Below, one piece after another: positions 1 through 64,000 of a stretch of DNA of 64,000 nucleotides. The DNA comes from Brienomyrus brachyistius (Eukaryota; Chordata; Actinopteri; Osteoglossiformes; Mormyridae), in contig NW_026042745.1 in NCBI RefSeq assembly GCF_023856365.1, positions 41,432 through 105,431 on the forward strand, in the 5' to 3' direction. The position numbers and the translations under genes are program-made. How positions within the stretch are numbered: the first letter of the stretch is position 1; every line of letters begins with the position of its first letter. The notes beneath the pieces were generated by a model. That model did no database searches. It saw only the letters and a program-made list of their open reading frames with translations, and was not told the origin of the DNA.

Positions 1-44
1 TCACGAGTGCGCTTCCCTAACCATTACGTCACCACTGCTCACTA
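1..44 (-). repeat. tRNA-like SINE head fragment (copy A)
   Basis: Read on the minus strand this begins with a pol III box-A-like stretch (GTGGTGACGTAATGGTTAGG), the usual head of a tRNA-derived SINE. The matching sequence in copy B is 47457-47500 and continues a few bases to the left there. No box B follows, so only a fragment remains. Confidence 0.45.
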
Positions 45-681
45 CTATGTGTACTATTAAAAGAGGCAGTAGGGTCTTGTCCAGCCAGCTGACAAAACGT
101 TTCCACATTTAATTGGAACGAAGGACAGTAGGAAACATCTGTATTGTGTGCAGACTTCCAATAAAACCATGTTGAAGCAAAGTCCGACCTCTACTGTGGT
201 CCAGCCCTCTGACAACCATAGAACTAGGAGTGAAGCCTGTTCTTCTGTGCTGGAGAGCTTTGGGGAGCATGTTTTGGCGAACAGGGGGATCACAGTAAAT
301 CCCAGAGAAGCATCATCGTCAGACTTCAAGTGACAATGAGGACGCAGGTCGCCCCACGGCAAACGACATGGAGACGGCAGGCTCCTTTTCTCCAGAGCAC
401 CCCACCTCTGCGGGGTTCAGCACACTCACTCCATTCCAGAGGGCCCTGAGGATCTCCGGTATAGCTGTCACACCCTCCACTTGGGAGTCCGGGGAGAGGG
501 CGGCTATGCCATCTGTCAGAGATGGGCCATTCTCTCTGGGCAAAGATGTACTGCGGCCTGAACCAGCGACATTAGGTATGCTTGACACAAGCAGCAGTGA
601 TCGGCTGTAGGGACCTGGGGAATCTACTGGGGCTTGTCGAGTTCCGTCAGTCTGTTGGGTGCCAGGATGAACGACTCTGGG

Positions 682-928
682 AGCAGGTGTTGTCAGACAA
701 TAAACTGGGATTTACTGGGATCAAGATGGGAGGCTAGGGAACGAGCAACATGGAGGGCACCACATCAATGGCGAACACAGGGCCAGGAAGCACTTATACA
801 GGAATAACAAGGGAACAGACTGGAGGTAGCTGGGAGTGTTTAACATGAGGGATGGAACGAGACGCGAGACCAATGAGCAGCAGGCATGGCTTATTAGAGC
901 CATGTCAGGGAGGTGGCAGGACATGACG
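682..928. repeat. Dispersed repeat, family R1 (copy A)
   Basis: The stretch matches 48135-48381 (copy B) and, with more differences, 46144-46400. Shared words include CAGGTGTTGTCAGACAA, ACTGGGATCA, CAGGAAGCACTTATA, CTGGGAGTGTTTAACA and GAACGAGACG. A weaker resemblance is seen near 28760-28915. It encodes nothing I recognise. Such sequences in fish often come from LTR retrotransposon ends, but that is inference. Confidence 0.6.
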
Positions 929-975
929 TTTAGGGCTATGGTTAGGGTTAGGATTAGGCTTAGGTTTAGGGTAAA
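929..975 (+). repeat. Short telomere-like TTAGGG tract
   Basis: A run of five to six degenerate TTAGGG-type hexamers (GGTTAGGGTTAGGATTAGG and following TTAGG words). It is present in copy B at 48384-48427. It is too short and degenerate to mark a telomere fusion with any certainty. Confidence 0.5.
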
Positions 976-1280
976 GTGTTTGTGGCAGAGAGCGGTCAGT
1001 AGTACAAGGACACGACTATGCCACCTGGGGAATTTCACCACAGGAAAAATTACTCTAAATTAAGAGCACACAAGTTCATTTACCGAATGGAGCTAGAGAC
1101 GTGTTTGTACTATTAACAGGTTGTTGAAAATATAAAACAAAAAAACAAGACAAGCGCTTTAGCATCAACAACCTTAAAAAATAAACCAGCAACCAGCCTT
1201 TGGCCACTGGCTGACTAAACTCAAGCAGGAGACAGGTGTCCGGGGAAGTTGATCAAAAGGGGGAATAGAGTCCCCTAAAC

Positions 1281-1313
1281 TAACACACACACACACACAC
1301 ACACACAGACACA

Positions 1314-1355
<42 letters not shown>

Positions 1356-1363
1356 CACACACC
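1281..1363 (+). repeat. CA microsatellite (copy A)
   Basis: (CA)n dinucleotide repeat with a few GA/GC interruptions. The array in copy B (48733-48784) is shorter. Open reading frames across it are low-complexity artefacts. Confidence 0.95.
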
Positions 1364-2650
1364 TGTGCTCCACCACACTGATCCCCACACAAATATACTG
1401 CACAAGGTGAAAGTGTGAACACCACCACCCCAGACCAATCAAATCTTAGTCAGCCAGATCAATCGAGGCAGCCACTGCTCACAGTCTCCCAGAAAATACC
1501 CCAATCTAAACAAGAATCTGAGTGTTGAAAACTATGAAGAGTGCAAACAATGAGTAGCAGAATACAGGCTGTCCCTCTGTATCAGTCCCATACAGAAAGA
1601 AAGGGCGGCCTAAAGTCTGTTAAGTCGCAAAACTAGGGAATGAAACAGCTCCAAATGCAGGAAAAGGTGCGACGATCCTTAGCGCGTTCCAAGGCTCCCA
1701 GCACATCGCCGATGTCCCACCGAGGATCAGGAGCTTCAAGCAGCAGTTGTTGGGCGACATCGGACCGGCCGAGGACAAGACAAGACTGACGGAAAAGAAA
1801 AACTGACGTAGGAAACACAGCAGCCACAGTGCAGGTTCAAACTATTATTGTCTGACAAACCTGCTGGAAGAGGCATAAGCTGAAGCTGACGAGCAACTGA
1901 AACTGTAATCCTGGCAACAACCGTAACTACAATTAAAACACATCAAGTAAAGCAACTGACAAGTAGCTATAGGCCTAGTCACCAGAATAACTTGCAACCA
2001 CTGGAGCTGCAACACAGACACCAGAGAAACACTGCAATATAAAATATTACCATTAGCCATTTAAATCAAGCAGAGGATTAACGCTAATTAAAACAGCAAA
2101 ACCTCCCACCAAGACACAGAATAAGTGTGAACATCAGCCAGCATGCCAGCGTACCACGGCAGACCACTGCGGTGTGGAAGGGGAGTTACCGGACCGGGAA
2201 ACGCCAATGACGCCTCCACACACTAGGGGTCCCCACACACACTTACCGGAAATAATCAACAAGTCCTACCCGCAAAATTCCACACTGCTACAGTTGGATG
2301 GCCCTGGGATTTTTCTCCAGAACCCCAAGGCTCAATGGAAGTACCGCGAGATTCTTAAACCCTTACCTGAGGGAGGAGGCTTCCAGCGTAAGGAGAGGTT
2401 CACCAGAATCCCCGGGCTGGATGGACATCGTTCATCCTTTACCTGGGGAATGAGGCTCCCAACTCGTGGTGACTTACCCAAGCCCTGGTGCTGGATCATC
2501 ATTCAATGCTTACATGGGGAAAGAGAGACCTTACCCTTGGCCTCCAAGCCTGGAAGTACCCTGAGCTCTAGACCCAAGCTTAACCCATAACCCATAAGCA
2601 TAGGTTCGCCGCATGAACGGTTCTCACCTGATACCAGAAAACCATACATG
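1364..2650. other. Unassigned duplicated sequence
   Basis: No gene can be supported here. Several short open frames exist, the longest 2174-2590 on the plus strand (138 codons), and it stays open in copy B (49630-50019, shortened at the start). It shows no domain, signal peptide or recognisable motif. The sequence repeats a 'CTTACC' phrase several times and may be transposon-derived. Confidence 0.4.
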
Positions 2651-2990
2651 TTCTTAATCTGAAAATCAGTTCATCGTTTTCCCAGAAGGTGGCAGCACAT
2701 CAACACTGCAAGCTTGGCACATCCCTTTGGATACAATGAGCTATTCTTATATTTTGCAATTTTTTAAAACTTATTTAAATCAGTAAAACAAATTACTTCC
2801 AAAAAGGATAGAATCATGTCTACCCAATACCCCTTGGCACCATGTTAGTGTGAATGGAGTTTTCACTCCAGCCCTGAGGGATTCAGAGCAGACACAAAAG
2901 ATTGTGAAGCCATGTGTGATTTACAGTGAAAGGTGACTGAACACAACGCACAGCCTCTGTTATGACTCCACTGTTCACCATGGTTCAGCA
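2651..2990. repeat. Dispersed repeat, family R2 (copy A)
   Basis: Contains the words CTTAATCTGAAAATC, TTTTCCCAGAAGGTGGCAGC and TGTGATTTACAGT. The same words in the same order occur at 26084-26560, outside the duplication, and at 50071-50400 in copy B. It is therefore an interspersed repeat of unknown type. No terminal repeats or coding potential were found. Confidence 0.6.
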
Positions 2991-4212
2991 CCATCTATAT
3001 TTCTATTATTTTTAAGGTATTTTACTTGTGGTTTTACACTTAACATGGTATCGACAGGCTTGCTCCAGAGATCTCATTGTATTTACAGTGACAGTAACGC
3101 TGCCTTATCTTGCGAGAGGAAGTAGTGGATATGGGTGCGCTGCTAACGTTAGCATTAGCAAACCTAGCTGCCTAGCAGTGTTGGTAGTAACTCGTCAGTG
3201 TAATTCCACTACTTTTGTTTGCACCATGTATTTCAACATCGACGCGATGTTAATGTGATCACTATGCAACCTTTAGCCCACTGTTATTTTCCTTGATTAT
3301 GTAATTATATTGGGCAGGTCAGGCAGAGGGAGCAGACGCTGATGCAGCACATTGCCACACCAACCACACGTCCAAACTGCTGGCGATCCTGGCCGGCGAC
3401 CCCCCAGGCAGACACACGGTCGAATCCCACCCTTATTATAATTACTTTTATATACAGTAATTGGTAATTAGTAATTTTCAGTAGCTTGCACAAGGCTGCT
3501 GACTAGCAACGTTATTCGTTGGCTGAATCTGAAATAGCTGTAGTGCTACGATGCTGGATTGTTACAGGGACAGTGATAAATGCAGACCCCTTTATTCTGA
3601 TTGCGTTAAAAATCAAATGTTTTTACTCAGATTTCATCCATTTGGTGGTGTGCTCTCTATAATGTGCCATGTTTTCCTAAAAGCAGATTTTTTAAAAAGA
3701 ATGGCAAAATAGAGCAGCGCACTGAATTGTAATGCCTGTATCTTGAAACGTAGCGTGTTGTCAGACTCTCCGATACACAGCTCTATGGTCCATACAGAGG
3801 AGATGAGGAACATGCAGTCTGCTAAGTCACGTGGTTACCTTTCGTTAGGTGGCTACGTTTACATGCCTTAACGCAATTAAGATGTTTTCATGTAAACAGA
3901 TTAATCGGGGAGCTCATTTATAAAGGCTTCATGTGACTGAAAAAGACGAGAAGCATTCATACATACATTTATAGGAAGATTTTGGGATTTACAAAGAAAA
4001 ACGTTTTGTGAAAAAGACACAAATCTTCTGAACGAGGTTGAGAGATGCTGTTTCGACAGAATCCTGTAGAGGGCACTGTGTATGCTAAATCGAAGGCTCC
4101 AGGAATGTATTCGGCATTTATAATCATAAACAATAATACTTGAAATATTTGTGGGCACATGGCAATTGGCTCTGAGATTAAAGTTTTTTAAAATGAATTT
4201 GTTTAAATTTGT
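2991..4212. other. Unassigned duplicated sequence
   Basis: AT-rich sequence without a supportable gene on either strand. Short open frames on the minus strand at 3305-3493 and 3901-4242 are kept in copy B but show no family features. Confidence 0.4.
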
Positions 4213-4560
4213 GGGCCGGCATGGTGGTGCAGTGGTTAGCACTGTTGCCTCACACCACTGGGACCCAGGTTCGAGTCTCCGCCTGGGTTACATGTGTGTG
4301 GAGTTTGCATGTTCTCCCCATGTCGTCGTGGGGTTTCCTCCGGGTACGCCGGTTTCCCCCCACAGTCCAAAAACATGCTGAGGCTAATTGGAGTTGCTAA
4401 AAAATTGCCTGTAGGTGTGAATGGTGTGTGAGTGTGCCCTGCGATGGGCTGCCCCCCCCATCCTGGGTTGTTCCCTGCCTTGTGCCCATTGCTTCCGGGA
4501 TAGGCTCCGGACCCCCCGTGACCCAGTAGGATTAGCGGTTTGGAAAATGGATGGATAGAT
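4213..4560 (+). repeat. tRNA-derived SINE, near full length (copy A)
   Basis: Starts with a box-A-like head (GGTGGTGCAGTGGTTAGC), then box B (GGTTCGAGTCTCC), then the body with TGCATGTTCTCCCCATGTCG, and ends in a GGATGGAT tail. This is the GGAT-tailed SINE family seen repeatedly in the window (10800, 13246, 30197, 33357). Present at the orthologous place in copy B (51633-51980), so it was inserted before the duplication. Confidence 0.85.
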
Positions 4561-4574
4561 GTATGATAGAATGA

Positions 4575-4889
4575 TTAAGCTGTAGCACATTTCAAATAAT
4601 ATTTCATTTGTAACACATTTGTTCTCCAAACTTCTACATTTTTAACCTTTGGCCACAAGATCATCTTCTTCCTGCCAGTATCTTTTCTTTTCCTTTGATC
4701 CTCGGTTGTTGGAATCTGCTCTGCTGCTTGGAAGTTCCCTGGGGAGTTAGTGTTGGGGGGTTCTGGTGGAATGTGACCATCGGCAGCCATGGGCTGGATA
4801 GCGCTGTGGTGCTCAGCCTGGCTCTGTGCCCTTCTAGGGGCTCTGTGTCCTTTGTTAGCACAAACATTTTGCACACCTGACATTACCAT
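4575..4889 (-). other. Conserved open frame of unknown meaning
   Basis: A 104-codon minus-strand frame. Its translation is identical in copy B (51995-52309), although flanking sequence differs slightly. It is hydrophilic, rich in Gln, Pro and Lys/Arg (including KRKDTGRKK), with no recognisable domain. It might be a terminal exon or a chance frame. Closely matching sequence over a young duplication is weak evidence for coding. Confidence 0.2.
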
Positions 4890-5089
4890 GCATACAGTAT
4901 TTCTCGTATTTTACAAAATACAAAAACACTGATCAAAGTCTGTAGAAAAAAACATTTTATTTCATGAACTCAAATATGAATCATAAAACACAATTAAAAT
5001 ACTTTTTTTGAATACATGCCTCAGAAATTGCACATCCCTGATTGTGCGTTACCTTCATGCTGCCTTGAAATTTTTGATTTCTTCACTGT

Positions 5090-5815
5090 AGCCCTATGTT
5101 ATACAATCTTATCTTTACCTTATATTAACTGATCCTATTTTTATTTCTTAAAATATCCCCTCCACCACCCCCCTCTGAGGAGGACTGCTTTATTTATAAT
5201 TAATCTAATCCTATGTTATACAATCTTATCTTAACCTTATGTTAACTGATCCTATTTTTATTTCTTAAATATTCCCTCCACCACCCCCCCTCTGAGGAGG
5301 ACTGCTTTATTTATAATTAATCTAATCCTATGTTATACAATCTTATCTTAACCTTATGTTAACTGATCCTATTTTTATTTCTTAAATATTCCCTCCACCA
5401 CCCCCCTCTGAGGAGGACTGCTTTATTTATAATTAATCTAATCCTATGTTATACAATCTTATATTTACCTTATGTTAACTGATCCTATTTTTATTTCTTA
5501 AATATTCCCTCCACCACCCCCCTCTAAGGAGGACTGCTTTATTTATAATTAATCTAATCCTATGTTATACAATCTTATCTTAGCCTTATGTTAACTAACC
5601 CTATTTTTATTTCTTAAATATTCCCTCCACCACCCCCCCTCTAAGGAGGACTGCTTTATTTATAATTAATCTAATCCTATGTTATACAATCTTATCTTAG
5701 CCTTATGTTAACTAACCCTATTTTTATTTCTTAAATATTCCCTCCACCACCCCCCCCCTCTAAGGAGGACTGCTTTATTTATAATTAATCTAATCCTATG
5801 TTATACAATCTTAAG
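5090..5815. repeat. 117-bp satellite array (copy A)
   Basis: About six tandem units of 116-119 bp. Starts of the phrase TAATCCTATG fall at 5206, 5323, 5439, 5555, 5672 and 5791. Each unit holds an AT-rich part and a C-rich part (CCCTCCACCACCCCCC followed by CTCTGAGGAGG or CTCTAAGGAGG). Length varies mainly in the C run. The minus strand therefore carries a G-rich motif once per unit. Copy B has about one unit more (52510-53350). Confidence 0.95.
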
Positions 5816-6115
5816 CTTACCGTAACCTATCCTATCTTAATTTTATTCTATGTTATCTTATCCTATCTTTCTTATCTTATGCTATGCAATCCTATCTTAT
5901 TCTTATACTATGTTATCTTATATAATCTTATCCTAAACTTATGGTAATTTATCATGTCTTTGTAAAACATAAAATGGCATACAAGTTAAGACTATCTTAA
6001 CTTGTCCTATCTTAACCTTATCCTATCTTAAGTTTATCCTATAGTACCTTATGCTATAGAACTACATGGTAACATATCCTAATTTTATCTTATCCTAAGT
6101 ATGTATGACAACTCT
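5816..6115. repeat. Degenerate CTTATCCTA-type AT-rich repeat
   Basis: Irregular repetition of words such as CCTATCTTA, CTATGTTATCTTATCC and ATCTTATCC. It resembles part of the adjoining 117-bp unit and is probably a decayed relative. Copy B has the same tract with small insertions (53351-53660). Confidence 0.6.
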
Positions 6116-6135
6116 CGTGTAATTATGTGCTGAAT

Positions 6136-8241
6136 CTACAGGGAAATGTAGCTATGTGCATCTGACTGATAGCCCATCTCCACACCCATCTCCTGAGCCC
6201 TGGGCATGGTACTTAGCTGCTCCAGTGCATCAATAGGAAAGATGAACTCATCTTCATCAATCCTACGCCTCTTGGTTGAATGAGTACCCTCATTATCCTC
6301 ATTCTTCCCCTGTTTCGCCAAGTTAATTTCATTTAAATGTCTGTTCCAAAACTCCTGACACCAGTACTCAGTAAAGCACTTGGCGTCATAGGTCATTTTA
6401 GAGTACTTTGTTACATAATAGTTATACAACCAATAGAATTTTTCCAGGTGAGATGAGGCGGCTACAGCCTGTGCTGGAGCCTGAAGCAGAGGGGTCAGAT
6501 GAACCAGGCCTGGAGCTGAAAATGGATGTGGAGCTGGGCTTACAGGTGTGACTAAGTGTGGCAATAAAACAGAGGAGCCCATAAAAAGAAATGGGGATGA
6601 AACAAAAGGGGAGGGGGCTGAAGACGGAAATAAAAATGAAGAGGAGGAGAAGGTTGGTGAGCTGGGCTTAGGCTCTAACCCCTTCTGTTGGTCATACCTC
6701 CTTCTTCGCCCTGACCGGCCTCCCGCCGTATTTCTACGGCGGCCTGTGCCCTGCTGACCCCTGCTGGTTGCCACCGGGATGGCAGCAGATCCAGGAGAGG
6801 CAGACGTGGTCAGGGAGCTGGCTGCCGGCGGCCTGGTGCGGCACTTCTTCCGACGGCCAGCATCACTGGAACTGGTTTGTCCTTTGGGATTATAAAGACA
6901 GGGGACAGCATATTTAATTTAAATGAAACATTATGTCACTGTACAACAACACTACATCACAACCATCACAGATATCACACTTGGCAGTCGGTATTGCACA
7001 CTAAGAAAAATTCTGCAGTCTTTATTGGATACAGGAAAGACACGCTTGGGAAACTTATGCGCTGGTCTTGACTTGGGCCGTCTGCGTTTCAGCAGGGGAA
7101 CCTGACCTATAAAAACAAGCCAGTTTGTGCACAGATTCCCTGATACGCAGAACAACAGCGAAAAACAACACTGGAAAGGTTCATGTGCATCAAATATAGC
7201 AGCCCACTCAATCCAAATGTTGGCATCAACAACTGACTATTAAGTCAAATCCTTTACATATCTTACACTTTCCATAAGTTGCATTAGTTATTCACTCTCA
7301 AGGTACCAAACTAAGATTTATGCTTTTTCTGATTACTACCGCGTTTCCCCGCAAATAAGCCCTAACATGATTTTTCAAGAAGCCCGTAATATAAGCCCTA
7401 GTTATTGTCCCATGGATTGTACGGTAACTAGAATGAGATACGGTTATACTACGAGAAGGCTACATGGACAAGAGGCGCTCATTTAAGGACAGAGTTATTG
7501 CTAAACATGAGAGATTGGGGACACTGGTTCTACAGGAAATTGAGTTGCGAGATATTCAGGACGGAATTTGGAACTTGGAGATTTACGATGATGTTCCAGA
7601 AGAACATGACATGAATATTTGAATAAACATATACAGTATACAGCAGAATTTTGTTCATGAATAAATTCACCGTCAAATTGTGTACATGGAAAGACACTGT
7701 TAGAAGATGACATGATGTCTGTGTTTGAATAAATGTGGATTCTTTTTCATGAATACCGGTAAATATACTGTAGCATGTTATACTTGGGAAAATACTACCT
7801 TAATATAAGCCGTAACGCGTCATTTGGAGCAAAAATGAATATAAGACCCTGTCTTATTTTCGGGGAAACACCGTATATTAGGACATATTCAGATGTTACT
7901 TTACCACTTCATGATGATTTTCTCTGATGTTTAAATATAATATAATGCAGTAGACATGTAAAAAGACTCCCGTATATTAAAGCTAAAGGTGAACTACTTT
8001 ATTATTTAGACATGTACTTCTAAAACAAGATAATAGAACAGAAGAAGATTCAAGAAGACTAGTCAAGCATATTCTGACTTTAACTCTTTAAGTGCTGAGT
8101 TAGTCTGGGCATCATTTTGCCATCCTTACCTCGGCCAACTGGACCGGGGATGTATTCCGAGGCGATCCGCACACTGACTGCACCATTCGGCAGCAGCCAG
8201 TCAATCCTCTGGAGATTCACGGTGGTTTTCACGATGGACAT
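6136..8241 (-). CDS. Unrecognised three-exon basic, Ser/Pro-rich protein (copy A)
   Basis: I propose three coding exons on the minus strand: 8241-8130 (112 bp), 7106-7044 (63 bp) and 6881-6136 (746 bp), together 921 bp or 306 codons plus stop. The phases agree (1, then 1), the exon ends show CCGAG/GTAAGG, TATAG/GTCAGG, AAGC/GTGTCT and CAAAG/GACAAA, and no stop interrupts the frame. The ATG has an A at -3. The protein starts MSIVKTTVNLQRIDWLLPNG. It then has very basic clusters (LKRRRPKSRP, GRRKKCR, RRRR), a Ser/Pro/Phe-rich middle, and a C-terminal part with an aromatic block (FYWLYNYYVTKYSKMTYD, EYWCQEFWNRHL), an STKRRR signal and an acidic stretch. A nuclear location is likely from the basic clusters. 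I do not recognise the family. Copy B has an equivalent gene. Confidence 0.55.
7339..7873. mobile_element. pogo/Tigger-like non-autonomous DNA transposon (copy A)
   Basis: A 535-bp element in intron 1 of the three-exon gene. It is flanked by TA (7337-7338 and 7874-7875) and has terminal inverted repeats built on GTTTCCCCGCAAATAAG at the left and CTTATTTTCGGGGAAAC at the right. TA target sites and these ends fit the Tc1/mariner superfamily, pogo branch. A short open piece inside (around 7460-7620) may be left from a transposase but is too short to act. Copy B carries it at 54891-55430. Confidence 0.7.
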
Positions 8242-8356
8242 CTTTCGCGTCTTCTCTCTTGCTGATAAACTGCAAGTCTGAGCTGCTTTAAATGTTCAAA
8301 TGAAAACTCTAAACGGAAAAGAATTGTTATGATTCGGTTGCTAAGCTACGGTGGCC

Positions 8357-8363
8357 GATTGGT
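8357..8363 (-). promoter_or_regulatory. Putative CCAAT box upstream of the three-exon gene
   Basis: On the minus strand ACCAATC lies about 120 bp upstream of the proposed ATG at 8241, within a locally CpG-containing stretch (CGGCGCGCTG). The motif is kept in copy B at 55911-55917. This is a motif match only; no TATA box is evident. Confidence 0.3.
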
Positions 8364-8379
8364 GTCAGCGCGCCGCAAA

Positions 8380-9840
8380 GTTTTCAAACGCTTTAATCAA
8401 ATGACAAAACATACGATCTACATTTACAAAAGCGCAGAAACGTAGAAGTACCACAAAATTTTAAGACAAGTTTAAAAACATATAAGCGCTGAAAATCCGC
8501 TCACAACACAGTCGTGAAGTTTCTGGGTGACAAAGAAACAAGACGGACCAATTATGGTTTAACTGTATATCGAATGTTTAAGAAATGTCGATATCTTATC
8601 AAAACAGGATATAGAATGAAACACTACATTATATCAATCAATCATTCGGTCGCCATTAAAGACATAGAATAATATTCCTTCCTTGTTATAAGTAACACGA
8701 GAGCTGCGGTCTTGAAGTTGCACAGACTCCCAGAATTCATAGCGATAATTACGCGACCCATTCAATTAGTGGGTTTTTTGATAATTGGGAATGCGTTGGG
8801 TGCGTTCGACTTCACTTAGGTCTGACTGCAGCTGACGTGAGGGGGAGCGCCATCTGCCGGCGGCTGCAGGAGTGTAATATAATAATATAAACTGTAATAT
8901 AAACTTGTAATATAAACTGACAGCAGCCAAACTAGACAACTTCTACTCCTCGTAGTGCGAGACCTGACTGAGATGGCCGCACTTCCAAAAGGGTGTAGAT
9001 ACATCTATACAAATATCACCTGCATGCACATTACTTCTTCTACAATAACCAACTCCTGATCCAAAGTGCTAGCAGTGAAAAGATAGCTGCCAGGAAAAAG
9101 ATCAAATACATTTATTTCAAGGATTCACAGTTTTTATTGTCATGCACAGAATACAATGCAATTCTTACTTGAATGCCTTCTTCACAGACTAGACGATTAA
9201 ACACATAAAGCAGCGCAACATTACAGTAACTAACAATAAATAAACGATTAACTTATGTGTACTATTAGAGCATTTATTGAAACTTTACTTCTTTACAGGC
9301 TTTTCGGGAGAAATAGCAGATAACGCATCGGAACTTCCAGAGATACAAACGTCATGCGTGTGACTAAAATTGTTCAGCCAATAAGGGCAAAGTTGTGTCA
9401 CGGAGGCAGTTCCAGTTTGTGCAGCCGGCTGAGAGGTTTTTTTTAATTATTTTTGTTATTGAAGCTTTAAATTACAACAGAAGTAATAGCTGACCAGTGA
9501 CCATTAAGATTAACAAAACAAACAAGAACATTTACGAGACATTTACAAAATAAGCCAGGGGCACATAGTAGCGACATTTACAGTTACGCCGGCTGAAAGG
9601 TGCTGCACGATCTTACTTGCTCTCTGCACGTGCTGCACGATCTGTCACGATCGTCTTGTAGGTTTTTGTACCATGTGACTTGGTGACGTTAGGTGACGTT
9701 TTGCAGGGCCGGCTTTATGTCGGACAAAAGAAATCTAACCATGATGCAGTAATTCTAGAGGCAGCAAAGCAGACTAACCAAAGATCTCATAGTAAACAAA
9801 GGAATGTGATACTGCAGTTAAGTCTCAGAACAAAGCTTTT
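8380..9840. other. No supportable gene
   Basis: AT-rich duplicated sequence. Around 9120-9200 is a stretch (TTTTTATTGTCATGCACAGAATACAATGCAATTC) split here only in description, typical of the reversed tail of a SINE or LINE. A direct TAATATAAACT repeat occurs near 8875-8920. Nothing else is recognisable. Confidence 0.4.
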
Positions 9841-10102
9841 ACAATGTTAAAAAGTACTCACAACTTTCAGAATTTGATTGAGTACAAAAAGTTGCAGGCT
9901 AACGTAAGGAGGGTAGTTAAATGAGCAAAGAGGGAGTTTTGGAGGTCCTTCTGTAATTCAGTAGGATGGGAAACTGACATTAGTAAAGTCTGGGGAATGA
10001 TAAAAAAGATGCATGAGATTAAAAGGGAGTATGGATATTCAGTTCTAAATGATAATAACATAATAACAGTTACAGATGGGGAAAAAGGCAAAATGTTAGT
10101 TT
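9840..10102 (+). mobile_element. LINE ORF2 fragment (copy A)
   Basis: Plus-strand translation around 9930-10100 reads with words such as FCNSVGWE, SKVWGMIKKMHEI and ITDGEKGK-like residues, typical of the stretch between endonuclease and reverse transcriptase in non-LTR retrotransposons. The match stops at about 10102, just where the retroviral LTR appears to begin, so the retrovirus probably inserted into an older LINE copy. Copy B: 57372-57634. Confidence 0.5.
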
Positions 10103-10164
10103 TGTGGTTTTTCATTCCCTGCTAAATCAGAAGTCAGAAGCCGCTAGTGTAGATCCAAATTCAG

Positions 10165-10245
10165 TCTTTATTGCAACAATTAAGTTACAACCAAGGCCGG
10201 ACACTTAAAGTGTGTCCAGTACTGTTTTATACCTATTTTTATACA
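10165..10245 (-). promoter_or_regulatory. LTR core: TATA boxes, R-region hairpin, polyA signal
   Basis: Order on the minus strand: TATAAAA (10245-10225, twice), a perfect 6-bp stem with a 7-nt loop (GGACAC and GTGTCC, 10217-10199), then AATAAAG (10171-10165). The spacing is what is expected for the U3/R/U5 arrangement of a retroviral LTR. Confidence 0.5.
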
Positions 10246-10799
10246 AGTTCTTATCATTTAACAATATCTCGTCACTTAAGCATCATCATTCCTTCAACCA
10301 TTCACAATCATTGTTTTTTACATCAATCCACACCCCTAGGTGATAAGTTTGTCCATCATTTCTTTTACTGTTTGGTCCCTCAGCCGAACGTAATGGTGGT
10401 GCGACCATCTCCACTTGGTTTTTTAAAAATGCTCAGCCGTGAACTTTTGAGGAACTCGGGCGAAAACCTTCCTTCAGTAGCAAACCTTGGTAGCTTCAAC
10501 CTGTTGCACATTGTCTAATTAGAGGGTTGATAAAATATTTGTCCTTCAACATAATGATAAGGCATAACACTAATAAAGGTGGATATTCATGCATTCAGGT
10601 CTAACATAAAGTAGCTAACAGAACATTTGAGGCTAATACAAGGTGCAAATACATACTCAATTGATTACATTGTGTTGATTACATTATAATGATTACATTG
10701 TAATGATTACATCACGGGTATATGGCATGCTTTTTAAAAATACCGTAATGATTATATTCTACATTGTATAGTGCTAAATAATATCCCATATATTTCCCC

Positions 10800-11109
10800 C
10801 CCCCGGGTTCGAGTCTCCGCCTGGGTCACATGTGTGTGGAGTTTGCATGTTCTCCCCATGTCGTCGTGGGGTTTCCTCCGGGTACTCCGGTTTCCCCCCG
10901 CAGTCCAAAAACATGCTGAGGCTAATTGGAGTCGCTAAATTGCCCATAGGTGTGCATGTGTGAGTGAATGGTGTGTGAGTGTGCCCTGCGATGGGCTGGT
11001 CCCCCATCCTGGGTTGTTCCCTGCCTCATGCCCATTGCTTCCGGGATAGACCCCGGACCCCCCGCGACCCAATAGGATAAGCGGTTTGGAAAACGGATGG
11101 ATGGATGGA
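10800..11109 (+). repeat. SINE insertion specific to copy A, inside the LTR
   Basis: A 5'-truncated copy of the GGAT-tailed tRNA-derived SINE, beginning at box B (GGGTTCGAGTCTCCG) and ending (GGAT)n. It is flanked by a target duplication TATTTCCCC (10791-10799 and 11110-11118). Copy B has the empty site (TATTTCCCCCCTTTGGG, 58261-58277). This gives clear polarity: the SINE was gained in A after the two copies separated. Confidence 0.95.
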
Positions 11110-11521
11110 TATTTCCCCGCTTTGGGATTCTAAAGAGTCCCACACACAATTCTGTCCATCCAGCCTAGGAGGGAGGGCTAAAACCCTAAGATCTAGGGAA
11201 ATTCCACTCCCAGCCCGCCACAGGCGCGGCCCCCCTTTGGGGTCCATGGCTGACATGGCTCACAAACTATCAACACTCAGAATCAACCAACAGCAATGAA
11301 CTCCCCAGGATACATTGCAAATATTATCAGGAATACATAATCTACCAGGAGTACATCACCTACCACAAGCTCATTACATAAACATATACGGCTAATGCAA
11401 AGATAACTGAAAGGTTAACTGATAACACTGTAGATTACTATAACAGGCACTCTGTCATGAGCAGGAAAGTCCCAGGTGTCGTGGGCGGCAGGCAGGCTGC
11501 AGCGTTTCCAACATGGAGTAT

Positions 11522-12435
11522 TCACAGGCGGTACGGCCGAACTTCAGCTATGGGCAGGAGCGTATCCAAGGTGTCTATGTCGCCATCCGTTTCCGTGTTG
11601 GTCCAGGAGGTTGCCGCTCCAAACGGTCCTCCCACCACTCTAAACATTGCAGCTATAGTCGCCTGCTGAGACAGCGCTTTTCCCACTAGGGAGCGAACAA
11701 GAGGAAGTACACAAAAAAAGATTAGTAGCAAAGCAAGAATGAACACAGCACGCACACAGAGTGCTTTCATAAGGGCTTACTGCCAACTACCCCACACATT
11801 ATAGCACCAGTCAAACAACCCGTCATGTTGTCCCGAATTTCTCGCCATCTCACCCTGTAACCCCTGCAACTTTCTCATACCCTCAGTAAATGAAACATCC
11901 AGGGCTGTATTATTGGGAATAAATGTACAGCACTGATCCCCGAACAGCACACACACTCCCCCTTTTTCTGCCAGGAGCCAATCCAGGGCCATCCTGTTCT
12001 GTCATGCCATCAGACTGGTGGCCTGAAGCTGCTCCCCCAGAGATGCGAGTGCCTCCTGAGTATAGTTGATAAACCTCTGCTGATTATAGTACAAATAATT
12101 TATCCATTCCACATTTTTGTTAACAGTAGGCCAAATTAATATGGATTCAAACCCTGCAGCTATATCACTTCTCACCTTATATTTCTCTGGAATGCCCCTC
12201 GGCTGGCATATGGCATCTATATACACACTGGGATCATCTTCGCAGCTCGTAACAAACCTGTGGGACCTAGAGGGCTGTTTGTCAGAGTAAATATCCACCT
12301 GGCTAGCTAACATCCCCCTAGTGCAGAGGCCTCCACAATTATTGGGGAGAGGAGGCCTCAATCCTCCCTCCTGACCACACAGCCACCACGTATCTGCCAG
12401 AGGTACGCTCTGGTTCTCTAATGCATCCAGCGGAA
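11522..12435 (-). pseudogene. Endogenous retrovirus env pseudogene, transmembrane part (copy A)
   Basis: Remnant of a retroviral envelope gene on the minus strand, in one reading frame but broken by two in-frame stops (TGA at 12002-12004 and TAA at 11777-11779). Going downstream it shows a WWLCG/LPNN-type stretch near the SU end (about 12400-12300), a heptad-like region before the first stop, then an immunosuppressive-domain-like helix and the CX6CC motif (C-VLFGDQ-CC, about 11930), and after the second stop a hydrophobic membrane anchor (FILALLLIFFCVLPLV) with a cytoplasmic tail ending at 11522. The CX6CC form is known from gamma- and alpharetrovirus-like Env. The 5' part of env, pol and gag are absent. 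Both stops also occur in copy B, so the gene was dead before duplication. Confidence 0.8.
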
Positions 12436-13222
12436 TGACATCTGAGTCCTCTATAGGCCTGTGTGGGGGGCTGACGTCTGAGTCCTCTATAGGCCCGTGT
12501 GAGGGGCTGACGTCTGAGTCCTCTATAGGCCTGTGTGAGGGGCTGACATCTGAGTCCTTTATAGGCCTGTGCGAGGGGCTGAAGTCTGAGTCCTCTATAG
12601 GCCTGTGTGAGGGGACCGACGTCCGAGTCCTCTATAGGCCTGTGTGGGGGGCTGACGTCTGAGTCCTCTATAGGCCTGTGTGAGGGGCTGACGTCTGAGT
12701 CCTCTATAGGCCTGTGTGAGGGGCTGACGTCTGAGTCCTTTATAGGCCTGTGCGAGGGGCTGAAGTCTGAGTCCTCTATAGGCCTGTGTGAGGGGACCGA
12801 CGTCTGAGTCCCCTATAGGCCCGTGTGAGGGGCCGACGTCTGAGTCCTCTATAGGCCTGTGTGGGGGGCTGACGTCTGAGTCCTCTATAGGCCCGTGTGA
12901 GGGGCTGACGTCTGAGTCCTCTATAGGCCTGTGTGAGGGGACCGACGTCTGAGTCCCCTATAGGCCCGTGTGAGGGGCCGACGTCTGAGTCCTCTATAGG
13001 CCTGTGTGGGGGGCTGACGTCTGAGTCCTCTATAGGCCTGTGTGAGGGGCCGACATCTGAGTCCTCTATAGGCCTGTGTGGGGGGCCGGCGTCTGAGTCC
13101 TCTATAGGCCTGTGTGGGGGGCTGACGTCTGAGTCCTCTATAGGCCCGTGTGAGGGACCGACATCTGAGTCCTCTATAGGCCTGTGCGAGGGATTGACGT
13201 CTGAGTCCACTATAGGCCTGTG
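12436..13222. repeat. 36-bp minisatellite (copy A), 22 units
   Basis: Twenty-two units, most 36 bp, with core TCTGAGTCCTCTATAGGCC. Because 36 is a multiple of three, both strands stay open over long distances; on the minus strand the unit reads PIEDSDVxPxHR and runs in frame into the env remnant. A few 37-bp units (with GGGGACCGAC) shift the frame. A higher-order period is visible: the block around 12541-12620 recurs at 12723-12803. Copy B has 15 units. Confidence 0.95.
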
Positions 13223-13245
13223 TATACATCAAATATCATATATAT

Positions 13246-13390
13246 CCATCCATCCATCCATCCATTTTCCAAATCACTTATCCTACTGGGTTGCGGGGGG
13301 TCCGGAGCCTATCCCGGAAGCAATGGGCACGAGGCAGGGAACAACCCAGGATGGGGGGCCAGCCCATCGCAGGGCACATTCACACATCAT
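13246..13390 (-). repeat. 5'-truncated SINE with target duplication (copy A)
   Basis: Only the 3' part of the GGAT-tailed SINE remains, on the minus strand. It is flanked by a 17-bp direct repeat TCAAATATCATATATAT (13229-13245 and 13391-13407). The same insertion is at 60148-60285 in copy B, so it is older than the duplication. It separates the minisatellite from the CR1 element. Confidence 0.9.
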
Positions 13391-13637
13391 TCAAATATCA
13401 TATATATGATTTATTAAATTTAGATTTAAGTTTGCAGTCAATTCAATTTCCACGTTTCTCAATTTTCACGTTGCCTTTTTAAACGCAATTATGTGAATTT
13501 TAAGTAAAAATGTAGAATAAAATTGTTGTGATAATTATCAATGTCATTTCCTATGAAAAAAACTTTACTATTGTACAATATTGCCCAGCCATAGGCTGAT
13601 TTCAAAATTGATTTACATATTGTCTGTCTGTCATTAT
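13391..13637. other. AT-rich spacer, possible repeat tail
   Basis: Includes the phrase ACAATATTGCCCAGCC, which resembles the end of a common fish interspersed repeat. No coding potential. Confidence 0.35.
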
Positions 13638-13710
13638 ACATAAGAACATAAGAACTATACAAACGAGAGGAGGCCATTCGGCCCATCAAGCTCGCTTGGG
13701 GAGAACTAAA

Positions 13711-16578
13711 CTAATAGCTCAGAGTCGTTAAAATCTTATCTAGCTCTGATTTAAAGGAACCCAAGGATTCAGCTTGCACTACATTATCAGGAAGGCTATT
13801 CCATACTCTGACTACACGCTGTGTAAAGAAGTGCTTCCTTAAATCCAGCTTGAAATGTTCTCCCGCTAATTTCCACCTATGGCCACGAGTTCGTGTATTT
13901 AAACTAATGCTGAAGTAACTATTTGGTTGAACAGCATCCAAACCTGTTAGAATCTTATATACCTGGATCATGTCCCCCCTCAGTCTCCTTTGCTTGAGAC
14001 TGAACAGATTAAGCTCAAGTAACCGTTCCTCGTATGACATTCCTCTAAGACCAGGAATAATTTTTGTGGCCCTACGCTGCACCTTTTCTAAGGCCACAAT
14101 GTCCTTTTTAAGATATGGTGACCAAACCTGCACACAATATTCTAGGTGAGGTCTCACCAAGGAATTGTATAATCTTAGCATTACCTCCCTTGACTTAAAC
14201 TCCACACACCTGGAGATATACCCCAACATCCTATTGGCCTTTTTTATTGCTTCCCCACACTGGCGAGAATGGGACATGGAAGCATCAACATACACACCAA
14301 GGTCTTTCTCATGATCAGCTACCTTTATTTCAGTGACACCCATGAAATACCTGTACTTTATATTTCTGCTCCCTAGATGGAGTACCTTACATTTATCGAC
14401 GTTAAATTTCATCTGCCAGGTATCGGCCCAGTCACTAATTAAATCAAGATCCCGCTGTAGCTGCTGAGCCACTAATTCAGTATCTGCTACACCACCCACC
14501 TTGGTGTCATCTGCAAATTTCACCAGTTTACTGTATATATTGGTATCCATATCATTTATGTAAATTAGGAACAATAGTGGTCCTAAAATCGAACCCTGCG
14601 GTACCCCACTATGAACGCAAGCCCACTGTGACATTGTGCCTCTTATAACTACTCGCTGTTTCCTATCTGTTAACCAGTTATCAATCCAGGTCGCTACGGT
14701 ACCTAAAATACCTGTCGCTTTGAGTTTAAGTAGGAGCCTCTTGTGGGGGACAACATCAAAAGCCTTTTGGAAATCTAAGTAGATGACATCATAGGCCTTC
14801 TTATCATCAACTTCCTGAGTAGCTTCCTCAAAAAACTCCAACAGATTTGTTAAACAGGATCTACCTCTCCTAAATCCATGCTGGCTATCCCGCAAAATGT
14901 TATTGGAGTCCAGGTAATCTACCATTTTCTCTTTGATTATAGCCTCCATAACTTTACCAGTTATACAAGTTAGACTGATTGGCCTATAGTTAGACAAATT
15001 ACTTCTATCCCCTTTTTTGAAAATATGCGTTATGAAGGCGTGCTTCCAATCAGAAGGTACCACACCTTCAGATAAGGATTTTTGAAACAGTAAAGTTAAG
15101 GGTCGGCAAATAATATCCCTCATCTCTTTTAACACTATAGGTAAGATGCCATCAGGGCCCTGTGATTTATTTATTTTGAGCTTAGCTAGGCTTTGCAAAA
15201 CATCTGCTTCAGTTATATATATATTAGCTATAGACAATGCTGGATAGGTAATAACTGGTAAATTACTATGGTCCTCAACAGTGAATACCCGTGCAAAACT
15301 ATCATTGAACTAATTTACTATATCAATGTCGTTTACTATTATAAGACCCTTACTATCCTGCAGATTAGTAATTTCAGGTTTTAGAGCTCTTTTAGAGTTA
15401 AAATACTGGAAGAAACTTTTAACGTCATCCTTAGCTTCCAATGCAACCATCCTTTCGACATTTCTTTTAGCTCGTCTAATATAATTTTTTAACTCAGCCT
15501 GTAGACTTAGATATTCCTGCTTAATTCTGTCATCATCAGTTATTTTCCATTGCTGGAACAAAGCCCTTTTCCTCCTTACTTTATACTTTATTTCCCTAGT
15601 AAACCACCTAGGTTTCAATTTCCTAGATTTATTCTTGCTGGAAACAGGTATGAAGTCCTCTTGCACTTGCAATAATGTGCTTTTAAAAAATTCCCAGGCC
15701 TCTTCAACAGTTTTGTTATTTAACTCCATCCAGTTCACATTTTCTAGTTTTAGTCTCATACACTTAAAGTCAGCCTTCCTAACGTTATATATTTTTGATT
15801 TGGACTTAGCTCTTCGAACACTAAACTTAACCTCAAATTTGACCATGTTATGATCGCTACTGTCAAGTGGTTCTAAAATGTCTAATTTACCAATCCTGTC
15901 CTGGTTATTAGAGAGAACAAGATCAAGAATGGCATCTCCCCTGGTAGGGGTGTTAACAAACTGAGTAAAAAAACAATCCTGTACTAATTCCACCATCTCC
16001 AGTTCATTTTCTGAAGAGGCAGTGACAATGTCCCACTGCATTCCTGGTAGATTAAAATCACCCATAACTACCACATCATTTTTATTGCTCATAGTCCTAA
16101 TATCACTGTATAACAATCTGCTTTCTTCAGCAGCTATATTAGGTGTTCTGTAACAAACACAGACAATTAGGCTATTTGAGTTTTTAGCATCTAATTTTAC
16201 CCATATTGCTTCCGTAGTTTTATTTATATCAGTAAGTTCCCTTGCCTGCAAGTTTTCCTTTACATATACTGCAACACCACCTCCCTTTTTTCCTATACGA
16301 TCCTTACGGAACAACGTGTAACCATCCATATTATATTCTTGTCCATCCTTTTCACTCAACCACGTTTCAGTTATTCCTATAATATCATAAGAGTCTGATG
16401 AGATAAAAGCCTCTAAATCATGAATTTTATTCCTAATACTTCTGGCGTTTAAATACAGACAACAAAGGGTAGGCCTATTACGGTGCCCACTTACAATATG
16501 ATTATTTGGGGCTTTCCGTTTCCCCCCACTGACATAGTTAACTAACCTCCCTGCCCCCCCAGTCCCTAGTTTAAACAT
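13711..16578 (-). pseudogene. CR1 ORF2: endonuclease and reverse transcriptase, one stop (copy A)
   Basis: 955 codons from ATG 16578 to TAG 13711, with a single in-frame TAG at codon 423 (15312-15310; copy B has GAG). The apurinic endonuclease domain spans about codons 35-235 (NARSIRNK, ITETWL, GDFNLPG, SDHN). The reverse transcriptase follows from about 455 (QGPDGI, FKKGDRSNLSNYRPISL, DFQKAFD, SGVPQGS, catalytic FADD near 690), then the CR1-type C-terminal region (VWNSLPDNVV). All catalytic residues look intact. The stop separates endonuclease from polymerase. Confidence 0.92.
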
Positions 16579-17501
16579 TCCTCAACTACTCTTCACATAC
16601 GCCTCCCCAATACACTGGTTCCCCTCTGGTTCAGGTGCAACCCATCCGGCTTGAACAAGTCCCACCTGTTCCAGAAGGTCCTCCAATGCCCCATAAACCT
16701 AAACCCCTCTTTCCTACACCATCCTTTTAGCCACGCATTTAATTTCCTTATCTCAGCTAACTTAGCCTGACTTGCACGTGGCACGGGGAGTATTTCGGAG
16801 AATACCACCGTGGACGTTCTGCTTCTAAGCTTATTGGCGACTTCTATAAATTTATCCTGCAGAACAGCCCTTCTACCCTTGCCTATGTCGTTGGTGCCAA
16901 CATGCACCACGACAACTGGATCCACCCCAGCTGGGGCCAAAAGCTTATCCACACGATCTGGAAGGTCTCCTACCTGGGCACCAGGCAGGTAAGACACCGT
17001 ACGGGACCCTCTATCACGCGTGCACACATAACTGTCTACTCCCCTAATAATGGAATCCCCCACTAGCACAACCTCCCTCTTCCTGGGGGGAGGGGGCTCC
17101 TCAGTGCCCAAGGGCCCACCTGCCTCCCCAGTCCGTTCCGGCTCTAAAGCTGGAAGAACCTGAAACCTGTTCGACACAGTCACCTCAGGTGATGCCGCCT
17201 CTGCAACGTGTGTACGCCCTTTCCTGCGTTTACGACCTACGGTCACCCAGCTCTCTCAACCTCTCTGCTCTTCATTCTCCCCCCTCCCGGCTAGTGGCAT
17301 ACACACCTTCTCCCTAAAAGGCGTATTAACTTGCTCCTCTAACTCACTGTTGCATTGGATGAGAGCCGGTTGCTCCTCAAGGTCGCGAACCTTGACCATG
17401 AGCGAGTCCACTAGCTTACATCGCTCGCAGATGAAGTCCGACTGGACACTAACGTCCAGAAGGGCAAACATGTTGCAAACGCAACACTGAGCCGGCCCCA
17501 T
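16566..17501 (-). pseudogene. CR1 ORF1: zinc-finger plus SGNH esterase, two stops (copy A)
   Basis: ORF1 of the LINE, 311 codons if read through two stops: TGA at 17258-17256 (codon 82) and TGA at 16595-16593 (codon 303, where copy B has TGT). The N-terminus has a CxxC...CxxC finger (CCVCNMF, FICERCK). The middle and C-terminus form an SGNH/GDSL esterase: block I GDSIIRG (about codon 148), block III VGTNDIG (about 202) and the Asp-His block DGLHLNQ (about 285). Esterase ORF1s are typical of CR1. It ends TTA-AAC-TAG, overlapping the ORF2 start by 13 nt. Confidence 0.85.
16569..16578 (-). promoter_or_regulatory. ORF1/ORF2 overlap with slippery heptamer (copy A)
   Basis: The sequence ATGTTTAAACTAG (16578-16566) holds the ORF2 start codon, the heptamer T-TTA-AAC in the ORF1 frame, and the ORF1 stop TAG immediately after it. 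ORF2 is in the -1 frame. The same bases occur in copy B at 63483-63471. This could serve -1 frameshifting or stop-start reinitiation. Confidence 0.5.
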
Positions 17502-17520
17502 AATTAACTAACTCACTATG

Positions 17521-18490
17521 ACCCCGTACTCCCAGCCCAGTAAATTTATATAGCGTATTTAACTTTAAAGATTAATTAGCATACCGTTAAATGCAATAAA
17601 GTGCCGAGTACACTAAAATAAGTTACTTGGGTTGAAACGGAACTTAATTATTATTTTTATTTAAAATTTTAAATCCGATAAATTTACTACTACTTACCAA
17701 AAGAACTTCTGCCTGAACCAAGTATGAACTAAAAACAAAACAAAATCGAAGTTGCTCTTGGGAGGTCGAAAAACCACAAAAACCTTGCAGAATTAATCAG
17801 GATAAAACATATAAAACGATAAATAATAAAAACTATACGATTAGGAAGCAATCAGTCCCGTGTACATGATCAGCCAGAAAATACTTGCATTCATCTAAAC
17901 TTTTATAAACTTTAAACTGCCTTTGCTTGCTGGCCTGTGGGCTGATGGACAAACTTGAATGCCTTACAGGATAGGATAGGATGCACACTCTTCATTGTCC
18001 ATTAAATCCCTCTATCAAGTGTCAATAGGCTCCAAACAACCAAATGTAATTAAAGAAAATTTAAAAAAAGGGGAAAAAATACAGAAATAACCCAAAATAA
18101 AAAAATAATAAATAAATAAAGACTAACCAAAGAAACTTAACTGTCCCCCTCAGTTATCAGTCATCAGTCAGTCATCACCCTGACTAAACTGTATAATGAG
18201 CAGATGGGACTGTCAGTACATGGTTAGATCGTGTTTAATACAACTGGAATACTGCATACAAGGCACAAAAGCACTGTGGGGAATAGAGCATTATGGGAAC
18301 AGTAGTTCTATTATTACACCTCCTCCTTTTAGCTTAAGTCAAATGTGCTGTGTACCTTTTGACATTAATTTCTGTTACTGCTATCAACAACCTCCTTCTC
18401 TCTCTCTCTCTCTCTCTCTCTCTTCTACTGAACTTCCCTCTTTGTTCACAAGTCCATTCTGTCAGGTGGTTTTCCAGTCAACTTGACTTA
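17521..18490. other. No supportable gene; CR1 5' flank and simple repeats
   Basis: Very AT-rich sequence (17521-17870 may be CR1 5' UTR), a TGTCCATTAA stretch near 17990 like a reversed SINE tail, an A-rich stretch at 18055-18125, TCAGTCATC repeats near 18150, and a (CT)n microsatellite at 18393-18422. Confidence 0.5.
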
Positions 18491-18569
18491 GTAACAGTCC
18501 CTGTAGGCCAAAGATGACCTTTACAGTCTCTATAACATATGGTCTAGGAGTATCTGCAGGTCTGACGAC

Positions 18570-19080
18570 TCCCAGCAGTCCCTTCTGTGCTAATCCAAAC
18601 TGTCTGACCAGATGTCAGTTCTGCGAGAGGTCTGGAGCGGAGTCTGCGGTTGTAGTGTTTTGCCTGCTGACGCCTTCTCTCCTCATCCTGCTTGCGAAAA
18701 ACTTGCAGATCTGGCCATTTAGGACCCAGCTGTCCACCATCTGGCTAATCTGTGCTGTGATACCGGGCCACCATACTGACAGTGTAGCTCTGGCTCGGCA
18801 TTTTGTAATTCCCTGATAGCCTTCATGCAGACGCTGAAGAACATCCGCTCTCAAGGGGGGAGGTATCACAAGTCCTTCTCCCTTCATGAGAAGGTCGTGA
18901 GCAAGGTGAAAATCCATTCTGTGCTGCCAGTATGGTTTAATGTCTGGATCTAACTTACATCTCTCTGGCCATTCTGTGAAACAGTGGTTTGTCACTTGTC
19001 TGCATACGTCGTCTTCTTTCTGCACTGTCTTTATCTCCTCCAGCCTTTTGTCTCCACGTCTTTCTCTAGCTGAAGATGCC
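18570..19080 (-). pseudogene. Ty3/gypsy integrase N-terminal fragment
   Basis: Minus-strand translation shows the linker and zinc-binding region before the integrase core: IKPYWQHRMDF, then GLVIPPPLRADVLQRLHEGY, then WWPGI. The second zinc-binding His is replaced (HEGY rather than HEGH) and the Cys pair is degenerate, with stops further downstream. It belongs with the gag piece at 21240-21600 on the same strand; most of pol between them is gone or replaced by other elements. Confidence 0.7.
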
Positions 19081-19089
19081 GTTCAATCA

Positions 19090-20400
19090 AAATGAATATT
19101 TTACTCACTTATCTTTTGGTCTTTTATGATTCCATGTGTACCACCTCCAAATTATTTTGGAGATTTGAATTTCATTGTATCCAAATTAATTTGGAACGGC
19201 AGACAACCCAGGAAACGCTTCTCAGTTTTACAGCGCACCAAATCAGACGGTGGCCTCGCCCTCCCTGATTTTAAGCTCTAGCATTGGGCATTTCAAATTA
19301 GGGCTATGCGCACTTGGACAGACGCAGGCAGTGTAGTGTCGTGGAGAGGTATTGAATCGGCTATAGTGCATCCCCACGGACTCCAGGACTTACCTTTCCC
19401 AGGGGTAGGTCTTTGTAAATCACGACACAAACTTGGTTGTATCTTTTCATCCACCTTAGCTGCATGGTACAACGCCAAAAAAGTAATAGGTCAACAATCT
19501 CCTTTATGGAACAATTTCCACTTTCTGTCAGACTATAAAGCTTTTGTTTGTCCCCCCTGGTCATCCAAGGGGGTTTTCACATTTTCTAATACGTTTGATG
19601 CGAATGTTGTGCGCACATTCCAGGACATTCAAAAAGAATACAGTCTGCCTGGCTTCTCATTTTTCTTCGACCTCAGGCTACGATCCACAATGAAGACCTA
19701 TGCTGTGCCATGGAATTCTGTCTTAGATGATCACCCAATGTTTAGCTGGATCGATCCTGTCGAGGCATCTAAAGGCACAGTCACAAACATTTACAACAAT
19801 TTACTCCTTAACGTTCATAAGCCTTTGAAGATTCTGTCAAAATGGGATTTAGAACTTTCTAGGTTAGGATTCCACCCGGTTTGGGAAACAGTGCGGTCAA
19901 ATCTTTGCCTTACTTCCAAAAACCTTAGTCATGTACGTATTCACTTTAAAACTATCCATTGTTTCTATTGTAACTCTACAAACGGTATCTCATCAAACCT
20001 GCTCCCCATCCATACTGCAGCATTTGCAACACTGACACTACCGGTACGTTTCTACATGTTCTGGGACTGTCCAGTGACCCAACATTTATGGAAGCTTGTC
20101 ACTCGTATGTAATGTGATCTTACTGGACTATACTTTGACATGGAGCCTTGCTTACTACTGCTTAACGATGACTTGATGTACCAGTTCTCATTACGTGATA
20201 AAAAACTGTTAAAGGCAGGCTTTACAGCTGCTAAGAAAACCACACTACAGCGATGGATACACCCTGATACAAACCTGAAGCAATTCTGGATTGTCTCATT
20301 CCATTACATTGTCTGTTTAGAGTATACAACTGCAAAGATTAACAAGGCAAAGCAATCACTGTAAATACCTGGAGGAATATGGCTGCTGCTCTTAAAGAGC
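19090..20400 (+). mobile_element. L1/Tx1-like LINE, ORF2 C-terminal end
   Basis: Plus-strand reading from about 19110: a KLIWNGRQPR-type motif followed by LQRTKSDGGLALPDFKL, then one stop (TAG near 19280), then 268 open codons (19306-20112) ending in FYMFWDCPVTQHLW. These are hallmarks of the C-terminal domain of L1-clade (Tx1-like) ORF2. It carries no reverse transcriptase and looks like an ordinary 5'-truncated insertion. A further weak continuation runs to about 20400. Confidence 0.7.
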
Positions 20401-20649
20401 TTCTTTGAATGGTCTAATTTATATGAGTTTGCTGCCAACATGTCAAGTGTGAAAAGTTGTTCTGTGTTTCCTTTTCTTTTTTTCTTTTCTTTTTTCTCCT
20501 TTCTCTTGCTGCTTTTTTGTCATTTATTCTTGTGGTATCTCTGTCCTGCATGTGCCTTCTGATAAATTGACGGAATGATAAAATTATAATCACAAAAAAA
20601 ACAGCCTCAACTACAACATTATACATTTTTGCTGTACACAGTATCTTGT

Positions 20650-21115
20650 CACGGTTGATCAAAACATGATTCACCCCTGTATTCCCATAAAGTGTCCTGT
20701 AGGGCCTGGATTAGGTCCACAGCTCTAGCTAGATCAAGGGAAGGTGCTTGAAGCATGTCTGACAGATATTTGGCTTCCCCAAGAATCTTCCTAAGAACTG
20801 CTAGAATTCCAATAAAGGTAAGGTCTACTTGTGAAAGCAGGCCCCGTGCATCCACTGATCTCTCCGCACTGCTCTCTCCATCTATCTCATGTAGTACACG
20901 CAATACAGCTGGCAGTCTGTCCATGAGATTTTTACATGCATAGTACCTGCATGCCCATCTGGTATCACTGACTTTCTGTAGCTCTCTTGGTGCATCCTGA
21001 TACATGTCTTGTTGAACTGACAACCATTTCTGGTGAACATAAGACCCTGACATGTACCAATGAAAAAAAACATGAGTTCCATGTGCGATCTTTTCAGGTA
21101 TCGTGATTTTGTTGA
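20650..21115 (-). pseudogene. hAT-type (ZMYM1/DUF4371-like) transposase fragment
   Basis: Minus-strand open frame with SYVHQKWLSVQQDMYQ, the characteristic SDTRWACR motif, and DRLPAVLRVLHEI. These match the central part of domesticated-type hAT transposases. Neither the zinc finger nor the C-terminal dimerisation domain is present. It is fused in frame, without meaning, to the gypsy gag piece upstream. Confidence 0.65.
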
Positions 21116-21239
21116 ATTGATAGATTAATTGTTGTGGCCAGCGTGCGTATATAAGATCCGGTTGTAGTTGCGTGTGGGACCACCCTGTAACCGGAGACGT
21201 GACTCTCCATGTGCCAGTATCTCCTTTTTGGGTCACCCC

Positions 21240-21600
21240 ATTCAACAGCAGGGCCATATTTAATCTCCTCCTTAGCTTCCGCTTCTAAATGGTCAAAAAG
21301 AAAAAATGCTTGATCAGCAGACGACAGAAGCCGGGCCCGCATACAAACTCGCACCTCTTCCTCCCACTCCTCAAAGCTCACACCAGACCTGCCCCCAAAC
21401 ATTGGACACTTCCGGTCTCTAGAAATAAAAGTAAAACGTTCAGTATAGACACGAGGCTCGACCGAAACAGGTGGAGGTGCGGGGGAGGATTGGGTGGCAG
21501 TAGAGGGACCTGGAACTTCTGCTCGTTCCTGGTGCAAACGATCATTATCAGGCTGGAGCTGCCCCAACAAATTCCTGAGCTGCTGCACTTCGTCGTCCAT
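21240..21600 (-). pseudogene. Ty3/gypsy gag fragment
   Basis: Starts at ATG 21600 (MDDEVQQLRNLLGQL), a short coiled-coil-like head, then a Pro/Ser linker, then RKCPMFGGRSG, EEWEEEVRVCMRA, and ADQAFFLFDHLEAEAKEEIK, typical of a fish gypsy gag capsid N-terminus. The capsid stops after GDPK where unrelated sequence begins. Upstream on the minus strand (21601-21850) a TTTTATATCGG box could be the LTR TATA element. Confidence 0.65.
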
Positions 21601-22760
21601 AATGACAATAGGACAATAAAACTAGACGGCACAAACGAAGCCCGGCAAACAAAATTTACTCAAAATAGTAGTGGCTCCTGGGAAACTAATGCTGCTGTTT
21701 TGCTTTGCCTTTCCACTATGACAAATTAAACACCAAAAAAATAAAAAACCAAAAAAAAATCTCACCTAACCTCCTCAGGGAGCGATCAGGGAGTCACATC
21801 TGCACCATGTACTGGTGAAATCCTGCCGACTACGCCCACTCCGATATAAAAGCACACAAATTCATAATCACCGCCCGGGGGACGTGAAGACCATGAACAC
21901 TGCCTTTATTATTCTGCGTTCAGTTAACACTCCAAAGGAAAAACCAAACAGCAAAGCAATTACTTTAAAAATTACCCACAAATGGTACAAATCAAATCAT
22001 GTTAGAATAACACTCCAATCACACAAAGAAACCCAAACCCGGCAGCTATTACCTTGGGGTGGGGGGACACACTGTCAGAAGGTACTCCACAGGGTCACCA
22101 CATCACATGGCGTAGATACACACACCAGGGGGGTGGGCTAAGAAGGCAGAGCGACCACGACCACGACCTACCCCCCCCCCCCCCCAAACCAGATCCTCAC
22201 CACCCAACACCAAGCCTCCCCAACGGCGCCCCACGGTTTACGTACAACAAACTAAACAAAACACATAAATACTTAATACTAATTAAACAGGAAACCCGAA
22301 AACAAAATAAAAAACGAAACAAAAGCAGAAAACAGCAGCAATTGTAGTGGCTCAGTATCCCGCCGGCTGCCTGGCTCACGCTGGTCCGGGACACTCCACC
22401 AAATCGCCATCCACTGACTGAGTACAAGCGCTATTAAAAGGGAACCTTAAAACGGGAAACAACTGCAAGTGGCTAGATTACCAAGCCCTCGCAAACTGCA
22501 GCGATGGAGATGCCCACAACTAGGCTAATTTAGTGAGGAACCTTCCTCAAAGGTACAACGGCGACTCCCGCCTGCTTCAGATCACAAGCCTATGTTCTGA
22601 ATCACTATTCTACCAACACACAGGTAGAAGATGAAGAACTCTCCTCAAAGTAGTGCTGTCAGTTGGACCTTGTAACATGAATAATCGTAGTGGAGAGTTA
22701 CAATTATTATTTTAATTTGAAGACGTGAGATTTTTATTGGGGGAGGGTCCCACCTTCAGA
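21601..22760. other. Possible gypsy LTR and unassigned sequence
   Basis: On the minus strand a TATA-like TTTTATATCG occurs at about 21840-21850, upstream of gag, but no pair of LTRs can be matched. Around 22170-22187 is a C run after GACCACGACCACGACC. No gene is supported in the rest. Confidence 0.35.
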
Positions 22761-23254
22761 AACAGCCAGTGAGACTCGTTTACCTCAAACCTTCTGACCA
22801 TGTGAGTCTCATTAATGAAACCGTATCTTAAGCCCAGCCGGAGCCCACCTCCCCAAGGGTACACTCTACTTTCCCAGAAAATGCCAAGATGGATTCAAAT
22901 TCAACTCCCAAACCTACTGTCAGTTTTTAGAAGACACTTTCTTCAAGCAGTGGTACAGGATAAAGTCAGCATCTTTCAGGAGGACCATGATTTTTATGCA
23001 GGACAATGCTCCATCGCATGCATTGAAGTACTCCACTGCATGGCTAGCCAGTAAAGGCCTTAAGGATGACAGAATAATGACATAATCACCTGACATAATC
23101 CCTATTGAGAACTTGTGGGCCCTGCTTATATGGGAGATTTACAGTGAAGGAAAGCAGTACAGCTCTCTGAACAGTGTCTGGGAGGCTGTGGTTGCTGCTG
23201 CACAAAAAGTTAATCGTCAACAGAACAAGAAAATACCAGATTCCATGAATGGAG

Positions 23255-23580
23255 GACTTATTGCTGTTCAGCAGCCGGACTGCTTGGGGGAAGAAGCTAT
23301 TGCACAGTCGTGCAGACCTGCTCCTGATGCTGCAGAATCTTCTTCCGGATGGAAGAGGGGTAGTAGACAGTTGGTGGGTTGGATGGTACCGGTCAGTCAC
23401 AATGCTGGTGGCCTTACGGATGCAGTGGGAAGTGTAAGTGTCCTGCAGGCTGGGGAGGGAGCTGCCGATGATGCACTCAGCGGTCTGCACAGTCTTCTGA
23501 AGGGTCCGGACCGCTGAGCGCGTCATCAGAAGCTCTCCAGCCTGCAGGACACTCGCACTTCCCACTACATCCGTAAGGAG
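23255..23580 (-). mobile_element. LINE ORF2 C-terminal fragment with inverted repeat
   Basis: Minus-strand words: TVQTAECIIGSSLPSLQDTY, RKATSIVTDRYHP, LPSGRRF, CNSFFPQAVRLLNS. These are the C-terminal motifs of L2/Rex1-type LINE ORF2. Within it 23412-23456 and 23536-23577 are inverted copies of each other (CCTTACGGATGCAGTGGGAA...), about 42 bp with an 80-bp spacer, as left by a 5' inversion during insertion. Confidence 0.6.
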
Positions 23581-23719
23581 GTGGCTATATTGCTCACTAA
23601 TTGATATTTCATGTCAGAATTGTTTATTTGGAAATTATGTGATGTTTGTTTATTAATCGCACTTTGAAAGATGATAATGAACAAGGGAGATGGGAAAATG
23701 TAGGTGTTCCATTTAGTTG

Positions 23720-23871
23720 CATAATAATTGTGCACACTAATAGTTGTGTAATAATTCTGCACACTAATAGTTGTGTAATAATTCTGCACACTAATAGTTG
23801 TGTAATAATTCTGCACACTAATAGTTGTGTAATAATTCTGCACACTAATAGTTGTGTAATAATTGTGCACA
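23720..23871. repeat. 27-bp tandem repeat in mariner
   Basis: Five to six copies of a 27-bp unit (core TAATAATTCTGCACACTAAT). First and last units have TTGTGCAC in place of TTCTGCAC. The unit resembles the mariner terminal sequence TAATAATTGTG, so it probably arose by expansion of an end or subterminal transposase site. Confidence 0.9.
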
Positions 23872-23917
23872 GACATGTATTCCCCTGATAATGTTCACAC
23901 TCACATTTCTGGGAACA

Positions 23918-24160
23918 TTGGGAGCAGCGTGTGGCTCTGTGGGCTAAGCCTGTGTGCTTGTAATCAGAAGGTCGCAGGTTCAAACCCAGCCTCAGCCTGT
24001 GGGTCCTTGAACAAGGCCCTTAACCCCTGGGTGCCGCTACAGGTGGCAGCCCTTCGCAGACAACTTCCTCTATGGAAAAAAAAGAGCAAGTTGTGGGAGG
24101 CGTAAAGACAATTTCCCTACAGGGACAATAAAAGTGTCGGTTATTATTATTATTTCCCTT
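23918..24160 (+). repeat. tRNA-derived SINE
   Basis: Box A (GTGGCTCTGTGGGCTAAGCC), box B (GGTTCAAACCC), an AAGGCCCTTAACCCC body and a tail TTATTATTATTATTT after GACAATAAAAG. It belongs to a different SINE family from the GGAT-tailed one. Confidence 0.8.
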
Positions 24161-24550
24161 GCATAACATTCAGGCTTCAGGTTCATTAACATTTTGGACT
24201 GACTGATGACACTATATTTGTTTATTATTAAAATTAATCCCAAAAACACAACTCGCCTAATAATTGTGAACACAGTGTATTACATTGTGGGAACCAAATG
24301 TCCCCCACGATGAGATAAAAACCTTTTGCCATGTAAGGATATTTTTCACTCCCCACACCCCACAAACATAACCTCAATTTCATAAAAAAATCTGTGAATA
24401 GAATCACAAAACTGGAAATACCTAAAATCTTGTATTTTGTTTGCTTACTTATGGTTAAGGTTGGGGCTGGGTAGACTGTCATTGTTGGGATTAGAGTTTT
24501 CACCATAGAAACAAATGGAGAGTCCCCACAAAGACATAATTACAAACCTC

Positions 24551-24690
24551 TGTGTGTGTGCGCGTGTGCGTGCGTGTTTGTGTGCGCATGTGCGTCTGTG
24601 TGTGTGTGCGCATTAGCGTGCATGTGTGCGCCTCTGTGTGTGTGCGTCTGTGTGTGTGTGCGTCTGTGTGTGTGCGTCTGTGTATACCTG
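24551..24690 (+). repeat. TG/CG-rich microsatellite
   Basis: Alternating TGTGTG and GCGTGCG words, with several CpGs, followed by a short GATGGATGGA tract. Z-DNA-prone by composition. Confidence 0.9.
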
Positions 24691-24884
24691 GCTACAGAAG
24701 ATGGATGGATGGACAGATGGAATTTGCAACCTTACTAAAGAGTAGCAGAAGCACTTCTGACACTTGAACCCTGATGATAAGTACAATTATTTATGTAAAA
24801 GTGCATCAGTTTTGTACTTAGTGGCATTTGCCAAACATGCTTGTAAAGGTGAATTCTGCCAGAGGTCAGTGCTGTGGGTTGGCG

Positions 24885-25120
24885 TTTGGCTCAGTGGCTT
24901 ATATCACTATGCTCCTGTGACTAAGGCCCTTAACCCCAAACGCACCGGTGACTGCCTGCGTCTGCCTTCTCAAAGAAACAATTTTAAATTGTTTGACTGT
25001 GGAATTTGAGCTTCATGGGTCCAAACCTGCTTAGTCACACCGCCTTAAGTTTGCTGCTCAACTCGCCGCTTTCTAAATTGTAAGTCGCTTTGCAAAAAAA
25101 TATCTCCAAAATAAAAGTAA
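24885..25120 (+). repeat. Diverged tRNA-like SINE
   Basis: Has TTTGGCTCAGTGGCTTA as a box-A-like head, AAGGCCCTTAACCCC, a box-B-like GGGTCCAAACC, and the fish SINE tail AAGTCGCTTTGCAAAAA followed by AAAAGTAAATGT. Confidence 0.6.
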
Positions 25121-25124
25121 ATGT

Positions 25125-26083
25125 TCTTTTTTGCAGGAGAAAAAATGATCAACATGTGTTTCAAACGGTACAAAAGTGGGTCTGACCTTCATGCAGTTTC
25201 AACAAAACGTGGGTGGGGACAAGGGACGTCGCGATATAATGTGATCATACGATTACGTTTGCAGCAAAATAAAAGGACAGCGATAATGGTTCCCAGCAAC
25301 ACAAACCAAAGACAATTGGATGAAAGCAGAGTGGAATATGGGAGTATGGTAGACGATCCTTTCATAGCATCCAGATTTCTTAATGTTTGCTAGGCTGAGT
25401 TTGTTTATATGGCGAGGAGCCCAGCACCAAGTTACACAAGAAAATAAGCTGGAGGAAAGCAGCAGGCAAAAGCCTGACCCAGACGCAGCCCCGGTGCACG
25501 CCGGTTGGCGGCTGGGGAAACTTGCCGCGTATCGCCCCTACGGCGGCTGTTTCAGCTCACGGTAGGAAGCCGCCATCTAGTGGTGCGCTTTTGGAATTGC
25601 ATGCAGCGATAAAGTTCCTCGAAATTATTACAGTATCATGGACCTAAAGACTCATTGAGGTTTCACTCAAAACACAATATTGTGCAGTTTGGGGATTTGC
25701 GTTGGTGTTTTTGTGCTCATCATCACAGGTCCTGAGGGCCCATACATGCTGGTGCTGAGCTCTGTTACTGATATTCTTAAGTATTATTTTTAATAATTGT
25801 TGCACTTGGACTCGATCTTTTATACAATGTTTTGTCGCTTTTAATCTTTCCAAGCATTTTGCATACCGGGGCGACGCCCAGCACCGTACAGTGTCAATCT
25901 GCTTCCTCATTTGTATGTCGTTTTGATAAAAGCTTCTGATAAATAAGTAAAATGTAAGTCAGTATAAATGTATATACAACAGTAACTATGGTAGATTTCT
26001 CTCTGGTAGGTCTCTCTGACCTTACTGCACTGGGAGAAAAGCCCAGTGTAACATGGGCTAAAATGTAAATGTGTAGTTTTTTA
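25125..26083. other. No supportable gene
   Basis: Open frames of up to about 90 codons occur (for instance 25121-25393, plus) but show no domain features. The rest is AT-rich unique-looking sequence. Confidence 0.4.
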
Positions 26084-26560
26084 GATCTTAATCTGAAAAT
26101 CCGTTCTTCGTTTTCCCAGAAGGTGGCAGCACATGAACACTGCAAAACTGCAAGCTTGGCTTGTCGCTTTGTATACAATAGTGCGCTATCCGTATATTAA
26201 AAATACTACATAATTACATACATCAATCAATATCAAGAACAGAAAGATGCCCACACAATATACCAAAATCTTAAAATCCCCCTTGGCAGCATGTTACGCT
26301 GTAGTTTGGTTTGTCTAAGCTCCACACTTTCCCAGAATTACCCTGGACTGCTTCCAGTACGGAAGCCCAAAGAATCAGACACGAAGCTCACATAACTTGG
26401 CAAGAGGCCCCTGAATTACCTAAAGTGGATGGAGTTTTCACCTCGGCCCATGGGGATTCAGAGCAGACACAAATGAGCGTGAACCCATGTGTGATTTACA
26501 GTAAAAGGTGACTGAACACAATACACAGCCTCTGTAGTGTCTCCACTGTCCAGCAGGGGG
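26084..26560. repeat. Dispersed repeat, family R2 (third copy)
   Basis: Shares with 2651-2990 the words CTTAATCTGAAAATC, TTCCCAGAAGGTGGCAGCAC, CATGTGTGATTTACAGT and GGTGACTGAACACAA, with an extra 130 bp or so in the middle. It lies outside the duplication and so shows R2 is an interspersed family. Confidence 0.6.
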
Positions 26561-26629
26561 TGCCACATGAAAGCTGCCCAGCAGGAGTAAACAGGTTTCC
26601 GGAGATGCTGCATTGCAGTCCCACAGTCC

Positions 26630-26885
26630 TCTAGTCTTAAGTGCTCAAATGTTGTGGCCCCTCTATACCTTAGTCTCATAGTCCATAGTGCCCAATTCCC
26701 CTTTGCCCCACTTCCATGATCCACAAGTCCCTAGTCTCCTTGTTTCTTAGTCCCATGGTCCCTAACACTGTAGCCCCTTTCCCTCTGGTCCCCTATTCCC
26801 TTAGTCCCATAGTCTCCTAGTCCTGTGGCCCCTAATCCCACAGTCCACTACTCCTTAGTCCCCTAGTTCCTACTCCCTATTCACC
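26630..26885 (+). repeat. Degenerate CCCTTAGTC simple repeat
   Basis: About 250 bp made of variants of CCCTTAGTCCCATAGTCC. The irregular spacing suggests an old minisatellite of roughly 10-12 bp period. No coding sense. Confidence 0.75.
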
Positions 26886-27370
26886 TTGTATTAAGCAGGG
26901 AGCAGGATTCTGAGGCCATCTGATATGCTTTACAATGAAGCTGTGCTAAAACCAGTATATGCATGAGGGTGTTTGCGCTGCCCTGCACTAGACTGGAAGT
27001 TCCTGTAAATCACTTATATGAAAGTGCCTGTGGAACACAGATAAAATCCACATGTCTGAGGTGGCTGGCATCTGGTCTTTCTCATGTGTCAGGCCTGCGA
27101 TGCAGCATTCAAACACATGGTCTCCTTTTACAGCCAGCAGGTTACGCAAACGTACCGCTCAATCGGGGCCATGTGGACAGCTGTCTGCCATCTCTGATTG
27201 GCCGTCGAGTCCACGGACCCCAAAGGTTAAACTGGACACTGGCAAGCGTGTCTGATTCATCAGATTCCCGTCTGCTGGGTTGGGCAGCATCACATTGAGG
27301 AAGAACCTCATTGTGTTTTCAGCTACCTGGCATTAGGAGCTGATTACTTCAAGTCATTAGGACTTTTTTC
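26886..27370. other. No supportable gene
   Basis: A plus-strand frame (26963-27298, 111 codons) is present but has no recognisable motif. Confidence 0.4.
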
Positions 27371-27371
27371 A

Positions 27372-27512
27372 TAGAGATTCTCTAGCTGAACAAGTAGAGT
27401 GTTGCATTTATGATGCATTGGTCATGGGTTCAAATCCCCCAAGAATATGCATAAAACATAACCCTTCCCACTGCTGTAAGTCACTTTGGATAAACAAGTC
27501 TGGTAAATGCAA
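27372..27512 (+). repeat. Short tRNA-like SINE
   Basis: Box-B-like GGGTTCAAATCCCC at 27427-27440, then TGTAAGTCACTTTGGATAAA and CTGGTAAATGC, the common fish SINE tail. The head is degenerate. Confidence 0.6.
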
Positions 27513-27775
27513 AAGTGTTTCTACAAGTGGTACAACAGCATGCCCTACTGGTCAGATTAAAATGCTGTTTGGATATATTCGATTTCATAATGTGGCTTCT
27601 AATTATAACGTCAATGTGTAATAGGAATTTATTGGAAACGTATTCACTACTTCTTTTACAAATGTATTTATCTGGACGAATTGGTCCAATTGGTCTCTCT
27701 TACCTTAGACCCCTGGGAGAAAAGCTTAGTGTCCATGGGGTTAAATGTAAATGGATATTCTATGTGATGAGTAAT

Positions 27776-28062
27776 ATAATCTGGGTTAAGGACGACTCAG
27801 ATGCAGTAGCTCTGGGAAAGACACAGGCTTTATTAAGGGAATACAGCAAACAACACTTGGAAGAATGATGACGGAGCTGAGGAACCATGAGAGCAGGAAC
27901 ATTTATACACAGTAATCACCGACGGGAGAGAGGTGTAGGAGGCTAACAGACCAGGGTGGAGAACGTCAATGATGGGATACAGCTGGGGAGAATTAGGAGA
28001 GTTACGGAGGGCCATTAGTGGCCTCTGCTGGCCCAAACAGGAGGAGACGGGACAGATCGTCA
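27776..28062. repeat. Possible LTR-retrotransposon end
   Basis: Contains GGCTTTATTAAGGGAATAC, a reversed polyadenylation-like context, followed by GGAACATTTATACACAGTAA and GGAGGAGACGGGACAG. Similar wording to families near 682 and 46144, but no partner LTR was found. Confidence 0.35.
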
Positions 28063-28077
28063 CAAGTACTAAGATGT

Positions 28078-28375
28078 GATGCATCCATCTTCCAAACACT
28101 TATCACAAGGGTATCCCAGAGCCAATTACAGGAAACGCAGGGTACAAAGCTGGGGTCCACCATGGATACAATGCCATGTAATCACAAGGAACAATCACAG
28201 TTATGGAGTCCGGACAATTTACAGATGCCTGTCTGAGTCGCTGCAGGAAGAAACCCATGTGGGATAAAGAGAGCAAACAAACGCCACACAGACAGTATAG
28301 GAGAAGGATGGAAACATTCAACACTGCAGCTGCAAGGCAGCCCTGTTACCCACTGAGCCGCCCCTCACTGGATTC
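28078..28375 (-). repeat. Old full-length SINE, minus strand
   Basis: Reads on the minus strand from CACTGAGTGGGTAACAGGG-type box A sequence (near 28360) to a CATCCATC end reversed at 28080, with CCATGTGGGATAAAG and CCGGACAATTT matching the body of the GGAT-tailed family in diverged form. Confidence 0.55.
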
Positions 28376-29127
28376 TCATGGTTAAAACAGGACAACATGC
28401 CCAATACATTCAAAATGCACATGTGGAGGATTTCAGCCATATGGTTTTGAGTAACTTCTACACCCACGTACCATGTGTGAGATGGAGCCGGCCAGTTCCT
28501 CTTATGGTCCAATTCTGCTCATGCGTTACTAAGATTATGGTACTTAGGTCCTCCATCCATCAGATCCTCTTCTCACTGTGGTCATGCTCATCCACTCTGG
28601 ACACTGTAAGCTTGGTAAAAGACTCTCATCTCTGTATCCTTGGTAGCGAAACAAAAAGGGGGTTTGCTGAACTAGATGGGCTGAGACTGGAAACAAAGAG
28701 GATCGTGAGGGATCACAAATGGGAGGACTGGCAACCGGGAAGGTCACAGGCAGCAGGAAGGTTTAACATCAATGACCGGACTGGAGCTGACGAGACAAAT
28801 AGATACTTAAATGCAAAGACTAACGAGGGGCAACAAGCAACAGGCATGAATCATGAGGGTCACGCTAGTGAGGAGACAGGAGGGTCAGGCAGGTGTGATG
28901 GGTAGGACATGACAGTGGTCATGTGACACGGGCTGTTACTGTCACCATGAGGAAACGCAGGAATGTAAACAGCTTGGAAAAGGCAGCTGGTGTTTTTCTC
29001 CTTTATTTCTGTGTGAGCCTATAGTGGGTCCCGTGTTGGATGGGATCCTGTCTCTACTGCATGTCAGTCGTAAGCGGATCACACTTCTTACCGTTAGGGT
29101 GATGCCTGTGGTTTACAGTGGCTTGCA
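28376..29127. other. No supportable gene
   Basis: A plus-strand frame at 28378-28905 (175 codons) is open but has no family features; 28760-28915 resembles dispersed repeat R1. The rest is not assigned. Confidence 0.35.
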
Positions 29128-29280
29128 AAAGGCCGTCCACCTGAACTCACAGGCCGAACAAGGAGAGCGCTGATCAGAAATGCAGCCAAGAGGCCCATGG
29201 TGACTCTGGACGAGCTGCAGAGATCTACAGCTCAGGTGGGGGAATCTGTCCATAGGACAACTATTAGTTACAGGACAACC
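29128..29280 (+). pseudogene. Tc1-like transposase fragment
   Basis: Plus-strand translation gives PPELTGRTRRALIRNAAKRP, VTLDELQRSTAQ and VGESVHRTTIS, the second helix-turn-helix of a Tc1-like transposase. The DDE core is missing. Confidence 0.65.
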
Positions 29281-29369
29281 TGTAGCAGGACTTGTAGTCT
29301 TTCAGGCACTCGGCCCCAGATTTTTAATTACTTTGACTTTAATGAATCCGAATGTGGCCATTAGCAATG

Positions 29370-29370
<1 letters not shown>

Positions 29371-29427
<57 letters not shown>
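29371..29427. repeat. TA microsatellite
   Basis: (TA)n tract of about 57 bp. Similar AT tracts occur at 30310-30345. Confidence 0.95.
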
Positions 29428-30196
29428 TTCAGGACGCTAATTGTCGCACTGCCTTTATTGTTATTTATTCTATTCTACTGCCTTTATTGGCCCTACTACC
29501 CCATTTCGTTGTGCTCATACACAATGACAGTAAAGTTGACTTTGACTTATGAAGTGAGAAGGCCATGGATAGAGAAGTTGTGCTAATGCTAACTGGGACT
29601 ACGGCGGTCAGATTTATTGGACCCAGCTGATGGGCTCCACAAGTCCCCACGTGTTCTGAGCTACAGATACAGCTAAACTGTCTGACAACAAGCCAGTGAA
29701 GTCAAACAGCCTGCAGGGCCAGTCACCCCATCTGGGCGCAGGAGCCCAAAACAGAACAAAGGCTTTTGTTTTCTGACTTTGACTCACAATTGGGCAAATA
29801 GTGATAAATCATCCTCCCCCCTGAGAGTTACCCCAAAACACATCATCTTTCACACGTTGTTCTGTTGATCATGTCCCCAAGAGGGAAGCCAGACTTTCCC
29901 AGAATGGCAGCTGCTCACTGTAACATGCATTAAGAGATTGAAAAGTGCTGGTGAACATCCTGCCTGGACGCTGGCCACTGCGATGGTGAACATGAATAGG
30001 GTGAATGGAATGATATATGTGGACTTTCATGGAATATAAACTGTGAATCGTCCATTTATCCAGCAAACCCCACTATAACAGTACCACCACCCAGTCCACC
30101 CGCCTGCATCCTGAAATATCACCTGAAATATCAGGCGAAACATCAACACAAGCAGATGGCTTCCATATTAATGCAATGGGAGCAGAAACAGCTGTG

Positions 30197-30310
30197 GGCT
30201 GGCCCCCCATCCTGGGTTGTTCCCTGCCTCGTGCCCATTGCTTCCGGGATAGGCTCCGGACCCCCCGCGACCCAGTAAGCGGTTTGGACAATGGATGGAT
30301 GGATGGATGG
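30197..30310 (+). repeat. 5'-truncated GGAT-tailed SINE
   Basis: Only the 3' third: from GGCTGGCCCCCCATCCTGGG to (GGAT)n, followed by an AT microsatellite. Confidence 0.85.
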
Positions 30311-30345
30311 ATATATATATATATATTAATATATATATATATTAG

Positions 30346-31680
30346 GCAGTCACATAAACTTTTAAAATGATCTCCATGTTGATTTAAACCTATGATATTA
30401 TGTCTGTCAAACTGTTTGCCCTTAACCGTTTCAAAATCTCTCCTAAAGTCATCCCAGTATTGGCAGTATTTTCAATATACTCATGTATTTTTTGACATGA
30501 CCACTAGCTCACCTCATATAGCTAATCAATACCTCAGTGACTTTTCAAAACTAGTTTCATGAATTAATTGAGCTGGTGGTGAAATTTCAATTTCAATACA
30601 TGAAATGGCCGAGGTGAACCTGAGGAGAGGTTTAGGAACCATATTGGTGTTCATCTAGCCATCCAACAAGATATCAGTAACTTTTTGGAGAACATAAGAA
30701 ATTCCTTTTAGTTTTTTTTGTTTTACTCATAATTTGCACATGTTCTAATATTAAAATTTGTTTTTAATACTGAGAAAATATAAATTTACTACCCAGATAA
30801 ATAGCATTAAACATTAAACATTTCCTATGACTCCCTAAGACTTTTGCACAGTACTGTATATATCTCAGGATTCCTAATGAAACAGGATTTATGTGATTTT
30901 TTTCTGGTAATTGGTAATCACCTACACTACTTCATTGATGATCAGGTGCCTTTCTGTTGTTGTTGTACTAACGTGACTTATTAAGATTTTGTGTTATTTA
31001 TGTTTACTTAGTTAATATATGATTAATTTGATTATGTTATTATCTTTACTAAGTTACCTCAGGACCGCTGTAGGTTTTGAGTTAATAAACTGTCTGCCGT
31101 CTGCCGCCCCCTGCTGGCCAAAGCGTCGCCGCTGCGATATCAGGCTGCTGCGCTCAGTGAGCAGAGAGCGCGGATTAAGTCTGTTACTCAGTTACGTTCT
31201 GGGCAGCGCGGAACCGGGACATTAATGGGATAGAATAGGAAGCCTTTATTGTCAGTGTACAGGTAGCAAATACAATATATAGAAAGAAATATAAAATATA
31301 CATATAGAGGGGAGGGGAAAAGCTCCCCCCACTCATCAGCCTTAGATTTCATTACATTTTATTTTTTTCAGAATCAGAATTCACTCTATTGGTACAACTG
31401 CATGTACTATGAATTTGTTTAGGCAGTTTTGGTGCATTAACAGCCAACATAGAACATACGTCAGAGAAAAACAGTCATTTTGTATGTTTGTTCAGCTTAC
31501 AGAACCCAATTACTTGTTTTATTAACATACATCACACTTCAGACAGAGTAAAAAGGGTTATACTGGTTATAAAGCAGAGATTTTACCTTTTTGCCACGGA
31601 GAAGCAGCGACATGTGAGACTCTGATACGGTAAAAATGATTCCTCCAGCACACAGTGAGCTATCCCAGCATGCACAGCGA
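30346..31680. other. No supportable gene
   Basis: AT-rich sequence, then a CpG-containing patch (31085-31215). A reversed SINE/LINE tail-like phrase CCTTTATTGTCAGTGTAC lies at about 31235-31252. Confidence 0.4.
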
Positions 31681-31701
31681 CACGGGGGAGTTTGCCCCCC
31701 C

Positions 31702-31781
31702 CCATGTCACCTTCCTGTCCCCCCCTGACAGAGACACTTCTCTGTTTGCAGTGTTGGGGTCCAGCGTCAGCTGGCAGGAGC
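31702..31781 (-). pseudogene. PRY (B30.2) exon fragment
   Basis: After a pyrimidine-rich acceptor (CTTGCCTACAG, AG at 31783-31782) the minus strand reads CQLTLDPNTANREVSLSGGD then RKVTW, the PRY start of a B30.2 domain as found in fish TRIM and NLRC3-like proteins. After that the similarity ends and a TAG follows near 31665, so no SPRY part is present. It lies on the same strand as, and 6.3 kb downstream of, the last TRIM exon found (38052), but the exon phase (it needs one extra base) does not fit directly onto that exon. Confidence 0.65.
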
Positions 31782-31909
31782 CTGTAGGCAAGAGGAAGAG
31801 CCATTAATCCCATGACGAAGCCCAGCATCTCCATCATTATCACTGTCACACCTCACACACTCACTCACACAGAACTCGCTCCAATACACACATTTTATTC
31901 CCAATATAC

Positions 31910-33250
31910 TCATGTAGCCGCCCGAGTCTGCGGCGCTCCGGCTGCCCCCTGCGCTGTGAGACACGCCGCGCTGAGAGACTCGCTGGGGCCGAACTGCACT
32001 TTAGCCTGCGCTCTATTATTCTGTACGATACATAAAATATAAAAAGTCAAATATGTGAATTACCTCAGGAAATGTTGGTCGCCCGCGCGACGCCGGCGGG
32101 AAGACGCGCCGAAATGACGCGGGTGTTAAACTAATAGGCTTAATTACAGGTAAATAAAATTACAAACAGCATTCATCAAACATATTAACCATAAAATTAC
32201 ACAACAAAGATTACCACTAAAAGTGAGTTTGTCTTTAGGTCACAATATGAACGTCTTTTAATCCACTTTGGACACACACCTCTCTCCAGCAGCGCGCCAA
32301 CGCGACGCTCCCAACGCAGACGCATCTAGGCTGGTTCTCCGCAAAGCGCAGCACTCGCGTATTACACCGCGTATGCGTACATGGAAACGTTCATATTTCT
32401 CTGGTCAAGCTGTGTACTTTACACATGTGCACGTGCCCTATTTAAGTATTAGTAGTAATTCTGATATTCCCTGCACACGTACCACAGCCGCGAGGTCTGT
32501 GTATGTTTCCCTACGTTTTACAAATTCAGAGCGGCAGTTCACGGGGCTGCCAACTTTGATCAACTGGCTGGCGTGAGCTTTTCAATTTGGGACAAGTCTG
32601 CACACATATGCATACGCATTTAAATGTATGCAACAGTTCTATTACCTTGAAAATTGGCTGTAGGGTTTGCAAACTACCCCAATCCTCATCAAAATCATCT
32701 ATGTTGGCGTTTAAAGACAAATTTGGAGTGCGGCAGGCGGTCGTCCGCGGAGGAGTAAAATGCATCATAAAAGTCTATACAAACACGTCCGCTTATACGT
32801 GCGCGGAGAGGTACCAGTCTGGCCGCCACGTGTTTTCTGTGTTGATTCCGGCTTCGTCTGCGCACTTACATGAGGATAACAAGACGCATGCGCGACGTGC
32901 AGTGCCACCAGAAATTGGCGTGGCAGTATGGTCACGTTTTGTCACGGAACATTGTCTTTACTAACGGTACAGATCGTATTAAAGTAGCATCTGATTTTTT
33001 TAAGAATGAGTGTCCAGAAGAGCTGTATATTTTCACAGACAAGAAAAAAATATTCCGAACACTATTGTGTCCTTCTTTGTACAGTGTCTTCAAAATTTAA
33101 TGGCAGTATAAGTTTCTTAGAAAGCAGTGTCATGCGTACAAGGTACAATAAAATTCTAACCTGAAATTCTTACTTGCCTACTTTCATAAGCAGCATTATT
33201 TTTCATACAGTTCCATCCATCGATTTTTCTGGCACTTATCTAATATATAA
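31910..33250. other. CpG-containing sequence without a supportable gene
   Basis: GC- and CpG-rich patches (31920-32120, 32280-32350, 32815-32900) lie within AT-rich sequence. Two plus-strand frames (32268-32576, 32587-32964) stay open for about 100-125 codons but have no motif. This could be the remnant of a DNA transposon or a promoter region; I cannot tell. Confidence 0.3.
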
Positions 33251-33263
33251 CATATAATCTATT

Positions 33264-33286
33264 TGTGTGTGTGTGTGTGTGTGCGG

Positions 33287-33358
<72 letters not shown>
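33264..33358. repeat. TG then TA microsatellite
   Basis: (TG)n at 33264-33284 followed by (TA)n at 33287-33358, directly joined to a SINE tail. Confidence 0.95.
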
Positions 33359-33360
<2 letters not shown>

Positions 33361-33620
33361 ATCCATCCATTTTCCAAACCGCTTATCCTACTGGGTCGCG
33401 GGGGGTCCGGAGCCTATCCCGGAAGCAATGGGCACGAGGCAGGGAACAACCCAGGATGGGGGGCCAGCCCATCGCAGGGCACACTCACACAGCAGTCACT
33501 CACACAGGCACACCTATGGGCAATTTAGTAACTCCAACTAGCCTCAGCGTGTCTTTGGACTGTGGGGGCAAACTGGAGTACCCAGAGGAAACCCCACGAC
33601 GACATGGGGAGAACATGCAA
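33357..33620 (-). repeat. GGAT-tailed SINE, minus strand
   Basis: Runs on the minus strand from GCATGTTCTCCCCATGTCGT (33618) to the (GGAT)n tail (33357). The tRNA-like head with boxes A and B is missing. Confidence 0.9.
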
Positions 33621-33899
33621 TCTTTGTCATCGTCTACTGGATATAAAATATCTTCAAACGGGATATTAAACAGTTCAATCTTGAGAAATAAATTAGCTAT
33701 TTTAAACATAGAATAATTAACTGACTTACACTGGAACAGACCCAATACAGAAAAAAGTATTGCAATAATAACATCATGTAGCAAAATTTGTCAGAAGGTT
33801 TAGTAGTGACTTGGCTCGAATCGGAAGAGATGAAGAAAAGAAAATTATAAATGAGATTTACTGCTTTAACCTGCAAACCAGTCAGTTGTCTTACTGATA

Positions 33900-34090
33900 C
33901 AGAAAAAATTGTAGGAGGTGCCTTACAGAATAAATTGTATGATTATATATAAACATAAGGCAGAAGGAGCCTTTGTTAGATTGTGGCAAAAATGGCTTGA
34001 ACAAGGTGAGCAGAACTCAGCCTATTTCTTTAGGCTAGAAAGTCAGCAAGCCTATCATCAAGCTAATCATGACTATGTATAGTTATTGCA
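33900..34090 (+). pseudogene. L1/Tx1-like ORF2 fragment
   Basis: Plus-strand words: KAEGAFVRLWQKWLEQGEQN followed by SAYFFRLES, a conserved stretch between endonuclease and reverse transcriptase in L1-clade ORF2. Stops lie on both sides. Confidence 0.65.
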
Positions 34091-34109
34091 GTCACTGGAT
34101 GATTAAATA

Positions 34110-35260
34110 AAACCAGACAGTAGTAAAACTGCATATAGTTCACAGTACATGGTAAACAAAAGAAGTGGGCTTGCAGCTCTAATCAAAGCGTGTTCTTCAG
34201 AGCGCCATCTTGACTCCTTCGTCCTTGTACAACATTTAATGCCACAACCTCATACTAACAAGTGAGACTGGAAACGAAGGAACCGACCAAGATGGTTTTC
34301 TCGCACTGCCCCCCGGTGGACATGACCTTCAGTCCTCCAGATAGATGTAAACTACGCATGCAAGTGTAGTCGTGTCGTGTGAAGTCATGGCCCTAAAGCA
34401 CAGACTTAGGAGATGTTCAGTGTCACAGCCAGATTGGGTAAGACTGCAGGTGCCGTCTTAGGACAATATTAATGAATCTGAAAAAAAGTACAGTCAGCGA
34501 ATGCACAAAAAGGGCAAATGTGAGGGAAGGAAGCCCCCCCCCCCCCCCCCGAACCTCACTGCTCATAGATACCGTAGCTCACACAAGATAAGGATGCAGA
34601 TAAAAGGTTTTGATGAGCTGTTACTGAGTGATACCAAACGTTCCTGCTACCCAAACAAAGCGAGGGCAGTTTCCCAGCTTTCAGCATTACAGTGCATGAT
34701 GACATCTAGGACAGGCTGGACCCTTACCCCACCGCCCGCCGCTGACTTGGTTTGGATCCCCTGCTGTAGCTACAGCCCACACTAGGCAGTGAGGAGCAGC
34801 CCCAGTGTCAGCCATTCCTGCTCTGACTGACTTCAGGGGGAACAAAGTGCATCAAAGCCCACAGCTACTCTCTCTCATCTGACTCCAGTTGTGTGTCACC
34901 AACACACTGGGTCAGACAATGTGTTTAATACATTAAACTGATCTTTACTGAATATCAGGTCTGTGGCTGGAAAATCATTATTAATGACTGATTTTAATAT
35001 CAAGATAAACCTTGATTTTTATGCTTTAAACTGAAATGGGGTGAAATGAAAACTATGCAGCAGCCCTGATCAAACCAGCTACTCCTACCTGCCCTTTATC
35101 AGTGAGACTAGAGCACTTAGGGAAGGAGGTGGAGCCGCCGCCTTATTTAATGGGTTTGAATTATTTTTACAAGTCAGGCACTACTTTCTGTCAGAAGGGT
35201 AATTATGAATCTGAATGAACAGAAATTACATGTGGAGTTCCTCAAGGGTCCGTTATTGGC
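34110..35260. other. No supportable gene
   Basis: Contains a C run at 34536-34550 and short open frames without motifs. Confidence 0.4.
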
Positions 35261-35271
35261 AGTGGGCAGTG

Positions 35272-35460
35272 GTGGCTTAATGGTTGTTGGATTGAATCCC
35301 CGACCAGCAAGAACACTGCTCTCTGGGCACTGAATTAGCTGCCCCTTGCTATGTCACAATGTCACATATGGGTTAAATGCAGAGGACACATTTCGGTGTT
35401 GTACACTGTGTGCTGTGGTGTGTCAACACTGATCACCAATTAGAATTATAATCCTCACTG
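35272..35460 (+). repeat. tRNA-derived SINE
   Basis: Head GCAGTGGTGGCTTAATGGTT, box-B-like TTGAATCCCCGACC, and the body GGGTTAAATGCAGAGGACAC then CATTTCGGTGTTG. This is the SINE family whose head may also be at 1-44 and 47457-47500. Confidence 0.7.
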
Positions 35461-35591
35461 AGCCTCTTTGTTCAACATCTACATGCTTCCATTTGCTCAG
35501 ATTACGGAACATTATAAAATCTCTGGAACACTTAAGGCCATGTTGTTAGTAAAATTCACAACAAATAATAATCTATTGTTATACATTATAA

Positions 35592-35865
35592 TCATGGCTT
35601 TAAATATTTATCAAAAGGCATAACACATTATAGGCATGCTTATTATGCATAATGAATGATGTTTGAAGCTCTCTTCTTTAGTGCACTATAAATACCTTCA
35701 TAATGCATTATAATGATCGGTATAAGCATTAAGGATGCTTTGTATTGCATTATGAAGGTATCTATAGTGCCTTATAGATGAGTGTGTCATAAAGCATTCA
35801 TACAGCATTATAATCATGGGTATAATGTGTTATGCTTTTTATAAATATTTATAGCTGTGTTTAGA
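35592..35865. mobile_element. Fold-back (MITE-like) element with nested palindromes
   Basis: Outer arms 35595-35640 and 35815-35860 are inverted copies (AAATATTTAT, GCATAACACATTATA). Inner arms 35681-35714 and 35742-35775 are inverted as well (GCACTATAAATACCTTCATA). Almost the whole element can fold into one hairpin. No coding sequence. Confidence 0.7.
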
Positions 35866-36537
35866 ATGCTTTATGAGTGCAGTATAATTAAGCAATAACA
35901 TATAAGAAGATACTCCGGTATATCATGGCTGTGATTCAGTCAAAGGCACAAGGCTACAGGCCACCACAAAAAATTTAAAAAAATAGTTCTCATAACATCA
36001 GTGCAACTGGGAGGGGCCATCGTGTCCAAACCATCCACATACCTGGATAATTCAGTCAATAACCAATATAGTTTTGTCTAATATTTCCGGTGGCAGCAGT
36101 AAAACAACTAGCCAGCTTATTATCGGAGTAACTTTGCATTGTAAATGAAAACCATGCCGCAGATTATGAGGCAGATTGCAAAGTTCAGTTATTGGCATCT
36201 TTAATAGCGTGATCCTTAAAAGGACAGTTGGCAGCTTATAAAAACTTATTCTGGAACAGAAAAGAACAAATCCCACAAAACGGAATACATATGAACCTTT
36301 ACTTTCACTGTCACCTATGTAAATTTTTTAAACTGGTGGAAACACAGGCAGGTTCTGAAAAGGCATCAAGTGACAACCAGCCCAGCACCGGCTCCATGTT
36401 GGTGGAAATGAGGCATCAGTACAGTGTTCCCAGGTCCAGCCCAAGGTCTGCTTAAGATCCACCCAACGGAAGCTGAAACCAGCCCAATAAGAGAGAGAGA
36501 GAAGGATTTCTCTCTAAACCAGATACGGAAAAGCTTG

Positions 36538-36975
36538 TTCATGTGTTTATTTCCAGCAGGCTAGACTATTGAAATGGTGTCTTTGCAGGTCTTGGTAATA
36601 AATCAGTCAGACAGCTGCAGCTCATCCAGGATGCTGCCACCAGAGTCCTCACTAACACCAAGGAAGTAGAGCATATCACACAGGTCCGTAATCACTGCAC
36701 TGGCTTCCTGAGCATCATAGGATTAATAATTAAATATTACTTGTGTACAAGGCACTAAATGGCACTAACTTCCTTGAACCTTGTGAAGCATCCAGACCCC
36801 TGAAAGTTTACTCAGTGTCCCAGAATGAAGACCAAGCAGGCTGAAGCAGCTTTTAGTGTCTATGCTCCCTGTCTGTGGAACAAGTTTCCTGAAGACCTGA
36901 GGTCTGCTAACACTGTCAGTTCATTATAATCAGGGATTAAAACGTTTTTGTTGCTGCTTTGTTTCAATAAATTAA
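36538..36975 (+). pseudogene. L2/Maui-like LINE ORF2 C-terminal fragment
   Basis: Plus-strand words VFISSRLDY, GNKSVRQLQLIQDAATRVLT, then SVYAPCLWN-like and the terminal FPEDLRSANTVS motif, typical of L2-clade LINEs. Several stops and frameshifts. The stretch ends near an AATAAATTAAAT sequence. Confidence 0.6.
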
Positions 36976-38051
36976 ATTAGCAGGAGTTTAGTCATACGCT
37001 GCCTCTACAATCTCACTTCTTTTTAGTTAACTGTTTATTTGTATTTTGGGCTTTTAGACTTTTTAAAATTGTTTTTTAAATTGACAATGAACGTGTTTGT
37101 AAGTCCCACACCAAAGTTCCGAAGTATCGAAAAAGTACCACAGCTGCAATGATGCTTTTGGTACTGGAACTTCTGGTACTGATACTCGACTGGAAGTTAA
37201 TGGAAAAGGGAAAGAACCAAAAGTACCGAACCTGGTGCAGTGGAAAAGCACCCTGAATAAACTAGCCTTACTTAGCAATTGGATTTAAAGTCCACTGAGA
37301 TAAAAAGCTCATGTAAATGTGAAAGACCAGGAGGCAGCGGGAGAGAGAAAGAGAAGCTCCACTGGCAGTAGAAAATGAAACACAATAAAACACACTCCAC
37401 CTCATACAGGGAGAGAGAAGTGTGTGTGTGAACAGACTCACAGTGTAAGAATTCTGCTCTGTTCCTGGGCACTAATACCGGTAGGACGGTGTCTTTGGTA
37501 ACTAGAAGGAGACAGAGAGAAACAGGGATGTGAGTAAAAGGAATTTACTTGTGGGAGATGGACTTCACTCACTGTGGAGATAACAGCAGTAGGGTATTAT
37601 CATTATGAGGGACAATAACAGGCATTTTAACAAACTGCAAATCATGGTAAGTTACACATAATACAGATTTTTGGTTTCTATAATGTAGAAGAAACATGTT
37701 TCATGTGATCTGGGTTTTGCAGCCAGTAGAATGTGAAGCTCTTTCACCAGTTATCACAAAGATTTAAACTTATTGTAAACAAACTGACTTGGTCACACAA
37801 ATGTGAGGCTGACTGTACTGCATACTCTCTCTGCATGGTCCACATCGGGGGGGGGGGGGGCAATTCTACCCGCAAAGTCCAGTGTGTACGCAGGTCTTTG
37901 GGGTAACCTTTAGGTCAGCTGTTCAACCCCAGGTGTGAGACCCTTCAGCCAATCAGTCCTCTAATTAGTAATCCAGCAAAAGCAGCCCTTTCTGGGTAAG
38001 ACTGGCCAGCCCTGGTCTATATTAACATGAACAGACTAGAAATGTATTAAC
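36976..38051. other. No supportable gene; no B30.2 exon found
   Basis: I looked here for the PRY-SPRY exon expected after the TRIM coiled-coil exons and did not find it. The phrase ACCAAAAGTACCGAACC with GCAGTGGAAAAGC (37216-37250) resembles a hAT-type MITE end. A G run lies at 37849-37859. Confidence 0.4.
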
Positions 38052-39879
38052 CTGGTGATGGATCTCTGCCATTTTCATTCTGCAAAAATTCTCCAGTTGA
38101 TCTTTCAGCTCAGAAACCGCCTTCCTCAAATTCCCAAAATCAGATCTGGGACTGACAGAGATTCTGGGTCCAAATCCAGCTTCAGGAGTGACAGGAAGAG
38201 CCTGGCGCCTCTACAGACACACAGTCTGATTAAACAGCTTCATCAATACAAATGTGTATTGCAATCTAATTAACAGGACCATTAACATCTGACCAATGAC
38301 AGACTAGTTGAAATACAAATGACAATATGCATCCATTTGAATACTCTGGTTTTCTTATTGCCAAAGTAGCTGTTCTGTTACCTGGAGGAAATGGATGTGA
38401 TCTTCTGTGTGTGAAAGCTGCTCCAGCTCAGAGTGTCTCCACTTCAGTTCATCAATCTCCTGCTTCCGTCTGTCCATGTCTCCTTCAGCCTGACTCACTG
38501 CAGCCTTCTCCTGATCTCTGATCAGCTTTGTCACCTCAGAGCGTCTTCTCTCAATGGAGCTGATCATCTCAGTGAAGATCCTCTCGCTGTCCTCCACTGC
38601 TGACTGTGCTGAGCTCTGTTGGTGACACAGGGAGCAGAGGACAGTAAATTACAATTGGCCCCTTTTGAGACTCCAGAGAGCCTCATTGTACAATAGAGAT
38701 GTGAGCTGACAGGAGGTATAAAAACAGCACAGGGCTGGGGTTTGGAGCATCACCATGCTGGATGCCTCAGGTACTGAAACCCAGCCAGCACTGATTGGAA
38801 ATGATCACTCATTAAGCTCATACACTGTCAGCTGCAGGGATTTGGCAGAGACTGGTGGCTGTATGGGGCAGGTTGGTTGTCACCATTAGGTCTCAGTTTA
38901 ATAGGTGACTTTTTTAGTGGTTATTTGCATTACGCTGGGTTGTGAAAAGTTGCATTTTTCTCAAATAGGCATTTATGGTATTTTTTTAAATAAATAAGCT
39001 ACTACTGCTGCAACACTTGGTTAAACTCTGTAATCTAGCAACTTTATCCCACTGACCCAGAATAACCCACAGCAGCATTAATTTGATTAATCCGCACAAG
39101 TCTGTGAATCTGCAATCTGTTGAATCTGAAAGAAGATACAATATGATCACAAGCCAGCTGTTATCTTCTCCTCAGGTTCATACTCACTGTGAATGAGGCC
39201 ACAGCCTCTCTCAGCTCCTGCAGTTCCTTCTCTCTCATCTGAATTCTCTGCTGAAATTCCCTCTGTTTTTCACCCATTTGTTTCTACAGATAGGAAACAA
39301 GACGACAAAACAAGTTTGTTTCATTAGCTGAGATCACATTCATTTATCATCCTGTCCAAACTGGAAAGACACACAATAAAGGAACAATAAGGGGTCAAAA
39401 CTCACCAGGGAAAAAGTAGCTAAGAAAATGACACGTAGACTAACAGAGGGAATGGGGCAGCTAGTGATGTTAAGCTTGACAATAAAAAAGCGATTCACTA
39501 CATTCTGAAGCACAGCTTCAGTTTCCTTCGTTCCACCCTGAACACGTGACCATGGTCATCTGAAGCTTCATTCTGCACTCAACCATGTGACTGCTTTGGA
39601 AACTGAAAATGTGGCACAATCCTCATTACCGGTTTCAAACCTGTTGTACAGCACATATTTCGGCGTACACACACACTGCAGCGTAAGTTTTAATCATCAT
39701 AATAATTTAATAATAATTCATTTTCAATAATTAATTTAATAATAATAATTGTATGAATGATAATAATAATTGTATGAATACATAATATCAGATTTGGGTG
39801 AGGGTATTACCCAATAATCTGTATAATTTTCCCAGTATAGAGACCAAGAAACAAATGATTGATGAGGCTTTGGTCAATA

Positions 39880-40345
39880 TGCACAACCCTTCACCATAGT
39901 GGATAACGCAGGATTTAGGGAGGTTGTGGGGATCCTGGATCCAACCTACATTCTCCCATCCAGGCAAACATGAAAGGGTTTGGTGACAGAAACATTTAAG
40001 ATAGAAAAAGAGAAAGCAAAGGAAGAGGTGAGAAATGCCAAAGCAGTAAGACTAACATCTGACATGTGGACATTCATACATATGGAAGCTTATTTAGCAG
40101 TCAAATGCCATTTTATAAATGATAAGACTGAGCTGTCGACCTTATTATTGGGAGCAGGAAAATTCCCAAAGTCTCATTCTGCAGAAAACATGGCTGCAGT
40201 CGAGGCAGCCTGATGGAGGAGTGGGGAATACAGAATAAAGTGCGATGGCTCACACTGACGCTGCACAAAATGTGATTGTCTGTGTCAGACACACAACCTG
40301 CATTGCAGGTTTCTGTAGCCAATCTAATGCTCAGGCTGCTGTAGC
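39880..40345 (+). pseudogene. hAT (ZBED1-like) transposase fragment
   Basis: Lies in TRIM intron 1, opposite strand. Words: VDNAGFREVVGILDPTYILP, a TGA, then AVRLTSDMWTF, EAYLAVKCHFIND and later DAAQNVIV. These follow the central part of ZBED-type hAT transposases. Interrupted by stops; not functional. Confidence 0.65.
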
Positions 40346-41870
40346 GAACTAACAAAGACAGATGTGAGACAATTAACCAATAACAACAGTGCAGGGAAAA
40401 CAGGCAACAAGTGCAGTAACTTATATTAATGAACACAAGACTAGGAAAACTCCCACAAACACTGAAAGTAAGAAACACACACAAGGAATTCAATACTTAG
40501 AAAGTACAGAAACATGTGGAACATAATAAAACAAGGCACAAGCTTCACAAGCAGAACAGAGAACTAACAAACACTGGGAAGAATAGAAAAGCAATAATTA
40601 AATGAAAGAGGTGAGGTTGGTTCCTGACCTGCCTCAAACCCATAACCAGCTGGTCTCAGCCTCTGTGTCACACACTCATCCCATTGAGTCAAATGCAGCC
40701 ATGTGGGGAAAAGGAAGAACACACTAGGGCCAAAGACGATGAGAGGACAAAGTGGATGGACAGCGATGGCTGCTGGCCACACGGGGAAGAGACAGAAGGA
40801 CAGGCACTGAGACGAAGCTTCATTATTTATGTCAAAGCTGCTCCACGCGTTATTAATATTAGTGAAATGTGCCGGTAAAAATGACATGAAGGTAAAATTA
40901 AAGCATGTAGGTAAGAATGTGTGTTCAGTAGCCTAGCAAATGGATGTGTGAATAGAAACATATAATAACAGTGTAATTGTTTATATAGTTTTATATTGGG
41001 CTGTCCGGGGGCTTGAATTCCTGGTTAGATATTCAGTCCCACTCCAGCCCTGACTACTTTTACTTCATTTGTTCCAAGTCAGACATAATTCAGCATATCA
41101 GACAAAACAATGAACCTCTTTGTTAATATTTTCATAAATTTTGAGCTTCACTGGTTATCATTGAAAGCCAAAATATTATCCTATGGCAACCAACACAATG
41201 CTTTAAAGGCTGAACCCTTTAACCTTGAATAGAAAAGTATTAATCTACGTACATCTTAGTACCGAAAGACCTTTTATAACATGTACATTTGTACTGTGTT
41301 GATGTAGGTAAGGTAAGGTAAGGTAAGGTACGGAGGTAAGGAGCACACACTGAGTACAGTGCCTTACCGCACCCACCACACGACGAACCACCTCAGGGAT
41401 GAGAACCTGAGTGCAGCCGTGCAGTGGGTGACACCTCAGCACCACACCAGTCCCAATGGAACAGTGTGAGTTTTATCCGGTGGCTGCAGTGCCAATCCTG
41501 CAAAACACCTCTTGATGGAGTATAGAAATGCATGGCGATAATGTGAAAAGTTAAACTTTATTATGAAAATATTATTTTATAATAATAATTGTCTAATGAA
41601 AATCGCAACATTATTACGAAACAATAAATTGTCAAATTAAAAAATTATACATAGAAGACAAGTGTTATTATGAAATATAATTTTATGAAATGTATGAAAT
41701 TTTATGAAATTATTTAAAAATAAAAGGATACATTATTGAAATATTTATCATTTTATTTATATTTTTTGATATACTTATTTATTTTATTTTGAGTGTCATG
41801 GCGTCCCGTACAAACATCTTCGCCGGGCACGGCCTTACTGTACTGTGGCTCTAGTGAGTTCTTCTGTACT
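40346..41870. other. TRIM intron 1, no further gene seen
   Basis: Contains a short (GGTAA)n tract at 41309-41330 and AT-rich sequence. Nothing else is recognisable on either strand. Confidence 0.4.
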
Positions 41871-41875
41871 ATGAA

Positions 41876-41980
41876 GGGTTACTGGCTTGTCGGATGTAAG
41901 GTACCACAGTTTAAATGGACTTCATATTCGTTTACTTACATTTTGCCCAGACTACCTTAAATCCGACAAGCTAGTAACCC
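41876..41980. repeat. Short inverted repeat (hairpin) in TRIM intron 1
   Basis: Arms 41876-41903 and 41953-41980 are inverted copies (GGGTTACTGGCTTGTCGGAT against ATCCGACAAGCTAGTAACCC), 28 bp with few mismatches and a 49-bp spacer. Possibly a miniature transposon. Confidence 0.65.
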
Positions 41981-42753
41981 CGCTAGTAAGACCGGACAAG
42001 TAGGTCATGACAACTTTACCGAACCAGACTTGATCTGAGTGTTTCGTAGCAATTACACGAACAAGTGTTAAGACAAAATCCATTTATTTAAAATTAACTT
42101 TTAGATAATAACAATAATTGATACTTTCACTGATCCCTTTGGGGAAATTGTTTTAGATAGAAAGGGGAAATTCTTTTAAATTAGCCTGACCTGTATCTCC
42201 GCCCTTCCTGTAGCAGCTGAGACTGTATCATGGCCTCTGTGTTCATCCATCGTACAGAGATAACAGATACACTGCTGGTGGGTACGGCAGTAAACCTCCA
42301 GCGGTTTGTCATGGTGGGAACAGACCTTGTCCTTCAGATGGCCGATGGCATCAATGAGCTTGTGCTGTTTTGCATGGTGGAGTTTGTTGTGAAGCTGCAG
42401 GTCAGTTTCACAGTAGGAGGCCAGACACACCAGGCAGGACTTGACAGCTTTGTGTTTTCTCCCAGTACAGACGTCACACTCCACATCTCCAGGTTCAGCA
42501 TACTGGTCAGCAGGAGCAGCTGCTTGTAGTCCAGTCTTCTTCAGTTTCTCCACCACTTCAGCCAGCATGGTGTTTCTGCCCAGAACAGGTCTGGGTATGA
42601 AGGTCTGTCTGCACTGGGGGCAGCTGTAAACTCCAGCATGATCTTCCTGATCCCAGCAGCTCTTAATGCAGCTCATACAGTAACTATGTCCACAGGGAAT
42701 AGTTACTGGATCCTTTAGTAGATCTAGACAGATTGCACAACTTAACTCATTTA

Positions 42754-44367
<1,614 letters not shown>

Positions 44368-44397
44368 TACATCCACTGCAACTCTGGCTTCTGCCAT

Positions 44398-45155
44398 TTT
44401 ACCACGAACACTGATAGGATTCAGTCTCGTTTTCTCTCACAGTCATCTGTGTGTGACAGTGGGAGGAACTTCCTGCTTCTCAGACTGCAGCAGGTGTGGT
44501 TTTGGACTGAGACCAGACTGAGAAGAGCAGACTGGGCAAACAGTGGAGCTGCAGTTTATGAACAAAATAGTACATTATACAAACTGTACCCAAAGCAAAC
44601 ATTTATTTATCTTTTATGAGAATAACAGTTACTGACATTGTTTTTCTGTACACAAACTATAATCCTACTCTTTGATTTTTTGCAGTAGATAGAAATTAGG
44701 TATAAAGGTATAAGAGAGCAGATCTACTGAGAATGAATTTCTGTGTCGGTTTAGAAACATGTTTGGGATCATGTGGTTTCAGGTGAAACATGCAGGGATG
44801 TGCAGTTATAGACAGACTGTGTCAGGATTAGACAGAACAAGCTTTGACAAGTGCTGTCAATGCACAGATTTGTTTTTTTACATTATTCTATATACAATAT
44901 TCATGAAAATATATGTCATCTCTAACTTTTCTTTCTGTGTGTTTGTGCAGGGAGTGTATTTATGTTAGGAAGGACAGTCAAGTTCAGAGTGATCATTTTA
45001 ATCATCCAAAATAATTCCATACTCTAATAATGAAAATTGAACACTACTCTTATATTTAAGCCAAAAGTTAATGGACCAGCTTCAGCCATCCCCAGGAACA
45101 GAAAGATCATATATCAAAAAAGTATCCAACAAATTCCAATAACTGCAGTACAGGG
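44398..45155. other. TRIM upstream region and unassigned sequence
   Basis: Directly upstream of the TRIM ATG (44398-44560) is presumably its 5' UTR and promoter, but no clear TATA box or interferon-response element is seen. The rest is AT-rich with short open frames. Confidence 0.35.
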
Positions 45156-45159
45156 TTAT

Positions 45160-45440
45160 GGGACACACACATCACAGGAAGCACAGGGCACAAGGCAGAG
45201 ACACCCTGGATGGGATGCCAGTCCATCACAGGGCAAACACTCACTCACATGCTGAGGACAATCAAGAGACACTAATTCACCAAACTGCATGATCGTGGAC
45301 AGCATGAGGAAACCTGAGGAAACCCACAGGAACACGGGGAGAACCAGAACCAGGACTGGGAACCACACCCACAAGCCTGGAGGTGTGAAGTGAGAGCAGC
45401 TGGTCTGAAGTCCTGAAGGGAGCTGTAGCGCCATTTCTTT
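45160..45440 (-). repeat. Old SINE of the GGAT-tail family, minus strand
   Basis: Words CCATCACAGGGCAAACACTC, GGAAACCTGAGGAAACCC, AACACGGGGAGAACC and CCTGGAGGTGTGAAG match the reversed body of the GGAT-tailed SINE with many differences. Confidence 0.55.
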
Positions 45441-45469
45441 GGAACAGTGTGGAGCCGTCCTGCATTACT

Positions 45470-45725
45470 GCTTATCCTGTATGGGGGGGTGGGGAGCCTG
45501 GAGCCTGTCCCAGGTGGCACAGGGCGGGGGACACAATGGACAGGATACTAGTTTATAGCAGAGCACAAACTCACACATACAGACGCACACTAAGGGCAGC
45601 TTAGAGATTCCAATCGGCTGATCGCAGTTTCATGTTCTCCAAAGTAGGAGGAGAAAGCCCACATTGGAAGAACATGCAGACTTCACACATACAGCAGGAG
45701 GGACAGGAAACAAGCCAAGAGACAG
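45470..45725 (-). repeat. Second old SINE, minus strand
   Basis: Runs from GCTTATCCTGTATGGGGG to AACATGCAGACTTCACAC; again the reversed SINE body, highly diverged. Confidence 0.5.
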
Positions 45726-46143
45726 AGGTTACTCCCCGAGACCCCACACCCCCCCACAATCACACATACTGTTAGGATTTATTTAAAAGTTACATTTTAA
45801 TGCTACAAAATGATGACTGACTATGAACTTCATATTCCAGAACTGTGTTGGAATCTATGCTGACTGTAAGAATGTTACCTTACAGGATTTACCCGTTTCT
45901 GTGCCCTGTACCTACAGTAAGGAGCTGGGATCTCTGCTCCTTCAAAGCAGACAGACTCACTCACATATGATTACAGTTCTAGTACATAGCAGATACTGTT
46001 GCTGAAAGTGGTGAACAAGTGAGGCAAATATAACAATGCAAACATGCCGCTGTCAAGGTGCTGCCTGGGCACTAGTGCAGCTAGGCTGGTATTTCTGGGC
46101 TCCACAGACATCACTGGTGGTTGGTGTCGTGGTCACCGGGGTG

Positions 46144-46400
46144 CAGCAGGTGTTTGTCAGACAACAAACAGGGACTTACTGGGATCAGAATGGGAGGCTA
46201 TGGAACCGGCAACACATAAGGCACAACATCAGTGATCGAACTGGGGAACACAGGACCAGGAAGCACTTATATGGAGGACTAATGATGGAAGAGACTGGAG
46301 ACAGCTGGGAGTGTTTAACACGAGGGCTGGAACGAGACGTGAGACCAACAAGCAGCAAACATGGCCTGTTAGAGCCACGTTAGGGAGGAGGCGGGACATT
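46144..46400. repeat. Dispersed repeat, family R1 (third copy)
   Basis: Aligned by eye with 682-928: CAGGTGTTTGTCAGACAACA, ACTGGGATCAGAATGGGAGG, CAGGAAGCACTTATA, GCTGGGAGTGTTTAACA. It is clearly more diverged than copies A and B are from each other and lies only about 1.1 kb left of copy B. Confidence 0.65.
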
Positions 46401-47094
46401 TAATTACATTTTTATATAGTGCATCACAGAGTCGTCCCAAGGCACTTTACATAGATGTGTAGTCATACATTACAACATCATTAAAGACATTAATACACAA
46501 CGGGAAAAAGGAAAGAAAGATATTAAATAAAGAAAGCCAGATGACAACGGAGGAGAGGAACCAAAACCCCCAAGTAAGGAGATAAAATAGACCTCTGGAG
46601 GTCCATGGACAACTGGCTGCCCAACCCCCCCCCCCCCCCCCCCGCAGACTAATATTACTGAGAACAGAAAAGAGTGGAGCTGCTTGCTAAAGGCCAGGTG
46701 TGAGGTGTGATTAAAGTCTGTCAATAAGCCTGTTCTCCACGCTGGCCTGTGTAGGGTGACACTCAAGGCTGCACCCAGGATGACACAGTTAGCAGGTCCA
46801 ATTCGCAGTGTCACCCCTCCTTGGGACAGAACCAGGACTCCAGCTCAGATGGTGCCCCCCCCCGGGCAGCACCTGGAAATGTGGGGAGGCAGAGAGCATG
46901 GATGGTCAGAACATGCGTTGACACATAAATGGACAGGCATAGTGGATAAAAATGGCATTGCTTAATGTGACAGTACCAACCAGAAACTGGGACCAGAGTA
47001 AACGGAGTCTGGGATGAAGGAGGGACCCACGTATCAGGACCCAGGGCAGTCCAGCAGGACATCCTCTGGATCCATCTTCTCTGGGCTGGTGGCA
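46401..47094. other. No supportable gene
   Basis: Includes a C run at 46626-46643 and short open frames rich in Pro. Nothing recognisable. Confidence 0.4.
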
Positions 47095-47290
47095 GCCTGC
47101 AGGCATGTGCCGGTGGGACGTCAGGATAGAAAGTGGGCACCAGCAGGCCGTCAGGAGATGAGGTGGGCGCCGGCTGGACGTCTGGGGACATTGAGGTGGG
47201 TGCTGGCCAGGCATCAGGGGACAGCGAGGTGGACGCTGGCCTGACATTATGGAGCAGTGTGGCAGGTGTCGGCTGGTTACCAGGGAACCG
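47095..47290. repeat. Degenerate GC-rich minisatellite
   Basis: Four to five irregular units with the core GGTGGGCGCCGGCTGGACGT or similar (GTGGGTGCTGGCCAGGCATC, GTGGACGCTGGCCTGACAT). On the minus strand it reads as Pro-rich repeats. It lies just left of the copy B boundary. Confidence 0.6.
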
Positions 47291-47456
47291 TGTCAGATTC
47301 TATGAGAAGCCTAGAGGCAACCAAGGCCTCACCTGTGTTGGACACTGTGGGTGCGGCCTGAGCCTCCCTCTCTGGGCCGGGAGCCTTAAGTGCGGATGTA
47401 ACGACTGCAACGGCTGGCTCTCCTGGGCCAGATGCTGTAGATTCAGTGTCTTTCAA

Positions 47457-47500
47457 TCACGAGTGCGCTTCCCTAACCATTAAGTCACCACTGCTCACTA
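47457..47500 (-). repeat. tRNA-like SINE head at the left edge of copy B
   Basis: Minus strand GTGAGCAGTGGTGACTTAAT then GGTTAGGGAAG is a box-A-like SINE head. It marks the left limit of similarity visible between the two copies. Confidence 0.45.
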
Positions 47501-48134
47501 CTATGTGTACTATTAAAAGAGGCAGTAGGGTCTTGTCCAGCCAGCTGACAAAACGTTTCCACATTTAATTGGAACGAAGGACGGTAGGAAACATCTGTAT
47601 TGTGTGCAGACTTCCAATAAAACCATGTTGAAGCAAAGTCCGACCTCTACTGTGGTCCAGCACTCTGACAACCATAGAACTAGGAGTGAAGCCTGTTCTT
47701 CTGTGCTGGAGAGCTTTGGGGAGCATGTTTTGGCGAACAGGGGGATCACAGTAAATCCCAGAGAAGCATCATCGTCAGACTTCAAGTGACAATGAGGACG
47801 CAGGTCGCCCTACGGCAAACGACATGGAGACGGCGGGCTCCTTTTCTCCAGAGCACCCCACCTCTGCGGGGTTCAGCACACTCACTCCATTCCAGAGGGC
47901 CCTGAGGATCTCCGCTATAGCTGCCACACCCTCCACTTGGGAGTCCGGGGAGAGGGCTATGCCATCTGTCAGAGATGGGCCATTCTCTCTGGGCAAAGAT
48001 GTACTGCGGCCTGAACCAGCGACATTAGGTATGCTTGACACAAGCAGCAGTGATCGGCTGTAGGGACCTGGGGAATCTACTGGGGCTTGTCGAGTTCCGT
48101 CAGTCTGTTGGGTGCCAGGATGAACGACTCTGGG

Positions 48135-48381
48135 AGCAGGTGTTGTCAGACAATAAACTGGGATTTACTGGGATCAAGATGGGAGGCTAGGGAACGAGCA
48201 ACATGGAGGGCACCACATCAATGGGGAACACAGGGCCAGGAAGCACTTATACAGGAATAACAAGGGAACAGACTGGAGGTAGCAGGGAGTGTTTAACATG
48301 AGGGATGGAACGAGACGCGAGACCAACGAGCAGCAGGCATGGCTTATTAGAGCCACGTCAGGGAGGTGGCAGGACATGACG
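48135..48381. repeat. Dispersed repeat, family R1 (copy B)
   Basis: Counterpart of 682-928 with only a few substitutions. Confidence 0.6.
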
Positions 48382-48732
48382 TTTGGGGCTATGGTTAGGG
48401 TTAGGATTAGGCTTAGGTTTAGAGTAAAGTGTTTGTGGCAGAGAGCGGTCAGTAGTACAAGGACATGACTATGCCACCTGGGGAATTTCACCACAGGAAA
48501 AATTACTCTAAATTAAGAGCACACAAGTTCATTTACCGAATGGAGCTAGAGACGTGTTTGTACTATTAACAGGTTGTTGAAAATATAAAACAAAAAAACA
48601 AGACAAGCGCTTTAGCATCAACAACCTTAAAAAATAAACCAGCAACCAGCCTTTGGCCACTGGCTGACTAAACTCAAGCAGGAGACAGGTGTCCGGGGAA
48701 GTTGATCAAAAGGGGGAATAGAGTCCCTTAAA

Positions 48733-48748
48733 CTAACACACACACACA

Positions 48749-48781
<33 letters not shown>

Positions 48782-48784
48782 GCA
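48733..48784 (+). repeat. CA microsatellite (copy B)
   Basis: About 30 bp shorter than the array in copy A (1281-1363), with one TA interruption in place of the GA ones. Confidence 0.95.
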
Positions 48785-50070
48785 CCTGTGCTCCACCACA
48801 CTGATCCCCACACAAATATACTGCACAAGGTGAAAGTGTGAACACCACCACCCCAGACCAATCAAATCTTAGTCAGCCAGATCAATCGAGGCAGCCACTG
48901 CTCACAGTCTCCCAGAAAATACCCCAATCTAACCAAGAATCTGAGTGTTGAAAACTATGAAGAGTGCAAACAATGAGTAGCAGAATACAGGCTGTCCCTC
49001 TGTATCAGTCCCAAACAGAAAGAAAGGGCGGCCCAAAGTCTGTTAAGTCACAAAACTAGGGAATGAAACAGCTCCAAATGCAGGAAAAGGTGCGACGATC
49101 CTTAGCGCGTTCCAGGGCTCCCAGCACATCGCCGATGTCCCACCGAGGATCAGGAGCTTCAAGCCGCGGTTGTTGGGCGACATCGGACCGGCTGAGGACA
49201 AGACAAGACTGACGGAAAAGAAAAACTGACGTAGGAAACACAGCAGCCACAGTGCAGGTTCAAACTATTATTGTCTGACAAACCTGCTGGAAGAGGCATA
49301 AACTGAAGCTGACGAGCAACTGAAACTGTAATCCTGGCAACAACCGTAACTACAATTAAAACACATCAAGTAAAGCAACTGACAAGTAGCTATAGGCCTA
49401 GTCACCAGAATAACTTGCAACCACTGGAGCTGCAACACAGACACAAGAGAAACACTGCAATATAAAATATTACCATTAGCCATTTAAATCAAGCAGAGGA
49501 TTAACGCTAATTAAAACAGCAAAACCTCCCACCAAGACACAGAATAAGTGTGAACCTCAGCCAGCATGCCAGCGTACCACGGCAGACCACTGCGGTGCGG
49601 AAGGGGAGTTACCGGACCGGGAAACGCCAATGACGCCTCCACACACTAGGGGTCCCCACACACACTTACCGGAAATAATCAACAAGTCCTACCCGCAAAA
49701 TTCCACACTACTACAGTTGGATGGCCCTGGGATTTTTCTCCAGAACCCCAAGGCTCAATGGAAGTACCGTGAGATTCTTAAACCCTTACCTGAGGAAGGA
49801 GGCTTCCAGCGTAAGGAGAGGTTCACCAGAATCCCCGGGCTGGATGGACATCGTTCATCCTTTACCTGGGGAATGAGGCTACCAACTCGTGGTGACTTAC
49901 CCAAGCCCTGGTGCTGGATCATCATTCAATGCTTACATGGGGAAAGAGAGACCTTACCCTTGGCCTCCAAGCCTGGAAGTACCCTGAGCTCTAGACCCAA
50001 GCTTAACCCTAACCCATAAGCATAGGTTCGCAGTATGAACGGTTCTCACCTGATACCAGAAAACCATACA

Positions 50071-50400
50071 TGTTCTTAATCTGAAAATCAGTTCATCGTT
50101 TTCCCAGAAGGTGGCAGCACATCAACACTGCAAGCTTGGCACATCCCTTTGGATACAATGAGCTATCCTTACATTTTGAAATTTTTTTAAACTTATTTAA
50201 ATCAGTAAAACAAATTACTTCCAAAAAGGATAGAATCATGTCTACCCAATACCCCTTGGCACCATGTTAGTGTGAATGGAGTTTTCACTCCAGCCCTGAG
50301 GGATTCAGAGCAGACACAAAAGATTGTGAACCCATGTGTGATTTACAGTGAAAGGTGACTGAACACAACGCACAGCCTCTGTTATGACTCCACTGTTCAC
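50071..50400. repeat. Dispersed repeat, family R2 (copy B)
   Basis: Counterpart of 2651-2990. Confidence 0.6.
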
Positions 50401-51632
50401 CATGGTTCAGCACCATCTATATTTCTATTATTTTTAAGGTATTTTACTTGTGGTTTTACACTTAACATGGTATCGACAGGCTTGCACCAGAGATCTCATT
50501 GTATTTACAGTGACAGTAACGCTGCCTTATCTTGCGAGAGGAAGTAGCATATGGGTGCGCTGCTAATGTTAGCATTAGCAAACCTAGCTGCCTAGCAGTG
50601 TTGGTAGTAACTCGTCAGTGTAATTCCACTACTTTTGTTTGCACCATGTATTTCAACATCGACGCGATGTTAATGTGATCACTATGCAACCTTTAGCCCA
50701 CTGTTATTTTCCTTGATTATGTAATTATACTGGGCAGGTCAGGCAGAGGGAGCAGACGCAGATGTAGAACATTGCCGCACCAACCACACGTCCAAACTGC
50801 TGGCGATCCTGGCCGGCGACCCCCCAGGCAGACACACGGTCGAATCCCACCCTTATTATAATTACTTTTATATACAGTAATTGGTAATTAGTAATTTTCA
50901 GTAGCTTGCACAAGGCTGCTGACTAGCAACGTTATTCGTTGGCTGAATCCGAAATAGCTGTAGTGCTACGATGCTGGATTGTTACAGGGACAGTGATAAA
51001 TGCAGACCCCTTTATTCTGATTGCGTTAAAAATCAAATGTTTTTACTCAGATTTCATCCATTTGGTGGTGTGCTCTCTATAATGTGCCATGTTTTCCTAA
51101 AAGCAGATTTTTTAAAAAGAATGGCAAAATAGAGCAGCGCACTGAATTGTAATGCCTGTATCTTGAAACGTAGCGTGTTGTCAGACTCTCCGACACACAG
51201 CTCTATGGTCCATACAGAGGAGATGAGGAACATGCAGTCTGCTAAGTCACGTGGTTACCTTTCGTTAGGTGGCTACGTTTACATGCCTTAACGCAATTAA
51301 GATGTTTTCATGTAAACAGATTAATCGGGGAGCTCATTTATAAAGGCTTCGTGTGACTGAAAAAGACGAGAAGCATTCATACATACATTTATAGGAAGAT
51401 TTTGGGATTTACAAAGAAAAACGTTTTGTGAAAAAGACACAAATCTTGTGAACGAGGTTGAGAGATGCTGTTTCGACAGAATCCTGTAGAGGGCACTGTG
51501 TATGCTAAATCGAAGGCTCCAGGAATGTATTCGGCATTTATAATCATAAACAATAATAAATGAAATATTTGTGGGCAAATGGCAATTGGCTCTGAGATTA
51601 AAGTTTTTTAAAATGAATTTGTTTAAATTTTT

Positions 51633-51980
51633 GGGCCGGCATGGTGGTGCAGTGGTTAGCACTGTTGCCTCACACCTCTGGGACCCAGGTTCGAGTCTCC
51701 GCCTGGGTTACATGTGTGTGGAGTTTGCATGTTCTCCCCATGTCGTCGTGGGGTTTCCTCCGGGTACGCCGGTTTCCCCCCACAGTCCAAAAACATGCTG
51801 AGGCTAATTGGAGTTGCTAAAAAATTGCCTGTAGGTGTGAATGGTGTGTGAGTGTGCCCTGCGATGGGCTGGCCCCCCCATCCTGGGTTGTTCCCTGCCT
51901 TGTGCCCATTGCTTCCGGGATAGGCTCCGGACCCCCCGCGACCCAGTAGGATTAGCAGTTTGGAAAATGGATGGATAGAT
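51633..51980 (+). repeat. tRNA-derived SINE, near full length (copy B)
   Basis: Counterpart of 4213-4560, with box A, box B and the GGAT tail kept. Confidence 0.85.
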
Positions 51981-52509
51981 GTATGATAGAATGATTAAGC
52001 TGTAGCACATTTCAAATAATATTTCATTTGTAACACATTTGTTCTCCAAACTTCTACATTTTTAACCTTTGGCCACAAGATCATCTTCTTCCTGCCAGTA
52101 TCTTTTCTTTTCCTTTGATCCTCGGTTGTTGGAATCTGCTCTGCTGCTTGGAAGTTCCCTGGGGAGTTAGTGTTGGGGGGTTCTGGTGGAATGTGACCAT
52201 CGGCAGCCATGGGCTGGATAGCGCTGTGGTGCTCAGCCTGGCTCTGTGCCCTTCTAGGGGCTCTGTGTCCTTTGTTAGCACAAACATTTTGCACACCTGA
52301 CATTACCATGCATACAGTATTTCTCTTATTTTACAAAATACAAAAACACTGATCAAAGTCTGTAGAAAAAAACATTTTATTTCATGAACTAAGTCAAATA
52401 TGAATCATAAAACACAATTAAAATACTTTTTTTGAATACATGCCTCAGAAATTGCACATCCCTGATTGTGCGTTACCTTCATGCTGCCTTGAAATTTTTG
52501 ATTTCTTCA

Positions 52510-53350
52510 CTGTAGCCCTATGTTATACAATCTTATCTTAACCTTATGTTAACTGATCCCATTTTTATTTCTTAAAATATCCCCTCCACCACCCCCCTCT
52601 GAGGAGGACTGCTTTATTTATAATTAATCTAATCCTATGTTATACAATCTTATCTTAACCTTCTGAATTAATCCTATTTTTATTTCTTAAATATTCCCTC
52701 CACCACCCCCCCTCTAAGGAGGACTGTTTTATTTACAATTAATCTAATCCTATGTTATATAATCTTATCTTAACCTTATCTTAATTAATCCTATTTTTAT
52801 TTCTTAAATATTCCCTCCACCACCCCCCCTCTAAGGAGGACTGCTTTATTTATAATTAATCTAATCCTATGTTATACAATCTTATCTTAACCTTATGTTA
52901 ACTAACCCTATTTTTATTTCTTAAATATTCCCTCCACCACCCCCCCTCTAAGGAGGACTGCTTTATTTATAATTAATCTAATCCTATGTTATACAATCTT
53001 ATCTTAACCTTATGTTAACTAACCCTATTTTTATTTCTTAAATATTCCCTCCACCACCCCCCCTCTAAGGAGGACTGCTTTATTTACAATTAATCTAATC
53101 CTATGTTATACAATCTTATCTTTACCTTATGTTAACTGATACTATTTTTATTTCTTAAATATTCCCTCCACCACCCCCCCTCTAAGGAGGACTGCTTTAT
53201 TTATAATTAATCTAATCCTATGTTATACAATCTTATCTTAACCTTATGTTAACTAACCCTATTTTTATTTTTTAAATATTCCCTCCACCACCCCCCCTCT
53301 AAGGAGGACTGCTTTATTTATAATTAATCTAATCCTATGTTATACAATCT
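52510..53350. repeat. 117-bp satellite array (copy B)
   Basis: About seven units, one more than in copy A. One unit is shortened (CTTCTGAATTAATCC near 52670). The C-rich part mostly has the CTCTAAGGAGG variant. Confidence 0.95.
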
Positions 53351-53689
53351 TAAGCTTACCGTAACCTATCCTATCTTAATTTTATTCTATGTTATCTTAT
53401 CCTATCTTTCTTATCTTATGCTATGCAATCCTATCTTATTCTTATACTATGTTACCTTATATAATCTTATCCTAAACTTATGGTAATTTATCATGTCTTT
53501 GTAAAACATAAAATGGCATACAAGTTAAGACTATCTTAACTTGTCCTATCTTATTCTATACAATCTTAACCTTATCCTATCTTAATCTTATCCTATAGTA
53601 CCTTATGCTATAGAACTACATGGTAACATATCCTAATTTTATCTTATCCTAAGTATGTATGACAACTCTCGTGTAATTATGTGCTGAAT

Positions 53690-55795
53690 CTACAGGGAAA
53701 TGTAGCTATGTGCATCTGACTGATAGCCCATTTCCACACCCATCTCCTGAGCCCTGGGCATGGTACTTAGCTGCTCCAGTGCATCAATAGGAAAGATGAA
53801 CTCATCTTCATCAATCCTACGCCTCTTGGTTGAATGAGTACCCTCATTATCCTCATTCTTCCCCTGTTTCGCTAAGTTAATTTCATTTAAATGTCTGTTC
53901 CAAAACTCCTGACACCAGTACTCAGTAAAGCACTTGGCGTCATAGGTCATTTTAGAGTACTTGGTTACATAATAGTTATACAACCAATAGAATTTTTCCA
54001 GGTGAGATGAGGCGGCTACAGCCTTTGCTGGAGCCTGAAGCAGAGGGGTCAGATGAACCAGGCCTGGAGCTGAATATGGATGTGGAGCTGGGCTTACAGG
54101 TGTGACTAAGTGTGGCAATAAAACAGAGGAGCCCATAAAAAGAAATGGGGATGAAACAAAAGGGGAGGGGGCTGAAGACGGAAATAAAAATGAAGAGGAG
54201 GAGAAGGTTGGTGAGCTGGGCTTAGGCTCTAACCCCTTCTGTTGGTCATACCTCCTTCTTCGCCCTGACCGGCCTCCCGCCGTTTTTCTACGGCGGCCTG
54301 TGCCCTGCTGACCCCTGCTGGTTGCCACCGGGATGGCAGCAGATCCAGGAGAGGCAGACGTGGTCAGGGAGCTGGCTGCCGGCGGCCTGGTGCGGCACTT
54401 CTTCCGACGGCCAGCATCACTGGAACTGGTTTGTCCTTTGGGATTATAAAGACAGGGGACAGCATATTTAATTTAAATGAAACATTATGTCACTGTACAA
54501 CAACACTACATCACAACCATCACAGATATCACACTTGGCAGTCGGTATTGCACACTAAGAAAAATTCTGCAGTCTTTATTGGATACAGGAAACAAACGCT
54601 TGGGAAACTTATGCGCTGGTCTTGACTTGGGCCGTCTGCGTTTCAGCAGGGGAACCTGACCTATAAAAACAAGCCAGTTTGTGCACAGATTCCCTGATAC
54701 GCAGAACAACAGCGAAAAACAACACTGGAAAGGTTCATGTGCATCAAATATAGCAGCCCACTCAATCCAAATGCTGGCATCAACAACTGACTAAAGTCAA
54801 ATCCTTTACATATCTTACACTTTCCATAAGTTGCATTATTTATTCACTCTCAAGGTACCAAACTAAGATTTATTCTTTTTCTGATTACTACCGCGTTTCC
54901 CCGCAAATAAGCCCTAACATGATTTTTCAAGAAGCCCGTAATATAAGCCCTAGTTATTGTCCCATGGATTGTACGGTAACTAGAATGAGATGCGGTTATA
55001 CTACGAGAAGGCTACATGGACAAGAGGCGCTCATTTAAGGACAGAGTTATTGCTAAACATGAGAGATTGGGGACACTGGTTCTACAGGAAATTGAGTTGC
55101 GAGATATTCAGGACGGAATTTGGAACTTGGAGATTTACGATGATGTTCCAGAAGAACATGACATGACGACTATATTTGAATGAACATATACAGTATACAG
55201 CAGAATTTTGTTCATGAATAAATTCACCGTCAAATTGTTTACATGGAAAGATACTGTTAGAAGATGACATGATGTCTGTGTTTGAATAAATGTGGATTCT
55301 TTTTCATGAATACCGGTAAATATACTGTAGCATGTTATACTTGGGAAAATACTACCTTAATATAAGCCGTAACGCGTCATTTGGAGCAAAAATTTATATA
55401 AGACCCTGTCTTATTTTCGGGGAAACACCGTATATTAGGACATATTCAGCTGTTACTTTACCACTTCATGATGATTTTCTCTGATGTTTAAATATAATAT
55501 AATGCAGTAGACATTTAAAAAGACTCCCGTATATTAAAGCTAAAGGTGAACTACTTTATTATTTAGACATGTACTTCTAAAACAAGATAATAGAACAGAA
55601 GATTCAAGAAGACTAGTCAAGCATATTCTGACTTTAACTCTTTAAGTGCTGAGTTAGTCTGGGCATCATTTTGCCATCCTTACCTCGGCCAACTGGACCG
55701 GGGATGTATTCCGGGGCGATCCGCACACTGACTGCACCTTTCGGCAGCAGCCAGTCAATCCTCTGGAGATTCACGGTGGTTTTCACGATGGACAT
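53690..55795 (-). CDS. Unrecognised three-exon protein (copy B)
   Basis: Same structure as 6136-8241: exons 55795-55684, 54660-54598 and 54435-53690, all open. Protein differences I can see against copy A are N19K and S28P in exon 1, and N to K (RRRNT/RRRKT), F to Y (HPF/HPY) and Q to K (PAQ/PAK) in exon 3, against three synonymous changes in exon 3. The donor after exon 2 changes from GTGTCT in A to GTTTGT in B, still a GT. The high share of replacement changes gives no sign of strong constraint on one copy, but the numbers are small. Confidence 0.5.
54891..55430. mobile_element. pogo/Tigger-like non-autonomous DNA transposon (copy B)
   Basis: Counterpart of 7339-7873 with the same terminal inverted repeats and flanking TA, with several small indels inside. 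It was inserted before the segment was copied. Confidence 0.7.
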
Positions 55796-57371
55796 CTTTC
55801 GCGTCTTCTCTCTTGCTGATAAACTGCAAGTCTGAGCTGCTTTAAATGTTCAAATGAAAACTCTAAACGGAAAAGAATTGTTATGATTCGGTTGCTAAGC
55901 TACGGTGGCCGATTGGTGTCAGAGCGCTGCAAAGTCTTCAAACGCTTTAATCAAATGACGAAACATACGATCTACATTTACAAAAGCGCAGAAACGTAGA
56001 AGTACCACAAAATTTTAAGACAAGTTTAAAAACATATAAGCGCTGAAAATCTGCTCACAACACAGTTGTGAAGTTTCTGGGTGACAAAGAAACAAGACGG
56101 ACCAATTATGGTTTAACTGTATATCGAATGTTTACAAAATGTCGATATCTTATCAAAACAGGATATAGAATGAAACACTACATTATATCAATCAATCATC
56201 CGGTCGCCATTAAAAATATAGAATAATATTCCTTCCTTGTTATAAGTAACACGAGAGCTGCGGTCTTGAAGTTGCACAGGCTCCCAGAATTCATAGCGAT
56301 AATTACGCGACCCATTCAATTAGTGGGTTTTTTGATAATTGGGAATGCGTTGGGTGCGTTCGACTTCACTTAGGTCTGACTGCAGCTGACGTGAGGGGGA
56401 GCGCCATCTGCCGGCGGCTGCAGGAGTGTAATATAATAATATAAACTGTAATATAAACTTGTAATATAAACTGACAGCAGCCAAACTAGACAACTTCTAC
56501 TCCTCGTAGTGCGAGACCTGACTGAGATGGCCGCACTGCCAGAAGGGTGTAGATACATCTATACAAATATCACCTGCATGCACATTACTTCTTCTACAAT
56601 AACCAACTCCTGATCCAAACTGCTAGCAGTGAAAAGATAGCTGCCAGGAAAAAGATCAAATACATTTATTTCAAGGATTCAAAGTTTTTATTGTCATGCA
56701 CAGAATACAATGCAATTCTTACTTGAATGTCTTCTTCACAGACTAGACGATTAAACACATAAAGCAGCGCAAGATTACAGTAACTAACAATAAATAAACG
56801 ATTAACTTATGTGTACTATTAGAGCATTTATTGAAACTTTACTTCTTTACAGGCTTTTCGGGAGAAATAGCAGATAACGCATCGGAACTTCCAGAGATAC
56901 AAACGTCATGCTAAAATTGTTCAGCCAATAAGGGCAAAGTTGTGTCACGGAGGCAGTTCCAGTTTGTGCAGCCGGCTGAGAGGTTTTTTTTTATTATTTT
57001 TGTTATTGAAGCTTTAAATTACAACAGAAGTAACAGCTGACCAGTGACCATTAAGATTAACAAAACAAACAAGAACATTTACGAGACATTCACAAAATAA
57101 GCCAGGGGCACATAGTAGCGACATTTACAGTTACGCCGGCTGAAAAGTGCTGCACGATCTTACTTGCTCTCTGCACGTGCTGCACGATCTGTCACGATCG
57201 TCTTGTAGGTTTTTGTACCATGTGACTTGGTGACGTTAGGTGACGTTTTGCAGGGCCGGCTTTATGTCGGACAAAAGAAATCTAACCATGATGCAGCAAA
57301 GCAGACTAACCAAAGATCTCATAGTAAACAAAGGAATGTGATACTGCACTTAAGTCTCAAAACAAAGCTTT

Positions 57372-57634
57372 TACAATGTTAAAAAGTACTCACAACTTTC
57401 AGAATTTGATTGAGTACAAAAAGTTGCAGGCTAACGTAAGGAGGGTAGTTAAATGAGCAAAGAGGGAGTTTTGGAGGTCCTTCTGTAATTCAGTAGGACG
57501 GGAAACTGACATTAGTAAAGTCTGGGGAATGATAAAAAAGATGCATGAGATTAAAAGGGAGTATGGATATTCAGTTCTAAATGATAATAACATAATAACA
57601 GTTACAGATGGGGAAAAAGGCAAAATGTTAGTTT
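57372..57634 (+). mobile_element. LINE ORF2 fragment (copy B)
   Basis: Counterpart of 9840-10102, ending at the LTR edge. Confidence 0.5.
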
Positions 57635-58373
57635 TGTGGTTTTTCATTCCCTGCTAAATCAGAAGTCAGAAGCCGCTGGTGTAGATCCAAATTCAGTCTT
57701 TATTGCAAACAAGTTACAACCAAGGCCGGACACTTAAAGTGTGTCCAGTACTGTTTTATACCTATTTTTATACAAGTTCTTATCATTTAACAATATCTCG
57801 TCACTTAAGCATCATCATTCCTTCAACCATTCACAATCATTGTTTTTTACATCAATCCACACCCCTAGGTGATAAGTTTGTCCATCAATTCTTTTACTGT
57901 TTGGTCCCTCAGCCGAACGTAATGGTGGTGCGACCATCTCCACTTGGTTTCTTAAAAATGCTCAGCCGTGAACTTTTGGTGAGCCTGTTGCACATTGTCT
58001 AATTAGAGGGTTGATAATATATTTGTCCTTCAACATAATGATAAGGCATAACACTAATAAAGGTGGATATTCATGCATTCAGGGCTAACATAAAGTAGCT
58101 AACAGAACATTTGAGGCTAATACAAGGTGCAAATACATACTCAATTGATTACATTGTGTTGATTACATTGTAATGATTACATCACGGGTATTTGGCATGC
58201 TTTTTAATAATACCGTAATGATTATATTCTACATTGTATAGTGCTAAATAATATCCCATATATTTCCCCCCTTTGGGATTCTAAAGAGTCCCACACACAA
58301 TTCTGTCCATCCAGCCTAGGAGGGAGGGCTAAAACCCTAAGATCTAGGGAAATTCCACTCCCAGCCCGCCACA
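57635..58373 (-). repeat. Retroviral LTR (copy B), without SINE
   Basis: Uninterrupted version of the LTR, TGTGG at 58373 to CCACA at 57635 on the minus strand, 739 bp. TATA-like boxes and AATAAAG are kept. About 45 bp present in copy A (near 10459-10503) are missing. Confidence 0.6.
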
Positions 58374-58672
58374 GGCGCGGCCCCCCTTCGGGGTCCATGG
58401 CTGACATGGCTCACAAACTATCAACACTCAGAATCAACCAACAGCAATGAACTCCCCAGGATACATTGCATATATTATCAGGAATACATAATCTACCAGG
58501 AGTACATCACCTACCACAAGCTCATTACATAAACATATACGGCTAATGCAAAGATAACTGAAAGGTTAACTGATAACACTGTAGATTACTATAACAGGCA
58601 CTCTGTCATGAGCAGGAAAGTCCCAGGTGTCGTGGGCGGCAGGCAGGCTGCAGCGTTTCCAACATGGAGTAT

Positions 58673-59586
58673 TCACAGGCGGTACGGCCGAACTTCAGCT
58701 ATGGGCAGGAGCGTATCCAAGGTGTCTATGTCGCCATCCGTTTCCGTGTTGGTCCAGGAGGTTGCCGCTCCAAACGGTCCTCCCACCACTCTAAACATTG
58801 CAGCTATAGTCGCCTGCTGAGACAGCGCTCTTCCCACTAGGGAGCGAACAAGAGGAACTACACAACAAAAGATTAGTATCAAAGCAAGAATGAACACAGC
58901 ACACACACAGAGTGCTTTCATAAGGGCTTACTGCCAACTACCCCACATATTATAGCACCAGTCAAACAACCCGTCATGTTGTCCCGAATTTCTCGCCATC
59001 TCATCCTGTAACCCCTGCAACTTTCTCATACCCTCAGTAAATGAAACATCCAGGGTTGTATTATTGGGAATAAATGTACAGCACTGATCCCCGAACAGCA
59101 CACACACTCCCCCTTTTTCTGCCAGGAGCCAATCCAGGGCCATCCTGTTCTGTCATGCCATCAGACTGGTGGCCTGAAGCTGCTCCCCCAGAGATGCGAG
59201 TGCCGCCTGAGTATAGTTGATAAACCTCTGCTGATTATAGTACAGATAATTTTTCCATTCCACATTTTTGTTAACAGTAGGCCAAATTAATATTGATTCA
59301 AACCCTGCAGCTATCTCACTTCTCACCTTATATTTCTCTGGAATGCCCCTCGGCTGGCATATGGCATCTATATACACACTGGGATCATCTTCGCAGCTCG
59401 TAACAAACCTGTGGGACCTAGAGGGCTGTTTGTCAGAGTAAATATCCACCTGGCTAGCTAACATCCCCCTAGTGCAGAGGCCTCCACAATTATTGGGGAG
59501 AGGAGGCCTCAATCCTCCCTCCTGACCACACAGCCACCACGTATCTGCCAGAGGTACGCTCTGGTTCTCTAATGCATCCAGCGGAA
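58673..59586 (-). pseudogene. Endogenous retrovirus env pseudogene (copy B)
   Basis: Same arrangement as 11522-12435: transmembrane-subunit pieces in one frame with stops at 59155-59153 and 58930-58928, the CX6CC motif and the membrane anchor kept. A few amino acid replacements distinguish it. The shared stops show inactivation before duplication. Confidence 0.8.
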
Positions 59587-60118
59587 TGACATCTGAGTCC
59601 TCTATAGCCCTGTGTGAGGGGCTGACGTCTGAGTCCTCTATAGGCCTGTGTGAGGGGCTGACGTCTGAGTCCTCTATAGGCCTGTGTGAGGGGCTGAAGT
59701 CTGAGTCCTCTATAGGCCCGTGTGAGGGGCTGACGTCTGAGTCCTTTATAGGCCTGTGCGAGGGGCTGAAGTCTGAGTCCTCTATAGGCCTGTGTGAGGG
59801 GACCGACGTCTGAGTCCCCTATAGGCCCGTGTGAGGGGCCGACATCTGAGTCCTCTATAGGCCTGTGTGGGGGGCTGACGTCTGAGTCCTCTATAGGCCC
59901 GTGTGTGGGACCGACATCTGAGTCCTCTATAGGCCTGTGTGAGAGGCCGACATCTGAGTCCTCTATAGGCCTGTGTGGGGGGCCGACGTCTGAGTCCTCT
60001 ATAGGCCTGTGTGGGGGGCTGACGTCTGAGTCCTCTATAGGCCCGTGTGTGGGACCGACATCTGAGTCCTCTATAGGCCTGTGCGAGGGATTGACGCCTG
60101 AGTCCTCTATAGGCCTGT
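59587..60118. repeat. 36-bp minisatellite (copy B), 15 units
   Basis: Fifteen units of the same repeat as 12436-13222, including one 37-bp frame-shifting unit near 59800. Confidence 0.95.
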
Positions 60119-60147
60119 GTATGCATCAAATATCATATATATATATA

Positions 60148-60285
60148 TCCATCCATCCATTTTCCAAACCGCTTATCCTACTGGGTTGCGGGGGGTCCGG
60201 AGCCTATCCCGGAAGCAATGGGCACGAGGCAGGGAACAACCCAGGATGGGGGGCCAGCCCATCGCAGGGCACATTCACACATCAT
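60148..60285 (-). repeat. 5'-truncated SINE with target duplication (copy B)
   Basis: Counterpart of 13246-13390; the flanking TCAAATATCATATATAT is present on both sides. Confidence 0.9.
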
Positions 60286-60615
60286 TCAAATATCATATAT
60301 ATAATTTATTAAATTTAGATTTAAGTTTGCAGTCAATTCAATTTCCACGTTTCTCAATTTTCACGTTGCCTTTTTAAACGCAATTATGTGAATTTTAAGT
60401 AAAAATGTAGAATAAAATTATATCGTGATAATTATCAATATCATTTTCTATGAAAAAAACTTTACTATTGTACAATATTGCCCAGCCATAGGCTGATTTC
60501 AAAATTGATTTACATATTGTCTGTCTGTCATTATACATAAGAACATAAGAACATAAGAACTATACAAATGAGAGGAGGCCATTCGGCCCATCAAGCTCGC
60601 TTGGGGAGAACTAAA

Positions 60616-63483
60616 CTAATAGCTTAGAGTTGTTAAAATCTTATCTAGCTCTGATTTAAAGGAACCCAAGGATTCAGCTTGCACTACATTATCAGGAAGG
60701 CTATTCCATACTCTGACTACACGCTGTGTAAAGAAGTGCTTCCTTAAATCCAGCTTGAAATGTTCTCCCGCTAATTTCTACCTATGGCCACGAGTTCGTG
60801 TATTTAAACTAATGCTGAAGTAACTATTTGGTTGAACAGCATCCAAACCTGTTAGAATCTTATATACCTGGATCATGTCCCCCCTCAGTCTCCTTTGCTT
60901 GAGACTGAACAGATTTAGCTCAAGTAACCGTTCCTCGTATGACATTCCTCTAAGACCAGGAATCATTTTTGTGGCCCTACGCTGCACCTTTTCTAAGGCC
61001 ACAATGTCCTTTTTAAGATATGGTGACCAAACCTGCACACAATATTCTAGGTGAGGTCTCACCAAGGAATTGTATAATCTTAGCATTACCTCCCTTGACT
61101 TAAACTCCACACACCTGGAGATATACCCCAACATCCTATTGGCCTTTTTTATTGCTTCCCCACACTGGCGAGAATGGGACATGGAAGCATCAACATACAC
61201 ACCAAGGTCTTTCTCATGATCAGCTACCTTTATTTCAGTGACACCCATGAAATACCTGTACTTTACATTTCTGCTCCCTAGATGGAGTACCTTACATTTA
61301 TCGACGTTAAATTTCATCTGCCAGGTATCGGCCCAGTCACTAATTAAATCAAGATCCCGCTGTAGCTGCTGAGCCACTAATTCAGTATCTGCTACACCAC
61401 CCACCTTGGTGTCATCTGCAAATTTCACCAGTTTACTGTATATATTGGTATCCATATCATTTATGTAAATTAGGAATAATAGTGGTCCTAAAATCGAACC
61501 CTGCGGTACCCCACTATGAACGCAAGCCCACTGTGACATTGTGCCTCTTATAACTACTCGCTGTTTCCTATCTGTTAACCAGTTATCAATCCAGGTCGCT
61601 ACGGTACCTAAAATACCTGTCGCTTTGAGTTTAAGTAGGAGCCTCTTGTGGGGGACAACATCAAAAGTCTTTTGGAAATCTAAGTAGATGACATCATAGG
61701 CCTTCTTATCATCAACTTCCTGAGTAGCTTCCTCAAAAAACTCCAACAGATTTGTTAAACAGGATCTACCTCTCCTAAATCCATGCTGGCTATCCCGCAA
61801 AATGTTATTGGAGTCCAGGTAATCTACCATTTTCTCTTTGATTATAGCCTCCATAACTTTACCAGTTATACAAGTTAGACTGATTGGCCTATAGTTATAC
61901 AAATTACTTCTATCCCCTTTTTTGAAAATAGGCGTTATGAAGGCGTGCTTCCAATCAGAAGGTACCACACCTTCAGATAAGGATTTTCGAAACAGTAAAG
62001 TTAAGGGTCAGCAAATAATATCCCTCATCTCTTTTAACACTATAGGTAAGATGCCATCAGGGCCCTGTGATTTATTTATTTTGAGCTTAGCTAGGCTTTG
62101 CAAAACATCTGCTTCAGTTATATATATATTAGCTATAGACAATGCTGGATAGGTAATAACTGGTAAATTACTAAGGTCCTCAACAGTGAATACCCGTGCA
62201 AAACTATCATTGAACTCATTTACTATATCAATGTCGTTTACTATTATAAGACCCTTACTATCCTGCAGATTAGTAATTTCAGGTTTTAGAGCTCTTTTAG
62301 AGTTAAAATACTGGAAGAAACTTTTAACGTCATCCTTAGCTTCCAATGCAACCATCCTTTCGACATTTCTTTTAGCTCGTCTAATATCATTTTTTAACTC
62401 AGCCTGTAGACTTAGATATTCCTGCTTAATTCTGTCATCATCAGTTATTTTCCATTGCTGGAACAAAGCCCTTTTCCTCCTTACTTTATACTTTATTTCC
62501 CTAGTAAACCACCTAGGTTTCAATTTCCTAGATTTATTCTTGCTGGAAACAGGTATGAAGTCCTCTTGCACTTGCAATAATGTGCTTTTAAAAAATTCCC
62601 AGGCCTCTTCAACAGTTTTGTTATTTAACTCCATCCAGTTCACAGTTTCTAGTTTTAGTCTCATACACTTAAAGTCAGCCTTCCTAACATTATATATTTT
62701 TGATTTGGACTTAGCTCTTCGAACACTAAACTTAACCTCAAATTTGACCATGTTATGATCGCTACTGTCAAGTGGTTCTAAAACGTCTAATTTACCAATC
62801 CTGTCCTGGTTATTAGAGAGAACAAGATCAAGAATGGCATCTCCCCTGGTAGGGGTGTTAACAAACTGAGTAAAAAAACAATCCTGTACTAATTCCACCA
62901 TCTCCAGTTCATTTTCTGAAGAGCCAGTGACAATGTCCCACTGCATTCCTGGTAGATTAAAATCACCCATAACTACCACATCATTTTTATTGCTCATAGT
63001 CCTAATATCACTGTATAACAATCTGCTTTCCTCAGCAGCTATATTAGGTGTTCTGTAACAAACACCGACAATTAGGCTATTTGAGTTTTTAGCATCTAAT
63101 TTTACCCATATTGCTTCCGTAGTTTTATTTATATCAGTAAGTTCCCTTGCCTGCAAGTTTTCCTTTACATATACTGCAACACCACCTCCCTTTTTTCCTA
63201 TACGATCCTTACGGAACAACGTGTAACCATCCATATTATATTCTTGTCCATCCTTTTCACTCAACCACGTTTCAGTTATTCCTATAATATCATAAGAGTC
63301 CGATGAGATAAAAGCCTCTAAATCATGAATTTTATTCCTAATACTTCTGGCGTTTAAATACAGACAACAAAGGGTAGGCCTATTACGGTGCCCACTTACA
63401 ATATGATTATTTGGGGCTTTCCGTTTCCCCCCACTGACATAGTTAACTAACCTCCCTGCCCCCCCAGTCCCTAGTTTAAACAT
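60616..63483 (-). pseudogene. CR1 ORF2 (copy B), two stops
   Basis: 955 codons from ATG 63483 to TAG 60616. Codon 423, a stop in copy A, is GAG here. Private stops are TGA at codon 492 (62010-62008; CGA in copy A, a CpG-type change) and TAG at codon 902 (60780-60778; TGG in copy A). Endonuclease and reverse transcriptase motifs, including FADD, are kept. No frameshift. Confidence 0.92.
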
Positions 63484-64000
63484 TCCTCAACTACTCTACA
63501 CATACGCCTCCCCAATACACTGGTTCCCCTCTGGTTCAGGTGCAACCCATCCGGCTTGAACAAGTCCCACCTGTTCCAGAAGGTCCTCCAATGCCCCATA
63601 AACCTAAACCCCTCTTTCCTACACCATCCTTTTAGCCACGCATTTAATTTCCTTATCTCAGCTAACTTAGCCTGACTTGCACGTGGCATGGGGAGTATTT
63701 CGGAGAATACCACCGTGGACGTTCTGCTTCTAAGCTTATTGGCGACTTCTATAAATTTATCCTGCAGAACAGCCCTTCTACCCTTGCCTATGTCGTTGGT
63801 GCCAACATGCACCACGACAACTGGATCCACCCCAGCTGGGGCCAAAAGCTTATCCACACGATCTGGAAGGTCTCCTACCTGGGCCCCAGGCAGGCAAGAC
63901 ACCGTACGGGACCCTCTATCACACGTGCACACATAACTGTCTACTCCCCTAATAATGGAATCCCCCACTACCACAACCTCCCTCTTCCTGGGGGGAGGGG
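63471..64000 (-). CDS. CR1 ORF1 esterase, partial (copy B)
   Basis: The visible 3' part of ORF1 is open from the window edge to TAG 63473-63471. It has GDSIIRG, VGTNDIG and DGLHLNQ esterase blocks and ends RVVEECLN. Copy A has a TGA nine codons before this end. The N-terminal finger lies beyond 64000. Confidence 0.85.
   Translation of the reverse strand, partial: PPPRKREVVVVGDSIIRGVDSYVCTCDRGSRTVSCLPGAQVGDLPDRVDKLLAPAGVDPVVVVHVGTNDIGKGRRAVLQDKFIEVANKLRSRTSTVVFSEILPMPRASQAKLAEIRKLNAWLKGWCRKEGFRFMGHWRTFWNRWDLFKPDGLHLNQRGTSVLGRRMCRVVEECLN
63474..63483 (-). promoter_or_regulatory. ORF1/ORF2 overlap with slippery heptamer (copy B)
   Basis: ATG of ORF2 at 63483-63481, heptamer TTTAAAC at 63480-63474 read as T-TTA-AAC in the ORF1 frame, and the ORF1 stop TAG at 63473-63471. 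A G-rich stretch (CTGGGGGGGCAGGGAGG) begins a few bases downstream. Confidence 0.5.

Follow-up and report, generated by a model that had tools for sequence, protein, structure and literature searches.

A candidate -1 frameshift site at the ORF1 stop codon of esterase-type CR1 LINEs of vertebrates

INTRODUCTION

How is the second protein of a LINE made from an RNA whose first open reading frame (ORF1) closes with a stop codon? The answer is known for few LINEs: the parts of PMC5972666 covered here describe reinitiation in SART1 and an unconventional route proposed for LINE-1. For Drosophila non-LTR elements, the covered parts of PMC5009743 discuss frameshifting in the expression of HeT-A gag and a shifted start codon in TART. 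The same question is raised by a CR1-like LINE at the end of a 64,000-nucleotide stretch of DNA from the mormyrid fish Brienomyrus brachyistius, which we call the window. There, an initial annotation saw ORF1 end in a slippery heptamer and a stop codon, with ORF2 in the -1 frame and its ATG overlapping the site, and read this arrangement as a possible programmed -1 frameshift or, alternatively, as a site of reinitiation. We examined the junction in the window, in the host genome, and in ORF1 homologues of other species.

RESULTS

The window ends in an esterase-type CR1-like element that was duplicated after insertion

The minus strand at the window end lies within a CR1-like LINE that is of the esterase type by its ORF1 and ORF2 domains (Table 1). 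ORF1 matches the esterase domain PF13472 (E = 1.4e-13) and the ORF1-encoded protein 4c1b (E = 9.4e-27), which is its sole solved sequence relative at E <= 0.001; ORF2 combines PF03372 (APE-like endonuclease) with PF00078 (reverse transcriptase). The best protein match of ORF1 is P0001 from the mormyrid Paramormyrops kingsleyae, with 94-96% identity. The same composition, an esterase ORF1 followed by an APE-RT ORF2, characterizes CR1 subgroup 7 with its type IV ORF1, a subgroup described as exclusively vertebrate (Metcalfe and Casane 2014, PMC4120745). In the main text of that paper the words "frameshift" and "overlap" have 0 occurrences, and ORF2 translation is absent from the parts covered.

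Table 1. Features of the two CR1 copies in the window
Feature	Positions	Strand	Basis
C-terminal portion of CR1 ORF1 (GDSL/SGNH esterase), whose 5' end lies beyond the window	63471..63998	-	Domain match; solved relative 4c1b
CR1 ORF2, copy 2, endonuclease and reverse transcriptase; nonsense codons 492 and 902	60694..63483	-	Translation
ORF2 ATG overlapping the ORF1 end, possible reinitiation start	63481..63483	-	Sequence
Candidate slippery heptamer T TTA AAC (ORF1 0 frame; -1 reading TTT AAA C)	63474..63480	-	Sequence; Leu-Asn kept in relatives
ORF1 stop codon TAG, directly 3' of the heptamer	63471..63473	-	Sequence
G-rich tract GGGACTGGGGGGGCAGGGAGG, directly 3' of the stop codon	63450..63470	-	Sequence
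Heptamer, copy 1 (TAG 16566-16568, ATG 16576-16578)	16569..16575	-	Duplicate of copy 2 site
CR1 ORF2, copy 1; nonsense codon 423	13711..16578	-	Translation

Positions 1-17095 and 47457-64000 of the window form one segmental duplication with 96-98% identity. Because this duplication continues through the CR1 3' flank, the two CR1 copies represent one insertion, and we rejected their agreement as a sign of selection. Across 161 bases around the junction, the copies differ once: copy 1 carries an in-frame TGA nine codons ahead of the usual ORF1 TAG, and its ORF1 (ORF 16593-17246) ends in ...RRM. Thus, the annotated ending of heptamer plus TAG "in both copies" holds for copy 2, whereas in copy 1, which carries the identical ten bases TTTAAACTAG at 16566-16575 of the minus strand, ORF1 has already been closed by the TGA. 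With this early TGA and with nonsense codons in both ORF2s, neither window copy is a working element.

The junction has the layout of a frameshift site

In copy 2, ORF1 ends in ...GAA TGT TTA AAC TAG and ORF2 opens with ATG TTT AAA CTA GGG, giving a protein that begins MFKLGTGGAG. An X XXY YYZ heptamer thus sits in the zero frame of ORF1 with ORF2 in exactly the -1 frame, which is the layout of a frameshift site. The annotation was correct on this phase and on the ATG overlapping the site (63471-63483, minus strand), as it was on the G-rich tract just downstream, which follows the TAG. The next Met of the copy 2 ORF2 after the junction ATG is codon 84.

The heptamer string is not significant by itself because its frequency is at chance level: 0.29 occurrences of TTTAAACTAG are expected per window, and TTTAAAC is found 26 times within it. 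In the host genome (a 985-Mb assembly), TTTAAACTAG occurs 1633+1613 times, fewer than the 2725+2729 occurrences of the reversed string, and bare occurrence was rejected as evidence. What counts is that the heptamer is in phase, sits at the stop codon, and recurs in relatives. A second TTTAAAC lies inside ORF2 (63352-63358, minus strand), in the codons TAT TTA AAC of an LYLNARS motif; it is also present in a divergent host copy, L104, and is probably a coincidence of that motif.

Many ORF1 homologues from fish to turtles end in Leu-Asn-stop

Two protein searches yielded 159 ORF1 homologues: 79 from one, then 80 more among the best 120 of 740 matches. A readable tail is missing from 22 of these, of which 15 lack the DGLHL motif, 2 are cut just after it, and 5 continue for >60 residues (including the fused P0226 discussed below). 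Leu-Asn-stop (LN) is the exact ending of 82 of the 137 homologues whose tail can be read. They come from 18 named species of fish, frog, and turtle, in Paramormyrops, Synaphobranchus, Acipenser (a record flagged UNVERIFIED_CONTAM by NCBI), Latimeria, Xenopus, Leptobrachium, Hyla, Pelodiscus, Chrysemys, Gopherus, Hypanus, Hemitrygon, Mobula, Pristis, Leucoraja, Narcine, Scyliorhinus, and Stegostoma.

The 55 homologues without this ending fall into 46 from other esterase lineages, 6 that end or change frame earlier (P0002, P0008, P0011, P0245, P0269, and P0273, the last of which stops just before LN), and 3 near misses: P0219 ends in IN, P0271 in SN, and P0225 in LK, an ending compatible with U UUA AAA. 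On the tree, LN lineages hold 91 rows: the 82 LN enders, the near misses, and the broken-off or frame-changed rows. In a maximum-likelihood tree with 136 rows, 11 changes suffice to explain the LN label, whereas shuffled labels need 42.9 on average; removal of seven long branches leaves 10 changes. LN rows do not cluster in a single part of this tree, and a distant group with a VRYLN end is among them. Each of the seven columns preceding LN changes 22-27 times; the absence of change in LN itself among the LN-ending rows follows from the choice of rows.

A distant ORF1 group (P0259-P0263, P0265, P0267-P0271, and P0273-P0279) contributes 18 tree rows, 15 of them with an RYLN end. Proteins of this group have a long N-terminal part ahead of the esterase, and P0270 has SH3 matches there.

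Several observations point to constraint on the nucleotides

The residue preceding LN in the 82 rows is Y (30), G (13), C (8), T (7), H (6), S (6), F (6), D (2), L (2), or A (2). All ten kinds can be encoded by NNT, and K, E, Q, M, and W are never present over 24 changes. Among the 41 columns with at least 20 changes, this is the only one without K, E, Q, M, and W; the columns were counted from the C-terminus, as the MAFFT alignment misplaces the pre-LN residue in the VRYLN rows (there the figure is 2 of 43), and the count is no formal probability because the rows are related. An NNT-only residue would follow from a fixed T at heptamer position 1.

Three fused models give a reading in the other frame. 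The ray protein P0093 (Hypanus) is 95% identical over 195 amino acids to P0033, also from this species and ending in GGGLN, but reads GG-FKLDVQGAG; P0226 (Hypanus) is 89% identical over 251 amino acids to P0205 (Hemitrygon), which also ends in GGGLN, but reads EG-FKLNLQGAG; and the ibis gene model P0080 reads QG-FKLDLKGEG. The pattern FKLxxxGxG is common to the mormyrid, the rays, and the ibis, and the next Met after FK lies 18, 43, and 93 residues downstream in P0226, P0093, and P0080, respectively. LN in frame 0 combined with FK in frame -1 fits only TTTAAAC or TTTAAAT. The fused models are gene predictions and may contain real indels beside the heptamer. We infer that the DNA under Leu-Asn in relatives from other species would be TTTAAAC; conservation of the heptamer was read at the protein level from the LN tails and the FK of the three fused models, and as DNA in the host genome alone.

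The overlapping ATG behaves differently. It needs a Cys before LN, which 8 of the 82 LN-ending relatives have, so that at most these 8 could carry it. Since LN is conserved, Cys is rare, and FK appears in the fused models, the heptamer seems to persist in relatives that lack the overlapping ATG. This is the opposite, at the protein level, of the pattern that the annotation had named as refuting a frameshift, a freely varying heptamer with a conserved ATG.

Host copies keep both the heptamer and the ATG

All 50 loci picked in the host genome by ORF1 proteins (L052-L101) contain TTTAAACTAG, and 49 have the ATG. These loci represent 44 distinct places and 43 distinct sequences, the window's own included, and the queries contain the LN end. 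The exception, L084, has an open ORF1 and ATT instead of ATG; this copy is possibly dead. With the 11 central bases left open, a pattern matched 471 places, versus 6 for the control. Among the 100 places listed, 8 deviate: 4 in the heptamer (TTTCAAC, TTTGAAC, TTTAAAG, and TTTAAAT), 3 in the ATG, and 1 in the stop codon. Because the anchors are exact in all 100, most of the old copies are missing from this set. A pattern blind to the heptamer recovered two copies, L104 and L105, and both keep TTTAAACTAG; L104 is 79% identical to P0001 over 155 amino acids and has an upstream deletion that shifts the phase of the heptamer relative to ORF1. Across 57 host loci, the endonuclease motif is in the -1 frame in 52 and in another frame in 2, with no motif in 3; L024 and L025 have a common ORF2-frame stop between heptamer and endonuclease.

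The ATG is lost but the heptamer kept at three places in the host genome. The two that were compared, L084 and L102, are 76-88% identical and belong to different subfamilies; they do not reveal a spreading ATG-less source. The host CR1 family looks young and abundant, and conservation within it was rejected as evidence because it reflects identity by descent. With ATG and heptamer both nearly fixed, the comparison within the host genome does not discriminate between frameshifting and reinitiation.

Two host copies, L106 and L107, both carry TTTAAAT-TAG and an upstream GTTAAGG, and perhaps form a small subfamily whose heptamer is the related U UUA AAU. ORF1 has 1403 candidate places in the host genome, and contigs C35, C67, and C395 carry repeated runs; all 150 that were scored cover the whole query at >=98% identity.

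Downstream RNA folds no better than shuffled sequence

A stimulatory structure downstream, whose prediction the annotation had suggested as a check, did not emerge from nested folds or from a crude pseudoknot scan, both of which were no better than shuffles. For 52, 82, and 122 downstream bases, nested folding gave energies worse than those of shuffles (z of +1.20, +1.26, and +1.67), the best candidate in the crude H-type pseudoknot scan was equalled by 3 of 30 shuffles, and folding found no stable hairpin in the G-rich tract, which could perhaps adopt a G-quadruplex. An Rfam scan of positions 63200-63700 produced no family above its gathering score; the sole match, GP_knot1, scored 17.9 bits where its gathering score is 67.7, and was taken as chance.

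Viral contigs held no relative: 19 sites matched a pattern, and tblastn showed none of them to be related. Genome contigs gave four distant esterases, in bacterial records, and plasmids and phages gave no match. CR1 DNA of other species was not found in the viral contigs, genome contigs, plasmids, and phages searched.

DISCUSSION

The layout at the ORF1 end is real and, judged by the sequences of its relatives, more than chance. In our reading, which concerns the esterase-type (ORF1 type IV) CR1 LINEs of vertebrates, the majority of ribosomes would end ORF1 at the stop codon directly after U UUA AAC. A minority would slip back by one base on the heptamer, the Leu codon UUA being exchanged for UUU and the Asn codon AAC for AAA, and these ribosomes would bypass the stop and continue in the -1 frame. 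The product would be an ORF1-ORF2 fusion that carries the endonuclease and reverse transcriptase, in the manner of gag-pol. We regard expression of ORF2 as such a fusion, with U UUA AAC as the -1 frameshift site, as the best explanation of the data and a likely one; slippage itself in these CR1 elements is what we infer from the arrangement. The programmed frameshift of the annotation has thus become the leading hypothesis by virtue of the LN-stop in relatives, although it is not proven and its structural part is unsupported. With slightly less confidence, we favor an ancestral origin, in which reverse transcriptase fusion by -1 frameshifting at the ORF1-stop U UUA AAC would be common to esterase-type CR1 elements of jawed vertebrates, from sharks to turtles.

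In coronaviruses, the frame downstream of the frameshift site encodes the polymerase. The heptamer and phase of the coronavirus IBV site are identical to those of the CR1 junction, and U_UUA_AAC is listed as one of the heptamers on which mammalian ribosomes are most prone to shift (PMC5009743, parts covered). Unlike in coronaviruses, the CR1 site belongs to a cellular LINE, the stop directly follows the heptamer, and the crude scan found no pseudoknot. HeT-A is, like CR1 in our proposal, a non-LTR element for which a frameshift has been discussed; it differs in being without a reverse transcriptase of its own, and its shift therefore makes no Gag-RT fusion.

For the mormyrid family, the main rival is termination-reinitiation as in SART1: ribosomes would stop at the TAG, the small subunit would back up by about ten bases and restart at the ATG, and ORF2 would be made as a separate protein. 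SART1, a silkworm LINE, is bicistronic with an overlapping start and stop as in the window copy, where the overlap is ATGTTTAAACTAG (UAAUG in SART1), and provides a precedent for coupled termination-reinitiation, of which the LINE-1 route is an unconventional proposed form (PMC5972666, parts covered). The ATG begins ten bases ahead of the stop codon, is nearly fixed in the host family, and is followed by no other ORF2 Met until codon 84, all of which speaks for reinitiation there. The overlap noted in the annotation thus fits the host family, but among the relatives it mostly fails: at least 74 of the 82 LN enders cannot have a SART1-type start at this position, yet LN-stop is kept. Moreover, Cys and Trp are both missing from the last 16 residues in 67 of the 82, which therefore have no ORF2-frame ATG in those codons, and even in the host genome L084, possibly dead, has an open ORF1 with ATT. 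We consider reinitiation unlikely as the general explanation.

Marginally less probable still is that Leu-Asn is a feature of the ORF1 protein, that ORF2 is begun at a downstream AUG or otherwise, and that TTTAAAC is a by-product. The bulk of our evidence is indeed protein-level conservation, as this explanation would have it. It leaves unexplained, however, why the variable residue before LN is always NNT compatible, why FK appears in the other frame of three models, and why the heptamer of the host family is perfect and in phase with ORF2. The heptamer region could also be an RNA signal with a different role, such as RNP assembly or reverse transcriptase binding. Any RNA function can constrain nucleotides, and the GxG residues encoded just downstream recur too; against this stands the location of the heptamer exactly at the ORF1 stop, in the sole phase that joins ORF1 to ORF2, and we give such a signal very little credence.

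The frameshifting mechanism is known; what is new, within the literature searched, is its proposed use in a vertebrate LINE lineage. That literature, in the parts covered, contained no report of CR1 frameshifting; Kapitonov and Jurka 2003 and Kojima 2005 lay outside the search, and these and other classic CR1 papers (Haas 1997, Kajikawa 1997) may have noted the site already. If the frameshift is kept across jawed vertebrates, it would be added to the strategies of LINEs. If our reading is true, it predicts a fusion protein with the esterase ahead of the reverse transcriptase, and slippage would set the ratio of ORF1 to ORF2.

Other features of the window

The halves of the segmental duplication lie about 47 kb apart. 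Apart from a CR1 copy, they hold internal repeats, whose offsets are about 117 and about 72 bases, and a 212-amino-acid ORF on the minus strand (6136-6774 and 53690-54328), which was without a match in a Pfam scan of the copy at 6136-6774. The window also contains a RING plus B-box (TRIM-like) fragment at 42176-42835 on the minus strand and, at 43044-44123 on the plus strand, an open frame of 359 amino acids for a Tc1/Sleeping Beauty-type transposase.
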